Origin: Pseudomonadota bacterium
GTDB taxonomy: Bacteria > Pseudomonadota > Gammaproteobacteria > Steroidobacterales > Steroidobacteraceae
Length of the DNA stretch: 64,000 nt
NCBI GenBank assembly: GCA_021843755.1
Contig: JAKBWB010000064.1
Span: 1 to 64,000 of the forward strand
Direction of reading: 5' to 3'
The stretch's first letter is position 1, and the number at the start of each line of letters is the position of its first letter. The notes below the pieces were generated by a model. It did not search any database. It had not been told where the DNA came from and saw nothing but the letters and a program-made list of their open reading frames with translations. A program made the position numbers and the translations under genes. Shown piece by piece: positions 1 through 64,000 of the stretch.

Positions 1-980
1 CATCTGCGCCCCGGTGGACCGCGCCGGTCCGAGGGGGCTCATTATCCACAAGCGGCGCAGGGGTGTCCAGCTCGGGAGGAATCTCTAAATCACCTCAATG
101 GCTTGAGGCTAGGATGGACTCACCGTGTACCTGGGGCGGTTCTGCTCGCCCCTGACGGTTCCGGACACACTTGGCCTCCTCCTGCCGCGCCATCGGCAAA
201 TCGGTTTGCACTCGCCAGCCGGGAATCCTCGTGACCCGGCACTGCATCGCGGCGCATGCCCGGCTCAATCGGCTTTTTCCCTGTTCCCGACGATGACTTC
301 GTCCCGCCGCTTCATCGTGCTCATCCTTATCTCCTCGACCGCCTTGCCGCCCTTCCGTGGGACGACGCCGAACGGAGCGACATGGGATCGGACGGATCGC
401 GTTTGGCAGTCCCGCGCCAAACTGGAGATAGCGTCATCCCGCTATCGCCGGATTGACTCTCAATGCAATCGCGGGACCGAGAATATAGGCAACACCTTGG
501 CTCACCGCCTGGCGCCAAGCCGCAACGAACCTCCCCAGGTCCGCTCCTGGCGTTGGCATCAGAAATTCCGGATCTCGGGCGCAGCCGTTCCTTCCACAGC
601 CTTGCCGCACACGTCGCGACGCCGGCACTCCCTTGCGCGTTGTCCACGTTCGATGTGACATCCAGCAGTCAGACATGCCGTCGGATTCGTGCGCCTCCAG
701 GAGCCCGATCTGGATTACACGCGCCCCGTAGGTCGTCCGAACGTACCCGGTTGAGACATTGTACGCGCAACAGCATCTCCATCCGCCTGAAGCATCCGCG
801 GCGCGGCGCGGAACCGACGCGAACATGCCGCTCTTCGCATTGCGTCCTCAGGCATCCGCATCCGCGATGCGACCAGACGCCCGAATCACGCGCTCGTCGG
901 ATTGGACGGGACCCTCCTCCCTGGAAGGCCCGTGGTAGCATCAGCGCAGCAGTCCTGCTGCTGATGCGGAGGGTCGTCTC
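1..980. other. No supported gene (left edge)
   Basis: I see no convincing gene here. A short open frame on the plus strand enters from the left edge and stops with TAA at 86-88; it could be the last 28 codons of a gene outside the window, but it is too short to identify. The other open frames overlap each other on both strands, have arginine/serine/proline-rich translations and lack recognisable motifs, as expected for GC-rich non-coding DNA. The stretch ends in the upstream region of the tricorn-type protease gene. Confidence 0.45.
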
Positions 981-3900
981 GTGCGCAATACGTGCATTCG
1001 CTCGCTCCTTCTTGCCGTCAGCCTGCTGCCGGGCCTCGCGATCGCTGAAGCGCAAACTCCCCCGATCCTGTTTCAGCATCCCACCGTCAACGCCACACAC
1101 ATCGTTTTTGCATATGCCGGCAGCCTCTGGTCGGTGCAGCGGCGGGGAGGCGCCGCGCAGCGGCTGACGAGCGGTGCGCGAACGGACAGCGCGCCAATTC
1201 TCTCGCCCAACGGCGCACTCCTCGCGTTCACCCGCAACAATCACGGCAATCTCGACGTCTATGTCATGCCGGCCGACGGAGGTAGGCCGCGACGACTCAC
1301 GTGGTATCCGGGTCCCGACATCAGCGTCGGCTGGACGAACAACAGCAAGAACGTGCTGCTGCGCTCGACGCGCTACAGTGTCGATCCGCTTTACTACCGC
1401 CTCTTCACGGTTCCGGTCACCGGCGGTCTTCCGATTGCGGTGCCACTGCCGTATGCGACCCAAGGTTCGTTCTCCCCGGGTGGGTCGCGGCTTGCTTATG
1501 TGCCGTTCCGCAATCACACGATGTTTGAGGCTTGGAAGCACTACCGCGGCGGACTGCAACCGCGCATCCGGATCGCGCTGCTGAGTAATTCCAGCGTGAC
1601 CACCGTGCCGCGCGGCGGCGGAAATAATATGGATCCCATGTGGGTCGGAAATTCCATCTACTTTCTTTCCGACCGCACGGGCGGACACTACCGTCTGTAT
1701 CGCTACCAGCTCGCGACGCACTCGGTACAGGCGGTTTCGCCGGACGACGGGCACGATATTCTTTCCGCCAGCGCCGGCGCTCTCGATACCTCGAGCCCGG
1801 CGATCGTTTATACCGAGATGGGCAAACTTTTTCTGTTCGACGTGAAGTCCCGGAAAATCCGGCGCGTCCATGTCGTCATGCACGCCGATTTTCCTGACGC
1901 TCAACCGCATTGGGATACCGTCGGTGACGAACTGTCGAATCCGGACATATCGCCGCACGGCGTGCGGGCCGTATTCCAAGCGCACTGCGATATCCTGACG
2001 GTTCCCTCCAGATATGGCGATGCGCAGGACATCACCCGCACGACCGGCGCATGTGAGCGCTATCCGGCGTGGTCGCCCAACGGCAAATGGATCGCCTACT
2101 TCTCCGGCGCCACCGGCCAATACGAGCTGTACATCAGTCCGCAGAACGGCATCGGCAAGGTCCGGAAGATCCCATTGGGCGCACATGCCACGTTCTCTTA
2201 CGGCCCGGTCTGGTCACCGAACAGCCGGGAGATCGCCTATAGCGACATCGCCCAGCGTCTCTGGATCGTGAACCTGAGGACCGGCAGGCGGACATTGGTG
2301 GCCAAGCACTACTATTACAGTGGCGGCGACTGGATCGGCGGCGGGGGCTTCTATCCCTCGTGGTCGGCGGACAGCGCGTGGCTGACTTATACCAACGTGC
2401 TGCCCAATCATCTGCACGCGATCTTCGTCTACTCGCTGGCCTCGGGCAAATCGACGCAGATTACCGATGGCATGAGCGATGCCAGGATTTCGCGGTTCGA
2501 TCCCAGCGGGAAATATCTCTACTTTCTAGCCAGTACGAACCCCAACACGGGCGGCAGCGTAGGCGAGCTCTCCGGGATCGATCATCCCACCGTCTACAGC
2601 GCGTACGTAGCGGTGCTACAAAACAACGTGCCCTCGCCGCTGGCGCCGCGAGCCGGCGAGGAGAAGACCGCGCCGGCAAAGACAATTTCAGCCCGGGCGC
2701 CACGGGCGAGAGGATCCGGCGCCACCAGGCGGCCCCGGCAAGTCATCGATTTCACCGGCTTGAGCCAGCGCATTTTGGCGTTGCCGGTTCCGCCGCGCGC
2801 TTACAAGGATGTGGCGATCTCGGTGCCGGGCGTGCTGTGGCTGACGGCCGGCGCGGTGGTCCGGCAAAGTCGACCTGATCACCCGGCGCTCGCGCTTTAT
2901 CGCTTCTCGCTGAAGAGCCGAAGAGAGCAGCTGGTGATGCCCGTAGTCAATCGCTTCGTCTTGGCGGCCGACGGCAAGAAGATGCTGGTCCAGCAAGGAA
3001 AGCAGTGGCGCATTGTTCCGGCGGTGGCATCGCTCCAGACGGGTACCGGCACGCTGGACACGGCGGATCTGAAGGTCAAAGTGAACCCGTTGCGACAGTG
3101 GCGGCAGATGTACTACGAGGTCTGGCGGTTCGAGCAGGACTTCTTTTACTCCCCGCAGATGAACGGGCTGAACCTTCCGGCTGCGCGCAAGTATTACGCG
3201 CGGTTTCTGCCGGGGGTGGAAAGCCGTTCCGATTTGAACTATCTATTCCACGACATGCTGGGCAATCTCAGCGTCTCGCACCTGTTCCTGCAACCGGCGC
3301 CGCCGAGTACGACCAAGCCCACCTCGGTCGGAATGCTGGGGGCCGACTACCGCATCGAGCACGACCGCTACCGCTTTTCCCGCATCTTCAGCGGTGAAAA
3401 CTGGAACCCCAAGCTCCACGCGCCGCTTACGCAGCCTGGAATTAACGTCAAGGTCGGGGACTATCTGCTCGACGTCAACGGCCGTCCGCTGTACGGCAAC
3501 GATAATGTGTACTCCTTCTTCCAAAATACCGCCGACAAGCAGGTCGTCCTGACCGTGGCCGCCAGCCCGGACGGAAAAAACGCCCGCCTGGTGACCGTTG
3601 TCCCCGTACGGTCGGAATTGGCATTGCGTAAACACGCATGGATCCATCATAACCTCATGATGGTCAATCGTCTCAGTCATGGCCGGCTGGCGTACGTCTA
3701 TCTGCCCGACACCGCCTGGCATGGCTATCAGGACTTCAACCGCTACTACTTCTCTCAGGTCAACAAGCAGGGCGTCATTATTGACGAGCGATTCAATCAT
3801 GGCGGCGACCTCGCCAACTACGTGATCAATCAGTTGCAACAGCCGTTATTGAACTTTTGGATCGCTCGCGAAGGTCATACGGTGGTCGCGCCCGCCGCCA

Positions 3901-4316
3901 TTTTCGGACCCAAGGTAATGATCGCCAACCATTTTGCCGGCTCAGGCGGAGACTATCTGCCGTATGTATTCAAGCAACAGCATGTCGGCACGCTGGTCGG
4001 TACCCGCACTTGGGGTGGCTTGGTGGGCATCGGCAATTATCCTTCGTTGATGGACGGCACTCACGTGACGGCTCCAGAGGAAGCGATCTATTTCCCGAAC
4101 GGCCGGTGGGACGTCGAAAACCACGGCGTAACGCCCAATGTCCAAGTGCGGATGAATCCGATGCTGTGGCGCGAAGGGAAGGATCCGCAGTTGCAAGCCG
4201 CCGTGGCCATCGCGCTACGCGAGCTGAAGGCCCATCCCTTCCGCATGGTTGCGCATCCGCCCTACCCGAACCGAAGCGCGGGCTCGCCGTTGGGGCTGCC
4301 GGTCTCGGAAAATTAG
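981..4316 (+). CDS. Exported tricorn-type protease (S41 family)
   Basis: Large serine protease of the tricorn family, which trims peptides released by upstream proteases. The 1111-residue protein starts with a signal peptide (hydrophobic stretch LLLAVSLLPGLAIA, cleavage near residue 22-25), so it probably works in the periplasm, unlike the cytosolic archaeal enzyme. Residues about 30-560 are beta-propeller repeats (for example SPNGALLAFTRNN and WSPNGKWIAYFSG). A C1-like helical region, a PDZ-like segment (VGDYLLDVNGRPL) and the S41 catalytic domain follow. The active-site residues can be placed as His767 (LSVSH), Ser988 (FAGSGGD) and Glu1046 (WDVENHGVTP); their spacing (221 and 58) is nearly that of Thermoplasma tricorn (His746, Ser965, Glu1023). 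A low-complexity linker around residues 555-590 separates the propellers from the rest. It is monocistronic and converges on the next gene. Confidence 0.93.
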   Translation: MRNTCIRSLLLAVSLLPGLAIAEAQTPPILFQHPTVNATHIVFAYAGSLWSVQRRGGAAQRLTSGARTDSAPILSPNGALLAFTRNNHGNLDVYVMPADGGRPRRLTWYPGPDISVGWTNNSKNVLLRSTRYSVDPLYYRLFTVPVTGGLPIAVPLPYATQGSFSPGGSRLAYVPFRNHTMFEAWKHYRGGLQPRIRIALLSNSSVTTVPRGGGNNMDPMWVGNSIYFLSDRTGGHYRLYRYQLATHSVQAVSPDDGHDILSASAGALDTSSPAIVYTEMGKLFLFDVKSRKIRRVHVVMHADFPDAQPHWDTVGDELSNPDISPHGVRAVFQAHCDILTVPSRYGDAQDITRTTGACERYPAWSPNGKWIAYFSGATGQYELYISPQNGIGKVRKIPLGAHATFSYGPVWSPNSREIAYSDIAQRLWIVNLRTGRRTLVAKHYYYSGGDWIGGGGFYPSWSADSAWLTYTNVLPNHLHAIFVYSLASGKSTQITDGMSDARISRFDPSGKYLYFLASTNPNTGGSVGELSGIDHPTVYSAYVAVLQNNVPSPLAPRAGEEKTAPAKTISARAPRARGSGATRRPRQVIDFTGLSQRILALPVPPRAYKDVAISVPGVLWLTAGAVVRQSRPDHPALALYRFSLKSRREQLVMPVVNRFVLAADGKKMLVQQGKQWRIVPAVASLQTGTGTLDTADLKVKVNPLRQWRQMYYEVWRFEQDFFYSPQMNGLNLPAARKYYARFLPGVESRSDLNYLFHDMLGNLSVSHLFLQPAPPSTTKPTSVGMLGADYRIEHDRYRFSRIFSGENWNPKLHAPLTQPGINVKVGDYLLDVNGRPLYGNDNVYSFFQNTADKQVVLTVAASPDGKNARLVTVVPVRSELALRKHAWIHHNLMMVNRLSHGRLAYVYLPDTAWHGYQDFNRYYFSQVNKQGVIIDERFNHGGDLANYVINQLQQPLLNFWIAREGHTVVAPAAIFGPKVMIANHFAGSGGDYLPYVFKQQHVGTLVGTRTWGGLVGIGNYPSLMDGTHVTAPEEAIYFPNGRWDVENHGVTPNVQVRMNPMLWREGKDPQLQAAVAIALRELKAHPFRMVAHPPYPNRSAGSPLGLPVSEN

Positions 4317-4407
4317 CGTTCAGGCGCCGCCGGAGCACGGGACAGACGGCAGATCGGCCCTCTGTGGCAGGGAAGGAGTGAAACATGCGGAAGGATCTCT
4401 CCGCTCA

Positions 4408-5049
4408 TCACCCCGGATGTGGCGGCGAAAGCGGGGCGCGCAGCTTCGTCAGGGCACCGGCGACCGCCTGCATGTGCTGTTTCAACCAACTCATGTCTGG
4501 CGCCAACACCTTTCGCATTTTCGTGTCGCCCGACCAGTGACCGGGATGCGCGCGTATATAGCTGGCATCCACAATCCATTTTCCGCCGCTCGGCGCGCGC
4601 ACCCGCGCCATGATGAGTTCCGTTTCCCGCTGGGCGGGCAGTAACAACAGGGCGCTGACGAAATAGACGAAATGTCCCGGCGAGTGACGGTTCGGGACGG
4701 CAAAATGAAACTCCCACGGTGCATGCATCGCTCGAAAGGTCAAATACATGGTATCCGCGACCTGATGCGCAGTGACCACCGAATGCCCCGCGCTGTGGCT
4801 CAACGTCCAGTTGATCACGAGGGATTCGCGCGCCGTGCCAGGATGTGTACGTGACGGCGAATACATCGTGCTCACGCCGATCCCCTTCTTTTCGGTGTGG
4901 TAAAGGAAGTAGCGTCTACCCATGAATGAGAGCGACATCGGTTGTCGGTCCGAATGGGCTGCCGGCGTCGCCGCAGAATGCGCAGCGGCCGTAGCGCCCG
5001 CAATGCACAATACCACCACTGTGAACCAAGCCCGCACGAGATACTTCAT
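4408..5049 (-). CDS. Secreted hypothetical protein
   Basis: Family not recognised. Starting at the ATG at 5049 gives 213 residues with a clear signal peptide (MKYLVRAWFTVVVLCIAG, ending in an alanine/histidine-rich cleavage region), preceded by an AGGAGA ribosome binding site about seven bases upstream. An in-frame ATG at 5133 would bury the signal sequence and has no such site. The mature part is rich in His, Tyr and Trp (for example WEFHFAVPNRHSPGHF and SYIRAHPGHWSGDTK) and has no transmembrane helix, which suggests a periplasmic globular protein. It converges on the protease gene with a 91-base gap, so the two are separate transcription units. Confidence 0.7.
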   Translation of the reverse strand: MKYLVRAWFTVVVLCIAGATAAAHSAATPAAHSDRQPMSLSFMGRRYFLYHTEKKGIGVSTMYSPSRTHPGTARESLVINWTLSHSAGHSVVTAHQVADTMYLTFRAMHAPWEFHFAVPNRHSPGHFVYFVSALLLLPAQRETELIMARVRAPSGGKWIVDASYIRAHPGHWSGDTKMRKVLAPDMSWLKQHMQAVAGALTKLRAPLSPPHPG

Positions 5050-5734
5050 CTTGTTCTCTCCTATGGCGCTACTCACAGGCACTGAGCGATCTCGTGCCAT
5101 AAACCTTGGTTCGCCTGACGCGCGAACCTTCATCAGATCGTCAGGAAGCGCATCGGCCGACTTGGAGCGGTACCGGGCTCAAAAAGTTGATTCCCGCCGG
5201 AAGTCTGCGTCGCCCCAATGTGTGAGCCTACGCCTGAATGCCATGAAGCGCACCAACCTGTCGGGTCGGTGCCAAGCCTCCGTGAACGTCATCGACGCGT
5301 TTCAGCGCTTCAAGGGGTAATGGATTGAATTGCCGAGGCTATCCTTCCGCAACATCGAGTACGCGCTGTTCTCGCGCCACGGCTTGCGCTTGAGCAGTGG
5401 TGGGACGGTCCGTTCCTGATCTCACCCGCAGACGCTTCTCAGCCGTGGGACCTTTGATCTACCGCGCGATGCCACAGCGCTCCTCATAGACCGCGAAGGC
5501 CTCATGGGTACGGCGAGCCTCGAGTATGCCTTCATCATCGCCCTCCCCGGCCCCCCGGACCTGCGGCCGGGCCCTGGAGGAGATCAGCCGTTGACGGCGC
5601 TACCGCGGTTCTGCGTCACGTCTGTCGCGGCGAAATCCGCCTTCGCCGCGGATGCGCCTGTTTCTCACCAGAACGACGGGAGACGTATCAGCCCGATCCC
5701 GTCCACGAACCAGATCGCTGGGGTCGGCCGGTCA
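5050..5734. other. Intergenic region without a supported gene
   Basis: About 685 bases between the secreted hypothetical gene and the 3' end of the RND pump gene. Both neighbours are on the minus strand. The first part must hold the promoter and leader of the hypothetical gene. No open frame has recognisable motifs. A stretch near 5323-5420 (plus strand) reads with faint resemblance to the helix-turn-helix entry of IS6-type transposases, but this is too weak to call. Confidence 0.4.
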
Positions 5735-8700
5735 TCACACGAGCGGACTCCCCTCAGCCGTGTCCACACCCTCCCAGGCGTCTGCGGCGCCGAACCGTGC
5801 GAAACGGAGTGCCAATATGGGCAGGACCAGCAGCGTCAGCGCGGTCGAGCTGAACAGCCCCCCGAGGATCACGATGGCCATCGGGCCTTCGATCTCCTGG
5901 CCGGCAAGATGCGGGCGCAGCGCTACCGGCAAAAGTCCGAGCGCTGTCACCGACGCGGTCATCAGGATCGGCGCAAGGCGGTGCATCGCACCGAGCTCGG
6001 CCGTCTCCCGGTTCCAGGGGCGGCCCTCTTCGGCAACCAGAGTGCGATAGTGCGACAGCAGCATGATCGCGTTGCGCAGGGTGATGCCGAATAAGGTGAC
6101 GAACCCCACTGCCGCACCCAATGAAACCGGCAGCCGCGCAATCCAGATTGCGCCGATACCCCCTACCAGCGCGAATGGAAGGTTGACGGCAAGCAAGCCT
6201 ACGGTGCGCGCATCGCGCAGCGCGATGGTGAGGAGCCCTAGAATCACGACAAGCGCCACCGAAAAGTCGATCAAGAGCTCATGCTGCGCTCGCGCGGTCG
6301 CCGAGGCTGTTCCTCCGAGGTGCAGATAATCACCGCGCGCCAAGGACACGCGTGCGAGGCGGCGGCGCGCTAACGCGACATAGTGCGCTGCGCCTCCCGT
6401 GACATTCGCCGTAACAACCTGTACCCGCTCCGCGTCGCGGTGCAGGATCACCGATTGCCCCGACCGCTCGCTGATGCGCGCCAGCTTTGCCAGGGGAACG
6501 ACGAGGCCCGTGGCGCTCTCGAGCGGGATATTCCCGATCGAAGTGGGGTCCGCGCGTAGCGACGGCGGCAAGACCACCACGATAGGATAGGATCTGCCGG
6601 CGGTGTAAACCCGCCCCACTGTGCGTCCACGATAGCTCGTCTGAATGGCGCGCAGGACCTCTCCCGCCGTGAAGCCATCGCGTGTGAGTGCCGCGCGTTT
6701 CAATCGGATGGACAGCTCTGGTGTCCCGGGTGGCGCTTGGATGCGCACGCCCGCGGCGCCCGGCACTTGCCTCAGCGCTGCGGCAACGCGGCGCGCATCC
6801 GCATCCAACGCCGCCAGATGATGCCCAAAAATTGTTGCCACCACGGGGGCAGTCACCCCGGAGAGCGTCTCGTGGATCCGCTCGATGAGGAAAGTGTTCG
6901 CCCACCAGCGCACGCCAGGCGCGCCTCTCACTGCCGCCAGGATCTTGCGCTCCGCGGCCGCGCTGTCGGCATTCCCGTCGGCGCTGAGGTCCACATCGAT
7001 CTCCGCCTTGTTCGTGAGGGCGTTGCCGTTCGAAAGATGCGCCCGGCCGACATGCATCACCACATGAGCCACCTGAGGTAATCGTTCCATGATCCGCACT
7101 GCCCGCTCGCCCACCCGGGTCGTCGCGGCAAGCGAGGTTCCCGGCGCCGTCTCGAAATGGACGATCACGTCGTTTTCGTTGAACTGAGGCAAGAAGTCGG
7201 TTCGCATGGCCGGCACGGTCGCAAATGCCCCGATGACAAGGAGCGCCACCGCCGCGAACACGGTTCGGGGGCGCCGATCGACGCGGGCCAGGATCCGACT
7301 ATAAATCCTCTTCGCCCGAGCGAGCACGGGCGGATCGGCAGGGTCGAGCCCTCCATGCCCGAGCAGAACCGACGCCAAGGCGGGCGTGACGGTCAGTGCC
7401 ACTACGAGGGATGCGAGAATGGCGAGAACATAGGCCAACGCCAGAGGACGGAACAACCGTCCTGCGACGCCGCTCAAGTACAGCACGGGCAGGAACATCA
7501 GAACGACCGAGAGGGTCGCGAAGATCACCGCCTTGCGCACTTCCAGTGTCGCGCGCAACATCACGGTCAGCGGATTTCGCGGCCGCGGTAGCCCGCGATT
7601 CTCGCGCAACCGCCGATGAATGTTCTCGGCCCCGACGACCGCATCGTCGACGACCTCCCCGAGAGCGATCGCGAGTCCGCCCAGAGAGAGCGCATTCAGG
7701 CTGAAGCCGAGCCTCGTCAGGACCAGCGCGGACACCAGCAGGGAGAGCGGAATGGCGGTAAAGGAAATCACCGCGGTGCGCCAGTTCCGCAGCGCGAAAT
7801 ACAGTACGATAAAGATGAGCAGGCCGCCGATCGCCAGGGAATTGCGCACGTTCCGCAGCGCGGTTTCGATAAACGAGGCAGGCCGCAAGCCGTTCGGTTG
7901 AACCGTGATTCCGTCGCGTTTCAAAAGCGGCGCGAGTGTCGCCAGGGCGTGGTCCAATCCCCGCGTCACGGCGAGAGTATTGGCGCCATATTGTGAGCCG
8001 ATGACGAGCACCAGTCCCCGCCTGGTGCCCACGCGCGCCGTGCCGATGGCAGGCGGTGAGCCCTCAATTACCCGGGCAACCTCCCCGAGATCGACGTTGC
8101 GGTGATCGCGGCGCACAAGCAGACTCTCGGCCAGCGCGCGGGGACTCGAGGTCTGGCCATGGCTCATCACGATGAGCTGCTGGTTGGGAGTATTCACCAC
8201 GCCGGCACCGCGAACGGCGCTCGCAGCGGCCGAAGCCGATATGAGCCGATTGAGCCCGATGTGCAGTTCAATCAGCTTGGTGGGGTTGAACTGGACCTGC
8301 AGTTGCTCGGGACGGGCACCAAAGATCACGACCTTGGACACCCCTGGGACGGCGAGCAACGCCGGACGAATTGTCCAGCGTGCGATTTCGGTCAACCGCA
8401 TCAACGACAGTTTCGGCGCAGTCAAACCGATCGACAGAGCCACGCCGGTCGACGATTGCAGCGGCGCGATGACCGGTTTCGCGCCGCGCGGCAGCACTGC
8501 AGTCAGCGTCGCGAGCCGCTGTTCGACGAGCTGCTGGTCGAGGTAGACGTTCGTGCGGCCATGGAATTGCGCCGTTATGACCGATAGCCCCTCCATCGAC
8601 TGCGAGCGCAAGACCGCCAGCCCCGGAATCCCATTGACCGAATCCTCGATCGGCGTGGTAACCAGCGCTTCGACTTGGCGAGGCGCGAGTCCCGCAGCAT

Positions 8701-8851
8701 TGGTCACGATGGTGATCGTCGGGGGGGAGAACTCGGGAAACACGTCATACGGGGCATGGACGACCGCAAGTAACCCCAGAAAGGCGAGGCCCAGTGAGGC
8801 CAGCACGACGACCCAGCGGAAACGAAGACAGAATTGAACGATGGCGCGCAT
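5735..8851 (-). CDS. RND efflux pump, heavy-metal (CzcA/CusA) type
   Basis: Inner-membrane proton-driven pump of the resistance-nodulation-division superfamily; 1038 residues, the usual length. The N-terminal transmembrane helix (residues about 12-32) leads into the conserved PYDVFPEFSPP segment, where HME pumps have similar sequence. TM4 carries GEVVDDAVVGAENIHRRL at about residue 400, matching the charged proton-relay pattern (D, D and E) of the metal-exporting branch. The TM1-TM6 and TM7-TM12 halves with two large periplasmic domains are intact. It is the last gene of a minus-strand operon regulator-kinase-OMF-adaptor-pump and starts 12 bases after the adaptor stop. Metal export (Cu/Ag or Co/Zn/Cd) is inferred from family and from the linked CusRS-like regulators; the ion cannot be assigned from sequence. 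Confidence 0.93.
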   Translation of the reverse strand: MRAIVQFCLRFRWVVVLASLGLAFLGLLAVVHAPYDVFPEFSPPTITIVTNAAGLAPRQVEALVTTPIEDSVNGIPGLAVLRSQSMEGLSVITAQFHGRTNVYLDQQLVEQRLATLTAVLPRGAKPVIAPLQSSTGVALSIGLTAPKLSLMRLTEIARWTIRPALLAVPGVSKVVIFGARPEQLQVQFNPTKLIELHIGLNRLISASAAASAVRGAGVVNTPNQQLIVMSHGQTSSPRALAESLLVRRDHRNVDLGEVARVIEGSPPAIGTARVGTRRGLVLVIGSQYGANTLAVTRGLDHALATLAPLLKRDGITVQPNGLRPASFIETALRNVRNSLAIGGLLIFIVLYFALRNWRTAVISFTAIPLSLLVSALVLTRLGFSLNALSLGGLAIALGEVVDDAVVGAENIHRRLRENRGLPRPRNPLTVMLRATLEVRKAVIFATLSVVLMFLPVLYLSGVAGRLFRPLALAYVLAILASLVVALTVTPALASVLLGHGGLDPADPPVLARAKRIYSRILARVDRRPRTVFAAVALLVIGAFATVPAMRTDFLPQFNENDVIVHFETAPGTSLAATTRVGERAVRIMERLPQVAHVVMHVGRAHLSNGNALTNKAEIDVDLSADGNADSAAAERKILAAVRGAPGVRWWANTFLIERIHETLSGVTAPVVATIFGHHLAALDADARRVAAALRQVPGAAGVRIQAPPGTPELSIRLKRAALTRDGFTAGEVLRAIQTSYRGRTVGRVYTAGRSYPIVVVLPPSLRADPTSIGNIPLESATGLVVPLAKLARISERSGQSVILHRDAERVQVVTANVTGGAAHYVALARRRLARVSLARGDYLHLGGTASATARAQHELLIDFSVALVVILGLLTIALRDARTVGLLAVNLPFALVGGIGAIWIARLPVSLGAAVGFVTLFGITLRNAIMLLSHYRTLVAEEGRPWNRETAELGAMHRLAPILMTASVTALGLLPVALRPHLAGQEIEGPMAIVILGGLFSSTALTLLVLPILALRFARFGAADAWEGVDTAEGSPLV

Positions 8852-8863
8852 CAGCCGGAAGAC

Positions 8864-9874
8864 TCAATGACCAGCGTCGGCCACTGTGCGCGCCGGTTCC
8901 GCCGTGGAGGGCGGTGACGATTGCGCCGCGGCCGAGTACAGCAGCGCGGCCCCACGGACGACGATCCGCTCGCCCGACCGTAACGGGTTTTCGCGATTTT
9001 CCGGTACAAAGTATCCGCCATCCGAGGGAAAGAATCCCCTGATGGGGACCGGCGCAAACAGGCCTGGAGCGTTTTCCCGAAAAACGAACAGGTCACCGTG
9101 ATACCAAACAACTGCGGAGCGAGGCACCCGGACGCCTGTCGCCGGGGCAGAGGTGTTCAGAGTTACCGCAAGCGGCGTACCGATCGGCGCCGAAACCCGG
9201 GTGGGCATCACATAAAACAGACTCTCGCCTGCGACACCTGCGGCAATGCGCGGCGCGCGGCTGATGAAATGCAGTTGCACGTTGTCTCCGGACGGCGTCG
9301 TTGCCGAGGCAACCTCCGGTGGGTTTCGCACAATCCGGCCAAACGGCACACTGACCTCCACGAGCACGTCCTTGCCGGACTCGAGCGCGGACAATGGCGC
9401 CATTGCGGCGCCGGCCGACCTGGAGAGTTCCGGTCCCCACCGGGCGAGCAGCCGTGACCTGAGCTGCCCGAGCGTCGCTGCCGCCGATACCTGTGCCGAC
9501 TGCGCGACCGCCAGCGCTGATTGAGCCCGCTGCAGTGCCGCTTCAGAAATATTGCGGCGGGCGCGATAGAGGCGTACCGCGCGGCTCGCCTCTTCTCGAG
9601 CAAGCACCGCTCTGGCCCGTGCTGCCGCCAGGACACTGCGCGCCGCGACAACCTCGGATACGAGCGTCACGAGCCTTTCAGGACCGAGAACGATCCCGTA
9701 AGCGGTTACATCGCGCGCCGATTCGAGTCGTTGCAGCGCCGTCGTGCGAATCTGACCTGCAGACAATGCATGCGCACCGAGCCGGACGGGCCGGAGTCCG
9801 GCCGCAAGCGCCGTTGGGAGCATAACGATAGCGACCAACGCGGTACCGAGGCGTGGAATCACTCTGTTGTGCAT
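8864..9874 (-). CDS. RND periplasmic adaptor (membrane fusion protein)
   Basis: Periplasmic adaptor linking the RND pump to the outer-membrane channel. I chose the ATG at 9874 because it overlaps the stop codon of the preceding gene (TGATG) and begins a signal peptide (MHNRVIPRLGTALVAIVMLP...ALAAG); the longer upstream frame is antisense-like sequence inside the OMF gene. The resulting 336 residues are short for CzcB/CusB. A coiled-coil hairpin rich in Ala, Arg and Gln spans about residues 60-125 (repeats such as AARSVLAAARARAVLAREE), followed by lipoyl/beta-barrel segments (LVEVSVPFGRIVRNP, VPRSAVVWYHGDLFVF). The metal-binding His/Met-rich N-terminal tail of CusB is not obvious. Confidence 0.88.
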   Translation of the reverse strand: MHNRVIPRLGTALVAIVMLPTALAAGLRPVRLGAHALSAGQIRTTALQRLESARDVTAYGIVLGPERLVTLVSEVVAARSVLAAARARAVLAREEASRAVRLYRARRNISEAALQRAQSALAVAQSAQVSAAATLGQLRSRLLARWGPELSRSAGAAMAPLSALESGKDVLVEVSVPFGRIVRNPPEVASATTPSGDNVQLHFISRAPRIAAGVAGESLFYVMPTRVSAPIGTPLAVTLNTSAPATGVRVPRSAVVWYHGDLFVFRENAPGLFAPVPIRGFFPSDGGYFVPENRENPLRSGERIVVRGAALLYSAAAQSSPPSTAEPARTVADAGH

Positions 9875-11244
9875 CAACGCTGTTCCGTTGCGATCAGGAA
9901 GGGATGATGAAGCGCTGCCTCGAGCTCCCCGAGCGCGACACGCTTGTGCACCGAGGCGGCAAGCGCACCCTGCTCTGTCGCGATGTATGTCGCCTCGGTG
10001 CCCAGCAACCGCAGCCGGCTTATCTGGCCTGCCGCAAATTGCGCTCGACGCCGAGCCAGTACGGCACCGGCGGACTCGCAGACCTGCCGCGCGCTGCGTG
10101 CCTCGGCTGCACTTGCCCTCCAATCCGTTTGCGCCCGCTCGATCTCGGCCAGCACCCGAGCCTGTGTCGAGCGGAATTCCATCGCGGCAACGCGGCGGGC
10201 CGCACGGGCTTGTGCAATCGGGCCCTGATTCTGATTGAGGATCGGCAGGGGAAGCGAGACGGCGAGCATGAATTTGTTGTCACCCTGAACGTAGCGATAG
10301 CCCGGCCCGATGTCGATGGAGGGATACTGCCGGGCGACCGCCAGACGGAGCGTCGCCTCCGCTGCGCGGTAGTGCGCCAGCGCAGCGAGCACCCCGGGTC
10401 GCTTGAGGAGCGCCGCGCGAATGAGCGGCCCGAGCCTGCCAGGATCCCGGGGATGAGCGATCCCGCGCAGATCCAGCGAGACGCCACGCAGTGCCGCACC
10501 CGGCAGGCCGACGGCCGTTGCCAACCCGATACGTGCCAGGCGCAGCCGTCGCTCGCTCGCAGCAGCCTCGAGCAGGGCCTTCTCTCGCGCAAGAACCGCG
10601 GCCGTCAGATCTGTCGCCGAGACCATGCCCGCACGGTAGCGCTGCGCGACCGCGGCCTGATATCGACGTGCCACCGCAAGCGCGCTATTGGCAAGCCTGG
10701 TCGAGCGCTGCGCCGACCACAGCGTAATGAGTGCCGAGCCGACTTTACCGCGCAAGCGCCAAGCCGTGCTCGCAATCGACTCCCGAGCCGCCTCGGTCTG
10801 TGCCCTTGCCCGGGCAATCAGTGCCGGACGTACGCCGAACGCGCGAATCAGAAAGCTGACGATCGGACCGACTTTCCAGGGCGACGGAACCATTCTTGTC
10901 GTGTTATAGGCCGGCCGAAACGAGAGCGTCGGGTTCGGCAGCTCCGCGGCAGTGATCTGCCCCGCCTTCGCCTCGGCCAATTGCGCGACTGCAAGCGGCA
11001 TATCGGGGCGTTCGTAAATCGCCACCAGAGTCAGTGCCTCGAGATTCCACCGCGGCGGGCCGCTGCGATGCTCCTCGATGGCGAGGAATCTGCGGAGTCG
11101 GGAATTGGTCAGGCTCCGCGCCGCGAGGGCGCGCGCACTCTGCTCGGGGTGGATCGGCTGTGCCCGATAGGTCGCGCAGCCGGCCACGGACAGCACGAGC
11201 AGCGCGACCAGACACCTCACCGTCCTGCCTGAGAACTCCTTCAT
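9874..11244 (-). CDS. Outer-membrane efflux protein (TolC/CzcC-like lipoprotein)
   Basis: Outer-membrane channel component of the tripartite RND system; 456 residues, typical for the OMF family. A lipoprotein signal ends in LSVAGC with the lipid-modified cysteine at residue 23. The mature protein is mostly long amphipathic helices rich in Ala, Arg and Leu, with the duplicated pattern of TolC proteins: ITAAELPNPTLSF in the first half and VARQYPSIDIGPGYRY in the second. It is the third gene of the minus-strand operon; its TGA overlaps the ATG of the adaptor by one base, so the two are probably translationally coupled. The gap to the sensor kinase stop (11294) is 49 bases. Confidence 0.9.
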   Translation of the reverse strand: MKEFSGRTVRCLVALLVLSVAGCATYRAQPIHPEQSARALAARSLTNSRLRRFLAIEEHRSGPPRWNLEALTLVAIYERPDMPLAVAQLAEAKAGQITAAELPNPTLSFRPAYNTTRMVPSPWKVGPIVSFLIRAFGVRPALIARARAQTEAARESIASTAWRLRGKVGSALITLWSAQRSTRLANSALAVARRYQAAVAQRYRAGMVSATDLTAAVLAREKALLEAAASERRLRLARIGLATAVGLPGAALRGVSLDLRGIAHPRDPGRLGPLIRAALLKRPGVLAALAHYRAAEATLRLAVARQYPSIDIGPGYRYVQGDNKFMLAVSLPLPILNQNQGPIAQARAARRVAAMEFRSTQARVLAEIERAQTDWRASAAEARSARQVCESAGAVLARRRAQFAAGQISRLRLLGTEATYIATEQGALAASVHKRVALGELEAALHHPFLIATEQR

Positions 11245-11293
11245 GTGGCCAAGAGCCTACGCCCCGGCACATGACGCGCCGCTGACGTCCAGA

Positions 11294-12733
11294 TTACGAT
11301 TTCGTAAGCTGGCTCGACACGGCGTCGCTCGAGTGCGGCAGGATAAGCCTGACTTCAGTGCCCTCTCCGAGCCGGCTTTCAATCTCCACCCATCCGCCAT
11401 GACGGGTCACGATGCTCTGCACAACCGCCAGGCCAAGGCCCGCGTTCTGCTCTGAGCCGGTACGGGACTGCTCTATGCGGTAGAACCGGTCGAAGACGTG
11501 GGGCAGATGCGCCGGCGCTATGCCACAGCCGGTATCCTTTACCGTCACCACAATGTCGTGACCCCTGGCGATCGCCCCGATGCCGACGGAGCCGCCCGCC
11601 GGGGTATGCGCGACGGCATTCGATATCAGATTACCAATGGCCTGCTGCAAGAGGGTTCTGTCGAGCTCGGCACGCGTGCCCGCGCCGCTCGTGACCCGAA
11701 GCTCGACGCCGCTTTCGCCGGCCGCGGCCCCATAGAATGCCACGACCTTCTCCAGTTCCTCACCGAGATCGAGCGGTTCGCGGCGCAGCGCATCCGCGGC
11801 GGTATCCGCTCGCGCCAGAAAAAGGAGCGTGCGGATCAGCCGCGCGATGCGTGTACATTCCTCGAAGCACGATCCGAGGACATCGCGGTACTCCTCCGCC
11901 GAGCGCGCCTTTCCCAGGGCAACCTCGATTTCCCCGCGCAGATTGTTGATCGGCGTACGCAGCTCGTGCGCAACGTCGTCGGAGAACTGCGAGATGTGAG
12001 TGAACGATTGCTCGAGGCGATCGAGCATGCTGTTGAAGGTTTCCGCCAATCCGCGCAGCTCCTCCGGCAAGCCGCTCGTCGAGATCCGCTCGTGCAGCGT
12101 CGTGGCGCGGATGCGCTCGGCGGTCCGACTGATTCTCTCGATGGGACGCATTCCACCTCGGGCGATGAGATAACCCACCAGCGAGCACAGCACCAGTGAC
12201 ACGCCGAGCACCCACCAGAGCCGTTCGCGATAACGAGCCAACAGGAACTCGTCATGGGCACGGTCCATCGCGACTTCCATGAATCTCGGCCGAGCTCCGC
12301 CGATGGGCGCAATGAGGGTCAAGAACGGTTCGCCCTGTCGCGAGAGGACCTGACGGCTCTTGCCGCCGTGCGAGCCGATCGCCGCGAGCTGCGCCTTCGT
12401 TGGCGCTGGCAGTTGCGAGGACAGCCCCGGGGTCGCGATCAACGTCCGCCCGTCCGAATCCAAGACACGCACGTAGATATCCGACCGCTGTCGCGGCGAG
12501 GGGCTCGTGCCGATTGTCGGAGGCGGAGCGTACTGTCCCGTCGACGAGCGCAGCAACAGCGTCGCGTTACCGAGGATGTCCTTGAGATCGTTCACGTCCT
12601 CGCGGTACATGCCGTTGACCAGCACCAGATAAAGCAGCCCCGTCGCCACGAGAATGAGCGCAAAGGCGGACAGCACATACCATGCGGTCATGCGCAAAGC
12701 GATCGACGGGGACTTGCGCCACGGGCGCGGCAT
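11294..12733 (-). CDS. Heavy-metal-type sensor histidine kinase (CusS-like)
   Basis: Membrane sensor kinase that would sense a periplasmic signal and phosphorylate the response regulator encoded just upstream. The chosen ATG (12733) gives 479 residues, lies 13 bases after the regulator stop and has GAGGA upstream; an ATG at 12781 would overlap the regulator gene by 35 bases. Visible parts are TM1 (about residues 12-40), a periplasmic domain of about 130 residues, TM2 (WWVLGVSLVLCSLVGYLIA), a HAMP linker, the HisKA box with phospho-acceptor His256 (DDVAHELRTPINN), the N box (NLISNAVAHTP), and G boxes (DTGCGIAP, GLGLAVVQSI). The organisation is that of the CusS/CopS family, which fits control of the RND operon downstream. 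Confidence 0.92.
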   Translation of the reverse strand: MPRPWRKSPSIALRMTAWYVLSAFALILVATGLLYLVLVNGMYREDVNDLKDILGNATLLLRSSTGQYAPPPTIGTSPSPRQRSDIYVRVLDSDGRTLIATPGLSSQLPAPTKAQLAAIGSHGGKSRQVLSRQGEPFLTLIAPIGGARPRFMEVAMDRAHDEFLLARYRERLWWVLGVSLVLCSLVGYLIARGGMRPIERISRTAERIRATTLHERISTSGLPEELRGLAETFNSMLDRLEQSFTHISQFSDDVAHELRTPINNLRGEIEVALGKARSAEEYRDVLGSCFEECTRIARLIRTLLFLARADTAADALRREPLDLGEELEKVVAFYGAAAGESGVELRVTSGAGTRAELDRTLLQQAIGNLISNAVAHTPAGGSVGIGAIARGHDIVVTVKDTGCGIAPAHLPHVFDRFYRIEQSRTGSEQNAGLGLAVVQSIVTRHGGWVEIESRLGEGTEVRLILPHSSDAVSSQLTKS

Positions 12734-12746
12734 GCTCACCCGGTCC

Positions 12747-13421
12747 TCAGGTGCGCGCTTCAAGAACATACCCGACGCCACGGACCGTATGAATGAGCTT
12801 CGTATCGAACGGATCGTCGACCTTCACCCGGAGTCGCCGCACGTGAACTTCGACAACGTTCGAATCGCTTTCGAAGTTGATGTCCCAGACCTGTTCAGCG
12901 ATCAGCGTGCGGGAGAGAACCTCGCCGCTGCGCTGCAACAGAAGGGACAACAGCTGGAATTCCTTCGGCGTCAGATCCAGTGCCAGACCGGCCCGCCACG
13001 CCCGGTGGCGCCCGAGATCGACTTCGAGGTCCACCAGCCGCAACACTGCCGACTGCCGGGTTGGTCCGCGGCGAAGCAGCGAGCGCATTCGCGCCAGAAG
13101 CTCCGAGAAGGCAAACGGCTTGACGAGATAATCGTCCGCCCCGAGCTCCAGTCCCTTGACCCGATCCCGTACGGCATCGCGTGCAGTGAGAAACAAGACG
13201 GGCGCCTCGATGCCTCCGCGGCGCAGGTCCCCTATCACTGTCCACCCGTCTCGCCCCGGCAGCAGAACATCGAGGATGATGAGGTCGTAGCGTCGTGTTT
13301 CGGCCAGGTGACAGCCGTCTTCGCCACTTTCCGCAATATCGACAACGAATCCGTTCTCCTCCAAGCCGCGCTTGAGATAGGCGGCGGTTTTCCGTTCATC
13401 TTCGACGACCAGTATTTTCAT
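12747..13421 (-). CDS. OmpR-family response regulator (CusR/CopR-like)
   Basis: Two-component response regulator, 224 residues, the standard length. The receiver domain holds the acidic pocket (VVEDER, Glu7-Asp8), phospho-acceptor Asp51 ([14 protein letters not shown]), the conserved Thr (LFLTARD) and Lys ([10 protein letters not shown]). A winged-helix DNA-binding domain follows (about residues 125-224), with the typical [22 protein letters not shown] and [17 protein letters not shown] segments. It is the first gene of the minus-strand metal-efflux operon and probably controls it. A TACAAT box (minus strand, 13471-13466) about 45 bases before the start is a possible -10 element. Confidence 0.94.
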
Positions 13422-13856
13422 AATGGAAAGATTCGCCGACTTCCGGATCGTTTGCGAACCCGGACATTGTACCCTCCTTCGTTTCCCCGGCGCGCGAGCC
13501 GCGGCAAACGCGCCTATCGCATTAAGCCCAGCGCGGACTCCCCGTTGTCCTGCGGCGCTGGCCGACGCCTATGCCTAGGCGTCGGTGGGCAAACCCGCCT
13601 CCGGCGCGTGATGCCGGCTGTGCCAACGCGGCACGCCCGGTGCCGATGCGGGACTGTGCCGATGACGATGCGCCGAGTTTTCGCCTCAAGAGGTCGGTAA
13701 GAGATTTGAGCTCGGTGGACCGCACACCTGGCAATGCGGCCCGACTCACGCCAGACTCGCGCGGCGGAGGCGCAAAACTACACCACACCCATTCCGGTGA
13801 TCCGTGATCGCTCACCCGCCAGTCCGCGGTGGGGCACCGGGCCGCGGCAATCCGCA
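13422..13856. other. Intergenic region with a perfect hairpin
   Basis: 435 bases between the start of the response-regulator gene and the 3' end of the marR-like gene. It should carry the promoter of the efflux operon. Overlapping open frames on both strands are poor in recognisable sequence. The one clear structure is the inverted repeat at 13562-13585, listed separately. Confidence 0.5.
13562..13585. repeat. 10-bp perfect inverted repeat
   Basis: CCGACGCCTA and TAGGCGTCGG flank a four-base TGCC loop. The repeat lies about 140 bases upstream of the response-regulator start and 270 bases beyond the marR-like stop, with no T-run on either side. It could be an operator upstream of the metal-efflux operon or a factor-dependent terminator for the marR-like transcript; the sequence does not decide. 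Confidence 0.6.
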
Positions 13857-14315
13857 TCATGGTTCTGGTGGACCCAACCGGGTCAGCAGCGAGTTCAGCA
13901 GCGGAGCAACGCGCCGCAGCTCCTGTCTGTGCGCGACCGAAAGACCCGCCAGTGCCTGCTCGCCCGCGGCCGTCAGAGATAGAAGGATCCGGCGCCTGTC
14001 GCTCTCGTCCTCGCGGCGAGCCAGATAGCCCGCATTCGCCAATCGATCGACCAACCCCACCGCGCTGTGATGGCGGATGCCCAAGCGCCCGGCGAGATCC
14101 CCGATCGTCACCTCTGCCCCGCCCGGGTAGCCCTTGATCGCGAGCAGCGCCTGATGCTGACGGGGCGCGAGCCCGGCCTGTTGCGCCGCGTGTTCGCTGA
14201 ATGCCAGGAATTTCATCAGCACGTAGCGGAATTCCGCGAGCACCTCGTAGTCGTGAGGCGTGAGCGGAGACCTCTGCGCGGTCCTCGGGCGCTTGTTTTT
14301 GGCAACGGTGGACAT
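13857..14315 (-). CDS. MarR-family transcriptional regulator
   Basis: Winged-helix repressor of the MarR family, 152 residues. The dimerisation helix (LAEFRYVLMKFLAFSEHAA) is followed by the DNA-binding part: a recognition helix region (TIGDLAGRLGIRHHSAVGLV) and a wing with the family signature DESDRRRILLSLTAAG (the conserved D-x-R-x motif). It is divergent from the ClC gene, and a 19-bp perfect inverted repeat (14335-14353) lies between them. By analogy with other MarR loci it probably represses itself and the ClC gene. The ligand is unknown. Confidence 0.93.
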   Translation of the reverse strand: MSTVAKNKRPRTAQRSPLTPHDYEVLAEFRYVLMKFLAFSEHAAQQAGLAPRQHQALLAIKGYPGGAEVTIGDLAGRLGIRHHSAVGLVDRLANAGYLARREDESDRRRILLSLTAAGEQALAGLSVAHRQELRRVAPLLNSLLTRLGPPEP

Positions 14316-14334
14316 GGATGTCTCCTCGGGTAAT

Positions 14335-14353
14335 AATATCGTACTACGATATT
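14335..14353. promoter_or_regulatory. Probable MarR operator
   Basis: Perfect inverted repeat AATATCGTA-C-TACGATATT in an AT-rich island, 20 bases from the marR-like start codon and 47 bases from the ClC start. Length, symmetry and position between divergent genes are those of a MarR dimer site that would overlap promoters on both sides. Confidence 0.75.
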
Positions 14354-14399
14354 AAAGGCTCGTTTTCCTCGCCCCCCGTCCACTTTCAATCGAAACCGC

Positions 14400-16190
14400 A
14401 TGAATACTTCCGTCCCCACCGGCGAGGTGCGCGACACGCTGCGCGACTTTACCGCGGACCGGCGCATGCTGATGCTCTGTGCAATGGCGCTCGTCACGGG
14501 AACGTTCGGGGCGATGGCCGCCTGGGCGCTCGTGAAGCTGATCGCCCTGTGCACGAATTTGGCCTATTTTCACGTCATTTCGACGACCACGACGTACTTG
14601 ACCCATGCGCGCCTCGGGCCCGGCTCGGTCTTCATTCCGGTTGCCGGCGGCATCATCGTCGGTCTCATCGCGCGCTACGGCTCGAGGAAAATCCGTGGGC
14701 ACGGCATTCCCGAGGCGCTCGACTCCATTCTCACCGGCACCAGCCGCATCGAGCCCAAGGTGGCATTCTGGAAGCCGCTGTCCTCTGCGATCGCGATCGG
14801 CACCGGCGGTCCATTCGGCGCCGAGGGCCCGATCATCATGACGGGCGGCGCCCTGGGATCCTTGTTCGCACAGTGCTTCCGCCTCAGCGCCGCGGAACGT
14901 AAGACGCTGCTCGCAGCAGGCGCCGCGGCGGGCATGACGGGAATCTTCGGGACACCACTGGCAGCGGTACTGCTTGCGATCGAGGTGATGCTCTTCGAGT
15001 GGAAGCCGCGCAGCTTCGTGCCCGTGACCGTCTCCGTCATCGTGGCCATCGCGTGGCGTCCGTGGCTGGTCGGTCCTTGGCCGCTGTTTCCGCACGCCGG
15101 CTTGCCTTCCATGCCCTGGTGGAGCCTGGCGCTCTGCGCGGGCGTCGGGGTGATCGCTGGATTTCAATCTGCGCTCACCACCGCCGCGCTCTATGGGTTC
15201 GAGGAACTCTACGAAAAGCTCCCCATCCATTGGATGTGGTGGCCCGCGCTCGGCGGCATCGTCGTGGGACTCGGCGGCCTGATCGATCCGGCGGCGCTCG
15301 GCATCGGCTACGACACGATACATGCGTTGATCAATGGTTCGGTGCTCATGCACGCCGCGATTGCGCTCCTGTTCGTCAAATCGATCATCTGGCTTGCATC
15401 GCTGTCCTCCGGCACCGCGGGCGGCACATTGGCGCCGCTTCTGCTGATGGGTGGGGCCGCCGGCGCCATCGAGGCGCACGTCCTGCCTTGCGGAAACGGC
15501 GGCTTCTGGGCACTGATAGCGATGGCCGCGGTTCTCGGCGGCACGCTGCGCTGTCCACTGACCGCGACCCTGTTCGCTGTCGAGTTGACCGGCGACCTGC
15601 GCGTGATGCCGGCAGTGGCCATCGCATGCGCCGCATCGTTCGCGGTCACGGTAATGCTCATGCGCCGATCCATCCTGACCGAACGCCTCGCTCGCCGCGG
15701 ACGCCATCTGACGTACGAATACACTGTCGATCCGTTCGAGGTGATGCGCGTGTGCGAGGTCATGGCGCACCCGGTGCATAGCTTGCCCGCAAGCCTGTCG
15801 CCGCAGGATACGCTCGCGTTTTTCGCCACCACCCCCGGGGTCGTCCGACACCGGAGCTACCCGGTGGTCGACGATGCCGGACATTTGCGTGGCATGGTGG
15901 CGCGTATCGACGCCCTGGGCTGGTCACGGGAGACTTCCTGTGGCGCGCAGACCTTGGGTGAGCGTATTGCGGTCCGCGAACTGCTCGTTGGCTACCCGGA
16001 CGAGCGAGTCTGCCGGCTCGCCGATCGCATGAGCGCACCCGATGTCGGTTGCGCGCCGATCGTTGACCGCGCCACGGGCACGCTGCTCGGTGTGGTCACC
16101 AGGCGCGACCTCCTGCAGGTCCGCGCACATGCGGCCAAGATCGAGCATGACCGCACCGCACCCCTCAGAAAGCAAGCTGACTGTCGATAG
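14400..16190 (+). CDS. ClC-family chloride channel/transporter with CBS pair
   Basis: Dimeric anion channel or H+/Cl- antiporter of the ClC family, 596 residues. The membrane domain (about residues 20-435) keeps the gating glutamate Glu142 (GAEGP). Compared with E. coli ClC-ec1, three functional positions differ: Ser107 is His101 (GHGIPE), the internal proton glutamate Glu203 is Val196 (LLAIEVML), and Tyr445 is probably Leu426 (SILTERL). Loss of the proton glutamate is seen in ClC channels, so passive chloride conduction is possible. Two cytoplasmic CBS domains (about 455-580: VMAHPVHSLP, APIVDRATGTLLGVVTRRDLL) suggest nucleotide control. It is divergent from the MarR regulator and probably under its control. 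Its 3' end converges on the DUF488 gene with 59 bases between. Confidence 0.92.
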   Translation: MNTSVPTGEVRDTLRDFTADRRMLMLCAMALVTGTFGAMAAWALVKLIALCTNLAYFHVISTTTTYLTHARLGPGSVFIPVAGGIIVGLIARYGSRKIRGHGIPEALDSILTGTSRIEPKVAFWKPLSSAIAIGTGGPFGAEGPIIMTGGALGSLFAQCFRLSAAERKTLLAAGAAAGMTGIFGTPLAAVLLAIEVMLFEWKPRSFVPVTVSVIVAIAWRPWLVGPWPLFPHAGLPSMPWWSLALCAGVGVIAGFQSALTTAALYGFEELYEKLPIHWMWWPALGGIVVGLGGLIDPAALGIGYDTIHALINGSVLMHAAIALLFVKSIIWLASLSSGTAGGTLAPLLLMGGAAGAIEAHVLPCGNGGFWALIAMAAVLGGTLRCPLTATLFAVELTGDLRVMPAVAIACAASFAVTVMLMRRSILTERLARRGRHLTYEYTVDPFEVMRVCEVMAHPVHSLPASLSPQDTLAFFATTPGVVRHRSYPVVDDAGHLRGMVARIDALGWSRETSCGAQTLGERIAVRELLVGYPDERVCRLADRMSAPDVGCAPIVDRATGTLLGVVTRRDLLQVRAHAAKIEHDRTAPLRKQADCR

Positions 16191-16249
16191 CAACGGGCGG
16201 GTCCCCGACACTGCCCCGCGTGCGGCAGTCCTCGTGGTCCGCCGGATGA

Positions 16250-16615
16250 TCAGCGCAGGAGCACGTCTCTGAGCACCACTGCCTGGTTGTGCTGCTCGTC
16301 ACGCGCCGAGTAGATGAGCGTGAGCGGACGCCCACCGGCGATCTTGCGCAACTCAGCGAGGATCGCAGCCTTCTCCTCGAGTTCCGCACGGTAGCGGTTC
16401 TGGAACATCTCCCAACGGGCGGGGTCGTGGCCGTACCAGCGACGCAGCGCGGTACTCGGCGCGACATCCCTGATCCACCGCTCGATTGCCGCGTCGCTCT
16501 TGCGCAATCCCCGCGGCCAGATGCGGTCCACCAGGATCCGGGCGCCATCGCGACGCGAGGGCGGCAGATAGGCGCGCTTGATTCTGACGTCGAGCTGTTG
16601 TGCGCAGCGTGCCAT
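16250..16615 (-). CDS. DUF488 family protein
   Basis: Small cytosolic protein of the DUF488 (YeaO-like) family, 121 residues, full length. Family sequence is clear: VRIKRAYLPPSRRDGARILVD near the start, RIWPRGLRKSDAAIERW, and the C-terminal TLIYSARDEQHNQAVVL. The ATG at 16615 was chosen because GGAG lies six to seven bases upstream and because the family alignment begins there; the open frame extends further upstream but that part is not family-like. The biochemical function of the family is not established. It is monocistronic. Confidence 0.88.
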   Translation of the reverse strand: MARCAQQLDVRIKRAYLPPSRRDGARILVDRIWPRGLRKSDAAIERWIRDVAPSTALRRWYGHDPARWEMFQNRYRAELEEKAAILAELRKIAGGRPLTLIYSARDEQHNQAVVLRDVLLR

Positions 16616-17258
16616 GGCAGACTCCATCCAGTGATCGGCCCGCAGCGAACCGGACCGCGATCGCGCGACGACCCGACCGCGTCCAGCACATGCGCACTGC
16701 CCGCACGCACTTGCGGACACCCTCGAAGCGGCGCGCCGGGATTCGCGTCGTTGCGCAATTCCAGTCGCCGCTGCGCCACCTTCGGATTCGAGTATCGCCG
16801 AGTATCGCAATGCGATTGTACGCCGCCGCACCGCCTGACACCACGACAGTGGCAACCCTCGGATGGCGCGGCGACGAAATCGTGCCGTGGCGGGCGGAAG
16901 CGATGCGATCCCGCAAACAGCCCGAGTGTTGGCCGGTTGAGCCGGAAGTCTCGTGCAGTCGTTCAACTCCACACGCTCGCACCAGACACCCAACGCTCGT
17001 AGGGGCGCGCCGGGTCCCCCCCGGGCCGAAGTGATGGAGATCCGGATCGCAACCGGGCTGCAGGGCACTCACTGCAGATGCAAACGCATTCGCGGCTCGA
17101 CCGAGACATGTGATGCCGATGTCCGACGCGCCGGCGAACACCCTTGACACAGCGGCTCAACGTGGCTCATATTGTTCAATCCTACGTTCGAGCGACTAAT
17201 CCAAAACAGCGTCCAGCTCCGGGGAAATCAGCCCAACAACTGCCAGCGAGTTCAGCTT
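16616..17258. other. Intergenic region with a promoter near its right end
   Basis: About 640 bases between the starts of the DUF488 and DUF1499 genes. No frame has recognisable protein sequence. GAGTATCGC occurs twice in tandem near 16790-16808. A promoter-like TTGACA lies at 17144-17149, listed separately. Confidence 0.4.
17144..17174 (+). promoter_or_regulatory. Possible sigma-70 promoter for the DUF1499 gene
   Basis: A perfect TTGACA (17144-17149) is followed after 19 bases by CATATT (17169-17174), in a locally AT-richer stretch. The gene start chosen below is 85 bases downstream. The long spacer and imperfect -10 make this tentative. Confidence 0.35.
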
Positions 17259-18089
17259 ATGCAACAGACTAAGACTGAGACCGAGGCGGGTCACACCAGA
17301 CGCGCTCCGCGCTCGGTGATTGAGCAGCTCGTGCTCTGGACACTCTACGTCGTACTGGCTGCGGCTGTTCTGGCGTTTCTCGCCGTGCTGCTGCCGGGCC
17401 CCCTGTTCCACATCCGGGTACTGAGCCTCGGCGGGGCGTTCCGCTCAATTACCTATGGCGCGTACGCTGGACTCGTGACCGCACTGCTCGGTCTGGTACT
17501 GCTGCCCGTGGTCTGGGTCGTCCATCGCGGCGCCCGGCGATTCATCGCGCCCGCTCTGGTGATCGTGTTGGGCGGAATCGCCTGGGGCGTGCCATACATG
17601 TGGCTGAAGAAGGGCGAATCGGTTCCGCCGATCAACGACATTACGACCGATACCCGGAACCCGCCGCAATTCCTGCCGGATGTCGTGGCGCTGCGAGCCG
17701 CCGCCCACGCGACCAATTCCACGGTTTATGGCGGACCGAAGCTTGCGGCTCTTCAGAAGAAGGCATATCCGTACATCCGGCCGATGTTCTTCAAGCTGCC
17801 CGCGAGCGAGGTGTTCACGGCCGCGCTGCGCACCGTCAAGGGCATGGGCTGGAAGCTCGATTCGGAGCACCCCCATCTCGGGATCATCGAGGCGAGCAGC
17901 ACGACGTTCTGGTTCGGATTCACCGATGATGTCGTGATCCGGATCGAATCGGAGGCTGACGGCAGCCGGCTGGACGTCAGGTCCGAGTCCCGCATCGGGG
18001 AAAGTGACTTCGGCCGAAATGCCGCACGCATCATGCGCTTTAGAGCCATGCTGTACCGGAAATTGGGATTGCGCGCGCCGGCACGGTAA
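17259..18089 (+). CDS. DUF1499 family membrane protein
   Basis: Membrane protein with a C-terminal DUF1499 domain. From the ATG at 17259 it has 276 residues: a short basic N-terminus, two to three hydrophobic helices (QLVLWTLYVVLAAAVLAF; TALLGLVLLPVVWVV; FIAPALVIVLGG), then a soluble domain beginning at INDITTDTRNPPQF. The family core includes ASEVFTAALRTVKGMGW, FGFTDDVVIRIESEADG and the near-terminal RSESRIGESDFGRNAARI. The open frame extends to 17172, but those 29 residues do not look like protein. The family is widespread in proteobacteria and has no firmly established function. It is monocistronic. Confidence 0.88.
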   Translation: MQQTKTETEAGHTRRAPRSVIEQLVLWTLYVVLAAAVLAFLAVLLPGPLFHIRVLSLGGAFRSITYGAYAGLVTALLGLVLLPVVWVVHRGARRFIAPALVIVLGGIAWGVPYMWLKKGESVPPINDITTDTRNPPQFLPDVVALRAAAHATNSTVYGGPKLAALQKKAYPYIRPMFFKLPASEVFTAALRTVKGMGWKLDSEHPHLGIIEASSTTFWFGFTDDVVIRIESEADGSRLDVRSESRIGESDFGRNAARIMRFRAMLYRKLGLRAPAR

Positions 18090-18508
18090 GCGGGCCGGAC
18101 AGAGTGCTTCGCAACTTGGCATCCTGGGAACCCGGAGCTCGACGAGTTGTCTGTGCCTTGCCGGGGTCTGCCCGCAGGTGTTTGGGGCGCCGGCCCGCCG
18201 GGCTGGCAACGATATGCCGGTGACCGTGGAGCGTCCACCCGACATCCGAAGGGCATTGCCATGCGCGTCTTGGTCAGAGTTGCGAGGTCTTGCGATTCCC
18301 GTGAACGGCGAGGCTCCTCTTCCATACTCATCACCTGCCACATCGCGGGCACGTCCGTGATCCCGCTGCCGGCCGCGCGCCGCTCCCGCCGCACCGTCCG
18401 ACGACTGGTCAAGCGTTCCCGAAGTATCGGTATACTGGCACGACGTCCGGGCCTCCCGGTTTGCTCCGATGGCCAGACACCCCCACTCTCAAACCCATGG
18501 AGCTGAGC
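18090..18508. other. Intergenic region with a weak promoter candidate
   Basis: About 420 bases with no supported gene. The best regulatory candidate is TATACT at 18431-18436, a good -10 match with only a weak -35 17 bases upstream, ahead of the membrane protein gene that starts at 18509. Confidence 0.35.
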
Positions 18509-19465
18509 ATGCAATTGGCGCCCAAATTTGACTCCGCACAGGACCCGGCACTGCGCACGCTGGTGCGGATTTTCGGGGTGGTCTGGCTGATCAACGCGGC
18601 TTTCCAGGCAATGGCGTGGCTGTTCGCGCCGGCCGCCAAGGCCAATTTCATCCACGCGCTCGCCAAGCCCGCCGCGACGGTCCCGGAGGGGATCCGGCCG
18701 CTGCTGGTGGCTGCGGTGCGCACCGCGCAGGCCGTTGGTCCGCAAGTCATCGCGGGCATCATGGTCGTGATTGCCATCCTGCTCGGCATTTCACTGTTGA
18801 GCGGCAGGAAGGTCGCTCTGGCGGCACGCGTCGGCATCGTCTACTGCCTGCTGTGCTGGGTGTTCTTCAATGGCTTCGGATTTCCATACAGCGGCGGACA
18901 AACCGACCCGGGCGTTCTTGTCGACTATGCGATCACCTTCCTTTTCGTGCTGTCCGTTGCACCGGATCTGAAGAGCGCCACGCGCGGCGTGCCCGAGGCC
19001 CGAGGGCGCCTGTGGGAAGCGGCGCGACTCTGGTTCGGCTTGCTGTGGCTGTTCGACGCCGCCCTCAAATGGTTGCCGGCGTTCATGTTTCACTTCACCA
19101 GCCAGATTACCGGGGTGATCGCCGGTCAACCCGCCTGGGTCGCCGCCTGGCTCGGTTTCGTCGCCGAAATCATCCACGCGGTCGGACCCGTACTGATCGC
19201 GATCGTCGTGGGCCTGTCCGAAACCGTGATCGCCATCGGCTTGCTCGGTGCCAACCAGATCGGCAGCAAATGGCTACGCTGGGTCATTCTGTTCGGCATG
19301 GCGTATTCCTTGGGAGTGTGGTGCACCGCCGAGGCATTCGGAGGACCTTATTCGACGGCCGGTACGGGCGTCCGCGGCAATGTCCTCGGCAATGTGCTGA
19401 TGTATCTGCTTCCGTTCCTGTTCCTGTGGGTCGGCACCCTGCGCAACCGTACGACGGAAGCGTAA
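18509..19465 (+). CDS. Polytopic membrane protein, DoxX/DoxD-like
   Basis: Integral membrane protein of 318 residues with about eight hydrophobic helices, for example LVRIFGVVWLINAAFQAMAW and the C-terminal NVLMYLLPFLFLWVG. The overall pattern, with WLFDAALKWLPAFMF opening a second half, resembles the DoxX/DoxD superfamily, but I cannot assign a characterised member. The ATG at 18509 is preceded by GGAG at a suitable distance; an ATG 12 bases earlier is possible. Conserved-looking features are FGFPYSGGQTDPG and AEAFGGPYSTAGTG. Transport or redox function would be a guess. It stands alone. Confidence 0.7.
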   Translation: MQLAPKFDSAQDPALRTLVRIFGVVWLINAAFQAMAWLFAPAAKANFIHALAKPAATVPEGIRPLLVAAVRTAQAVGPQVIAGIMVVIAILLGISLLSGRKVALAARVGIVYCLLCWVFFNGFGFPYSGGQTDPGVLVDYAITFLFVLSVAPDLKSATRGVPEARGRLWEAARLWFGLLWLFDAALKWLPAFMFHFTSQITGVIAGQPAWVAAWLGFVAEIIHAVGPVLIAIVVGLSETVIAIGLLGANQIGSKWLRWVILFGMAYSLGVWCTAEAFGGPYSTAGTGVRGNVLGNVLMYLLPFLFLWVGTLRNRTTEA

Positions 19466-19990
19466 TCTGCGCGATCGCGCTCCAACGGGCGGCCCGGACG
19501 CGCTCTGGCTGAACCCAAGCCCGAATCCCCGTCCCGCCGCCGCTCTGAGCCGCGTCGCGGCACGGCGCGTGACGGCTTTGCAGTTCAAGGACAGCTGCTT
19601 TCCCGCGCGCACACGCGCCGCCTGCTTTACTTTGCGAGAGAAAGTCTATGATAGAATGAAAGTGTCTGCGGGTGGCGCAAGGCGAAGGCCACTCGCACGC
19701 CGGCCAGCGGTAGTGGCGACTTGGCTGTCCCGGACTGACGGTATGATGTATTCGGCTGCCTGCGTGTACGATGTCCGATCCGCGGGCGTTGTCACCTCGG
19801 TGCATCGTGATGATCTAGCGAAGGCAGTCGACCAGAGGGAACATGTGTCAGCCGCTGCGATCGCGCAATCCTTGTGCCCGCCGTCGTGGCCGCCAGCTCC
19901 ACGACGCGCAGGCGCATGTCCGCGCGCGCGACGAGCCGGGATTCGTTTCTGTGTGACCTGGGCGGATCGCATCGCCGCCAGGGCCTTCGC
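19466..19990. other. Intergenic region carrying a repeated operator-like element
   Basis: About 525 bases between the membrane protein gene and the GT9 gene. The open frames here are not convincing. The notable content is the element at 19628-19654, nearly identical to one at 54499-54525. Confidence 0.45.
19628..19654 (+). promoter_or_regulatory. ACTTT-N7-AAAGT element with TATGAT, copy 1
   Basis: TACTTTG starts an inverted repeat ACTTT-N7-AAAGT (19629-19645), followed one base later by TATGAT (19647-19652), a good -10 hexamer. The same arrangement with the same spacings occurs at 54499-54525; over about 30 aligned bases the two share roughly 24. It looks like a promoter with an overlapping repressor site. 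The next plus-strand gene is the GT9 glycosyltransferase. Confidence 0.5.
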
Positions 19991-21232
19991 GTGAGGAATC
20001 GCTGGCAGGACAGGTTTCGCCCCCTGGAGCGACGACTGAAGCTCCTGGTGATTGCGGCACTGAAGCGGCTCATCCGCACCCCGCCCACACAGGCGGTTCC
20101 GCAATGGCACGTACGTCCGCACCGCATCCTCTATCTGCGCTACGATCACATCGGAGACATGGTGCTCGTAACCGGCATACTCCATGCCATCAAGCGAGCG
20201 CAACCGACGGTTACCATAGATGTGCTGGCATCGGCGCGCAATGCGTCCGTTCTGGATGGCAACCCCGACGTAGGAAGGGTCTACCGCGTCCAGAAGGCGC
20301 GCCCGTGGACGTTCTTGGCTGCCCTTGTGCACGCGAGGCGGCAGCAGTACGACGCCGTGCTGGATGCGATGGTCACCGGCCCTTCCCTCACCTCGGTACT
20401 CATCATGTGGGCGAGCGGCGCAAGGCATAGGATCGGGGTGGGAGGCCGAGGCAATGATTTTGCGCTCACGCTGTCCGTGCCGCGGGTAGCCGGTGCGATG
20501 CACTACGTGGACCACAGCGCAGCTCTGCTGCGTCCCTTCGGCATCGATCCTCTGGGCAGCCCGCCATCGGAGGGAAACACTGCGCAGCGCGGTAGCCCAC
20601 CCGGACAAAACGACGCAGCGTGCGATCCGTCGGGAACCGGCTGGGGACGATGGCCGCCGAGAATCTATCTGTTGCCCGCTGAACTTTCCGCAGCGGAGAC
20701 CTTCTGGAGAATCGGGGAAGGCCGCAACCCGGCGCTCGGTAGCCTCGGGCGCCGACGCAGGCTGGCGGTAAACGTTTCGGCTGAGGCGCCTTGGCGCCGC
20801 TGGCCGCAAGAGCACTACATAGCGACGGTCCGACGGGTACGCCAGAGATTTCCGGATTTGCAGGTGCTGATCCTCGGCGCCCCTGTCGACGAGGAGTCCA
20901 AGCGGCGCATTGGGCAGGCCTGCGCGGTACGGGTGGACGAAACCACCAGCGCGCGGCAGATGATGGCGCTCATCGCCACCTGCGACGTCGTTCTCACGCC
21001 GGACACGGCTGTGACCCACGTTGCATCGGCTTTCCGCAAGCCGGTGGTCGCGATGTTCGCGGGGGCCGGTGGCCTGCACTGGGGACCTTACGGCACCATC
21101 GGTCGAGTCGTCTCGACGCCGGCCCGAACACTGGCCTCGCTCAACGTCGAACCGGTGCTGCAAGCGCTGGAGGAATTGCTGGCCATCGACGTCGGCTGCG
21201 GTGATGAGCGCGCATCCGGCGCGCAGCTCTGA
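19991..21232 (+). CDS. GT9 (heptosyltransferase-like) glycosyltransferase
   Basis: Glycosyltransferase family 9 enzyme, the group of the ADP-heptose:LPS heptosyltransferases; probably acts in the cytoplasm on LPS core or another surface glycan. The N-terminal Rossmann domain opens with ILYLRYDHIGDMVLVTGIL, the classic GT9 start with the catalytic-region Asp. The C-terminal donor-binding domain includes the (P/A)D-T-A-V-THVA motif (VVLTPDTAVTHVASAF) and MFAGAGGLHWGP. The start is uncertain: the GTG at 19991 gives 413 residues and a family-like basic helix before the domain, while ATGs at 19874 and 19916 add sequence that does not look coding. A Pro/Gly/Arg-rich insertion near residues 185-220 (counting from 19991) separates the two domains. 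No LPS genes are adjacent. Confidence 0.85.
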   Translation: MRNRWQDRFRPLERRLKLLVIAALKRLIRTPPTQAVPQWHVRPHRILYLRYDHIGDMVLVTGILHAIKRAQPTVTIDVLASARNASVLDGNPDVGRVYRVQKARPWTFLAALVHARRQQYDAVLDAMVTGPSLTSVLIMWASGARHRIGVGGRGNDFALTLSVPRVAGAMHYVDHSAALLRPFGIDPLGSPPSEGNTAQRGSPPGQNDAACDPSGTGWGRWPPRIYLLPAELSAAETFWRIGEGRNPALGSLGRRRRLAVNVSAEAPWRRWPQEHYIATVRRVRQRFPDLQVLILGAPVDEESKRRIGQACAVRVDETTSARQMMALIATCDVVLTPDTAVTHVASAFRKPVVAMFAGAGGLHWGPYGTIGRVVSTPARTLASLNVEPVLQALEELLAIDVGCGDERASGAQL

Positions 21233-21286
21233 GGAACCGGTTCATCAGGAACTGGCGGCCACCGGCGCGGTCCTCACGGCCGAGGC

Positions 21287-21709
21287 TTACGGGGTGTCGA
21301 GCTGACCTGCGGGCGAGGTTCCCGACTGAGAGGCTCGCAAGCGCATCGTTACGATCGTCAGCGTCTCCAGTCCACGCTGGATCGAAGTGAGGCTGATGTC
21401 GACTCGGATTTCCACATCATCCTTGCGCAGCGCGAACAGCTCAAGCCCCGCGCCCATCGGCCGTGTCCGTTGGTCATCGGTAAAGCGCAGGCGATGACCG
21501 ATATGTGCCAGACGAAGCCGCTTCGGCACCAGCGACTCGACACTTCGGCCCTCGAGCTCCCCCGGCAGGTACCCGAGCATGTGACAGGCTTGCGCGGTGG
21601 CGAACCGGATGGTTCCCGACTCATCGACGAGGAATGCGGCGCCGGCGCCTCCCAGGCTCATACCTACCAGTTTCACGTCTTCTGGAGAATGCATCGGCGC
21701 GCTGTTCAC
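21287..21709 (-). CDS. Stand-alone PAS-domain protein
   Basis: Soluble protein of 140 residues that consists of little more than one PAS domain (AAFLVDESGTIRFATAQACHM, then LGYLPGELEGRSVESLVP, a common PAS alpha-helical signature, and RPMGAGLELFALRKDDVEIRVDISL, the beta-strand half). No kinase, GGDEF or DNA-binding output is attached and none is encoded beside it. Such single PAS proteins may act as sensor subunits in trans or be remnants of larger sensors. There are no cysteine or histidine residues in obvious cofactor positions, so the ligand is unknown. It converges on the GT9 gene with 54 bases between. Confidence 0.8.
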   Translation of the reverse strand: MNSAPMHSPEDVKLVGMSLGGAGAAFLVDESGTIRFATAQACHMLGYLPGELEGRSVESLVPKRLRLAHIGHRLRFTDDQRTRPMGAGLELFALRKDDVEIRVDISLTSIQRGLETLTIVTMRLRASQSGTSPAGQLDTP

Positions 21710-22275
21710 GCAAAAAAGGTCACAATACGTTCATTGGCGACATCCCCGATATCGGTAGTTTTGCGTAGTGGCAACCCAGGCCGCTCGCCCCCCGCAGCCG
21801 AGCGATGCCTCATCGCGGTCCGGGGTACGAAGGCGGGCGGGACCTGCGGGGACGACCGGGGCGGGGCTGGACCGATTAGGTAGATCTCCCGATCCCCTCG
21901 GCTGACCCGCCGCTCGAGAATGCGCGAGGTGTTCGCAGAGCCCGGACCTGCATCCCCGAGGCAAGCGCGACCCCGGGGGTGACGCCACCCGCGAGGCATG
22001 ATGCTTGGAGAGCTCTCCGTACGATTCCGACTGCTGTGAACCGCCCGCGATTTTTCATTCGTTCAGCCGGACCTGTTCAGCGCCCGCACGCCAAGACCAG
22101 TGTCCGTCGCGCGCCACCTCCGCTCGGCGCCCTGCATTTTCGGCAGCAGCCCTGACCGGTGTCTTTGATCAGTTCCGCGCGGCCCGCCCGGATGCGCGAT
22201 CGGTCGCAGTCTCATCCGTCCCATCCTCTGCGGCACCGAGCATGGATTTCCACAAGTCATCAGGAGCATACAGTG
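21710..22275. other. Intergenic region without a supported gene
   Basis: About 565 bases between the divergent PAS and L,D-transpeptidase genes. It must contain both promoters; I see no strong consensus pair. A-rich and T-rich patches occur near 21712-21775 and 22050-22060. Open frames on both strands lack recognisable sequence. Confidence 0.4.
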
Positions 22276-23160
22276 ATGGTCAGACCGCGCGGGCATCGTG
22301 CCCATTGGCCGGCCGCGAGCCTGGCGCTCGCCTTGGCGCACGCGGCATTGGCGCAGCCAGTGCCGAATACGTGCGAGATCCATTATCCAAGTGATGCCCG
22401 CATCCTCTGGACCTGCCATCGGATCGCTCGCCGGGACACTGTCCGCGGGCTTTTCCGGTCGCATTGGCGGGATGTCCTGCGCTTCAACCGCATTGATCGG
22501 CGTCACATCTACCCCGGGGTGCGGATCAAGGTTCCGCTGCATCTGCAGCAGGTGGCCGAGTTCACACCCATGCCGGCGCGCTATGCCCCCGCGGCCACCG
22601 CTGCGAAATTCATCCTCGTCGATCTCACGGAGCAGTTCCTGGGTGCGTACGCATACGGCAAGCGGGTCATGTCCTTTCCCATCACCTCGGGCGGTGGCGC
22701 CCATCCCACACCGGTCGGTCTGTTCAAGGTGAGCGCCTACGACCGGCTGCACAGCTCCTCGCTCTACGACCTGGAGGGGACCCACACACCGTACCCGATG
22801 CATTATGCGCTGAGATTTTTCACCGCTCGGACTGGGATCAGCGACTGGATCCACGGCCGCGACCTGCCCGGGTATGCCGCCTCGCACGGTTGCATCGGTC
22901 TGTACGACGAGCAGATGCAGAATGAGTATTACGGCCGGCCCCGCGACCCCGCTCTGGAGGATGCCCGTACGCTCTACGATTGGGCGATCGCGCCGCATCC
23001 GGACGACGGAGGCTTCCATTTGATCTCCGATGGCCCGCCGGTCATGGTCATCGGGCACGCGCCGCGCTTCCCCGCGCATGCGGCCCAGCCACCCGCGCCG
23101 ATCACTCGGCACTCAGGTGCCGGCGATTCGCGGCCCTTGGCGGCGGGCTGCGGCACCTGA
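22276..23160 (+). CDS. L,D-transpeptidase with LysM-like domain (YkuD)
   Basis: Periplasmic enzyme that forms 3-3 peptidoglycan cross-links or attaches proteins to peptidoglycan. From the ATG at 22276 (AGGAG upstream; the adjoining GTG at 22273 is equally possible) it has 294 residues with a signal peptide (HWPAASLALALAHAALAQ). A LysM-like segment (ARRDTVRGLFRSHWRDVLRF) precedes the YkuD domain, which starts near KFILVDLTEQFLGAYAYG. The catalytic motif is intact: HGRDLPGYAASHGCIGL with Cys206 and the upstream His. A Pro/His-rich tail follows. It resembles ErfK/YbiS/YcfS-type proteins. It is monocistronic. Confidence 0.92.
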   Translation: MVRPRGHRAHWPAASLALALAHAALAQPVPNTCEIHYPSDARILWTCHRIARRDTVRGLFRSHWRDVLRFNRIDRRHIYPGVRIKVPLHLQQVAEFTPMPARYAPAATAAKFILVDLTEQFLGAYAYGKRVMSFPITSGGGAHPTPVGLFKVSAYDRLHSSSLYDLEGTHTPYPMHYALRFFTARTGISDWIHGRDLPGYAASHGCIGLYDEQMQNEYYGRPRDPALEDARTLYDWAIAPHPDDGGFHLISDGPPVMVIGHAPRFPAHAAQPPAPITRHSGAGDSRPLAAGCGT

Positions 23161-23255
23161 GCGAGGAGCGCAGGCGCCGGCTCGCGCGGTGCCGGCGTGA
23201 GGTCCCTGCCCGACTTTTTCCCGACATCCGCTCCAGCGCCGACTCGGGACACGGC

Positions 23256-23284
23256 GTGACTTTTGGCATCGTAGAACGCATAAT
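23256..23284 (+). promoter_or_regulatory. Possible promoter of the ACT-domain gene
   Basis: GTGACT (23256-23261) and CATAAT (23279-23284) are separated by 17 bases, the optimal sigma-70 spacing, with 4/6 and 5/6 matches to consensus. Transcription from here would give a leader of about 115 bases that includes the hairpin at 23338-23360. Confidence 0.35.
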
Positions 23285-23337
23285 CCCGCCGTCGGCACCA
23301 TGGACATCCGCCTCCATTCAATCGAGCTCATTAGATG

Positions 23338-23360
23338 CCCGGCTTTCGCCGAAAGCCGGG
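23338..23360 (+). repeat. 10-bp hairpin in the leader of the ACT-domain gene
   Basis: CCCGGCTTTC and GAAAGCCGGG flank a GCC loop. The hairpin ends 48 bases before the ACT-domain start codon and lies 177 bases after the L,D-transpeptidase stop. The bases after it are not T-rich, so it is not a classical intrinsic terminator. It may end the upstream transcript or shape the leader of the downstream one. Confidence 0.6.
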
Positions 23361-23408
23361 GTTGTCACGTGTTTGGTTCAGCTCGGATTGAGATGAGGGC
23401 GAGTTTCC

Positions 23409-23678
23409 ATGGTCACAGAAGAAGCGATTGAAGAGGTCACCCAGCTGCTGTGCCTGCGCGTCCGGGCGGATTGTGATCCGGGCGCGCTCACCCGCGTCGT
23501 GAGCTTTTTCCAGACGCTGAACGTCGTGCCTCGCCGCGTTCTGGCGGAATTCGGATCGGACGAGACGCTGCACATTCGCGTGGATGTCGCCGGCCTTGCG
23601 GAATGCCGTTTGTCCCTGATTGCCGCCAAGATCGGCGAGATTCCCGCCATCGAGAACGCCTACTGGCACCGCCTGTGA
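23409..23678 (+). CDS. Small ACT-like domain protein
   Basis: Protein of 89 residues that is a single ACT-like fold: LLCLRVRADCDPGALTRVVSFFQTL (first strand and helix, with the turn typical of ligand-binding ACT domains), then the strand LHIRVDVAGL and a second helix. In length and layout it resembles small regulatory subunits such as IlvM, but no acetolactate synthase large subunit is in the window, so that assignment is not made. ACT domains usually bind amino acids. The start ATG has a GAGGG-type site upstream. Confidence 0.75.
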   Translation: MVTEEAIEEVTQLLCLRVRADCDPGALTRVVSFFQTLNVVPRRVLAEFGSDETLHIRVDVAGLAECRLSLIAAKIGEIPAIENAYWHRL

Positions 23679-23866
23679 CGCTCCAGGCCCGCTTCCCGAG
23701 GTCATGACGAGCAGCCCCGCGACGGCCGCATGAGCGCACGCACGCACGTGTTGCCACCAGGCTCATCGGTATCGGTCTCAAGCCCGCTGAAAAACACCGC
23801 ATCGAGCGAGCTGCGCCGTCGCCCGATCCATGGACGATCCCGCCGCGCCCATGGCCCGTTCGACCG

Positions 23867-24976
23867 TCAGTAAATCCGCCGGCGAAAGAGCCAACCGGCC
23901 GCCATCAGGCTGCTGCCGGCGAGGGCAGCCATCACGGCGTATTCAGGCAGGAACGCGCCGGTTGTCGCACCCTGCAGGAACACACCGCGCACGATGACGA
24001 GAATGTGCCTCATCGGATTGAGCCAGGTGAGAGCCTGAATGATCGGCGGCATGTTCGCGATCGGGGTCGCAAATCCCGAGAGCACGATGGACGGCACCAT
24101 GAACAGGAACGCTCCGAGCAGCGCCTGCTGCTGCGTGACGGCGATCGAGGAAATCATCAACCCGATGCCGATCACCGCGGCGACGAACAGCAGAATACCG
24201 AGATACAGCGCAACCAGGCTGCCGCGCACGGGCACGTGGAACCACAGAACCGCGACCAGAATCGTCGCCGAGGCCTCGATCGTGCCAATCAGCAGGCCCG
24301 GAATGCCCTTCCCGAGCAGGATCTCGACCTGCCGGAACGGCGTCACGAGCAATTGATCGAATGTTCCGAGTTCGCGCTCGCGCGCGACCGAAAGGCCCAC
24401 CACCAGCAGCGTCACCACCTGAGTGAGCAGAGCGACGATACCGGGCACGATGAACCAACGGGAACTCAGCTGCGGATTGTAGCGGGTGCGCACATCCAGC
24501 ACCGCCGGGACCGCTCCTCCCCCATGGGCTCGCTGCCAGTCCAGGCTGAAACCCGTGATGATCGAGTTCGCGTAACCCAATATGATGAGCGCGGTGTTCG
24601 AGTCCCGGCCATCGACGATGAGCTGCACCGGCGCGGGCCGATGCGTCAGGAGATCGCCGGTGAAGTGGCGGTCGATCGCAAGCACGAGCCCCACTTCGCG
24701 CGCATCGATCAGCGGTGTGATCCGGCGCGCGCTCTTGAGCGAGGCGAGCCCCCGGAACACGTGCGCCCCGAGGAATCGCGCCACCAGCTCGCGCGAGGCA
24801 GCGCTTCCATCCTGGTTGTAGACGGCGATGGGGACCCGATTGAGATCGAAGGTCGCGGCGTAGCCGAACACGATCAGTTGAACGAGCGGCGGAACGACCA
24901 GAACCAACCGGCTCCTGGGGTCTTTCAGGACCGCCAGCAGCTCTTTCACGATGAGCGCAATGATGGCCCGCCACAT
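23867..24976 (-). CDS. ABC-2 type permease (YbhR/YhhJ-like)
   Basis: Inner-membrane subunit of an ABC exporter, 369 residues. The N-terminal helix (PRSRLVLVVPPLVQLIVFGY) is followed by a large periplasmic domain (about residues 50-170), then five helices typical of ABC-2 permeases with the cytoplasmic RERELGTFDQLLVTPFR segment between helices 2 and 3. The start was set at the ATG at 24976, five bases after the stop of the paralogous permease gene; the open frame further upstream is antisense-like. It is the last gene of the five-gene exporter operon. Together with the preceding gene it should form a heterodimer, as YbhS and YbhR do. Confidence 0.9.
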   Translation of the reverse strand: MWRAIIALIVKELLAVLKDPRSRLVLVVPPLVQLIVFGYAATFDLNRVPIAVYNQDGSAASRELVARFLGAHVFRGLASLKSARRITPLIDAREVGLVLAIDRHFTGDLLTHRPAPVQLIVDGRDSNTALIILGYANSIITGFSLDWQRAHGGGAVPAVLDVRTRYNPQLSSRWFIVPGIVALLTQVVTLLVVGLSVARERELGTFDQLLVTPFRQVEILLGKGIPGLLIGTIEASATILVAVLWFHVPVRGSLVALYLGILLFVAAVIGIGLMISSIAVTQQQALLGAFLFMVPSIVLSGFATPIANMPPIIQALTWLNPMRHILVIVRGVFLQGATTGAFLPEYAVMAALAGSSLMAAGWLFRRRIY

Positions 24977-24981
24977 ACGTG

Positions 24982-26103
24982 TCAATCCAGGCGCTTGCGC
25001 GCGCGCAGCCTGGCCGCGCCCAGGAATACCACCGCCATGACGCACAGCGCCACCGCGTTCGGGGCGATCACCGACCAGAGGTTGCCGGCGAGAAACTCGC
25101 TCTGCAGGATCGCCACGAAGTAGCGCGCGGCGACGATGTGCGTGAGCAAGCGGATTCCCCACGGCATGCTGCCGATGTCGAATACGAACCCCGAGAGGAT
25201 GAACGCGGGCAGGAACGTCGCGATCACGGCGATCTGACCGGCGACGAACTGATTTCGGGCGACGCTCGAGATGAGCAGGCCCATGCCCAGGGCAGCCAGC
25301 AGGAACAGTGCGGATGCCCCGGTCAGCACCAGGAGCGAGCCGCGAAACGGGACTCCGAACAAGGTCACGGCCAGTACCAGTGTCGCCAGCATGCCGCCCA
25401 TGCCCAACACGAAATTCGGCACGAGCTTGGCGAGCAGAATCTCCTGGATTGTCGCCCGCGTGGCCATCAGCGCCTCGAGCGTGCCGCGTTCCCACTCTCG
25501 AGCAATGACCAGCGAGGTCAGCAGCGCCCCGGTGAGCGTCATGACGAGCGCGATCAGCCCCGGAACCAGGTAATCCCGACTGCTGACCGCCGGGTTGAAG
25601 CGCACCCGCGGCTCAACCTCGATCGGCAGCCCTCGAGCCGATCCCAGCGACCGACCGCGCGCCACCAGCCACTTCGCCCAGACCTGCTGGAGATAACCCT
25701 CGATGAGTCGAGCGGTATTCGCGTCGACACCGTTGACGAACACGCCAATCGGAGCACCACCGGATGAGAGCACCCGCCGCGTGAAGTTCTCGCGCAGCCA
25801 AACGATGCCGCTCACCTGACGGGAGTGCAAAGCGCGATCGGCGGCCTGGATGCTCAGGAAAGACTCCGGAGTGAAATAGGACGTGCCGCGCAATTGCGCG
25901 ACGAAGCTCTCCGTGAGCGCATCCGGCCGCTCGACCACGACCGCCAGAGGAACGTTGTGCGGATCGAGCGTGACGCCGTATCCGAACAGTACCAGCAGCA
26001 TCGCTGGCAGGAGGAACGCGATCGCGAGTGCGGACGGGTCACGCATGATCTGTAGCGCCTCCTTGCGCAACAGTCCGGCAAGCCTCTCGAGCGAGGCGCT
26101 CAT
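24982..26103 (-). CDS. ABC-2 type permease (YbhS-like)
   Basis: Second permease subunit, 373 residues and full length. It begins with a short cytoplasmic helix (LLRKEALQIMRDPSALAIAF) that leads into TM1, then a periplasmic domain, then a cluster of five helices with the conserved REWERGTLEALMATRATIQEI cytoplasmic element. Its ATG overlaps the stop codon of the ATPase gene (ATGA), so the two are probably translated together. It is paralogous to the following permease, and a heterodimer is expected. Confidence 0.92.
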   Translation of the reverse strand: MSASLERLAGLLRKEALQIMRDPSALAIAFLLPAMLLVLFGYGVTLDPHNVPLAVVVERPDALTESFVAQLRGTSYFTPESFLSIQAADRALHSRQVSGIVWLRENFTRRVLSSGGAPIGVFVNGVDANTARLIEGYLQQVWAKWLVARGRSLGSARGLPIEVEPRVRFNPAVSSRDYLVPGLIALVMTLTGALLTSLVIAREWERGTLEALMATRATIQEILLAKLVPNFVLGMGGMLATLVLAVTLFGVPFRGSLLVLTGASALFLLAALGMGLLISSVARNQFVAGQIAVIATFLPAFILSGFVFDIGSMPWGIRLLTHIVAARYFVAILQSEFLAGNLWSVIAPNAVALCVMAVVFLGAARLRARKRLD

Positions 26104-27908
26104 GCGGCGCTCGGCTGGGGCACCGCCTGGAGCAAGGCGATGAAGGCATCTTCCAGGGTCGGCTCGGGCCGCGCCGCGCTCCGGGCGCGGTCTTTGATGC
26201 TCTCCGGATCACCCCTAGCAAGCACCCTGCCCTGCGCCAGGATCGCGAGCCGATCGCAGTATTCGGCTTCCTCCATGAAATGCGTGGTCACCAGCACCGT
26301 GACGCCCGACTCGGCGAGCGCGTTGATCCGCCACCAGAATTCACGCCGCGCGAGCGGATCGATGCCCGAGGTCGGCTCATCGAGAAACAGGATATCGGGC
26401 TCGTGCATCAAGGCACAGGCGAGCCCCAGACGTTGCTTGAACCCGAGCGGCAGCTCACGGCTGACGTCCTGCGCGCGCGGCGCGAGCTCGAACTCCTCGA
26501 TCGCCCAGGAGATTCGGGCGCGGCGGCGCGGACCCTCGAGACGATAAGCGCTGGCGAAGAAGCGCAGGTTTTCCAGGACCGACAGATCACCGTAAAGGGA
26601 GAATTTCTGCGCCATGTAGCCGATGCGCCCGCGGGCGGAGGCTGCCGCGCGCCGCAAATCGAAGCCCGCCACGCGCAGTGTGCCCGCGGAAGCCGGCAAC
26701 AACCCACAGAGCATCCGGAACGTGGTCGACTTGCCGGCGCCGTTTGCACCGAGCAGTCCGAAGATCTCGCCACGGCGTACCGTGAATGAAACGCCATCCA
26801 CCGCCACGAAGTTTCCGAACCGGCGCGTGAGCTCCTCGGCGATGATGACCGCATCCTGGCCCGAGGCACGAGTTGCGCGGGCCGTCGTCGCGCCCGCGCT
26901 GCGCATCGCCCGTTCCGCTCCGCCGCGGGGTTGGACCGGCGGCCGCGAGCCCGACGATGCACGGATCGATTTCAGCAGTGTCACGAAACTGTCCTCGAAC
27001 CGCGGCGGAACCGAAAGGATGTGCAGCGGTCCAGACTTCGGCGGCAGCGCCACACTCGTCAGCTGCACGCCGGACTCGGTCACCACCCGCACAAACGCAC
27101 CCTGAATGGTGGCATCGATCACACCGGGGACACGGGCGATCCGCTCCTGCAGCTGGCGCTTGCCGAGCCCGGAGACCGACACATGGAAGCTTCGCCCGTA
27201 TGCCGCGGCGGTGAAACTGGCCGGATCGGCGGCACCCACGAGCCGTCCCTGGTGCAACAGGAGCACGCGCTGACACCGCTCGGCTTCATCGAGGTAGGCC
27301 GTGCTCAGGATCACGGTCAAGCGCTCGGCGTGAACCAGGTGCGCGAGGATTTCCCAAAGCTCCCGCCGGGACACCGGATCGACCCCGACCGTGGGCTCAT
27401 CGAGCAGCAGCAGCATCGGCACGCGCACGAGGGTGCAGGCCAGGCCAAGTTTCTGCTTCATGCCGCCCGAGAGCCGTCCCGCCAGCCGATTCATGAACGG
27501 CCCGAGGCCGGTCATGTGCAACAGCTCGCGGTCGCGCGCGTCGCGCTCGGCCGGCGCGACATTCTGCAACTTCCCATAGAGATCCAGGTTCTCGCGAACG
27601 GTGAGATCCTCGTAGAGACCGAAGCGCTGCGGCATGTAGCCGATGCGCCTGCGCACTCCGTCCGGATCCCGTGCGACGTCGACGCCGAACACTTCGAGAC
27701 GACCGCGCTGCAGGCGCAGAAGTCCGGCCACCAAGCGCAGCAACGTGGTCTTTCCCGCACCGTCGGGGCCGATCACGCCGGTCACTGCGCCGCGCGCGCT
27801 GCGGGTCGAGATATCCTCGAGGGCCCGCAGCGCCCGCCCGCCCGCGGTGAAGGTATGTGAGACGTTCTCGAGTCGAAGCGCCGGCGGCGGCTCACTCTCG
27901 GATGACAT
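26100..27908 (-). CDS. Tandem ABC ATPase (YbhF-like)
   Basis: Two ABC nucleotide-binding domains fused in one chain, 602 residues from the ATG at 27908. The N-terminal domain has Walker A GPDGAGKTTLL, signature LSGGMKQKLGL and Walker B LLLLDEPTVGVDP. The C-terminal domain has Walker A GANGAGKSTTF, a degenerate signature (LPLGFKQRLGL instead of LSGG) and Walker B ILFLDEPTSGIDP. The degenerate second signature is usual for YbhF. A linker of about 90 residues, rich in Arg, Ala and Ser, joins the two. The gene starts within the last 17 bases of the adaptor gene and ends in a 4-base overlap with the permease gene. It would energise the exporter made by its neighbours. Confidence 0.93.
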   Translation of the reverse strand: MSSESEPPPALRLENVSHTFTAGGRALRALEDISTRSARGAVTGVIGPDGAGKTTLLRLVAGLLRLQRGRLEVFGVDVARDPDGVRRRIGYMPQRFGLYEDLTVRENLDLYGKLQNVAPAERDARDRELLHMTGLGPFMNRLAGRLSGGMKQKLGLACTLVRVPMLLLLDEPTVGVDPVSRRELWEILAHLVHAERLTVILSTAYLDEAERCQRVLLLHQGRLVGAADPASFTAAAYGRSFHVSVSGLGKRQLQERIARVPGVIDATIQGAFVRVVTESGVQLTSVALPPKSGPLHILSVPPRFEDSFVTLLKSIRASSGSRPPVQPRGGAERAMRSAGATTARATRASGQDAVIIAEELTRRFGNFVAVDGVSFTVRRGEIFGLLGANGAGKSTTFRMLCGLLPASAGTLRVAGFDLRRAAASARGRIGYMAQKFSLYGDLSVLENLRFFASAYRLEGPRRRARISWAIEEFELAPRAQDVSRELPLGFKQRLGLACALMHEPDILFLDEPTSGIDPLARREFWWRINALAESGVTVLVTTHFMEEAEYCDRLAILAQGRVLARGDPESIKDRARSAARPEPTLEDAFIALLQAVPQPSAA

Positions 27909-28959
27909 GCCGTCCTCCGCACGATCGCGCCGAGCCGCGACCGCCGCCGCCGACTGCGGCGGCGTGACGCGACAGATCGATGAGCACCGTCGCGGGCATT
28001 CCCAGGCGGAGCCCCCCGGGGGAGCCGCACGCGTAGATACGCACCTGATACACAAGCTGCGTGCGCATCTGCGGCGTCTCGACCGTCCTCGGCGTGAATT
28101 CCGCCGTCGGGGAGATGTAGCCGACCCAACCGGTATAACGCCGTCCCGGAAAGCTGTCCGTCATGATCTGTGCCGGCATGCCCGGCGCAATCCTGCCGAG
28201 ATCCCTCTCGGGTACGTAGGCGCGCACCCACAGCGGCGAAGTGAGCGCAATGGTGTAGACGGGCGTGCCCGGCGAGGCCATGTCGCCCGGCTCGAGAATG
28301 CGCTCCTCCACCACGCCCTTCGCCGGTGCGCGCAGCCGAGTGTCCGCCAGCTCCCGCGCGGCGAGCTGCGCGGTGGCGACCGCAGCGGCATAGGCGTTGC
28401 GCGCCGCGATAATATCCTCGCGCCTTGGTCCCTCAACAGCCAGCGAGTAGGTTTGCAGCGCCGCCCGATAGTTGGCGCGGGCGGCGCGCACCTGCGCGCG
28501 CGCATCGTCGCGATCCTGGATGGAGGCGATGCCTTGAGGAATGAGCATAAGGGTCCGCGCGTAGTTGCTCTGAGCATTGCGATAGATCGCGCGCAATCCC
28601 TCCATCGTCGCTCTTGCCTGTGCGATCTGCTGTGGCCGTGAGCCATGGGTCAACCGCAGAAGGACGGCCCGAAGATTCGCGGCCGCATGGGTCGCGGCCG
28701 CGAGGCGCGCCGCATACCGCGAATCGTCCATCTGCGCGATGAGCTCGCCCTTTCGCACCCGGTCGCCCTCCACGACCAGCATCCGCGCGATCGGCCCATT
28801 GTCGTTGAATGCCGGCCGCACCTCCCAGATGTCCACATTGCCGTAAAGCGTCAGGACATTCCCCGCCGGCCTGGGGCGCAGCCACCCGTACAGCAGGACT
28901 GCGGCCAGACCCAGGCAAGCCACGGTGGTCAGTACGAGGTAGCGACGATTGGGCTTCAT
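27892..28959 (-). CDS. HlyD-type membrane fusion protein (YbhG-like)
   Basis: Periplasmic adaptor of the ABC exporter, 355 residues, with an N-terminal anchor (YLVLTTVACLGLAAVLLYGW). The first lipoyl half is visible at ARMLVVEGDRVRKGELIAQMD, the coiled-coil hairpin at about residues 85-200, and the second lipoyl half at TRLRAPAKGVVEERILEPGD. Its ATG overlaps the stop of the outer-membrane channel gene (ATGA), and its 3' end overlaps the ATPase gene by 17 bases. The arrangement matches ybhGFSR of enteric bacteria, a multidrug/cation exporter; the substrate here is unknown. Confidence 0.92.
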   Translation of the reverse strand: MKPNRRYLVLTTVACLGLAAVLLYGWLRPRPAGNVLTLYGNVDIWEVRPAFNDNGPIARMLVVEGDRVRKGELIAQMDDSRYAARLAAATHAAANLRAVLLRLTHGSRPQQIAQARATMEGLRAIYRNAQSNYARTLMLIPQGIASIQDRDDARAQVRAARANYRAALQTYSLAVEGPRREDIIAARNAYAAAVATAQLAARELADTRLRAPAKGVVEERILEPGDMASPGTPVYTIALTSPLWVRAYVPERDLGRIAPGMPAQIMTDSFPGRRYTGWVGYISPTAEFTPRTVETPQMRTQLVYQVRIYACGSPGGLRLGMPATVLIDLSRHAAAVGGGGRGSARSCGGRHVIRE

Positions 28960-30557
28960 CGGGGCGGCTCACCCTGGCGGCGTTTGCCCGTGCCGGAGTG
29001 CGCGGCGGAGGCTCGAGAGTCCATTGCCGCGCTGTTCCACCAGCCGCCGCCCAGCGCGACCAGCAGCCGCGCGCTGTCGATATAGCGGCGCGCCCTGGCC
29101 GCGGCGAAGCCGAGCCGGGCTTGCTGGTAACTGCGTTCGGCGTCGAGGAGCTGCAGTACGTTGCCGCGCCCCGCGGCATAGCTTGCCCGCTGCAGCCGAA
29201 CCGATGTTCGGGCGACCGCGAGCGTGCGCCGCTCGGCAGCCGCGAGCGCGGCATCGTTGCCGAGCGCGTGCAGCGTATCGGTGACCTGACCGAACGCGGT
29301 GAGCACCGTCTGTCGATACAGGGCGAGGGATGCTTTGAGCGCCTCGAGCGAGGCGCGCCGCTCGGCTCGCAGCGCGCCGCCATGAAAGACAGGTGCGGTG
29401 AGGCCGGCCATCAGCGCCCACACGCCGCTCGAACCGCCAAAGAGCGCCTCTGGGGTCAGTGCGGCCGTGGCGATCGACGCCGACAGTTCCAGGCGCGGAT
29501 ACATGCGCGCCGTCGCGATACCCACCTCGGCGCTGCGCAGGTGTACCTGCTCTTCGGCGGCCAGGATGTCCGGACGCTGCCGGACCAGCCGCGAGGGGAG
29601 GCTGAGCGGGAGCCTCCCGGGCAGATGGAAGTCTGCCAGAGTGAATTCAGGCGGCGCCCACTGCCCCGGAATCTCACCGGCCAGTATCGCCAACGCATCG
29701 GCGGCGATCACCTGCGCCTGGCGCAACGGAGGCAGGCGTGCCTCATCGGTGTCGAGCCGTGTCAGTGCGGTGAGCACATCGGTGCGCGGCGCCCGCCCGA
29801 CGCTGAATTTCCACCGTACGAGCCTCAGGTTGCGCTCGTCATCCCCGATGATTCCCCTGATCGCGTCGATTTCCACGCGCAGCTCGGCCAGAGTCAACGC
29901 CTGCTCGACCGCGTTGCCCGTGATCGCGAGGTATGCCGCCGCGAGTTGGTCGCGCTCGAACTCGGCGCCGGCCCGCCGCGCTTGCACCTCGCGCCGGGTC
30001 AGGCCGAAGACCTCGGGCGCGTAGCTGACGGTCGGGCCCAAGGCGTACAAGTCGAAAGTCGGCAGTCGATGTTTACCCGGCAGGATCCCGAGCAGCCCCA
30101 GCGCAAACGCCGGGCCTTGCTGGCGCTCGAGCGTCGCGCCGAAGTCCAACTGCGGGTAGTACGCGCCGCGGGCAGCCAGCAAGACCTGCTGCGCCTGAGC
30201 AAGCGTCGCGTGCGCGGCGGCGAGAGTCGGATTGTCCGCGATCGCTCGGCACAGCACGCGCTCGAGCGGCGCGGAATGAAACAGCTCCCACCATTGCGCC
30301 GGGATCGCCCCGTCGATGATCAGCCGCTGCGTGCGCTCGCCGTGGCCGGTAAGCACGCCGGATTGTCGTTCCAGGGCCGTATAGGCGCTCGCCATCGGGG
30401 CAATCGGCCGGGTGAAATGCGGTCCGACGGCGCACGCCGTCAGGGCCAGCGCCGAGGCCCCCAACAAAGCGCCGCGGCGAACGGCGGCGATCCGGCGGAT
30501 CCAGGATGATGACACGTGGTCCGGCCGCCTGCGGCCGCTGCGGGAGAACTCCGACAT
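28956..30557 (-). CDS. Outer-membrane efflux lipoprotein (NodT/OprM type)
   Basis: Outer-membrane channel, 533 residues. A lipobox (ALALTAC, Cys near residue 42) follows a long basic N-terminus. The OprM/NodT family opening is clear (AVGPHFTRP), as are AQWWELFHSAPLERVL, ADNPTLAAAHATLAQAQ, the LPSRLVRQRPDILAAEEQ motif and RMYPRLELSASI. It is the first gene of the five-gene operon and gives the ABC exporter its own outer-membrane exit, whereas enteric ybhGFSR relies on TolC. It ends in a 4-base overlap with the adaptor gene. Confidence 0.92.
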   Translation of the reverse strand: MSEFSRSGRRRPDHVSSSWIRRIAAVRRGALLGASALALTACAVGPHFTRPIAPMASAYTALERQSGVLTGHGERTQRLIIDGAIPAQWWELFHSAPLERVLCRAIADNPTLAAAHATLAQAQQVLLAARGAYYPQLDFGATLERQQGPAFALGLLGILPGKHRLPTFDLYALGPTVSYAPEVFGLTRREVQARRAGAEFERDQLAAAYLAITGNAVEQALTLAELRVEIDAIRGIIGDDERNLRLVRWKFSVGRAPRTDVLTALTRLDTDEARLPPLRQAQVIAADALAILAGEIPGQWAPPEFTLADFHLPGRLPLSLPSRLVRQRPDILAAEEQVHLRSAEVGIATARMYPRLELSASIATAALTPEALFGGSSGVWALMAGLTAPVFHGGALRAERRASLEALKASLALYRQTVLTAFGQVTDTLHALGNDAALAAAERRTLAVARTSVRLQRASYAAGRGNVLQLLDAERSYQQARLGFAAARARRYIDSARLLVALGGGWWNSAAMDSRASAAHSGTGKRRQGEPPR

Positions 30558-30860
30558 GACTCCAACTCATCCCATGTACGGCGGGACGGCTCCCAACAGC
30601 CGACTTCGTAACATGCTCTCGCCAAACCCACGACCGGGGAATAGGTACAGTTCACAGGCCGCGCCGTGCGCAAGCTGCCGGGATCCTCGCTCCCTGGGCG
30701 CACAGCCGAATGAGCATCCGGCGCCGCGGCAGGTGAGACCGTATGGCGCGCTTGCCGGGGAGCGCTCCGAGGTCGGTGCAGTGGGGATTTCTACGGATGG
30801 TGCCGGCCCGATCCGCAGGGGAAATTCCTTACTTTGCGCAGTGCAGCTTCCCACAAGATC
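30558..30860. other. Divergent intergenic region
   Basis: About 300 bases between the starts of the exporter operon (minus) and the patatin gene (plus). It must hold both promoters. I see no strong consensus or operator symmetry. A half-site resembling the element at 19628 (TACTTTGCG) is present near 30830 but lacks the second arm. Confidence 0.35.
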
Positions 30861-32156
30861 ATGTCTGATCACCTGGGCGAACAGACGGGAAATTGTGCGC
30901 GGCGCGGGCGTTCGGCCGCGACGCTCGCGGCGCTCGCCGCGTGCCTGTGCTCCCTTGCCCTGATGGCCGGGTGTGCGGCGCTCAGCCGCAGGCCCGCACC
31001 GCCCGCCCAATACTCGAGCGTGCGCATTCCCGGCTTCCCGGCGCAGATCCGCTGGCCCGGAGAGATGAGCGTACGGCAATTCCACCGCTGGGCGGTCACC
31101 CACCTCTCCGGTGTCGAGCGATCGGCTGACGGCGGCCCGGTGAATATTCTGGTCTTGTCCGGCGGGGGTGGCGCCGGGGCATTCGGCGCCGGCGTGCTCT
31201 GCGGGTGGTCACAGCTCGCAACGCGGCCCCAATTTCAGATCGTCACCGGCGTCAGCGTCGGGGCGCTCATCGCTCCATTCGCGTTTCTTGGGCCTCAATG
31301 GGACAACAAGCTTTCGGGCGCCTTCCGGAGTCCGGACGCACCGCCCTTGCTCGAGCGCAGAATGTTCGGCTGGTTCGGCGCGCTGTTTGGCTGGAGCCTG
31401 TTTCGCGGCGCTCCGCTGCGGCAATTGGTGGACCGGTATGCGACGCCCGGATTGTTGCGTGCCGTCGCGGCGCAGTCGGCGCGTGGACGGCTGCTGCTGG
31501 TCGCCACGACCGACCTCGATACCGGCGAGGTCGTCGTCTGGAACATGGGGGCGATTGCGGCCCGGGGTGGCGCGCGCGCTTTGTGGCTCTTTCGCAAGGT
31601 GCTGATCGCCTCGGCCAGCATACCGGGCGATTTCCCGCCGGTGCTGCTGCCCGTGCAAGCCGGCGGCAAGCTCTTCGATGAGATGCAGGTCGACGGCTCG
31701 GCGAGCTCCTCGTTCCTGTTCGCTCCGGGGGTGGTCACGATCCTTCCCGGGCGCATCAAACTCCTGGACGGTGCCAACGTCTATCTCGTCATCAACGGCC
31801 ACCTGCGGGAGCGCCGTGTGACCACACGGAACAGCACGGCCGCTATTCTCATGCGCAGCGCCGACACCGTCCTGGTGAGCGACTCCCGATCCCGGGTGAA
31901 GCTGGTCGATGCGTTTGCACAGCGGCAAGGCGCGAACTTGCAGGTCGCCGAAATCCCGGCGAGCTACCCGCTCGACGGGCTCACGACAGATTTGAAGCCG
32001 GCGGCCATGAGAGCCGTGTTCGCCTACGGGGAGCGCTGCGCCCGCGAGCACAGAGTCTGGAGCACTGCGCTTGCGGTCCTCAATCGGATCGGCCGCTCCC
32101 ACCGTGCCGCGCCCGGACGCCCGCCGCAGTGCCCCGTGTCCGCCGGTGCCCGCTGA
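30861..32156 (+). CDS. Patatin-like phospholipase, lipoprotein
   Basis: Putative lipid acyl hydrolase with a lipoprotein signal (LCSLALMAGCAAL), 431 residues from the ATG at 30861; an in-frame TTG at 30834 is a less likely start. The oxyanion-hole glycine loop is GGGGAGAFGAG, the nucleophile Ser132 sits in GVSVG, and the catalytic Asp278 is in the DGS version of the DG(A/G) motif. The protein is therefore probably active and anchored in a membrane facing the periplasm. The extension after residue 300 is common in this bacterial subgroup. It stands alone, divergent from the exporter operon. Confidence 0.9.
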   Translation: MSDHLGEQTGNCARRGRSAATLAALAACLCSLALMAGCAALSRRPAPPAQYSSVRIPGFPAQIRWPGEMSVRQFHRWAVTHLSGVERSADGGPVNILVLSGGGGAGAFGAGVLCGWSQLATRPQFQIVTGVSVGALIAPFAFLGPQWDNKLSGAFRSPDAPPLLERRMFGWFGALFGWSLFRGAPLRQLVDRYATPGLLRAVAAQSARGRLLLVATTDLDTGEVVVWNMGAIAARGGARALWLFRKVLIASASIPGDFPPVLLPVQAGGKLFDEMQVDGSASSSFLFAPGVVTILPGRIKLLDGANVYLVINGHLRERRVTTRNSTAAILMRSADTVLVSDSRSRVKLVDAFAQRQGANLQVAEIPASYPLDGLTTDLKPAAMRAVFAYGERCAREHRVWSTALAVLNRIGRSHRAAPGRPPQCPVSAGAR

Positions 32157-32183
32157 CGCGCCGGCGCACGGAGCCGGCACGAG

Positions 32184-32915
32184 TCAGCGTCGCGCCTCGA
32201 GCTGCGGATAATGGCGGAAGATCCCCGCTTCGCTGAAGGATAGACGCCGGTCCGACTGAAGATAGGCTTGGATCCGCGGGCGCTGTTCGACCGCCCGGCG
32301 CAGCGCGTCCAAGCGCCGATATCTCGGCGCGGCGCGGCGCATCGTGGCCGGGAACGCGTAACCAAGGCCGAGCAGAACCTGGAACAGTGACAGATCGGCG
32401 TAGGTCACTCGGGCACCCGCGAGCCATCCCCGGTCCCCCGGGTTGCGCGCCAGCACCCGCTCGAAGTAGTCCAGGTACTTCGGCAGACGATTGTCCAGGA
32501 AGTCCCGGGCGCGTCGCCGCGCTTGCGGCTTCTGCTCCTCGTAGAACAAACCGGAGCCAATCGGATGATGGGTATCATGCACCTCATCGACGAGATCCCC
32601 GATCGTCAGCTGCAGCTGGTGAATCCACAGCCGCCGCCGCTCTGCCCTCGGCGCGAGGCCATGCCGAGTTCCGAGAAAGTACAGGATGTTCGCGGTCTGC
32701 GCCAAGACCCGCCGGCCGGCCTTGAGGATCGGTGGGGCAAACGGCAACTCGCCACCGTCCCGTCCCGCAAGCATCCGCAGCAGTCGAGCAACACCCCGGC
32801 CTCTGCCCGTGCAGCGTGCCACGTCCTCGTACTCACACCCAGCCTCCTCGAGTGCGAGCCGTATGAATTCACCTCGTCCCTGGATCGTCGGCCAGTAATA
32901 GAGCTCATAGCGCAT
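32184..32915 (-). CDS. Glutathione S-transferase family protein
   Basis: Cytosolic GST-fold protein, 243 residues. The thioredoxin-like N-terminal domain begins YELYYWPTIQGRGEFIRLALEEAG, with the Tyr and Arg positions of the sigma-like class, and ends with the glutathione-contacting region VLAQTANILYFLG, where Gln-Thr-Ala replaces the more usual Gln-Ser. The helical C-terminal domain includes VTYADLSLFQVLLGLG, with the conserved Asp of the N-capping box. An insertion of about 15 residues around residues 35-55 is Arg/Gly-rich. It is separate from the PLP enzyme gene by 77 bases, and both are on the minus strand, so co-transcription is possible. Confidence 0.9.
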   Translation of the reverse strand: MRYELYYWPTIQGRGEFIRLALEEAGCEYEDVARCTGRGRGVARLLRMLAGRDGGELPFAPPILKAGRRVLAQTANILYFLGTRHGLAPRAERRRLWIHQLQLTIGDLVDEVHDTHHPIGSGLFYEEQKPQARRRARDFLDNRLPKYLDYFERVLARNPGDRGWLAGARVTYADLSLFQVLLGLGYAFPATMRRAAPRYRRLDALRRAVEQRPRIQAYLQSDRRLSFSEAGIFRHYPQLEARR

Positions 32916-32992
32916 CGAATCGCCTCCCGGAGCACCCGTGCCGGCGCGGGGTATGCATCATGCTCTCCTGCGGGCGCGCTCGAGCGTCCACA

Positions 32993-34138
32993 TCACCCGC
33001 GTGTGCCGGCCCGCAGCGCCCGATCCAGATCGGCCCACAGATCCTCGAGCGCCTCGATTCCCACGCTCAGGCGCAGCAGCGAGGGCGGCAGGTGCTGCTG
33101 TCCGGCCACCCCCGCCCGCCGCTCGATGGTGGACTCGACCGCCCCGAGGCTGGTGGCATGTTGGATGAGCCGCAGGCCGGCGCACACCGCATCGGCGGCG
33201 CAGGCATCACCGCGCACGTCGAAGGAGATGATCGTGCCGAAACCCTCGAGCAGACGGCGCGCGGCCTCGTGCGTCGGGTGACTCTTCAGGCCCGGATAGC
33301 GAGTCAGCGCAACACTCGGATGGCACGCAAGGCGCTCGGCCAGTGTCATCGCGTTACGCTGCGCCCGCTCCAGCCGCAATGCCAGCGTGCGGGCCCCGCG
33401 AACCGCCAGAAACGTCTCCAGTGTGCCCGGAGTGGCGCCCGCGAGCTCGCGGGCCCGCCGTAGTGCCGCCACCAGACCCGGCTCGCGCGCCGTGGCCACT
33501 CCACCGAGCAGGTCCGAGTGCCCACCGATGAACTTGGTGACCGATTGCACCGCCACGTCGGCGCCGAGTGCAAGCGGCCGCTGATTCAGCGGGGTCGCGA
33601 ACGTGTTGTCCACGCCCAGGATCGCTCCACGCTTGCGCGCTGCCGCACAAATGACATCGAGGTCGGGAACCGCCAGCAGCGGGTTCGACATCGACTCGAG
33701 CCAGATCAGGTCCGCCGTGCCGCATGCCTCGACCCAACCGGCCGTGTCGGTCACCGCAAGGTGACGCACGGTCCAGCGGCCATGGCGCACGCCGGCCTGG
33801 ACGAGTCCTCCGACACCCTGGTACCCATCGTCCGGCAAGACGACGCTCGAGCCGGCGGGAAGTTGCTCGAATATCGCAGCGATCGCCGCCATTCCCGAAG
33901 CAAACGCGACGGAAGTGCCGCCTTCCAGGCCGCCGACGATCTCCTCGAGCGCCTCCCAGCCGGGCGTGGCGTCGCCACGCGAGTACGTCCGGCGCTCCCC
34001 CAGGATGAAATTCGATGCCGGCCAGGGAGGGACGTTGAGCGGCGCACCCGGACGCCGGTCCCGTCCCGCCGTGACCAGCCATGATTCCACTGAAGCTGCG
34101 CCGCCCATGTCACGTCCTGCATCATCCCGCGATGTCAT
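32993..34138 (-). CDS. Cys/Met-metabolism PLP enzyme (cystathionine gamma-synthase/lyase family)
   Basis: Fold-type I PLP enzyme of the trans-sulfuration family, 381 residues. The PLP-binding lysine is Lys202 in SVTKFIGGHSD, and the cofactor Asp is in ILGVDNTFATP. Other family marks are YSRGDATPGWEALEEIVGGLEGG, where the usual Y-x-R-x-x-NP has Asp-Ala-Thr in place of Asn, and ESMSNPLLAVPDL. It could be a cystathionine gamma-synthase, beta/gamma-lyase or methionine gamma-lyase-like enzyme; sequence alone does not decide. The ATG at 34108 is an alternative start. A GST gene follows on the same strand, which would fit sulfur or thiol metabolism. Confidence 0.9.
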   Translation of the reverse strand: MTSRDDAGRDMGGAASVESWLVTAGRDRRPGAPLNVPPWPASNFILGERRTYSRGDATPGWEALEEIVGGLEGGTSVAFASGMAAIAAIFEQLPAGSSVVLPDDGYQGVGGLVQAGVRHGRWTVRHLAVTDTAGWVEACGTADLIWLESMSNPLLAVPDLDVICAAARKRGAILGVDNTFATPLNQRPLALGADVAVQSVTKFIGGHSDLLGGVATAREPGLVAALRRARELAGATPGTLETFLAVRGARTLALRLERAQRNAMTLAERLACHPSVALTRYPGLKSHPTHEAARRLLEGFGTIISFDVRGDACAADAVCAGLRLIQHATSLGAVESTIERRAGVAGQQHLPPSLLRLSVGIEALEDLWADLDRALRAGTRG

Positions 34139-34258
34139 CGATCAATGGTAGCGCATCCTGTCCACCGCCCTGCCCCCCGCAACGATGAGGCATCTCGGTC
34201 CGGACATCCCGGACATCGTCTCTGCCTGGCGTCAGATATTCCGGTTTGTTTGTCCAAT

Positions 34259-34287
34259 TTGACATAATCACGTTTTATCTTTCATTT
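34259..34287 (+). promoter_or_regulatory. Possible promoter in an AT-rich island
   Basis: A perfect TTGACA (34259-34264) lies in a stretch unusually rich in A and T for this window (about 34236-34292). The hexamer 17 bases downstream (TCATTT) is a poor -10 match. It is placed to drive the GGDEF-EAL gene. Confidence 0.3.
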
Positions 34288-34428
34288 TCATGACGTTGCG
34301 CACTTTTCCACGCTTTCGGCTCATTACTCTTGCGTGGACCGGACCGACCGGGCTGCCATCGGCCGCACCGCCGTTTCCGGCTTGCTGCTCGAGAGCCGCC
34401 CTATTTCATTTCCGCCAAGCCCGACAAC

Positions 34429-36117
34429 GTGCTCAATTCCACCCACGCCGCCGTCGAGTTCGATGCATCGCCACGACCTGTGGCGCGATACGGCACCGAC
34501 GAACTGATCGAGGCACTGCCCGATCTCGTCCTGCTCCTCGGGCGGGACGGCATCCTCCTTGCCCACGGAGGCGGGCGGGCGACGCCCGCCCTCAAACCGC
34601 GTCCGAACGCACTCGGCAAAGCGCTCGATGTGACCTGGCCTGCGCGCATTGTCACCCTGATCAAGCAACTCACGCGCAAGGCGATCGCTCAGCGCGAGAC
34701 GATGGTCACACGCTTCAGCAGTTGCGGCGTCGAATACACCGCGCAGGTGTCGCCGCAGGGACCGGAGCGGGTCCTGTGCGTCCTGCGGCTAGTGGGCGCT
34801 GTGGCCGCGAATGATCTTCCCGAGCCCGATGCTTGCTCGCCACCCCAGCTCGATCGGCGTGGCTTTCTGCAAAGATTCAAGGAATCGCTGTCGTGGGCGA
34901 CCCTGCGCGAGACACCGCTCGCGCTCGCCATCATCCATGTCGATGGCCTCGCGGACATTGCCCAGGTGCTCGCCTCCGAGGTCTGCGAGCAGCTGATGAG
35001 CGCAGCAATCCGCAGACTCCCACCGCCGCGGGAGGATCCGGCGTCCACGGCCAACGGGCCGCGGTGGTATCTCGGCCAGCTGAACGAGGGTCTGCTCGCC
35101 GTCGTGATCGAAAGCGCCGATCGGGATCCGATCGAGAGCTGCGTCGGCTCGATCTGTACGAGCCTGCGCGAGCCTGTGCGCATCGGTGATGCGCAATTTC
35201 ACCTGACACCCTGCGCCGGTGTTGCGATTCTCGGCCAGGACGCCTCCACACCGCAGCTGTTGTTGGAGCAGGCGCGCACCGCGGCGCTCGAGGCGCGCCG
35301 CGCGGGTGCCGCCCAGGGCATCCGCTACTTCACCGACACGATGAAACTGCGCGCTCTGGCCCGCATCGATCTGACGCGCGAGCTGCGCAACGCAATCGTC
35401 AATGGGGACATCCGCCTGCGCTATGTCGGCCGCCACGAGCTCCAGAGCGGCCGTCTGGTTGCCTGTGTGGGTTATCTGCGCTGGACCCATCCGCTGCGCG
35501 GTGAGATCCGCCCCGCGGAATTCCTGCGGATCGCCGCGGCGACCGGCCTCGCCACCACGCTCTCGCGCGCCGTGTTTGCGCAACTGCGCAGCGACTTCGC
35601 CGTATTGGCCGAGCGCTGCGGGCCGGAGGTCTGTATCTCCTTCGGCGCGCTGCGCCACCACGTGCTCGATGAGGTGTTTCTCAGCGACGTCTCCCGACTC
35701 CTCAGCGATGGCGGGGTTCCGGCGCATCGGCTCGAGCTTCGAATCGCCGAGAAGGTCTTCGTGACGCGCGACCCCGCCCACGCCGAGGCGCTCAAGCGCC
35801 TCGGCGTCCGGCTGGTCATCGACGAAGTGGGTCGCGGCATTGGCTCGCTCGATGCGCTGGCACGCGCCCCGATCTCGGGTCTGCAGCTCGACCGCGCCTG
35901 GGTCACGGCACTGCGCACCGATTCGGTTGCCGGCAGAGTGTGCCGGGCCGGCATCGGGATGGCGAGCGCGCTCGGAGTGGTCCCTATTGCCACCGGGGTC
36001 GACGATGCCGAGACTCGTGACGCGCTGGTCAATTGGGGCTGCGTGTACGGCAGCGGCGAGCTGTATCACGACGACCAATTGAACATGACGCCGACATTTG
36101 ACGCGGCCGTCATGTGA
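34429..36117 (+). CDS. Degenerate GGDEF-EAL protein
   Basis: Cyclic-di-GMP family protein with three parts: a PAS-like N-terminus (ELIEALPDLVLLLGRDG), a GGDEF-fold domain and an EAL-fold domain, 562 residues from the GTG at 34429 (a TTG at 34330 is also possible; neither has a good ribosome site). Both catalytic signatures are lost. The GGDEF loop reads LGQLNEGLLAVV. The EAL motif reads VGYLRW in place of the usual EAL.RW, and the DDFGTG loop is IDEVGRG. It is therefore unlikely to make or cleave c-di-GMP, though it could bind it or act through protein contacts. C-terminal helices resemble those of EAL proteins. It is monocistronic. Confidence 0.85.
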   Translation: MLNSTHAAVEFDASPRPVARYGTDELIEALPDLVLLLGRDGILLAHGGGRATPALKPRPNALGKALDVTWPARIVTLIKQLTRKAIAQRETMVTRFSSCGVEYTAQVSPQGPERVLCVLRLVGAVAANDLPEPDACSPPQLDRRGFLQRFKESLSWATLRETPLALAIIHVDGLADIAQVLASEVCEQLMSAAIRRLPPPREDPASTANGPRWYLGQLNEGLLAVVIESADRDPIESCVGSICTSLREPVRIGDAQFHLTPCAGVAILGQDASTPQLLLEQARTAALEARRAGAAQGIRYFTDTMKLRALARIDLTRELRNAIVNGDIRLRYVGRHELQSGRLVACVGYLRWTHPLRGEIRPAEFLRIAAATGLATTLSRAVFAQLRSDFAVLAERCGPEVCISFGALRHHVLDEVFLSDVSRLLSDGGVPAHRLELRIAEKVFVTRDPAHAEALKRLGVRLVIDEVGRGIGSLDALARAPISGLQLDRAWVTALRTDSVAGRVCRAGIGMASALGVVPIATGVDDAETRDALVNWGCVYGSGELYHDDQLNMTPTFDAAVM

Positions 36118-36475
36118 ACCACAGTGCATCTTCCGGCCGACTCCTCGCGACTCCTCTGCCTGTGAGGCGCCTACCAGCCGGCGGCGCCTGCGCGCCGGTG
36201 CAGGCTGGAGGAGTCCGCACCGCCGTACCGGTCCGGTGACGGGCGATCCCGTGGGCACCGGGACGAACATCCCTGCCGGCGGGCGGCGCGCAGAATAACG
36301 AGGGGCCGATCCCATCGCGACCGCCGTACCGGCCAACGCGCCGGCATGATCAGCGCGGATGCGCTTCGACGGCCGAGCCGTCCCGGTCAGGCAAGCCGGC
36401 AAGCGTCCGGTATTCCGGCACCCGGTCAATAATGGTAAATAGAGCATCCACCCCACGGGAACATCGGGTCGAGCC
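36118..36475. other. Intergenic region with inverted repeats
   Basis: About 360 bases between the GGDEF-EAL and TonB-receptor genes. The first part contains nested complementary segments: GACTCCTC (twice, about 36139-36155) with GAGGAGTC (about 36208-36215), and CCAGCC (36174-36179) with GGCTGG (36203-36208). They could fold downstream of the GGDEF-EAL stop. No gene is seen. Confidence 0.4.
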
Positions 36476-38842
36476 GTGCTTCAGATCCAACCGAGCCGGG
36501 AGGCATGGCCGTGCCGGATTGCGCTGCGCGGCCAGCTCGCGGCCCTGACGATCCTGGTGCTTGCCTCGAGCGCGTGCGCCGCCGCGCCACGCCCGCAGGC
36601 GCAGCGCCAGCAGCACGATGAGACGCTGCACACCATCATCGTCACCGCGCAGGGCCGAAGGCAACCGCTCGCCGAGGTCCCGGAGAGCATCACCGTATTC
36701 TCGGCCCGCACGCTCGCCGCCCTCGATATCCAGTCGTTCAACGGCTATGCCACCAAGACACCGAATCTCTCCTTCGCATACGGCGCAGGCTCGACGGGAA
36801 TTTCGAACGCACGGACGATCGCGATCCGGGGCATCACCGGGCAGAACCTGTTCGGTACCTCCGGCGCGACCGGATTTTATATCGACAACACCCCGCTGCC
36901 GGAGTCGATCAATCCACGCATCGTCGACGTCAAGCGGATCGAGATCCTCGAAGGCCCCCAAGGGACCCTGTTCGGGGAGAGTTCCCTCGGCGGCACGGTG
37001 CGCATCATCACCCGCAAGCCCGATTTGACCCGCAACGCGCTGGCATACAAGGCTCAGGCCGGATTGACCGCCGGCGGCGGCAGCGCCGATGGCGGCATCA
37101 ATCTCATCGACAACCTCGTGCTCGCCCCGGGCCGGCTCGCGATGCGTATCGTGCTCTACGGCAACCATCAGGCCGGCTACTTGACCCGAACCTTCCCGGC
37201 ACCCACCAGCCCCGCGACCGATGATCCGTTCCTGCATGTTCCGCGCACGCGCGTGGGAGATCAGGGGGCGCAGAGCACATATGGCGGCTCGATCACGACC
37301 CGCCTGCGCGTCAACCGGGCGCTGGAGGCGGATCTGATGGTGATGGCGCAGGACACCCACGACAAGGGATTCCCGGCCACTTTCGCGCCGCTGCCGGCCT
37401 TCAAGCCCCTGTACACCCTCAATCGGGCCTTCAACGTCCAGCCGGGCGCCACCTCCGCCTGGGTGCTGCCGTCGCTGACGATCCACTACCGGCACGGCAA
37501 CCTGCGGATCGTGTCCGCCACGAGCTACTTCTATCGCCACAACCGCGATATCGAGGACTCCACGTACGGCACCGAGCAGATCCTGCGCAGCTACTACGGC
37601 GTCACCTCGCTGCCCGCCCAACCCTTTCTGTGGGACCAGAAGAACTACGAGAATCAATTTACGCAGGAAATACGCCTGTCGTTCACTCGATTCCTCGGCA
37701 TCAGCGGGACCGTCGGCGCGTTCTTTGCCCGCACCCGCTCGGTGCTTTCCATCCCACCCACCTATGCGCGCGGGCTGGTGGCCGCGACGGCCGACAATAC
37801 GGTGGTCGGACCCTGGCCCAATGACCTGCTCTGGACCGATTACAACCCGGCCATGCAGCGCGACATGGCGCTGTTTGGGCAGATCTACGTGCCGCTCGGC
37901 CGCAAGCTCAGGTTGACCTTGGGCGCACGCCAATACTGGCTCCATGAGACCTCGGATTACACGGCCAACGGCTTCAACAATTTTGGCCTGACGCCGAGTG
38001 ACCCGCAATCGAGCCGCCAGTCCGGAATCGACCCGAAGGTTGCACTATCGTATCAGGTCAGCAAGCGAACGATGGTCTACGCATCCGCAGCGGAGGGATT
38101 CCGCGCCGGCGCCGCCCAGACATTCATGCCCTTCTGCGCGCTTCCGACGCTGCCGGTCGCTGATATCACGCACCTGAAATCCGACACCCTCTGGAGTTAC
38201 GAGGTCGGCGCAAAGACGCAGGTTCCGGACACCGCCCTGCTGCTCTCCGGTGCGGCGTTCCATATCGATTGGCGCAATCTTCAGCAGCAGGTCGCGCTGC
38301 CCTGCGAGTCCATCTTCGACATCAACGGCCGGCGGGCGGTCATCAACGGCGTGGACCTCGACCTGCAGGGCCACGTCGTTCCATCGCTGCGGGTGATGGC
38401 CGGCGTGGGCTTCGAGAAAACCGCCATCACCGAGCCGGGGGCTCTGGCGATCGTCGGGATCAGGCCGGGCTCGCGCATACTCGGCACGCCGGCCTGGACT
38501 GCCTCGCTCGCAGGCCTGTACACACGGCGCATATCGACTGGGCTCGACGGCTTCCTCGAGGCGGATGCCAGCTATACCGGGGACAGCCGAGCGTTGCTCA
38601 ACGGCGGCAACGGCACGTTCGCAACGCGCGCCGCGTATGTGCTCGTCGATCTGCGCATCGGGGTGCGCCATCACGGCAGCTCAATTTCCATCGACGTACG
38701 CAACGTGACCAACGCGAGACCGAATCTCGGCGACATCGGTTACGTTGGCTATGCACAATACACAGCCCAGGGAACCGTGATTCCACAGGTCGCAACCCTG
38801 CCGCCGTTGACGGTCTTGCTGCAGTACAGCCACGACTTCTGA
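36476..38842 (+). CDS. TonB-dependent receptor
   Basis: Outer-membrane TonB-dependent transporter, 788 residues, starting at GTG. A signal peptide (LAALTILVLASSACAAAP) precedes the TonB box (LHTIIVTAQGR). The plug domain is recognisable by SITVFSARTLAALDI, RTIAIRGITGQN, GFYIDNTPLPES and RIEILEGPQGTLFGESSLGGTVRIITRKP. The rest is a beta-barrel ending in the aromatic LLQYSHDF, as expected for BAM recognition. The barrel type, with short extracellular loops, is common in gammaproteobacteria that take up plant- or steroid-derived compounds, but the substrate cannot be named. It converges on the glycosyltransferase gene with 11 bases between. Confidence 0.93.
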   Translation: MLQIQPSREAWPCRIALRGQLAALTILVLASSACAAAPRPQAQRQQHDETLHTIIVTAQGRRQPLAEVPESITVFSARTLAALDIQSFNGYATKTPNLSFAYGAGSTGISNARTIAIRGITGQNLFGTSGATGFYIDNTPLPESINPRIVDVKRIEILEGPQGTLFGESSLGGTVRIITRKPDLTRNALAYKAQAGLTAGGGSADGGINLIDNLVLAPGRLAMRIVLYGNHQAGYLTRTFPAPTSPATDDPFLHVPRTRVGDQGAQSTYGGSITTRLRVNRALEADLMVMAQDTHDKGFPATFAPLPAFKPLYTLNRAFNVQPGATSAWVLPSLTIHYRHGNLRIVSATSYFYRHNRDIEDSTYGTEQILRSYYGVTSLPAQPFLWDQKNYENQFTQEIRLSFTRFLGISGTVGAFFARTRSVLSIPPTYARGLVAATADNTVVGPWPNDLLWTDYNPAMQRDMALFGQIYVPLGRKLRLTLGARQYWLHETSDYTANGFNNFGLTPSDPQSSRQSGIDPKVALSYQVSKRTMVYASAAEGFRAGAAQTFMPFCALPTLPVADITHLKSDTLWSYEVGAKTQVPDTALLLSGAAFHIDWRNLQQQVALPCESIFDINGRRAVINGVDLDLQGHVVPSLRVMAGVGFEKTAITEPGALAIVGIRPGSRILGTPAWTASLAGLYTRRISTGLDGFLEADASYTGDSRALLNGGNGTFATRAAYVLVDLRIGVRHHGSSISIDVRNVTNARPNLGDIGYVGYAQYTAQGTVIPQVATLPPLTVLLQYSHDF

Positions 38843-38853
38843 GCGGCGGCGGC

Positions 38854-39555
38854 TCAGCCGCGATACAGCTTCGCGATCAGATGCGGCGGAGTGCCCAGAA
38901 AATACAGGATGAGGCAGCTCAGATTCCGCAAGCTTCGCGGCATCCAACCGTCCTGATGCCATCGCTCGGCCGAGGTGTGCGCAGTAGCGGCAAGGACGGT
39001 AAGCCGACCACGGCCGATGCGGCGTACGAGATCAACGTCCTCCATCAGCGGCAAAGCCCGGAATCCTCCGAGCGACTGGTAGAGCGCGCGATGGATCAGC
39101 AATCCCTGATCGCCATAAGCCAGGCCGAGTCGGCGCACGCGCCATGCGACCATGCGCTCCAGGCGCCGTGCGCTGGCACTGCGGTCATCGAGCCGGAACT
39201 GGAAAGTGGCGGCGCGCAGGCGGTTGTCCCGATGGGCCGTGAACTCGCTCACCGCCCTGCTCCATCCGTCCCCGAGCACCGTGTCGGCGTGCAGAAACAG
39301 CAACCACTCCCCCTCGGCGGCGGCCGCGCCCCGATGCAGCTGAATGCCGCGGCCCGGATCGCTGGCAATGACCCGCGCGCCCGATCGACGGGCTATCGGC
39401 ACAGTGTCGTCGTGGGAGCCACCGTCAACAACGACGATTTCCCCGACGCCATGACAGGCGCACAGCGTTGCGGGCAAATGGCGCGCTGCATCGAGGGTGG
39501 GAATCACGACCGACACGTCGAACAAGCCGGTCTTTGACCGAGGGTGCACGCCCAT
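38854..39555 (-). CDS. GT2 glycosyltransferase (TIGR04283-like)
   Basis: Family 2 glycosyltransferase of 233 residues. The nucleotide-sugar site is visible in VSVVIPTLDAARHL, VVDGGSHDDT (with the Asp of the DGGS motif) and LLFLHADTVL (DxD-like). The segment GDQGLLIHRALYQSLGGF followed by PLMEDVDLVRRI is characteristic of the TIGR04283 group, members of which occur beside radical SAM enzymes in arsenosugar-type loci. It is the last gene of the six-gene minus-strand operon and starts 6 bases after the oxidoreductase stop. No arsM or arsS homologue with the expected features is present, so an arsenosugar role is not assumed. Confidence 0.88.
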   Translation of the reverse strand: MGVHPRSKTGLFDVSVVIPTLDAARHLPATLCACHGVGEIVVVDGGSHDDTVPIARRSGARVIASDPGRGIQLHRGAAAAEGEWLLFLHADTVLGDGWSRAVSEFTAHRDNRLRAATFQFRLDDRSASARRLERMVAWRVRRLGLAYGDQGLLIHRALYQSLGGFRALPLMEDVDLVRRIGRGRLTVLAATAHTSAERWHQDGWMPRSLRNLSCLILYFLGTPPHLIAKLYRG

Positions 39556-39561
39556 GGCCGT

Positions 39562-40980
39562 TCAGGACAAGGCCCGCAGCAGGCGAACCAGTCGTCTGGG
39601 CCATGGGCTGAACAGCTTTGGAGCATAGAATGCGCTCGCGGCCGCCTTGGAGATCTCCCCGAGCGTCGGATAGGGAAGGATGAGATTCGTCAGGGCGCTG
39701 AGCCGCAGTCCCCGACTGATCGCAAGACCCCACACCGGGATCAGCTCGCCGGCCTGCGGGCCGAGTATGCCCGCCCCGAGGATCGATCCGCGCCGGTCGG
39801 TCACCACCTTGATGCCGCCGGCGGTCTGTCCTTGTGCACGGGCACGATCGTTGTCCTCGAGGCTCGCCCGCACCACCTGCACCGCGGCGCCGAACCGCGC
39901 GCGCGCTTGCGCTTCCGTGAGACCAACTTGGGCGAGCTCCGGATCGCAGTAGGTGACCCGCGGCAGGGCACGATAATCGACCTTCGCCGGCAATCGGAAC
40001 AACGCATTGCGGATCACGATGCCCGCCTGGTAGCCCGCCGCATGGGTGAATTGCGGCGCCCCGATGACATCCCCGAGCGCAAAGACGCGCCGGTTCGTGG
40101 TGCGCAGTCGCGCATCGACGCGGATTCCGCGCAAGGTGTACTCGATGCCCGCGCGCTCGAGCGCAAGCCCCGTCAATCGCGGCTGGCGGCCGGCCGCAAC
40201 CAGAAGATCCGAGCCGACCCCCTCGCCGCCCTGGCCGTAGCGGGCCACGATGCCGCGGGCAACGCGCGCGACTTCGATGATTTCAGCGCCTTCATGAATC
40301 GAGATGCCTTCTGCCGCGAGCCTTCCTCTGAGCCTATCGACCAGCTCCGGTTCATCGCGCGGCAGCAACCGGCCGCGCTGGAACAGCGTCACTGCGCTGC
40401 CCAGCCGGCGAAAGGCTTGTGCCATCTCCACCCCGACCGGTCCTCCTCCGAGGATGAGCAGATGCTCGGGCCGCCGAGTCAACGAGAAGAGCGTTTCATT
40501 GGTCAGTGCCCCGATCTCATCGATACCCCGCACGGGCGGAATGAGGGCGGCCGAGCCCGCCGCGATGACAAAACGGCGGGCCCGGACGGTGAGCCCTCCG
40601 CCGGCCACCTCCTTATGGCCCGTGAACTGCGCCGGCGCACCGATCACGCGCACGCCCAATCTCTCGAGCCGCTCGACCGAATCGTGCGGCGCAATCTGCC
40701 CGATGACCGCGTGCACGCGGCGCATGACCGCCGCGAAATCCGCTTCAGGCACGCTGGTACGAATGCCGTAGCGTCCCGCCCCGGCGACGCCGTGCGCCGC
40801 ATGCGCCGCCGCGAGCAGCGCTTTCGAGGGGACGCAACCATAGTTCAGGCAGTCCCCACCCATCGTCCCCTTCTCGAACAGGACAGTCCGCGCCCCGAGC
40901 TGCACGGCGCCGACCGCGACGGACAATCCGGCCGCGCCAGCGCCAATGACACAGACATCACAGTCAATCGCACGACTCAT
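39562..40980 (-). CDS. Pyridine nucleotide-disulfide oxidoreductase-like flavoprotein
   Basis: FAD- and NAD(P)H-dependent enzyme in the dihydrolipoamide dehydrogenase/mercuric reductase family, 472 residues. The FAD dinucleotide motif is VIGAGAAGLSVAVG, the redox-active disulfide GGDCLNYGCVPSKA, the NAD(P) motif LILGGGPVGVEMA, and the second FAD motif RRVFALGDVIG. The C-terminal catalytic His of lipoamide dehydrogenases (HPT...E) is replaced by Tyr437 (LPYPTLGE, with Glu442 kept), so it is not a normal Lpd. No MerA N-terminal domain or C-terminal vicinal cysteines are present. Its ATG overlaps the stop of the ABC ATPase gene (ATGA). Confidence 0.9.
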   Translation of the reverse strand: MSRAIDCDVCVIGAGAAGLSVAVGAVQLGARTVLFEKGTMGGDCLNYGCVPSKALLAAAHAAHGVAGAGRYGIRTSVPEADFAAVMRRVHAVIGQIAPHDSVERLERLGVRVIGAPAQFTGHKEVAGGGLTVRARRFVIAAGSAALIPPVRGIDEIGALTNETLFSLTRRPEHLLILGGGPVGVEMAQAFRRLGSAVTLFQRGRLLPRDEPELVDRLRGRLAAEGISIHEGAEIIEVARVARGIVARYGQGGEGVGSDLLVAAGRQPRLTGLALERAGIEYTLRGIRVDARLRTTNRRVFALGDVIGAPQFTHAAGYQAGIVIRNALFRLPAKVDYRALPRVTYCDPELAQVGLTEAQARARFGAAVQVVRASLEDNDRARAQGQTAGGIKVVTDRRGSILGAGILGPQAGELIPVWGLAISRGLRLSALTNLILPYPTLGEISKAAASAFYAPKLFSPWPRRLVRLLRALS

Positions 40981-41735
40981 CGATCCGCCCCCTTCCCGGA
41001 CGGCGACCAGTCCCCGCCGATCGGGATGGCCGCACGCGCCGCGTCAATCGCCAGCGGTACGCGCGCTGCGCCGATCACGGGCATGCCATCGGCCGCCGTC
41101 CCGAGTTCGAGCACCGGTCCCTTGGCCGCCTCGGCGTCCGCCCAGTCGTGCGTCACCATCAGCACCGGCAGGCCCGCCGCAACGGCATGCCCGAATACGA
41201 AACGGCGGAAATCCGCGCGCAGCATCGTATCCAGCCTGTTGAAGGGCTCATCGAGCAAGAGCGCCTCCGGTTCGGCGAGCAGCAGGCGCAGCAACGCGAC
41301 ACGGGCGCGCTGTCCGCCGGAGAGCGTCGCCGGATCGCGGCGTGCGAAGCCCGCCAGGCCCGCTTCGCTCAGCGCGGCATCGATGCGCGCCGCGCGCAGC
41401 TTGCGCCCGCGCACCGTGGACCTGAGGCCGAAGGCCAGATTCTCACCCACCGACAGGTGCGGGAACAGCAGATCGTCCTGAAAGAGAATCCCGATGCGCC
41501 GCCGTTCGGGCGGCTGCTCCGTGACTTCGCGCGCGCCGATCCAGACTCTGCCCGTGGCCCGAAACGCCGCGGCGAGCGTGCCGCCGAGGTAGCTGAGCAA
41601 GGTCGACTTGCCCGATCCGCTCGGGCCCATGAGCGTCACGACTTGGCCGGGCGGCACGCCGACACTCCAGGGCGGAATCAGCACTCGCCCCTCGAGAGCG
41701 ATCGAGACCCGCTCCAGATGCAGCACTGCGCTCAT
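40977..41735 (-). CDS. ynjD: ABC importer ATPase (YnjD-like)
   Basis: ATP-binding subunit of an ABC importer, 252 residues. Walker A is GPSGSGKSTLL, the Q-loop ILFQDDLLF, the signature LSGGQRARVAL, and Walker B ALLLDEPFNRLD (with catalytic Glu), followed by the H-loop VTHDWADAEA. The Q-loop with paired aspartates is the one seen in YnjD/ThiQ-type subunits. It overlaps the permease stop and the oxidoreductase start by four bases each. With the two neighbouring genes it forms a YnjBCD-type transporter whose natural substrate is not established. Confidence 0.92.
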   Translation of the reverse strand: MSAVLHLERVSIALEGRVLIPPWSVGVPPGQVVTLMGPSGSGKSTLLSYLGGTLAAAFRATGRVWIGAREVTEQPPERRRIGILFQDDLLFPHLSVGENLAFGLRSTVRGRKLRAARIDAALSEAGLAGFARRDPATLSGGQRARVALLRLLLAEPEALLLDEPFNRLDTMLRADFRRFVFGHAVAAGLPVLMVTHDWADAEAAKGPVLELGTAADGMPVIGAARVPLAIDAARAAIPIGGDWSPSGKGADR

Positions 41736-43480
41736 GTCTCGCCCCCGGCCTGGCGCCTGTGAAACTGCAATCGCGCCGGCAAGCCGATGGCGAGCGCATA
41801 AGCGGCCAACGGAATGAGCGACTGCAGCAACGCGAAGACGCCGGTGATCCGGCGGTCACCGCCGCTCGCGAGCGCCACCGCCTCGGTGGTCAGCGTCACG
41901 ACCCGCCCGGCCCCCACCAATAGGGTCGGCAAGTATTGATCCACGCTGACGGCCACGCCGATCGCTACGGCAACGAGGATCGGACGCAGCAACAGGGGCA
42001 GCTTGATCCGCAGAAACACACGGCGCGGGGGAGTCCCGAGACACAACGCGGTACGGGCATAGCGTGCATCGAGCGATCGCCACGGTTCGGCCAGGCAGAG
42101 GAACACGTACGGCAGCACGAACAGCAGATGCGACCAGATCACGGCGATCAGCGAGCCCTCGAGGTGAACGACCGTCAGCAGCACCTGCGCCCCGAACAGA
42201 AACGCGATCTGGGGCACCAGCAGCGGCACGTACAGCAGCCACAATGCGCGCAAGGTGGCCGCCCGGCCGCTGCGCTGCTCATTCTCCAGGCAGCCCAGTA
42301 CGAGCAGCAGCGCCAGCGCGCTGGCGAGGACGGCCACGATCAGCGTGGTTTCCAGGGGCCAGGCCACCATGCTGAATTGCCGGGTCCACGTGTGAGCGCT
42401 CCAGTGCTTGGGCAGCAATTGCGGGAAGGGCCATCCGTCGGCGACCGACCAGACCCCCAGATCGATCAAGGATGCCAGCCCCAGTCCCGCCAGTCCCGCC
42501 ACCGCCGCCGCGGCGATCCGGGTCAGCGGCGCCAAGCGCGTACGGCGCGCGCCCTGAGCGATCCACCGCCGGCCGAGATGCGCAATGACCGTCTCGCCCG
42601 ACCGCCACAGCAGGATGCTCGCCAGGACGATGGCGAGTTGCAACAGCGCGGCGGCGGCGGCGGGGAAGTACATGCGGATATCGGGCGCGGTGAACCAGCG
42701 CAGCGCCAGCACGCTCAGGGTCGGCGGATTACCCGGTCCCAGAATGAGCGACATATCGACCACGGACAATGCGTACGCGAGCACGGCATAGATCGGCAAA
42801 CGGATCTGCGGATAGATCTGCGGGAGAATCAACTTCAGCCACGCCACCGTGCGGCCATAGCCCAGTGTCGCAGCCGCCTCGAGCTGGCGGGCCGCGGACA
42901 CCTGCCCGAGCGCCGTGATCGTCATCAGGAGAAGATACGGCACCTCCTTCACCAACAGCCCGAGCGTGAGCGCAATGCCGTACGGATCCTGCACGGTGGC
43001 GATGTCGGGGGGCTGATGCCAGCCGGTGAGCCAGGGTGACAGCAGCCGCACCACCCAGCCGCTCGGTGCGATCAGGAACCCAAGACCGATCGCCATTGCC
43101 GCATGCGGTGCCGCGAGAATCGGCGCCATGAGGCCCCGGCCGGCGCGTCCGGGCGTACGCCCGTGGAGCTGCGCACAGAGCCCGAAAACGAGCACGACCG
43201 ACAGTACGGTGGCCACGAGTCCGGTGCCGACGGTCAGGGCGATGGCCGCGCCGATCCCGGGTGCGGAAAACAGCCGGGCCCAGGGCCCCAGCGTGAACTC
43301 TCGGCCACCGATCGCCGGCAGCCAGCCGAACGCGGGCAACAGCGTCCCGAGGAGCCCCGCCACGATCGGCGCAAGAAACAGCGCCACGGTGATCAGCGGC
43401 GCGCAGCGCAGCCAAGAGCGCGAGCGCGCCCGGAGCGGCGCGAGCCGATGACTCGCCGCGCGCGCCGCGGCGCGCGTCAC
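41732..43480 (-). CDS. ynjC: ABC importer fused permease (YnjC-like)
   Basis: Inner-membrane permease made of two tandem BPD-type halves, 582 residues, about twelve helices. I placed the start at the GTG at 43480, which overlaps the stop of the binding-protein gene (GTGA). The cytoplasmic EAA-type loop that contacts the ATPase appears in each half: LEAAATLGYGRTVAWLKLILP in the first and ARTALCLGTPPRRVFLRIKLP in the second. This fused layout is that of YnjC and ThiP. The ATPase gene follows with a 4-base overlap. Confidence 0.9.
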   Translation of the reverse strand: MTRAAARAASHRLAPLRARSRSWLRCAPLITVALFLAPIVAGLLGTLLPAFGWLPAIGGREFTLGPWARLFSAPGIGAAIALTVGTGLVATVLSVVLVFGLCAQLHGRTPGRAGRGLMAPILAAPHAAMAIGLGFLIAPSGWVVRLLSPWLTGWHQPPDIATVQDPYGIALTLGLLVKEVPYLLLMTITALGQVSAARQLEAAATLGYGRTVAWLKLILPQIYPQIRLPIYAVLAYALSVVDMSLILGPGNPPTLSVLALRWFTAPDIRMYFPAAAAALLQLAIVLASILLWRSGETVIAHLGRRWIAQGARRTRLAPLTRIAAAAVAGLAGLGLASLIDLGVWSVADGWPFPQLLPKHWSAHTWTRQFSMVAWPLETTLIVAVLASALALLLVLGCLENEQRSGRAATLRALWLLYVPLLVPQIAFLFGAQVLLTVVHLEGSLIAVIWSHLLFVLPYVFLCLAEPWRSLDARYARTALCLGTPPRRVFLRIKLPLLLRPILVAVAIGVAVSVDQYLPTLLVGAGRVVTLTTEAVALASGGDRRITGVFALLQSLIPLAAYALAIGLPARLQFHRRQAGGET

Positions 43481-44682
43481 GGCGTATAGCGCCGCTCCCA
43501 GGCCTCGGCCAGACGGCGGGCCCAGGATGGATGCGGCTCCGGAAGCACGCGCTGCAACGCCGCGCGCCGCGGCACCCACGGACTGGCGGGCAGGGATGTG
43601 AAGCGCGCGCGCTGCGCGGGGCTCAGCTTCGCCAGATCGAGCACGGTCGGTCCGCCCAGGTAGCGGATGTTCCCGGCACGGGCCTGTGCCGCCGGCGAGA
43701 GGAGGAAGTTCGCCACCACCATCGCACCGGCCTTGTGCGGGGAGTTGTACGGGATGGCGACGAAGCTGGTGTTGCCGATCGTCCCGTGCGCGAGCACGAC
43801 GGTGCGGACTGTCCGCGGCAGCAGGCCGGCCTCGACGTCCGCGGCGGCCTCGGTGGGGTTGAAGGACGGCATCATGTCGATCTCGCCGTCCTCCAGCAGC
43901 TCGCGCTCGGCCGGTCCACTGGCCGGGAACTCGCGCCCGTGACGCCACAGATACGGGCGCAGCCGGTCGTACCACGCCCAGAGCGGCGCGGTCACCTCGG
44001 CGAAATCGGCCGCGCGCACCGGCCGCAGCAGCACGGCCGGGTCGGGTGTCAGCGCATAGAGAGCCTGCTCCAGGAACGCGACCCCGAGGAAATTCTGCAC
44101 CTGCGGGAAGGTGAATCGTCCGGGATGCCGCTTCGCCCAGGCCGGAAAGGCTTGGATGCTCAGCGGGACGTGCTTGACATAGGCGGAGTTGTAAACAAAG
44201 ACGAGCTGGGCCTTGCGCCAGGGGGACTCGTAGCCGCCGACCGCAACGGTGAAGTCATAGAGATTCGACGGGTCACGGGTGTTCACCAGGGCGTAATTCG
44301 GCAGCCGCTGCGTGAACGGTCCATAGAGAAGCCCGCGGCGCTTCAGCGCATAGAAGTTCGGGCCATTGATCCAGATGAGATCGACGGTCCCGTCGGTATT
44401 GTCACCGGCGGCCTTCTCGGCGATCACCTGGCTGACGGCTTGCGAGGTAGCCTCGAGCGGCACCTGCCGCAACGTCACATCGCAACAGGCCGAAACCTGT
44501 TGTCCCACCCACGCGATATAAGCATCCATGCGCACATCGCCCGCCCAGGCATCGAAATACACGGTCTGGCCGCGTGCTTGCGCCAGGATGCTCTTCCACG
44601 ACGCCGCCATAGCGGGTGAGACCAATATGCTCGCAAGAACAGCTGCAGTCGCGGCACCCTGCAGCACCTTCGCCCGCCTCAC
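43477..44682 (-). CDS. ynjB: ABC importer substrate-binding protein (YnjB-like)
   Basis: Periplasmic binding protein of the YnjB family, 401 residues from the GTG at 44682, which overlaps the radical SAM stop (GTGA) and has GGAG upstream. The signal peptide is QGAATAAVLASILVSPAMA. Mature features include SWKSILAQARGQTVYFDAWAG, the family-typical ISWxG-like region (AYIAWVGQQV), VDLIWINGPNFYALK and GEIDMMPSFNPTEAA. YnjB-type proteins resemble thiamine- and iron-binding ABC receptors; the ligand is unknown. It is the second gene of the operon. Confidence 0.9.
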   Translation of the reverse strand: MRRAKVLQGAATAAVLASILVSPAMAASWKSILAQARGQTVYFDAWAGDVRMDAYIAWVGQQVSACCDVTLRQVPLEATSQAVSQVIAEKAAGDNTDGTVDLIWINGPNFYALKRRGLLYGPFTQRLPNYALVNTRDPSNLYDFTVAVGGYESPWRKAQLVFVYNSAYVKHVPLSIQAFPAWAKRHPGRFTFPQVQNFLGVAFLEQALYALTPDPAVLLRPVRAADFAEVTAPLWAWYDRLRPYLWRHGREFPASGPAERELLEDGEIDMMPSFNPTEAAADVEAGLLPRTVRTVVLAHGTIGNTSFVAIPYNSPHKAGAMVVANFLLSPAAQARAGNIRYLGGPTVLDLAKLSPAQRARFTSLPASPWVPRRAALQRVLPEPHPSWARRLAEAWERRYTP

Positions 44683-45797
44683 TCGCGGCAACTCCGCTGC
44701 GCGGCGCGCCGGGCCCGAGCCGCCTCGATCACCGCTCCAAGCACCGATTCGTGGAAGCGATCGCAGCCGATGCACAGGTTCGCATACGGGGCACCCGTGG
44801 GCGTTACGGTGCCGGACTCGGCCATGAAACGCGCCTCGCTCCATCCATAGGCGAGCCCCATGCGCTCGGGGTGACCCGCGGAAATCGCCTCGAACGCCGG
44901 CTCGTGCGCCAGGGAATCCAGGATCGAGATCAGATCGTCCTCCAGAAGGTTGCCGATCGGCACCCGGGTCTTGATGCAGCAGGGGAATACGTCGCCCCTC
45001 GGATCAATGGACACCTCCGAGCCACTATAGCCGTGCCGGAGGAAATTCAGCCCACCCGACCAGCGATTGCAGAAGTTGTCCGCCAGCGTCGCACTCGAGA
45101 GGCCATTCTCCCACGCCCGCCCTCGCGGCCACAGCCGGCCGATCCAGGCATCCGGGGTCGCCCCGAAGAAATTGTAATACGGCCCCGACGCCGCCTGCGA
45201 CCCGGTCCCCGCGGTCACCGGCCCGTCCGCTGGATGCAGGCCGTGCGCTTCGAAAAGGCGGCTCAGACGCTCCTTGAAGGCGGCCTGCCGAGCCGGGCTG
45301 TGCATGCCGGAGTGGAACGAATCCACACCCGAGACCGAGATCGTCGATGCGCCGCGCGCGAGCAGATCCTCGAGGATCGCTTCGGTCAGCAGATCACCCG
45401 TTGTCTGGACGATCAGGTCCACGCCGCCGCAGGCGGCATAGCGCTCTCGGATCCGCTCCATGGCCGGGTACAGCACGCGGGTGCGGACCGGATCGATCAG
45501 CACTTCGCCGCCCGAGAGAATGATTCTGCTGCGCCGCTGCGGCAGGCTGCCATCGCCGGCCGGATGCTCGCGATCGAGATAGCGCATCCGCGGCGGAAGG
45601 TGATCGATGATGCGCGGAAAATTCGCGATCGCCTCGCTGACGACCCCCTCGAGCGCCGCGCGCACGTACGGCCGGAAGCGAGGCTCGTAGCAGTGCCGGC
45701 ACTTGCGATGACACGCCCAGGACAGCACGTAGTAGATGGATTCCACGGGTTCGAACGACTCTCCCGCCGGCGAGTGCGCCGAAGACCTGCCGCGCAC
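44679..45797 (-). CDS. Radical SAM/SPASM-like protein
   Basis: Radical S-adenosylmethionine enzyme, 372 residues from a GTG start. The [4Fe-4S] motif CHRKCRHC (Cys29, Cys33, Cys36) lies very near the N-terminus. The glycine-rich SAM segment is SRIILSGGEVLIDP. A cysteine-rich C-terminal half (DNFCNRW, DVFPCCIKTRVPIGNL and NLCIGCDRF) looks like a SPASM-type auxiliary cluster domain. It is the first gene of the six-gene operon, whose next genes encode an ABC importer, so it may act on the imported compound. SPASM enzymes usually modify peptides, but no small precursor gene was found beside it. Confidence 0.9.
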   Translation of the reverse strand: MRGRSSAHSPAGESFEPVESIYYVLSWACHRKCRHCYEPRFRPYVRAALEGVVSEAIANFPRIIDHLPPRMRYLDREHPAGDGSLPQRRSRIILSGGEVLIDPVRTRVLYPAMERIRERYAACGGVDLIVQTTGDLLTEAILEDLLARGASTISVSGVDSFHSGMHSPARQAAFKERLSRLFEAHGLHPADGPVTAGTGSQAASGPYYNFFGATPDAWIGRLWPRGRAWENGLSSATLADNFCNRWSGGLNFLRHGYSGSEVSIDPRGDVFPCCIKTRVPIGNLLEDDLISILDSLAHEPAFEAISAGHPERMGLAYGWSEARFMAESGTVTPTGAPYANLCIGCDRFHESVLGAVIEAARARRAAQRSCRE

Positions 45798-46182
45798 ACT
45801 GGATCACGAGGACCGGCGCCCCTCGGTCTGTATTGCACGAGCGGCGAAGTCTACACCGGTTCGACCCGCGGCCAGACCTGCGCGCGGGCCGCGCCTCACC
45901 GGCGGCCTCGAGGCGAAGGCCGAGGCGATATACGTAATTCTACCGATAGTCACTCCGGTACGGCCCGCCAGACTGTCAAGGATTCGCTGATGCCCGCGAG
46001 TCCGGCCGGTCGCCGAATCGATGGTGCTGCGCCGGCGCCCGTAGCGACTACGGCGCAGAGGGATCGGCCGCCGCGGCCAGGGGAAGCGGCACGGAGCGCG
46101 CTGAACGGTGGTCGACCACTGCCGACACGGTGCGCAGACTGGCCCGCGGCGCGGGCAGGCAGATAGCTGCGGGAGTACGGCT
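45798..46182. other. Divergent intergenic region between two radical SAM genes
   Basis: 385 bases that must contain promoters for the radical SAM-ABC operon (minus) and the B12-binding radical SAM gene (plus). The only AT-richer stretch is around 45929-45953. I looked for a small precursor-peptide gene and saw none with a ribosome site. Confidence 0.45.
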
Positions 46183-47751
46183 ATGAAACGACGGATCCTG
46201 TGCATCTTTCCACGCTATACCCCTTCTTTCGGCACCTTCGAGCACGCCTATTCGTTGCGCGGCAATACCCGCGCCTTCATGCCTCCCCAGGGCCTGCTGG
46301 TCATCGCCGCCGCTGCGCCCTCGGATTGGGAAGTTCGTTTCCTCGACGAGAACATCGCCCCGGCGCGGGAAACTGACTTCGCCTGGGCCGAGGCGGTGTT
46401 CGTCAGCGGCATGCATGTACAGCGCGCGGCCATCGAGGACATCAACCGCCGCGCGCACCGGCTCGGCAAGACGACGGTGCTCGGCGGTCCGTCGGTATCC
46501 GCCTGCCCGGAGCAGTATCCGGATTTCGACTATGTGCACATCGGCGAACTCGGCGATGCCACCGATCAGCTGTTCGAGCGGCTCGCGGCATGCCCGGCCA
46601 GACCGCGGCAGCAGATTTGCCTCAGGACGCTCGAGCGCCGTCCGCTCCGCGATTTTCCCGCTCCCGCCTACGCGCTGGCGCATCTGCAGAAGTACTTCAT
46701 CGGCAGCGTGCAGTTCTCGAGCGGCTGTCCCTACCAGTGCGAGTTCTGCGACATCCCGGCCCTCTACGGCCGCGTGCCGCGCCTGAAGACGCCCGAGCAG
46801 GTGCTGCGCGAGCTCGACACCCAGCTCGCCGCCGGACAGTCCGGAGCCGTCTACTTCGTCGATGACAACTTCATCGGCAACCGCAAGGCCGCGCGCGCGC
46901 TGCTGCGCGCGCTCATTCTCTGGCAGCAACGCAACGGGTATCCCATCGAGCTCGCATGCGAGGCCACTCTCAACATCGCCCGCTATCCCGACATCCTCGC
47001 GATGATGCGCGAGGCATACTTCACGACCGTTTTCTGCGGCATCGAGACTCCCGAACTCGGGGCGCTCGAGGCGATACACAAGCGTCACAACGTCTCGGTG
47101 CCGATCCTGGAGGCGGTCGAGACATTGAATGCCTACGGCCTCGAGGTTGTTTCCGGGATCATACTGGGCCTCGATACCGATACCGCCGAGACGCCGGCGC
47201 GCATCGCCGAGTTCATCCGCCGCAGCCGCATTCCAATGCTGACGGTGAATCTGCTGCAGGCCCTGCCGCGCACCGAGCTGTATGCCCGCCTCGCCGCGGA
47301 GGGCCGAATCGCCGAGGATCCGAGCCTGGAATCGAACGTTCGCTTCCGCCGGCCCTATGACGCGGTGGTCTCGGCCTGGCGGCAGCTCATCGCGGAAGCA
47401 TACACTCCGGAGGCCGTATACGAGCGCTTCGCCTGGAACAGCGCGCACACCTATCCGAACCGCAAGGCGTTACCGGCGAACTCTACGCGGGCCTCATGGT
47501 CGAACATGCGCCGTGGCCTGACGATCATGGCCAACCTTTTGTTCAAGGTCGGTATCGCGTCGGACTACCGCACGACATTCTGGCGCACTGCCTGGCCGCT
47601 TCTGCGGCAAGGACGCGTGGAGGAGGTGATTCACGTAGGGCTCGTCGCCCACCATCTGATCAGCTATACGCGCGAGGCCCTCGCAGGCCGCCAGAATGCG
47701 TCGTATTATTCGCCGCGAGCGGCGCCGGCAGGAAGGTCCGCAGCGATCTAG
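46183..47751 (+). CDS. B12-binding radical SAM protein (HpnP-like, DUF4070)
   Basis: Cobalamin-dependent radical SAM enzyme, probably a methylase, 522 residues from the ATG at 46183 (GGGAG eight bases upstream). The N-terminal cobalamin-binding fold (residues about 1-150) lacks the DxHxxG motif, as in HpnP. The cluster motif is CPYQCEFC (Cys182, Cys186, Cys189), followed by VYFVDDNFIGNRKAARAL and FCGIETPELGALE. The C-terminal part (about 370-500) fits DUF4070. The closest characterised type is the hopanoid C-2 methylase HpnP, and an HpnL-like gene lies 1.8 kb downstream, but no hopanoid cyclase is present, so another lipid substrate is possible. Confidence 0.87.
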   Translation: MKRRILCIFPRYTPSFGTFEHAYSLRGNTRAFMPPQGLLVIAAAAPSDWEVRFLDENIAPARETDFAWAEAVFVSGMHVQRAAIEDINRRAHRLGKTTVLGGPSVSACPEQYPDFDYVHIGELGDATDQLFERLAACPARPRQQICLRTLERRPLRDFPAPAYALAHLQKYFIGSVQFSSGCPYQCEFCDIPALYGRVPRLKTPEQVLRELDTQLAAGQSGAVYFVDDNFIGNRKAARALLRALILWQQRNGYPIELACEATLNIARYPDILAMMREAYFTTVFCGIETPELGALEAIHKRHNVSVPILEAVETLNAYGLEVVSGIILGLDTDTAETPARIAEFIRRSRIPMLTVNLLQALPRTELYARLAAEGRIAEDPSLESNVRFRRPYDAVVSAWRQLIAEAYTPEAVYERFAWNSAHTYPNRKALPANSTRASWSNMRRGLTIMANLLFKVGIASDYRTTFWRTAWPLLRQGRVEEVIHVGLVAHHLISYTREALAGRQNASYYSPRAAPAGRSAAI

Positions 47752-47963
47752 CGAAGACTGGTTCGGCTCGCGCGCCCGACATCCATGCCCGAGGTCCCGG
47801 GCGCAAGACGAACACATCGGGACTTCGGGTCGGCCGAGCACATGCGCTCCCCGCTGTAGGGTATGCGCAGTTTGCACGTACGCCGCGTGGCAACTGCCTA
47901 TTGTCGGCGGGGCTCCTTGCGTCGTTTCCTAGCTGAAGGTCGCGGCGCACGGTTGACGATTGC

Positions 47964-47993
47964 GGTGCGAGCGGCCACCGCACCGCTCGCACC
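47964..47993 (+). repeat. 11-bp perfect inverted repeat
   Basis: GGTGCGAGCGG and CCGCTCGCACC flank an eight-base loop. It lies 212 bases after the B12 radical SAM stop, without a T-run. A terminator needing a factor, or an operator for the sulfotransferase operon, are both possible. Confidence 0.55.
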
Positions 47994-48071
47994 CGACGTA
48001 ACCACGGCCGGCGGTGCTTCGGGGACACGGCGGTTCCGGTGGCAACAGGAGCCACGGCCCGAAGCTGGAGG

Positions 48072-48095
48072 TGCCGGCCCGGTGCAGGGCCGGCA
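48072..48095 (+). repeat. 9-bp hairpin just before the sulfotransferase gene
   Basis: TGCCGGCCC and GGGCCGGCA flank a six-base loop, ending 29 bases before the sulfotransferase start codon. A stem this strong in the leader could affect translation of the gene. Confidence 0.5.
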
Positions 48096-48124
48096 TGGTG
48101 GGTAGTTACGAAGGATGGTACGGT

Positions 48125-49582
48125 ATGATTTACGGTCCGCTGATCACGGTCCTCGTACTGGCCTTGTTGATCGCCGTCGCTGCGCCCCTGCTGCGCCGGA
48201 TGGCGAGCCTGTCACGCTCCGTCGCGACGCACCGCCGCGACATACCAACCCGCGAACCACGCGACGTTCCCTCGTATGCCGCACACGCTTCGCTGCTGGA
48301 CGGGTCGGCGGGCGCGGTGGAACGGGTTGCGCTCCCGGCGCGTGGACCGGCGCGGGCGGCGCGACGGCCAGGGGCTCGGCTGCTCGATCGCATCGCGCCG
48401 CTCGATGCGGCCGAACTCATCGATACCGCACTGCGTCGGCGCGGGTGCCGCGAGTTTTCCGACTGGACGTTCGCCACACCGCTGCAACGGCTGCTGCGCT
48501 CCCTGCACGAGGAAGAGCAGCTGTCGACATTCGGCCGGCTCGCGGCCCGCTTCGATGCCTTGCGCTGTCTCGACAACCAACTGGCTCTGGATATCGCCGA
48601 GCGGACCGATCCGGCGATCGCGCGCCGCCGCATCGTGCGACCGATTTTCATCACCGGGCTGCCGCGCAGCGGCTCCACTTTTCTGCACTCCATGCTGGCG
48701 CTCGATCCGGCCGTTGCCGTACCGCGCAGCTGGCAGCTCATGTACCCCTACCCAACCGGCAGCCTGCTGGCCGGCGCCGACAACCGCCGCGCGCGGGTGG
48801 CGCGCCAATTCGCCTTGTTTCGTCTGCTCTCACCGGAGCTCGCCGGCATGCATCCACTGGCGGCCGACGCCCCGCAGGAATGCACCGATATCACCGCCCA
48901 GGTCTTCCAGAGCCTGCGGTTTGATACGATCTACCGCATCCCCGCCTATCGCGACTGGCTGGATCAACACGGTCACGACGGCGCCTACCGCTTTCACCGG
49001 CGGTTTCTCCAGCACCTCGATGCGCAGGCGGCATCCGCAAGGCACTGGGTGTTGAAGAGTCCCGACCACGTTTTCGCGCTGGATGCTCTGCGCCGGACCT
49101 ATCCGGATGCCCGCATCGTCATGCTGCACCGTGACCCGTTGTGTGTCCTCGCCTCGGTCGCCAAGCTGACCGAGATACTCAGGCGTCCCTTCACACGTCA
49201 TGTCGATCGCGAGCAGATCGGCGCGGAGATCAGCGCGCGCTGGGCCGACGGCGCCGAACGAATGGTGGCCGCACGCTCGAGCGGCGCACAGATGCTGCAC
49301 CTGCACTATCACGATCTGGTGAGCGCACCCATGGACACGATCTCGGCCCTGTACGATCACTGTGGCATGACGCTCAGTGCCGAGGCCGAAGCGCGTATGG
49401 CCGAATTCCTGCGCGCGCGACCGAGAGGCGGCTACGCCGTGCACGCCCATCGCCTCGAGTCGTTCGGGCTCGAGGCGGCGGCGCTGCGCGAGCGCTTTGC
49501 CGGGTACATGCAGACGTTCGATGTCCGGCCCGAGCGGACCGGCTTCTGTGCGGCGAATGTCGGGGACTCGGGCACCGCATGA
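48125..49582 (+). CDS. Sulfotransferase family protein (membrane-anchored)
   Basis: PAPS-dependent sulfotransferase, 485 residues from the ATG at 48125. An N-terminal membrane anchor (LITVLVLALLIAVAAPLL) is followed by an Arg/Ala-rich linker and the catalytic domain. The 5'-phosphosulfate loop is GLPRSGSTFLHS at residues 178-189. The 3'-phosphate-binding region is LHRDPLCVLASVAKL, preceded by the conserved WVLKSPDHVFALDAL. It belongs to the Sulfotransferase_3-like group. The gene overlaps the HpnL-like gene by four bases (ATGA). A lipid or glycolipid acceptor is inferred from the membrane anchor and neighbours. Confidence 0.9.
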   Translation: MIYGPLITVLVLALLIAVAAPLLRRMASLSRSVATHRRDIPTREPRDVPSYAAHASLLDGSAGAVERVALPARGPARAARRPGARLLDRIAPLDAAELIDTALRRRGCREFSDWTFATPLQRLLRSLHEEEQLSTFGRLAARFDALRCLDNQLALDIAERTDPAIARRRIVRPIFITGLPRSGSTFLHSMLALDPAVAVPRSWQLMYPYPTGSLLAGADNRRARVARQFALFRLLSPELAGMHPLAADAPQECTDITAQVFQSLRFDTIYRIPAYRDWLDQHGHDGAYRFHRRFLQHLDAQAASARHWVLKSPDHVFALDALRRTYPDARIVMLHRDPLCVLASVAKLTEILRRPFTRHVDREQIGAEISARWADGAERMVAARSSGAQMLHLHYHDLVSAPMDTISALYDHCGMTLSAEAEARMAEFLRARPRGGYAVHAHRLESFGLEAAALRERFAGYMQTFDVRPERTGFCAANVGDSGTA

Positions 49583-50553
49583 GCCGATGGAAGGTGCTCG
49601 CCGCACTGTGCGGCGCCGCGGGACTTCTTGCGGCAATCGGCTACGCGGGCTTCGATGCGGTCGGACACGCGGCGCAACGCATCGGTTTCACCGGACTCGC
49701 GCTGCTGGCGCTGATCCATCTGCCGGCCATCGCCTTGATGGGCTACGCCTGGTCGCGGATCGGCTCGGTGGTGAGCGACGGCTCACCATGGCGATACGTG
49801 TGGGCGCGTTACGTGCGCGAGTCGACCGCGGAAGTGCTGCCATTGTCCCAACTCGGGGGCGTCGTGGCCGGCGCACGGGTACTCGCCCTGAGCGGCATCG
49901 ACGCCGTGTCCGTCGCGGGCTCTGTGCTGGCGGATCTCGTCATCGAGCAGACCGCGAAACTGCCGTACGTGCTGGCCGGAGCGATCCTGCTGCTGAGGGG
50001 CTCGCGAACCGCATCGCCCGCAGTCATCGCCTACGCGCTGCTGCCGGCGCTTGCCCTGATGATCACCCTGCTGCTGTGGCGCAAGCCGATCGAGTCGCTG
50101 CTCGAGCGCGGTGCTCGGGGACTGGCGCAACGGATGCCAAGCCTGCGGATCGGGAGCCCCGAGGCGTTGCGGCTGACGCTCGATCGGCTCTTCGCCGTGA
50201 ACTGGCCGACGGTGTCGGCTTTTCTCGCCCACGCCGCCGCTTGGGTATTGGGCGCGGTGGAGACCTGGGTCGCCCTGCATCTTATGGGAATAGCGGTTTC
50301 GGGCACCGAGGCATTCGTCATCGACAGCCTCTTCTGCGGACTGCGCACGTTCGGTTTCGCGGTTCCGGCCGCCCTCGGCGTTCAGGAAGCCGGCTACGTT
50401 CTGGTGTGCGCGCTGGTCGGTGTTCCCGCCGCCCCCGCCGTCGCTCTGTCGTTGGTTCGCCGGGTGCGCGAATTCCTCATCGGCACGCCCGGACTCGGAC
50501 TGTGGCAACTGCTCGAGGGCAGACGGGCCCTCGCCGGCGTTCCACGCGACTGA
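49579..50553 (+). CDS. HpnL-like integral membrane protein (LPG synthase TM family)
   Basis: Polytopic membrane protein of 324 residues with about eight helices, belonging to the lysylphosphatidylglycerol synthase transmembrane family (PF03706), closest in motif to HpnL of hopanoid loci. The signature is YVRESTAEVLPLSQLGGVVAGARVL, read here as VRESTAEVLPLSQLGG then VVAGARVLALSG, together with the C-terminal AALGVQEAGYVLVCALVG. Its ATG overlaps the sulfotransferase stop. HpnL-type proteins are thought to help move lipids across the membrane, which would fit export of a sulfated or methylated lipid. Confidence 0.87.
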   Translation: MSRWKVLAALCGAAGLLAAIGYAGFDAVGHAAQRIGFTGLALLALIHLPAIALMGYAWSRIGSVVSDGSPWRYVWARYVRESTAEVLPLSQLGGVVAGARVLALSGIDAVSVAGSVLADLVIEQTAKLPYVLAGAILLLRGSRTASPAVIAYALLPALALMITLLLWRKPIESLLERGARGLAQRMPSLRIGSPEALRLTLDRLFAVNWPTVSAFLAHAAAWVLGAVETWVALHLMGIAVSGTEAFVIDSLFCGLRTFGFAVPAALGVQEAGYVLVCALVGVPAAPAVALSLVRRVREFLIGTPGLGLWQLLEGRRALAGVPRD

Positions 50554-50596
50554 ACGCAGCGCGACCGCTCCTGCGTGGCCGGCAGGCGCCACGCCG

Positions 50597-51586
50597 TCAG
50601 CCGCTCGAGCCGGCCCGGGCGTGCGCCGCGCGTGCCAAGCGCCGCCAGCCGAGGAACACCACGGTCTCGATCGCGGTCCCCAACACGACCGCGGCGGGGA
50701 ACCTGAAGCTCGGATGCGCCATGACGAACGGCAGCAGACCCACGGCCAATGCCGGCGGCACATGCAGGTCGAGTGCGCGCACGATGAGGATACCCGCCAG
50801 AATGCTGCACATCGCACCGAGGGGATCCGCCCCGAGGAAGCTGACGCACAGTACACCGGCGGTGGCGGCCAGGCCGCAGGCGGCCCCCAGCGCGAGCGGC
50901 CGTGCGGCCCAAGGACAAACGGCCGGATGCGCGAACGCCTCGAAGCCGATGACGACGAGCGGGGGAAACAGGACGAGACGCCACCCGGTGAGCTCACCGG
51001 CCACGACCGCCAGGATGATGAACACGACGAAGAACGGCACCCAACTCAAGGTGACCGGGGCCTCCTCGACCTCGTCGTCCACGCGGTCCCGTGCCGGCGC
51101 GACCGTCGGGGCGGCCGGGGCAGTCATGCGGGCCCGAAGCAGCGCGATGCACGCCAGCATGCCGGTACCGATCAACAGCGACGGCGGATACCGGAGGCTG
51201 CGAATCCCCAGCGTCAATGGCAGCAGGCCCGCGGAGATGGCCGGTGCGATCGGTGATCGCAGTCCGGTGATCGCCAGCACAGAGAAGCCCACGTCGAGCA
51301 GAACCGACGTCAAGCCGTACGGCAGATGACGCGTGATCAGCGTGCCAACCCCTGCTGTCGCCAACGGTGTGAGGACCAGCATCAGCGGGGCCCGGGCCCA
51401 AGCACCCCGGGGACGCTTGAGGATGTCGTGACCGAGCGCCCCAAGTTCCGGGAACAGAATGTAGAAGTAGCCGCTCGCCTGGGCGGCGAGCGCGATCAGT
51501 CCAATGTAGAGCGTCGTCGAAATCTCGGCGACCCACTCCGGCGGCGCACGGACGCCGCGCATTCCTTCAGGCGTCATCTTCGACAA
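50597..51586 (-). CDS. HPP-like membrane protein, duplicated
   Basis: Integral membrane protein, 329 residues, made of two related halves joined by an acidic linker (DRVDDEVEEAP). Each half has an HPP-like four-helix unit with a re-entrant Phe-Pro loop: FPELGALGHDIL in the first and FPPLVVIGFEAFAHP in the second, each followed by a conserved small-residue helix. Single HPP proteins in cyanobacteria and plants transport nitrite, so small-anion transport is possible, but these motifs have drifted. It lies 76 bases beyond the uppP gene on the same strand. Confidence 0.78.
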   Translation of the reverse strand: MSKMTPEGMRGVRAPPEWVAEISTTLYIGLIALAAQASGYFYILFPELGALGHDILKRPRGAWARAPLMLVLTPLATAGVGTLITRHLPYGLTSVLLDVGFSVLAITGLRSPIAPAISAGLLPLTLGIRSLRYPPSLLIGTGMLACIALLRARMTAPAAPTVAPARDRVDDEVEEAPVTLSWVPFFVVFIILAVVAGELTGWRLVLFPPLVVIGFEAFAHPAVCPWAARPLALGAACGLAATAGVLCVSFLGADPLGAMCSILAGILIVRALDLHVPPALAVGLLPFVMAHPSFRFPAAVVLGTAIETVVFLGWRRLARAAHARAGSSG

Positions 51587-51662
51587 ATCACGTTATTACT
51601 CAACGTCTTGGCGAACGCTCTTAAGACGTTACATCCTCACTTCCCCGGCCCCGGCGACGGGG

Positions 51663-52523
51663 TCAGAAGCCCCGGTAGCGCAGATAGCCGACGACTCCGG
51701 CCGCCACCAGACAGTAGATGCCGAAGAAATGCCACCGGCCCTTTTCCAGCCAGCGACTCAGCCACCGCAGCGCCAGCAGTCCCGCCAGAAACGCGAAAAT
51801 GACGCCCAGAACGCTCGGCATGGCGGCCGGCACCATGGCCGCGAGGTGATCATGGTGCGCCCGATAGAGCCGCCACAGTTCCCGCGCATCGGCCGGGGGC
51901 GTCAGGACCACCGCCAGTGCGAAGCTGAAATCCTCTGCACACGCGCGCGTCACGCCGGTCAGCAGGCCGGTGGAAATCGTCGCGCCCGAACGGGAGAAGC
52001 CGCGGAACGGCACGCACAGCCCCTGGATGGCACCGATCCAGCCGTACTGCCGGGGCGTCATGTCGTGCGTCGCCGTGGTCTGGTGCCGGCGGTTCTCGAA
52101 CAGGCCCGCCACGAGAATGAACACGCCGCCGACGGCCAATGCAATGGCGATCAGGCCGAGATGACTGAAGAGCTGCTCGATCCAGGCATGCGGCTGATTG
52201 CGCATCAGCACTCGCTCGATGAATTCGATCAGACCGCCGCCGACCAGACCCGTGAGAAAGGTTGCGATCACCAGAGCGATCGCGAAGTTCTTGAACTCGG
52301 ATTTTGAATTGAAAAACGTCCGCCGCCATCGCTGCCAGAAATACACGATCACGGCCAGCATCGTGCCGGTGTGCAGCATGACCAGCAGCAGAGTCATCTT
52401 CGGCGCGGCAGGATTCATCCCCATCAACTCTTCCGCGACGATCACGTGCGCGGAGCTGGAGATGGGCAGCAGCTCGGCAAAGCCCTGAACGATGGCGAGG
52501 ATGATGACGTGCAAGAGAGACAT
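51663..52523 (-). CDS. uppP: Undecaprenyl-diphosphatase (UppP/BacA)
   Basis: Integral membrane phosphatase that recycles undecaprenyl diphosphate to the monophosphate carrier for peptidoglycan and other envelope polymers. 286 residues with about eight helices. The two family signatures are present with changes: QGFAELLPISSSAH (usual QG.TEFLPISSSGH) and PFRGFSRSGATIST (usual PGTSRSGATI). Key Glu, Ser and Arg residues are kept. The divergent flanking residues suggest a specialised paralogue rather than the housekeeping enzyme. AAGGA lies upstream of the ATG. Confidence 0.9.
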   Translation of the reverse strand: MSLLHVIILAIVQGFAELLPISSSAHVIVAEELMGMNPAAPKMTLLLVMLHTGTMLAVIVYFWQRWRRTFFNSKSEFKNFAIALVIATFLTGLVGGGLIEFIERVLMRNQPHAWIEQLFSHLGLIAIALAVGGVFILVAGLFENRRHQTTATHDMTPRQYGWIGAIQGLCVPFRGFSRSGATISTGLLTGVTRACAEDFSFALAVVLTPPADARELWRLYRAHHDHLAAMVPAAMPSVLGVIFAFLAGLLALRWLSRWLEKGRWHFFGIYCLVAAGVVGYLRYRGF

Positions 52524-53308
52524 TACGATTTTTCCTTCGTTTTGCGACGCGTGCTCCGCAAGCGATGCCCCGGGTCATGCCGAGACCGGCGCGATCAGCC
52601 CGATGGCCGTTGCATGAGAGCGCTCTTTTTACCATAGGCGGCCTGCTCGTCGTCCGTCTCCTCGTTCCTGGCCGGCGCGTCGCAGCGTATCCGGCCGATC
52701 GTCGCGGCATTGAACTCGCCCACACTCCCGGGGGCCCTCGTCGGCACGCGCGCTCCATACCTGGACAGACCCTATATTATTGTATTATTTATCAGTATGT
52801 TGCGATATTTTTCGCATCTTGAGTTCCACTCGTTTGCCGCCCAGGTCCTGTACTCATTGCTGGATGTTGGTGGTCCAGTTCCGCCTGCCGTACCGCGCCG
52901 CGACCAGTTCACGGATCATCACGAGACGGCATCGGCGACCGCCGAGCGGTCGCGGCGCCGCCGCGACCCCGTACGGCCGCGGAACGCGCTCGCTCCCCGC
53001 ACCGAGCGGCTGCGCCTCGCTGGGCGGCGCATGCATCGGTCAGAATGTCGATCTCTACCGCGCAGCAAGAAGGGGTTGGCCACAGTCTTTCGCGGCGCCA
53101 TCGGCTGCTCGAAGCGCGCGCGCGCCAGGTTGACAACCCGTGGGCGGCACGCAAGACTGCCTGCGCGTGGAGACTGGAATGCACACCGAGGGATGGCGTT
53201 CTCTCGCCTGACTACCGCAATGCATGCGCTCGATCCGTTGACCCCTTGCGCCGCGGGCCGCAATCCCCCGCCAGCGGTTTGCAGCCCTGAGCAGCCCCTG
53301 GCCGCCCG
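52524..53308. other. Intergenic region with an AT-rich island
   Basis: 785 bases between the divergent uppP and membrane-protein genes, with no supported gene; several open frames on both strands are Arg/Ser/Pro-rich and motif-free. A compact AT-rich stretch at about 52771-52825 (with TATATTATTG and TATTTATCAG) stands out from the GC-rich surroundings and may carry promoters or a protein-binding site. Confidence 0.45.
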
Positions 53309-53926
53309 ATGACGGACGTACAAAAAGCGCTGGCGGAAATCGAGACGATCAGAAGTCATGTTGCCCGCGCGATGGAGTTTCGCGGCTACGGGCCTGTGAC
53401 GCTGGCCGGCACCGGCGCATTGGCAGTGCTCGCCGCCGCACTTCAAACGGCGCTGATCAACCGGCCCGCGCTACATCCGGTCGAATACCTCAAGCTGTGG
53501 GTCGGCACGGCCGCCCTCTCCCTCGCGCTCATCACCGGCGAGACGATTTCCCGCGTGCGGCGCAGCCACTCGAGGCTCGCTCTGCCGATGCTCAGATCCG
53601 CCGGCGAGGAGTTCTTTCCCGCGATCGTGGCCGGTCTGCTGATCACCGTGGCGATCGCGCACGACTCGGTCCGCGACATCTGGATGTTGCCGGGCCTCTG
53701 GCAGGTGATCTTCAGCTTGGGCGTATTTGCATCCTGCCGTCTGCTGCCGCGCCCGATGTTCGCAGTCGGGCTGTGGTACCTCACGAGCGGCTTGGTTTTG
53801 CTGGCGCACGCGAACTGCTCGTGTACGCTTTCGCCGTGGGCGATGGGTATTCCCTTCGGCGTCGGACAGGTCGTGGTTGCCGCGGTCCTGTGGTTCGGCT
53901 ATCGGGAGACACATGAATTCTCGTAA
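53309..53926 (+). CDS. Membrane protein, partner of a winged-helix regulator
   Basis: Hypothetical membrane protein of 205 residues with about five helices after an amphipathic N-terminal segment (ALAEIETIRSHVARAMEF). Visible helices include LAGTGALAVLAAALQTALI and PAIVAGLLITVAIAH. No enzymatic motif is seen. It overlaps the following winged-helix regulator gene by 14 bases. Membrane proteins encoded with small HTH regulators of this kind are common in gammaproteobacteria, and the pair probably forms a sensing and control unit. Confidence 0.8.
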   Translation: MTDVQKALAEIETIRSHVARAMEFRGYGPVTLAGTGALAVLAAALQTALINRPALHPVEYLKLWVGTAALSLALITGETISRVRRSHSRLALPMLRSAGEEFFPAIVAGLLITVAIAHDSVRDIWMLPGLWQVIFSLGVFASCRLLPRPMFAVGLWYLTSGLVLLAHANCSCTLSPWAMGIPFGVGQVVVAAVLWFGYRETHEFS

Positions 53927-54302
53927 CGCGAAGCCGGAGCAGGCGCACCGGTTCTCCTACCAGGGACTCGATCGCGTCATTCACGAGCGCGCACGACTCG
54001 GCATCCTCGCCTCGCTGCTCGCTCATCCGCGGGGTCTGTCATTCGGGGAACTGCTGGAGCTGTGCGACCTGACGGACGGCAACCTCAGCCGCCACTTGCA
54101 AGTGCTGCAAGCCGAGCGTCTGGTCGGCGTGACCCGGGCCCTCGGACCCGGCCGGCCCCAAACCATCTGTCGTCTCACCCCGAGCGGCCGCAAGCGCCTG
54201 CTCGAGTACCTGGAGGTCCTCGAACAAGTGCTGCTCGACGCTTCCGATGCAATGAGCGCCGATGCGAGCGCGGCTTCCCGGCCGGCGGCCGCGCGCGGGT
54301 GA
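53913..54302 (+). CDS. Winged-helix transcriptional regulator
   Basis: Small DNA-binding protein, 129 residues, of the ArsR/MarR-like winged-helix type (PF13601-like). The start region LDRVIHERARLGILASLLAHP is a strong family marker; the recognition helix is in FGELLELCDLTDGNLSRHLQVL and the wing in GPGRPQTICRLTPSG. A C-terminal helix (LEYLEVLEQVLLD) should dimerise it. It is translated with the membrane protein (14-base overlap, GGGAG upstream). An ACTTT-N7-AAAGT element lies about 200 bases downstream of its stop and a second copy at 19.63 kb; these are candidate targets. Confidence 0.9.
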   Translation: MNSRNAKPEQAHRFSYQGLDRVIHERARLGILASLLAHPRGLSFGELLELCDLTDGNLSRHLQVLQAERLVGVTRALGPGRPQTICRLTPSGRKRLLEYLEVLEQVLLDASDAMSADASAASRPAAARG

Positions 54303-54668
54303 CTCCGTCCGGCGAGATTTCGCTGGCGCGCTCGAGCGCGCGCCGGAGCGAACCCAACTGCAAGGCCGGCGGCCGGCCGCGCCCAACCGCTCGATCGAGC
54401 CGGCGTGGTCACGTGGAATTCATCCTCGCGGTCATCGGCGGGGACGGCCACATGAGCTCGAGCGCTGCGTTTTCCCAATCGCCTCCGCATCCATCTTGTA
54501 CTTTGTGGCATAAAGTTTATGATTGGATCTCCTGACCGGAGCGCGGGTCGGGAAAACAACTTTTGCCACAATGCCTGACGGGGCGCGCTCGATGGTTTCC
54601 GTTGGATAGTCTGGACGCTGTGTTGAGCCGCAGCTGAATGCGAGGGTCCGTCCATTGAGGAGAGTCCA
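54303..54668. other. Intergenic region with the second operator-like element
   Basis: 366 bases between the regulator and first PAP2 gene, without a gene. It holds a GC-only palindrome near 54326-54341, of little weight in this base composition, and the element at 54499-54525. Confidence 0.5.
54499..54525 (+). promoter_or_regulatory. ACTTT-N7-AAAGT element with TATGAT, copy 2
   Basis: Inverted repeat ACTTT-N7-AAAGT at 54500-54516, followed one base later by TATGAT at 54518-54523, with the same spacing as copy 1 (19628-19654). A start site about 54530 would give the PAP2 gene (start 54669) a leader of about 140 bases. Likely a promoter whose core overlaps a repressor site, perhaps for the winged-helix regulator encoded just upstream. 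Confidence 0.55.
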
Positions 54669-55742
54669 ATGCTCATGACGAATCGCTGCAACGCTACGCG
54701 CGGATCGCGCCCACACCCGCTGGCAGGATGGCTGCTGGTGCTGGTGGCGTTCCTGTCGCCAATCGCGCAGGCGGCAACCGCACTGCTCGCCACCCCGGCC
54801 GCGCCCGCCGCCCGTTCGTCGGCCCAAACAGCTGCGTTTGCGTCGATTCACGCGCCACGCCTGCATCTGCAGCCCCGCGCCGCCGTCGTCCCGATCGACA
54901 TCGATTCGCAGTCGGCCGCCGGCCTGTCGCCTCCCACCGACGCGATAATCGCGGGCCGCGCACCGCGGCTTGGCTTTCAGTCCAGTGCAGACACCGCCTC
55001 GAGTCCGCTCGGGGCCGAGCCTGCGCCGGCGGGTTCATCCGCGCCGCGCAATCAGGCGTCGGCCACCGCCCGCTCGTCCAAGCTGCACCTGCACCCGAAG
55101 GCATGGTGGCAACAGCACGAGTGGGCACTGCCGGCCATCGGGCTGACGGCCTTCCTCGCCGCGATGAGAATCCACGAAGGGACGAGTCACGGCCCCTTCG
55201 GGATCGATTACCGGTTGAGCAAGCAAGACAACAATGGAATCATGTCCCGCACCAACCAGCTGGGCCTGGAATACGGCACCGTCGCCTTCGAGACCCTCGG
55301 CGCGCTGTTCTTGGGCAATCACAAGGGGATCGGCCACGTATTCTGGCAGGCGGCGGACTCCTCGGTATTCGCCGGTTTCGCCGCCGACGCCATGAAAATC
55401 GCCTTCGCGCGCGCCCGACCCTACCAGAACAAGGGCCCCAACGCCTTCTTCGACGGCGGATCGCGGAGCTTCCCGAGCGGCGAGGTCACGCTGCAGGCCA
55501 GCTTCGTCACCCCGTTCATCCTGCATTACCGGCATCGTTATCCGTGGATCTGGGCCGCGGAGCTGCTCCCGGTCTACGATGCGTACGGACGGATGAAGAG
55601 CCAGGGCCATTGGCAGTCCGACGTACTGGCAGGTTGGATACTCGGCACGGCGTTCGGCTACTGGGCCTCGCGGCGCAAGATACCGCTGCTCGTGGAAGTT
55701 CTCCCGCACGGATTGTCGGTGGGCTTTTATAGAGAGTTCTGA
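54669..55742 (+). CDS. PAP2-family phosphatase with altered active site
   Basis: Membrane-associated acid phosphatase-fold protein (PAP2), 357 residues, with a signal peptide or anchor (LAGWLLVLVAFLSPIAQA) and a low-complexity Ala/Ser/Pro region to about residue 135. The three phosphatase motifs are KIAFARARP (K-x6-RP, intact), SFPSGE (normally PSGH; the His is Glu272) and RMKSQGHWQSD (R-x5-H-x3-D, intact). Loss of the motif-2 His may lower or change activity. GAGGAG lies upstream of the ATG. It is followed 14 bases later by a second PAP2 gene, so the two are probably co-transcribed. Confidence 0.88.
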   Translation: MLMTNRCNATRGSRPHPLAGWLLVLVAFLSPIAQAATALLATPAAPAARSSAQTAAFASIHAPRLHLQPRAAVVPIDIDSQSAAGLSPPTDAIIAGRAPRLGFQSSADTASSPLGAEPAPAGSSAPRNQASATARSSKLHLHPKAWWQQHEWALPAIGLTAFLAAMRIHEGTSHGPFGIDYRLSKQDNNGIMSRTNQLGLEYGTVAFETLGALFLGNHKGIGHVFWQAADSSVFAGFAADAMKIAFARARPYQNKGPNAFFDGGSRSFPSGEVTLQASFVTPFILHYRHRYPWIWAAELLPVYDAYGRMKSQGHWQSDVLAGWILGTAFGYWASRRKIPLLVEVLPHGLSVGFYREF

Positions 55743-55756
55743 CCAGGCGGTGAACC

Positions 55757-56578
55757 ATGCGCTGGTCAAACGCCGCCGTGCCCCTTCCGCTGGCATTGGG
55801 GCTGCTGGCGCTGGCCGGCTGTGCCACCGTGCCGAGCAGCCGCAATTGGGGCCAGAACGTAACGGTGGCCCCCGGCTGGGCGCGCGTGCGCCGGGCGGTG
55901 CGCTCGGCGGCGAGCGATCCGTGGGTCTGGGGTCCGCTCGCCGGCGCCGCGGTGCTGCAGGTGGACAATCTCGACCATCGCCTCTCGCGTTGGGGCCGGA
56001 CCCACACGCCGATATTCGGCTCCAACGCCAACGCCACGCGCTGGAGCTATCGGCTGCGCAGCGCCTCGGTCGGGATGGATATCGCCGCCTTGCTGTTTGC
56101 CCCGAGCGGGCGCTTCGGCAAGACCTGGCTCGAGGATAAAGCCAAGGGGTATCTGGTCAATCTGTTCGCCGCCACCACCGCGATCGAGACGAATTCACTG
56201 ATCAGCCGCAGTGTTCACCGGGAGCGGCCGAACCACGCCAACGATCACAGCTTTCCGTCGAATCACACCACGACCTCGGCCGTGTACACGCGTCTCGCGA
56301 TGCTCAATCTCACACAGATCCCGATGAATCCCCGTGTGCGCACCGCGCTCGATGCCGGGCTGCACGGTCTCACCTTTGCCACCGCCTGGGCGCGCATCGA
56401 GGGCGGCTGGCACTATCCGTCCGACACCCTGTTCGGCATGGCGCTCGGCAATTTCTGCGCTGATTTCTTCACACGCGCCTTCATGGGCCTGAACGACACG
56501 CGCGAAGTCATCGGCTTCTCGCCGCTGCCCGGTGGCGGGCTGTTGACATTCTCCATGGCCTTGGGCGGTCCCCGCTGA
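55757..56578 (+). CDS. PAP2-family phosphatase, lipoprotein
   Basis: Second PAP2 protein, 273 residues, with a lipobox (LALGLLALAGC). The motifs are ISRSVHRERP, where the usual motif-1 lysine is not obvious although Arg-Pro is kept, SFPSNHT (His kept, in a PSNH variant) and RIEGGWHYPSD (R-x5-H-x3-D intact). It could dephosphorylate lipid phosphates such as undecaprenyl diphosphate or phosphatidate at the periplasmic face. It lies between the first PAP2 gene and the cytochrome b561 gene, all on the plus strand. A uppP gene is also nearby, so three lipid phosphatase-type genes cluster within 5 kb. Confidence 0.88.
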   Translation: MRWSNAAVPLPLALGLLALAGCATVPSSRNWGQNVTVAPGWARVRRAVRSAASDPWVWGPLAGAAVLQVDNLDHRLSRWGRTHTPIFGSNANATRWSYRLRSASVGMDIAALLFAPSGRFGKTWLEDKAKGYLVNLFAATTAIETNSLISRSVHRERPNHANDHSFPSNHTTTSAVYTRLAMLNLTQIPMNPRVRTALDAGLHGLTFATAWARIEGGWHYPSDTLFGMALGNFCADFFTRAFMGLNDTREVIGFSPLPGGGLLTFSMALGGPR

Positions 56579-56755
56579 AGCCTCGCCCCGATACGGGCTG
56601 AAGCCGCGGGCAGACGACTGTTCAAGTGAGCCCGCCCGATGGTAACGTTCGCGCCTCTCCCTCGAGCTTTCTCACCCCCACCGAACTTCCTGTGCGCACC
56701 GGCGCAGCGTGGGCGGTGGTCGTAGTGGCGCATTGCCCGGCCTATCGGAGTCTGG

Positions 56756-57304
56756 ATGAATACAATCGCTGCAGATCGAGTGGCATCGATCGCAACTTAT
56801 GATCCGGTGGCGCGCGGCCTGCACTGGTTGACCGCACTGCTGGTGCTGGCCGAATACGTCGTCGGCTTCGCGATGCCGCACGTTCATCCGGCCCCACCGT
56901 TCGCCTTCCTGGTTGAAGTACATCCGGTCCTCGGCAGCGGCCTGCTGCTGATCGTGCCACTGCGCATTCTCTGGCGCCTGATCCATCGCCCGCCGCCGCC
57001 CGCCCTGCACAGACGGCTCGCCGGCGTTACTCACTTTCTGCTCTATCTGACGTTGATTCTCATGCCGCTGGCCGGCTGGGCATCGGCCTCCGCGGATGGC
57101 TACCCCGTACGCGCGTTCGGGCTGCTGCCGCTGCCGGCGCTCGTGCCCTACCGCGCGCGGATCGGCTTCACACTCGGCATGGTGCACGCCGACGTGCTCT
57201 ACTGGATTCTTCTCGCGCTGATCGCCATGCACGTCGGGGCGGCGCTGTACCATCGCTTTGTCAAGCACGATTCGGTGCTGAACCGCATGCTGCCGGGCGT
57301 CTGA
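56756..57304 (+). CDS. Cytochrome b561 family protein
   Basis: Four-helix di-haem membrane protein, 182 residues, the usual length. Candidate haem-ligand histidines are in [14 protein letters not shown] (helix 1), [14 protein letters not shown] (helix 2), [14 protein letters not shown] (helix 3) and [14 protein letters not shown] (helix 4). The family transfers electrons between quinol and periplasmic acceptors, for example superoxide (CybB). It ends immediately before a remnant of a [NiFe]-hydrogenase gene. Because group 3b hydrogenases are soluble, the cytochrome need not be related to it. Confidence 0.92.
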
Positions 57305-57509
57305 CCGCACACCCAAGCGCGCCGGTGGTCGGCCGCGGCGCGCGCTGCGACGGCTGCTGTACTGCGGCGAATGGATCAGCAGCCACATGCTGCACATCGT
57401 GATGCTGCACGCGCCCGATTTCCCCGGCTGCGAGAGCGCCGTCGATTTGGCGCGCGAGCACGGGCAGCTGCCGCGGCGCGAGCCTCGTCACGGCCGTTTG
57501 AGGCAATGA
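57303..57509 (+). pseudogene. Remnant of a [NiFe]-hydrogenase large-subunit gene
   Basis: Reading from 57303, the translation contains [17 protein letters not shown] followed by [21 protein letters not shown]. The pattern CGEW-I-x-SH-x-LH-x-x-x-LHAPDF-x-G is characteristic of the large (alpha) subunit of group 3b/3d soluble [NiFe]-hydrogenases, roughly residues 95-145 of about 430. The frame stops at TGA (57507-57509), there is no start codon, and both the N-terminal nickel-ligand region and everything after this helix pair are missing. It overlaps the last bases of the cytochrome b561 gene. A decayed gene left by deletion explains this best. The function is lost. Confidence 0.7.
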
Positions 57510-57622
57510 GGAAGGGCCGGCCAGTACGTATCGGGCTGCGCACAGTACGACTGTGCGGCCGGCCGCCAGGATGAAAGGCTGCGCCCACAACCCACGAGCG
57601 CGCGCATCCGCGCTGGCCGGCC
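57510..57622. other. Leader of the phosphoenolpyruvate synthase gene
   Basis: The bases between the hydrogenase remnant and the ppsA start show no further recognisable hydrogenase sequence in any frame I could read, and no clear ribosome site or promoter. Confidence 0.35.
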
Positions 57623-60055
57623 ATGACTCCTCAGTCCCGCTTCATCCGCTTTTTCGACACCATCGGTGCCGCCGATGTGGCCGAGGTCGGCGGCAAGACC
57701 GCCTCACTCGGGGAAATGTATCGAACACTGCGCCCGCACGGCGTGCTCGTGCCCAACGGTTTCGCGATCACCGCGCAGGCCTACCGCGAGATGCTCGAGC
57801 GCGCCGGGGTATGGCCGGCGCTGCGCGCGGCGCTCGACGGCGTGCGGGTCGATGATGCGCAGGACCTGGCGCAGCGCGGCAAGCTCGCGCGGCGCATCGT
57901 CTACGAGGCTGGCCTGCCCGAGACCCTCGCCCGGGAGATCCTCGGCGCCCATGCCGCGTTGCGCGACGAATATGGCGTGGAGCTGACGGTAGCGGTGCGC
58001 AGCTCGGCGACCGCCGAGGACTTGCCGACCGCCAGCTTCGCCGGACAGCAGGACACGTTTCTCAACGTGCGCGGCGAGCAGGCGTTGCTCGAGGCCTGCC
58101 GCCGCTGCTTCGCCAGCCTGTTCACCGATCGTGCGATCCACTACCGGGTCGACAACGGCTTCGATCATTTCAAAGTCGCCCTGTCGATCGCGGTACAGAA
58201 GATGGTCCGCTCCGACCTCGCCTCGAGCGGCGTGATCTTTACGCTCGATACCGAGAGTGGCTTTCGCGATGTCATCCTGATCACCGCCAGCTATGGGCTC
58301 GGCGAGAACATCGTCCAGGGTGCGGTTGAGCCCGACGAGCTGATGGTGTTCAAGCCCACCTTCCTGCAGGGGCGCCGGGCGGTGTTGCGCCGCGCCCTCG
58401 GCGCCAAGCAAATCAAGATGCTCAACGCCGACCTCGGCGCTCGCGAGGCCACGCGCAACGTACCCACACCCCAGGCGGACCGCGAGCGCTTCTGCATCAG
58501 CGACGAGGAAGCGCTGAGGTTGGCCGACTACGCCCTGCGCATCGAGCGCCACTACAGCGAGCGGGCCAGCGCCGCGCAGCCGATGGATATCGAGTGGGCC
58601 AAGGACGGGCTCGATGAGCGGCTGTATGTCGTGCAGGCGCGGCCCGAGACGAGCGCGGCGCGCAAGCCCGTCAGTGTTCTCGTGGAATACCGGATCGAGA
58701 GCCACGCGCCGCCGCTCGCGAGCGGCCGTGCCGTCGGCGGCGCAATCGCCGCCGGTCTCGCCCGGGTGATCGCCAGCAGCGCGCAGATGGCCGAGTTCCG
58801 GCCGGGCGAGGTGCTGGTCACCGACAGCACGACACCGGACTGGGAGCCGATCATGCGCCGCGCCGCGGCGATCGTCACCAACCGCGGCGGCCGCACCTGC
58901 CACGCGGCGATCGTGGCGCGCGAATTCGGCATCCCTGCCGTCGTGGGCGCGCAGGACGCCACCGAGCGGCTGCGGAGCGGGCAGGCGGTCACGGTCTCGT
59001 GCGCCGAGGGCGATACCGGCAAGGTCTACGCCGGTACGCTTCCGTTCGAGGTGCGGCGCACGGACATTGCCAGCCTGGAGCGGCCTCATACCCACATCAT
59101 GCTCATCCTCGCCAACCCCGAGCTCGCCTTCCGGATGAGCTTCTTGCCGAACGATGGGGTCGGATTGGCGCGCATGGAGTTCATCATCACCGAGTACATC
59201 AAGGCGCATCCATTGGCGCTGCTGCACCCTGAGCGGGTGAGCGCACAGGCCGAGCGCCGGGCGCTCGCGCAGTTGACGCGCGGATACGCGCAGGGAGCAG
59301 ACTTCTTCATCGAGCGCCTGTCCGAGGGAATCGGCACGATCGCCGCAGCGTTCTACCCCAAGCCCGTCATCGTGCGCATGTCCGACTTCAAATCCAACGA
59401 ATATGCCGGGCTGCTCGGCGGGCAGGGATTCGAGTCCAAGGAGGACAACCCGATGCTCGGCTTCCGTGGCGCCTCCCGCTACACCCATCCGGCCTACGCG
59501 GAGGGCTTCGCCCTGGAGTGCGCGGCCATGAAGCGTGCCCGCGAGGTGCTCGGTCTGTCCAACATCAAGCTCATGATCCCGTTCTGCCGCAGGATCGAGG
59601 AGGCGCAGGCCGTGATTACCCGCATGCGCGAGCTCGGCTTGGCGCGCGGCGAGGACGGCCTCGAGATCTACGTGATGTGCGAGATCCCCAATAACGTGCT
59701 GCTCATCGACGAGTTCAGCCGGCACTTCGACGGTTTTTCCATCGGCTCGAACGATCTCACCCAACTCACCCTCGGCGTCGATCGGGACTCCGCCCTGGTC
59801 GCCTTCGAGTTCGATGAGCGCGACCCGGGCGTGCGCAAGATGCTGCGGCTGGCCGTCGAGGGCTGCAGGCGCAATGGGCGCCACTCGGGCATCTGCGGCC
59901 AGGCACCGTCGGATTACCCCGAGATCGCCGCCGAACTGGTGCGCCTCGGCATCGACTCGATCAGCCTCAATCCCGACGCGGTGCTGAAGACGACACTGCA
60001 GGTGCTGGCGCTCGAGCGCGAGCTGCGGGCGGCGCACGCCCCCGCCGCATCCTAG
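57623..60055 (+). CDS. ppsA: Phosphoenolpyruvate synthase
   Basis: Converts pyruvate, ATP and water to phosphoenolpyruvate, AMP and phosphate in gluconeogenesis. 810 residues, close to the E. coli enzyme (792). The ATP-grasp-like N-terminal domain is visible from VGGKTASLGEMYRTL and AVRSSATAEDLPTASFAGQQ. The phosphohistidine domain has catalytic His427 in GGRTCHAAIVAREFGIPAVVG. The C-terminal PEP/pyruvate-binding barrel ends with GICGQAPSDYPEIAAELV and SISLNPDAVL, with the proton-donating Cys kept. It is flanked by gene remnants on both sides. A CBS-domain remnant follows 60 bases later, which suggests the three once formed one operon. Confidence 0.95.
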   Translation: MTPQSRFIRFFDTIGAADVAEVGGKTASLGEMYRTLRPHGVLVPNGFAITAQAYREMLERAGVWPALRAALDGVRVDDAQDLAQRGKLARRIVYEAGLPETLAREILGAHAALRDEYGVELTVAVRSSATAEDLPTASFAGQQDTFLNVRGEQALLEACRRCFASLFTDRAIHYRVDNGFDHFKVALSIAVQKMVRSDLASSGVIFTLDTESGFRDVILITASYGLGENIVQGAVEPDELMVFKPTFLQGRRAVLRRALGAKQIKMLNADLGAREATRNVPTPQADRERFCISDEEALRLADYALRIERHYSERASAAQPMDIEWAKDGLDERLYVVQARPETSAARKPVSVLVEYRIESHAPPLASGRAVGGAIAAGLARVIASSAQMAEFRPGEVLVTDSTTPDWEPIMRRAAAIVTNRGGRTCHAAIVAREFGIPAVVGAQDATERLRSGQAVTVSCAEGDTGKVYAGTLPFEVRRTDIASLERPHTHIMLILANPELAFRMSFLPNDGVGLARMEFIITEYIKAHPLALLHPERVSAQAERRALAQLTRGYAQGADFFIERLSEGIGTIAAAFYPKPVIVRMSDFKSNEYAGLLGGQGFESKEDNPMLGFRGASRYTHPAYAEGFALECAAMKRAREVLGLSNIKLMIPFCRRIEEAQAVITRMRELGLARGEDGLEIYVMCEIPNNVLLIDEFSRHFDGFSIGSNDLTQLTLGVDRDSALVAFEFDERDPGVRKMLRLAVEGCRRNGRHSGICGQAPSDYPEIAAELVRLGIDSISLNPDAVLKTTLQVLALERELRAAHAPAAS

Positions 60056-60115
60056 GCCCTTATCCCCGCCGAACTCGAGAATCGCGGTGCGGAATAAGCG
60101 CCGGGAGGTAGTGAG

Positions 60116-60250
60116 GTGTTACTGAAAGAATTCTGCACATCCGACGTGGTGCAATACCCGCCGCAGACGAGCGTGCTCGCGGCCGCGCGTCTGATGCGCC
60201 AGCGGCACGTAGGCGACCTGATCGTCATCGAGTCGGCCGACGACCCCGGC
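60116..60250 (+). pseudogene. Truncated CBS-domain gene
   Basis: Begins with GTG (60116) behind an excellent GGGAGG ribosome site (60103-60108). The first 40 codons read as the start of a CBS-domain protein: LLKEFCTSDVVQYPPQTSVL then AAARLMRQRHVGDLIVIES. After that the translation no longer resembles CBS sequence, and none of the other plus-strand frames restores it. The open frame runs on to 60709 but is antisense to the next gene. A normal CBS-pair protein needs about 130-150 residues, so three quarters are missing. Best explained by a deletion that joined it to the 3' end of the neighbouring minus-strand gene. Confidence 0.7.
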
Positions 60251-60313
60251 ACGGCCCTCGACAGCGCCCGCGGCATCTCGCGGCGGGCGGATTGCAAGCG
60301 CCCGATGCGCCGG

Positions 60314-60766
60314 TCATGGCACCTTGGCCGCCACGGGCGGATGAGGCTTCTTCGCGCCGGCCTTCGGCCCGCAACCGGTCGTCCAGGTCACCTTGCGGAT
60401 GATGTCCTGTCGATCCGTCTGGACCGTGACGCGGCAGCCGGCATAGTTGTACTGGTTGAATTTCCAGATTGCCCGGCGTCCTCCGTGCACGTGCCGCAGC
60501 GCAATGGGAATACTCCAGTGCATTTCGAGGCTGAACAACGGTTTACCGATGAAACGTTGGGCCGTCTGCGACGGATAATGCGGCGGCGTGCTCGCACAGG
60601 CCGCCAGGAGCATCGCCGGGGCAAGCCAGGCAAGCCTGAGCGCGCGCCATGGTGCGCTGTTCGACTGCGAGGACGGCCCGAGTCCTGGGAATGCGCTGAG
60701 ATCAGGTGAGGTTCGAACCAAGCGATCGGCTCCGGGAAGGCACCCCCGATGAGGTGCACTCACCAT
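60314..60766 (-). CDS. Hypothetical lipoprotein
   Basis: Family not recognised. The C-terminal 110 residues look real: a lipoprotein signal (LRLAWLAPAMLLAACAS) followed by PPHYPSQTAQRFIGKPLFSL, a Trp/His-containing core (EMHWSIPIALRHVHGGRRAI) and the two-Cys segment CRVTVQTDRQDIIRKVTW ending TTGCGP. Two cysteines after the lipobox could form a disulfide. The start is uncertain: the ATG at 60766 gives 150 residues, but the signal peptide would then begin about 45 residues in, so a later non-ATG start is likely. The 300 bases beyond it to the TonB gene hold no other supported gene. Confidence 0.55.
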   Translation of the reverse strand: MVSAPHRGCLPGADRLVRTSPDLSAFPGLGPSSQSNSAPWRALRLAWLAPAMLLAACASTPPHYPSQTAQRFIGKPLFSLEMHWSIPIALRHVHGGRRAIWKFNQYNYAGCRVTVQTDRQDIIRKVTWTTGCGPKAGAKKPHPPVAAKVP

Positions 60767-61071
60767 GATGCCGCAATCGGCGGCGGCGAGCATTCCCATT
60801 GTATTGCGCACGCTCGCGCTGTGAGCAACCGCCGGCGCTCGCGCACTTGGCCGGCCCAAAAGGCCTCGGGAGCGCATTCGCCCGCCAGATCCGCCCCCTC
60901 TGCCCCGGGCATCGCATCGCGGCGGCTCACGGCGGTACGCACGGCATGTCCCATTGACATGCTGCTGCAATAATTCCGCAATCGGGACGTCATCCCCGAC
61001 TTCTATCGTACGGGTCCTCGGCGCGTGGCCACGCTCGCGCACTCCCAATGAACCTCACGAGGAACCGCACC

Positions 61072-63552
61072 ATGTCTCGTCCGCCCTTGCGCCGTGTCAC
61101 ACATAGCTCACGCATCCTGGCGGCGGTGGCCGCAACGCTCTCTGGCGCTGCGGCCACCGCCGCTGCAGCGCCGGCCCCGGCGCCGGCAGCGATGCTGCCC
61201 ATGACGTCGCTGCAGGAAGTCGTGGTCACCGCCAAGGAATTACAGCTCAAAAGCCTCAAGCAGCGGTCCATCTATGAATCGGCCTTCGGCGACAAAGCGC
61301 TCGACCGGCAGCAGCTGAAGTCCGCGGGCGTCGTCGGCGGGGCAGCCCAGGCGCTCTCCTTCGCGCCCGGCATCGCGGTTTCCGGTTACGGCCAGACCGG
61401 CGGAACCAAGGCGAGCATCAGCATCAACGGGCTGAATCAGGGTTGGGCCGGGGTATCCCCGGGGACGGTCGACAACGGAAACCTTGCCATCAGCCTCGAC
61501 GGCATACCGATGGTCAATCCGGCCACCGGCCTGTGGGAGACCCCGGAGATTCCCCAGACCGCGCTGCTCCAGGGCGCGCGCATCACCTACGGCCCGGGCA
61601 ATCCCCAGAGCCGCTGGTACAACAACATGGGCGGCGGAGTCAACTTCGTGCCGGTCCAGCCTGCGAGCCGGGCCGGCGCCTACGTGCAGCTCACCGGCGG
61701 CAGCTTCGGCACCGAGAACGCGGATCTCATTGTGCAGACCGGCACGATCGGGGGCTGGCAGACCGTGCTTGCGAGCGGCGCCGGACGCTCGAACAGTTTC
61801 CACACCTCGCCCGACGGATTCGCCTGGCCCACGCGCAACTACGCCGCCTTTCTCAAGACGCGCAAGGTATTCGACCACGGCAGCAGCATCAGCTTCGGCG
61901 CCTATCTCGGCGCCGGTCGCGGCTGGCGGCCGGTCCCGGTGCCGCTCACCCCGGTGCCCGGCCTGAGCGTCAACGGCATAGGGGCGCCCGGGCCGCTGCT
62001 GAGCGAGGCGACCACCGGATATTACGCGACCGTCAATCAGAATGTCTGGCGCAAGGACGACTCCAACCGCACCTGGCTCGTCTACGCGCGGCAGAACATC
62101 CGGGTCTCCGATCGGACCACATTGCACAACCAGCTGTGGTATCGGGAGGGCGATCGCCTGCATAACCACTACAACAACTTCGGCCTGGGAAGCCCGGGCC
62201 CCGGCAATCTGTACGAGCACAATAATCCGACCTCGCACATGTACGGCGACAAGATCTGGAGCGACATGTACCTGCCGTACAACACGATCGGCGTGGGCGG
62301 ATATGCAATCAACAGCGTGTATGATTCGCGCAACGCGTTCTACAATCCGGGCGTGTGCGTCGTAACCCCGGGCCTGATCACTCTCGGCAATGGCGCCGGC
62401 GTTCCCGCGGGCACCACTGTGTGCGGCTCGGCGGCCGTGCCGAACGCGAATCACCGCAGTGACTTCTGGAACGTGACCGACCTCGCCGCGTTCCTCCAGG
62501 ACGCGATCTCACCGCTCGCAAGCCTGACGATCACCCCGGGGATCCGCGTGGTCAATTTTCACACCGATTACTACCCGTATGGACCCACGTATTTCCAGCT
62601 GTCCGACATCTTGAGCACGCCCACGCCGTCGAATCCGAACGGCCTGAGCCTGTTCGGCGGCCACGACCAGGGCGAGCTGCCGGCAACACAGACCAATTAC
62701 AACGAGACCGAGCCGTCGGTGAGCGTGCGCTGGCAGCCGCTGCGCTGGCTCGCCCTGTACGCCAATTGGGCGACGGCGTATCGCCTGCCGCAGGTCGGGG
62801 GCGGCGGCGGTCTCTATCAGAGCGAACCGGTCGGCGGCAACATCCTGCAGCGCAGCCTGGAGTATCAGGGGGGCGTCAAGCTCTATTGGCCGAGGATCGG
62901 CGAGTTCCAGCGGGTGCTCGTGAACGTGAACTATTACCACGATCACCTCAGCAACCAGATCATCGGCGTAAACAGCTCCGCCGGCGACTTTCTCGGCCTC
63001 GGCACCGGCGATTCCATCTACCGCGGCGTGAACTTCTCCGCCGAAGCCAACTGGCACGCTCTGAAGCTGTTCACGAACCTGAACATCGAGAGCGCCGACT
63101 TCAACTCTTACGCATTCACGCCCCCTGGCGGCGGGGCGACCGATTACTCCGGACTACCGGTCTCGGATACGCCCGACAAGACGTTCAACATCGGCGCCTA
63201 CTGGACGTACAACTTCGCCGGCGGGCTCGCGATCAAGCCTCGCGCGTGGTATCAGTACGTCGGGCCGCAGTATATCTTCAACAACAACACGGGCGCGCCG
63301 TCGCGCCGGCAGATCGCCGGTTACGGAGTATTGAACTTCGCGCTCGCCACCACCCTGCCGGCATCCTGGTACAGCGGCGCCGCGAAATCGATCAAGGTGA
63401 AACTCGAGGTCATGAACGCGCTCGACACGCAGTACAACGCCTTCGAGTACATCTCCGCCGGCGGGTTATACGGTACTTCGAGCGCCGGTTATGCGCTCGC
63501 CTATGCCGGTCCCCCGCGCGCGGTCTACGTGACCGTTTCGGCGAGGTTCTAG
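61072..63552 (+). CDS. TonB-dependent receptor
   Basis: Outer-membrane TonB-dependent transporter, 826 residues from the ATG at 61072, chosen because GAGGA lies eight bases upstream; an in-frame ATG at 61048 has no such site. The signal peptide is Ala-rich (ILAAVAATLSGAAATAAAAP). The TonB box region is SLQEVVVTAKE. Plug motifs include ALSFAPGIAVSGYGQTGGT, ISINGLNQGWAG, LDGIPMVNPATGLWETPEIP and YNNMGGGVNFVPV. The barrel ends in the aromatic YVTVSARF. It differs strongly from the receptor at 36.5 kb and belongs to a separate subfamily. The substrate cannot be named. It converges on the TIR-like gene across a hairpin. Confidence 0.93.
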   Translation: MSRPPLRRVTHSSRILAAVAATLSGAAATAAAAPAPAPAAMLPMTSLQEVVVTAKELQLKSLKQRSIYESAFGDKALDRQQLKSAGVVGGAAQALSFAPGIAVSGYGQTGGTKASISINGLNQGWAGVSPGTVDNGNLAISLDGIPMVNPATGLWETPEIPQTALLQGARITYGPGNPQSRWYNNMGGGVNFVPVQPASRAGAYVQLTGGSFGTENADLIVQTGTIGGWQTVLASGAGRSNSFHTSPDGFAWPTRNYAAFLKTRKVFDHGSSISFGAYLGAGRGWRPVPVPLTPVPGLSVNGIGAPGPLLSEATTGYYATVNQNVWRKDDSNRTWLVYARQNIRVSDRTTLHNQLWYREGDRLHNHYNNFGLGSPGPGNLYEHNNPTSHMYGDKIWSDMYLPYNTIGVGGYAINSVYDSRNAFYNPGVCVVTPGLITLGNGAGVPAGTTVCGSAAVPNANHRSDFWNVTDLAAFLQDAISPLASLTITPGIRVVNFHTDYYPYGPTYFQLSDILSTPTPSNPNGLSLFGGHDQGELPATQTNYNETEPSVSVRWQPLRWLALYANWATAYRLPQVGGGGGLYQSEPVGGNILQRSLEYQGGVKLYWPRIGEFQRVLVNVNYYHDHLSNQIIGVNSSAGDFLGLGTGDSIYRGVNFSAEANWHALKLFTNLNIESADFNSYAFTPPGGGATDYSGLPVSDTPDKTFNIGAYWTYNFAGGLAIKPRAWYQYVGPQYIFNNNTGAPSRRQIAGYGVLNFALATTLPASWYSGAAKSIKVKLEVMNALDTQYNAFEYISAGGLYGTSSAGYALAYAGPPRAVYVTVSARF

Positions 63553-63582
63553 CACGCCCCCCGCCCCCGGGCGGGAAGCATT

Positions 63583-63617
63583 CCCTGCTGCCCGCCCTTG
63601 AGAGCCGGGCAGCAGGG
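63583..63617. terminator. 12-bp hairpin between convergent genes
   Basis: CCCTGCTGCCCG (63583-63594) and CGGGCAGCAGGG (63606-63617) form a perfect 12-bp stem with an 11-base loop, 30 bases after the TonB receptor stop and 7 bases from the TIR-like gene's stop. Position and strength suggest a terminator serving both strands, though no U-run is present. Confidence 0.65.
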
Positions 63618-63624
63618 GATGGGG

Positions 63625-64000
63625 TCAATCGAGCTTGAATTCGATGGTATCCCAGCGCGTCGTATCCTCGTGACGTCCCTGGCGCCGGATGGCATCGACC
63701 AGGGCCCGTTCGTCCCAGTCGACCACCTCGTCGGCGAGGTCGAGCAGCGCCTTGGGGACCTCCGTGCCGGTCCCGAAGGGCTTCAGCAGCACCACCGGCT
63801 TCTGACTGGCCTGGGTATAAAGAAGCTGGAAGGTGAGCAGGTCCTGGTCCTGCGCATAGAGGCTGGCGAGCGCCACCACCACCTCCACGGGGCTGATCTG
63901 GGCGCGCAGCTCCTGCTTCTGCGCCTCGCGGTCGCCCGGGGGACGCCGATCCGGCGCGCCGAAATTCTTGTAGAAGAAATTCCGCGAGCTCTCCAGATAC
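63625..64000 (-). CDS. TIR-like protein (MTH538/ThsB type), partial
   Basis: The 3' part of a minus-strand gene that runs off the right edge; no start is visible, and the frame is open from 64000. The visible 124 residues include SSRNFFYKNFGAPDRRPPGD, LRAQISPMEVVVALASLYAQ, KPVVLLKPFGTGTEVPKALL and LADEVVDWDERALVDAIRR. This succession (polar FxN start, an SP-x-x-VVV strand, a KP-Vx-x-KPFG strand and an ADE-VV-x-W end) matches the TIR-like MTH538 fold (PF08937), found in ThsB of Thoeris anti-phage defence and in many stand-alone proteins. The usual GKPIIGI...G...VP signature appears as KPVVLLKPFG...EVP. Function in defence is inference only. Confidence 0.75.
   Translation of the reverse strand, partial: YLESSRNFFYKNFGAPDRRPPGDREAQKQELRAQISPVEVVVALASLYAQDQDLLTFQLLYTQASQKPVVLLKPFGTGTEVPKALLDLADEVVDWDERALVDAIRRQGRHEDTTRWDTIEFKLD

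Follow-up and report, generated by a model that had tools for sequence, protein, structure and literature searches.

The question raised by this locus is whether six genes of very different families, read head to tail from one strand of a 64,000-nucleotide stretch of Steroidobacteraceae DNA (hereafter the window), form one pathway and, if so, what passes through it. The initial annotation described a radical SAM enzyme (rSAM), a YnjBCD-type importer, a flavoenzyme and a glycosyltransferase (GT), linked by four 4-base overlaps and one 6-base gap, and this layout was borne out at all five junctions. The six minus-strand open reading frames lie at the positions it had given, and their features, with the overlaps read from the window, are as follows:

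36476..38842, plus strand: TonB-dependent outer-membrane receptor (PF00593, PF07715)
38854..39555, minus strand: family-2 glycosyltransferase, TIGR04283 (212.2 bits against a cut-off of 182)
39562..40980, minus strand: MerA-like flavin disulfide oxidoreductase (Pyr_redox_2, Pyr_redox_dim)
40977-40980, minus strand: ynjD/flavoenzyme overlap, ATGA, 4 bases
40977..41735, minus strand: ynjD, ABC ATPase (ABC_tran, 105.3 bits)
41732-41735, minus strand: ynjC/ynjD overlap, ATGA, 4 bases
41732..43480, minus strand: ynjC, ABC permease of double length, 582 aa (each half matches permease models weakly)
43477-43480, minus strand: ynjB/ynjC overlap, GTGA, 4 bases
43477..44682, minus strand: ynjB, periplasmic solute-binding protein (NF008633, SBP_bac_8)
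44679-44682, minus strand: rSAM/ynjB overlap, GTGA, 4 bases
44679..45746, minus strand: rSAM, with a putative SPASM/twitch-like C-terminal domain (PF13186, cysteine motif, start of relatives)

The GT gene starts 6 bases past the flavoenzyme stop, and the TonB receptor gene converges on the operon, ending 11 bases from the GT gene. The rSAM frame is open from 45797 (372 aa), yet the gene most likely begins at the GTG at 45746 (355 aa), because relatives start at the corresponding 'MESIYY' ((A/G)TG followed by GAATC or GAGTC).

To ask whether the overlaps are conserved, as the initial annotation had proposed to check, we compared the window and the 11 closest loci bearing the rSAM-ynjBCD core (12 loci) and 21 more distant ones. 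Among the 12 the 4-base overlap was kept at rSAM/ynjB in 12, at ynjB/ynjC in 11, at ynjC/ynjD in 12, and at ynjD/flavoenzyme in 10 of the 11 loci that carry a flavoenzyme, as counted by a script that favours an in-frame start at -4 wherever one is available. Start codons swap between ATG, GTG and TTG in these loci while nearly all overlaps stay, and in every one of the six genes third codon positions account for the majority of the differences from each of two relatives (L004, L005). Conservation of the overlaps in the 12 close loci is thus more than chance, and it is well supported that the six genes are one coupled unit of the protein families listed. The expectation held less well at a distance: the overlap was kept at rSAM/ynjB in 4/21, at ynjB/ynjC in 3/21 and at ynjC/ynjD in 17/21, with the relatives' genes called by a simple codon-score script and their starts approximate. 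A scan of positions 36300-46300 gave no sigma-70-like promoter site (1.2 expected) and six terminator-like sites (4.4 expected).

The first gene product belongs to the radical SAM superfamily: the CxxxCxxC motif (C29/C33/C36; numbering from 45797) is invariant in 40/40 aligned homologues and the fold matches agree, though Radical_SAM PF04055 stays below its cut-off (25.5 against 29.5 bits). The SPASM profile PF13186 scores above its cut-off (25.9 against 21.5 bits, over part of the profile only), but the motif of the two-cluster type is lacking. SPASM domains with two auxiliary clusters carry seven cysteines, CX9-15GX4C-CX2CX5CX3C-C; here only five further cysteines are invariant in the 40 sequences (C243, C273, C274, C342 and C345, same numbering), a count that probably fits one auxiliary cluster besides the SAM cluster. 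Twitch enzymes of the BtrN kind have a single auxiliary 4Fe-4S cluster, in a half-SPASM fold, and BtrN, which has a twitch domain, was the top structural match of the rSAM model (TM 0.39 by query). DesII, ChlB, anSME and viperin were also among the enzymes that the model resembles (TM by query 0.33-0.40 in the top 25). The likeness to BtrN/DesII-type enzymes lies in their being the best structural matches, whereas the TM of about 0.4 and the identities of 12-18% (top 25) set the rSAM apart. A PDB sequence search with the rSAM, and likewise one with YnjB, returned nothing useful.

The identification of a YnjBCD-type importer was upheld, with NF008633 at 457.6 bits against a cut-off of 203, an additional SBP_bac_8 match, an N-terminus resembling a signal peptide, and the double permease and ATPase adjoining. 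Which ligand does it carry? In KEGG, YnjBCD goes under the label of thiamine importer, and an importer of thiamine or a related vitamin, sharing a transcript with unrelated enzymes, would agree with the weak matches to the ThiP and ThiQ models. These scores are low, however (142 bits for ThiQ, whose cut-off is 245, and 17 bits for ThiP), and none of the 12 sources searched gave a TPP or other ligand-naming riboswitch at the gathering threshold; neither the ThiPQ equivalog scores nor a riboswitch marks a thiamine importer here, and we regard this reading as very improbable. The YnjB structure model (pLDDT 89.9) matched ferric-, hexose-phosphate-, metal-citrate- and polyamine-binding proteins and STM0429, resemblances that cover many ligands and do not decide between them. 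An organic ligand would suit the protein better than a bare metal ion, because its invariant residues, which include W, N, D, R, Q and E, comprise no Tyr, Cys or His (H384 is nearly invariant).

The flavoenzyme shares with MerA a redox CxxxxC pair (CLNYGC) and a Tyr at the position of the catalytic His. MerA has a C-terminal Cys pair and an N-terminal metal-binding domain, both of which are missing from the window protein, and MerA TIGR02053 scores below its cut-off (360.4 against 454.45 bits), so that it is not identified as a mercuric reductase. The substitution of the His, singled out at first, is real but not special, as Tyr occupies the position in 34 of the 36 aligned flavoenzymes that cover it, and His is confined to two distant paralogues. 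The GT, as its score above the curated cut-off confirms, is TIGR04283-like; its motifs DGGS, H(A/C)DT and ED are kept in 13/13.

We then surveyed 45 rSAM loci, 40 YnjB regions without this rSAM and 398 genomes of the window's phylum. The rSAM-ynjBCD core recurs across alpha-, beta- and gammaproteobacteria, with ynjB near the rSAM gene in 43/45 loci and a ynjC homologue no further than 8 kb from the anchor gene in 42/45 (and in 40/40 of the other YnjB regions). Among the cultured bacteria that possess the core are Bosea vaviloviae SD260 and Azospirillum halopraeferens. Near the rSAM gene we found the flavoenzyme in 13, the GT in 18 and the TonB receptor in 11 of the 45 loci; the absences of flavoenzyme (32/45) and GT (27/45) include contigs that end early. 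The convergent receptor gene occurs in the window and ten other loci, including one (L008) that itself lacks flavoenzyme and GT, and the full six-gene order occurs in ten loci, each with that receptor. The conserved unit is therefore rSAM-ynjBCD, and the flavoenzyme, GT and DUF2064 form an accessory, exchangeable block. A single pathway of six genes was too strict a claim.

YnjB itself is more widespread, being present in E. coli and in 51/398 sampled genomes, 49 of which lack this rSAM family; G280 has both, on separate contigs. The rSAM also stands without a linked YnjBCD in G256 and G323, where no YnjB was found at the threshold used. In L036 a solute-binding protein of another family directly follows the rSAM, which is not merely a miss at a contig end, and because of this different partner the pairing of rSAM and importer may be general.

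The YnjBCD regions without the rSAM bear on a second reading, in which a polar alcohol or a sugar phosphate enters through the importer, is activated and becomes part of a membrane lipid whose headgroup rSAM and GT would tailor. In these regions a CDP-alcohol phosphatidyltransferase gene lies within 8 kb in 26/40, as in E. coli, and VTT/DedA genes occur too; in L081 the gene directly upstream of ynjB encodes an APH-family kinase by Pfam, and L085 has one that looks similar by eye. Six YnjBCD regions hold a gene from a cluster that one tested member marks as fatty-acid hydroxylase. The E. coli stretch ydjXYZ-ynjABCD with ynjE and ynjF shares the gene order ynjB, ynjC, ynjD, with the three annotated there as a putative transporter, whereas genes for a radical SAM enzyme, a flavoenzyme and a glycosyltransferase are all missing from the part displayed. 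It has instead DedA proteins (ydjX and ydjZ, which with ynjF flank ynjBCD), a ferredoxin-type protein, an AhpD-like protein, a sulfurtransferase and the CDP-alcohol transferase. A CDP-alcohol transferase gene was found near only one of the 45 rSAM loci, however, and the window genome's three PF01066 copies are all on contigs other than the window's, and we consider the headgroup route unlikely for this operon. Excerpts of PMC3688515 list ydjXYZ-ynjABCD of E. coli as FNR-activated, a control that therefore gives no pointer to metals.

The accessory block recurs next to ArsS. Among the ten examined in the window's class, a VTT-FAD protein was present in seven, a GT in seven and DUF2064 in eight, and three (L148, L155, L156) have the rSAM gene, MerA-like flavoenzyme, TIGR04283-like GT and DUF2064 in this order. 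The ArsS loci of the class differ from the window: ArsS belongs to another family of radical SAM enzymes, a VTT domain is part of the flavoenzyme or sits next to it, and no YnjB is encoded in these genomes. Outside the class the block was not seen in ten ArsS loci (some on short contigs), bar one with VTT-FAD and DUF547. VTT-FAD proteins from ArsS and YnjBCD loci intermingle; of the 18 rSAM-linked GTs, 4 cluster with those of ArsS loci and 14 are separate, and the window-type flavoenzyme, which has no VTT domain, is separate from the ArsS type. Elsewhere in the window genome a long VTT frame (on C8) does not match any flavoenzyme, and the remaining four (218-303 aa, frames only) are too short for a VTT-FAD fusion. 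YnjB and ArsS occur together in none of the 398 genomes (51 and 114 carriers, respectively), an exclusion that is confounded by taxonomy.

Could the operon then make arsenosugars or arsenolipids, with a radical SAM enzyme other than ArsS forming the C-As bond? TIGR04283 bears the name arsenosugar glycosyltransferase, the same block adjoins ArsS, and excerpts of PMC12159101 tell of two further pathways in which the C-As bond is made by a radical SAM enzyme. The ArsM/ArsS partners, named in advance as evidence against a new pathway, are absent above cut-off from the window genome (assembly 96.8% complete; best ArsS E 1.8e-5 with TIGR04167, best ArsM 52.6 bits against 263), and the operon is not that known pathway. 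Comparison of the rSAM and ArsS profiles gave 6.5% probability over 33 columns, and the annotated neighbours, a subset of all neighbours, included no recognisable ars gene. We judge arsenosugar synthesis distinctly unlikely.

Our preferred explanation, put forward tentatively, is a translationally coupled operon by which a small organic ligand, X, is taken up and tailored. X would cross the outer membrane through the TonB receptor, be bound by YnjB as predicted for its family and be imported by YnjC/YnjD; in the cytoplasm the rSAM may oxidise X or join it to a SAM-derived group. Judging by their families, the MerA-like flavoenzyme would draw on NAD(P)H for thiol/disulfide reduction, and a sugar would be attached by the TIGR04283 transferase. 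The sequence of uptake, modification and glycosylation suggested initially remains conjecture as to substrate. The rSAM-YnjBCD unit may occupy the place of ArsS beside the exchangeable flavoenzyme-transferase-DUF2064 block. A bolder version, which we hold to be rather unlikely, makes it an alternative to ArsS that has not been described before. A ligand brought in from outside would take the part of the methylated arsenical, would be altered by a SAM-derived radical or joined to it, and would then pass through the same flavoenzyme-GT-DUF2064 branch; the products, formed under metal(loid) stress, would be glycosylated compounds of a new class, possibly linked to lipid. As had been supposed, no characterised pathway with this exact set, no description of the operon and no known YnjB ligand was found in the open-licence part of PMC, and the pathway seems undescribed. 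The coupling of the importer to the rSAM, with a block common to ArsS loci, narrows the chemistry of an orphan importer.

Finally, MNIO and DUF2063 genes adjoin 8/45 rSAM loci, and the relatives' neighbours also include DoxX and a DUF2282 precursor. A peptide-maturation (RiPP) reading, with the rSAM modifying perhaps this bufferin-type precursor, would draw on these neighbours and on the rSAM's sole NCBIfam matches, which are weak (E up to 0.01) and to the RiPP maturases DynA and YhhB. The operon has no space for a precursor, because its genes overlap; MNIO was not found near it in the window, L003 or L004, and eight relatives have the bufferin genes in divergent orientation with their own sigma-F-type box, and we find this reading improbable. 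That box points to the bufferin side, and a bidirectional promoter shared with the rSAM operon was rejected. Bufferin/captophorin operons (as excerpted from PMC12452194 and PMC12668002) are thus neighbours of the rSAM operon in eight relatives, but none was found at the window locus, and the window has no exact sigma-F box either. The 8/45 adjacency, a raw count, suggests that in relatives the setting would be metal(loid) or envelope stress. MNIO and DUF2063 genes also stand in line upstream of ynjB in L095 and L096, and sigma-F-type boxes lie upstream of the rSAM gene itself in 4/45 loci (L014, L017, L019 and L036).

All six reading frames of the operon are on the minus strand of the window, arranged head to tail in the order radical SAM enzyme (rSAM), ynjB (solute-binding protein), ynjC (double permease), ynjD (ABC ATPase), a MerA-like flavin disulfide oxidoreductase (flavoenzyme) and a family-2 glycosyltransferase. 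Reading the junctions bore out the four overlaps of the initial annotation (GTGA, GTGA, ATGA, ATGA) and its 6-base gap. The rSAM start is likely 51 bases further downstream than listed, since relatives begin (A/G)TG-GAATC or GAGTC, i.e. MESIYY..., and model residues 1-14 are of low confidence. At the far end, the operon meets a convergent gene:

36476-38842, plus strand, TonB-dependent receptor, convergent on the glycosyltransferase gene with 11 bases between

Divergent from the operon (46108-50553, plus strand) are genes for a B12-binding radical SAM protein with DUF4070, a sulfotransferase and an LPG-synthase-TM protein; the first two also occur in loci L002-L004, and a bufferin operon occupies that place in other relatives. 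Elsewhere in the window lie, on the minus strand, genes for an ABC ATPase with two nucleotide-binding domains, an outer-membrane efflux protein and a Cys/Met PLP enzyme (26100-34138), and a BacA-family gene (51663-52523).

To assess conservation, we compared the window with 44 rSAM-bearing loci (45 in all) from one scan of genome contigs, which was built on peptide patterns of the window rSAM and thus favours close relatives. Counting genes no more than 8 kb from the anchor gene, ynjB was present at 43 of the 45 loci, ynjC at 42, ynjD at 40, the glycosyltransferase at 18, the flavoenzyme at 13, a TonB receptor at 11, DUF2064 at 10 and MNIO at 8. The complete six-gene order was found in ten (the window, L003, L004, L005, L007, L009, L010, L037, L038 and L040), the L006 contig being cut inside the flavoenzyme, and the overlap geometry was kept among the closest 12 loci and less so in 21 more distant ones. 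As for the two loci lacking ynjB, the L002 contig stops 20 bases past the match, and L036 is a real exception, with a solute-binding protein of a non-YnjB family directly after rSAM (the two together at 2498-4482; the contig ends 934 bases on). Its best PDB sequence match is the ABC-transporter binding protein 4edp (E 1.1e-07), SBP_bac_11 falling under cut-off, and rSAM may pair with importers other than YnjBCD. The rSAM profile matched four of 398 sampled phylum genomes: the window's own, G280, where YnjB lies on a different contig, and G256 and G323, where no YnjB was found at the threshold used. The link between rSAM and YnjBCD is therefore not a strict one.

In L034, rSAM is inverted and placed between ynjB and ynjC; in L013, a Ferric_reduct membrane protein gene (11109-11975) separates rSAM from ynjB, its product resembling, by eye, the YedZ/MsrQ type (compare YedY, listed under sigma-F in excerpts of PMC3511200). 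In six gammaproteobacterial loci (L027, L029, L033, L039, L041 and L042), a small transporter pair and an AMP-binding ligase precede the rSAM-ynjBCD core; of the pair, MadM was identified in L029. rSAM is seemingly broken by an in-frame stop in L031 and split into two overlapping frames in L043. Away from YnjBCD, rSAM relatives neighbour a nucleoside 2-deoxyribosyltransferase in L179, a 2OG oxygenase and an S9 peptidase in L180, and an SMP-30/gluconolactonase gene in L181.

In profile searches, YnjB and the TIGR04283 transferase passed curated cut-offs, the flavoenzyme matched the MerA and PRK06370 models best, below cut-off for both, and rSAM reached no cut-off among NCBIfam models. Besides CxxxCxxC, five cysteines are invariant in all 40 aligned rSAM sequences, a number that fits one auxiliary cluster rather than the seven-cysteine motif of a complete SPASM domain. 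The rSAM structure model (pLDDT 82.7) matched the folds of BtrN, DesII, ChlB, viperin and anSME (TM at most 0.40 by query). By fold, the YnjB model (pLDDT 89.9) belongs with the ferric-, hexose-phosphate-, citrate- and polyamine-binding proteins, and it matches STM0429, a 2-aminoethylphosphonate-binding protein, best; these predicted-fold matches do not name a ligand.

The YnjB profile matched 51 of the 398 genomes, and we read 40 regions from 39 of these (the other 12 being the window's own genome and 11 not taken). A window-type rSAM was near YnjB in none of the 40 regions. A CDP-alcohol phosphatidyltransferase was near it in 26, a flavoenzyme in 14 (13 being VTT fusions in frames of 716-776 aa, and L109 a distant paralogue), the glycosyltransferase with DUF2064 in two and MNIO in two. 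A DUF547 cluster, of which one member was tested, is common to eight regions, and in L081 an APH-family kinase gene immediately precedes ynjB, with a look-alike gene in L085. The E. coli K-12 set comprises ydjX, ydjY, ydjZ, ynjA, ynjB, ynjC, ynjD, ynjE and ynjF; excerpts of PMC3688515 list ydjXYZ-ynjABCD as FNR-activated.

ArsS, the arsenosugar radical SAM enzyme, was over cut-off in 114 of the 398 genomes, and we read ArsS loci from 20 of these, hand-chosen to include ten of the window's class (probably Gammaproteobacteria); five spanned less than 18 kb (L146, L149, L151, L153 and L155), four because of contig ends. In the window's class, a flavoenzyme with a fused or adjacent VTT domain (VTT-FAD) was found in 7/10, the glycosyltransferase in 7/10 and DUF2064 in 8/10, versus 1/10 (with DUF547), 0/10 and 0/10 in other classes. 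The order ArsS, VTT-FAD, glycosyltransferase, DUF2064 recurs in L148, L155 and L156; the block precedes ArsS in L164, and the flavoenzyme is on the opposite strand in L161. VTT-FAD proteins from ArsS and YnjBCD loci were intermixed in quick trees, in which some branches were long, and the rSAM-linked proteins were separate from ArsS-type ones for 12 of 14 flavoenzymes (L018's falling among them) and 14 of 18 transferases (those of L016, L019, L021 and L024 falling among them). The block is thus shared as a kind, yet the window copies do not stem from a recent transfer out of an ArsS locus. ArsS passed its cut-off in none of the 51 genomes with YnjB (Fisher p 1.7e-8, relatedness ignored), and neither ArsS nor ArsM exceeded cut-off in the window genome. 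That genome's single DUF2064 sits on another contig, where the 18 kb that we read hold no TIGR04283-family transferase; a VTT-FAD fusion was not found in the genome. We class the operon as a variant among YnjBCD-type loci rather than as an arsenosugar pathway; no published account of it was found in the literature searched.

The gene set, its overlaps, the protein families, their conservation and the sharing of the block were observed directly. As a general reading, to which we give slightly less than an even chance, a small organic ligand would be imported, modified by the radical SAM enzyme, reduced by the flavoenzyme and glycosylated; any named substrate is much less probable.

A metal-stress setting is supported for relatives only, the neighbours being given here as raw counts. 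In eight close relatives, MNIO and DUF2063 genes lie on the side opposite rSAM, with DoxX in six; a DUF2282 precursor was identified in L037, and L009 and L040 belong to the same cluster. Bufferins are described as copper-chelating in excerpts of PMC12452194, and the name captophorins is proposed in those of PMC12668002. The Caulobacter sigma-F box GTAACC-N16-CGAA, reported in heavy-metal stress (PMC3511200, excerpts), occurs exactly between rSAM and the bufferin genes in seven of the eight, oriented to the bufferin side, and with one mismatch in L009. It points toward rSAM in L014 and L019 (exact) and in L017 and L036 (one mismatch), four sites where a pattern loosened after the sites had been seen would be expected 0.17 times in 45 x 180 bases. 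A second copy in L019 is aimed at a divergent glycosyltransferase, and two further exact sites face a TonB receptor match; the window has no exact site.

L014 9933-9958, exact site directly before rSAM-ynjBCD
L019 5427-5452 and 5370-5395, exact sites directly before rSAM-ynjBCD or the divergent transferase
L005 17025-17050, exact site ~600-640 bases upstream of, and facing, a TonB receptor match
L038 20562-20587, exact site, likewise ~600-640 bases upstream and facing

Two loci, L095 and L096, have a bufferin-like precursor (by eye), MNIO and DUF2063 ahead of ynjB on the same strand, the DUF2063 match in L096 being weak. After ynjBCD come a CDP-alcohol transferase and then a VTT-flavoenzyme fusion, and a small opposite-side gene in L095 resembles an ECF sigma factor. 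In two Hyphomicrobiales loci, a multicopper oxidase gene lies between ynjB and ynjC on the other strand.
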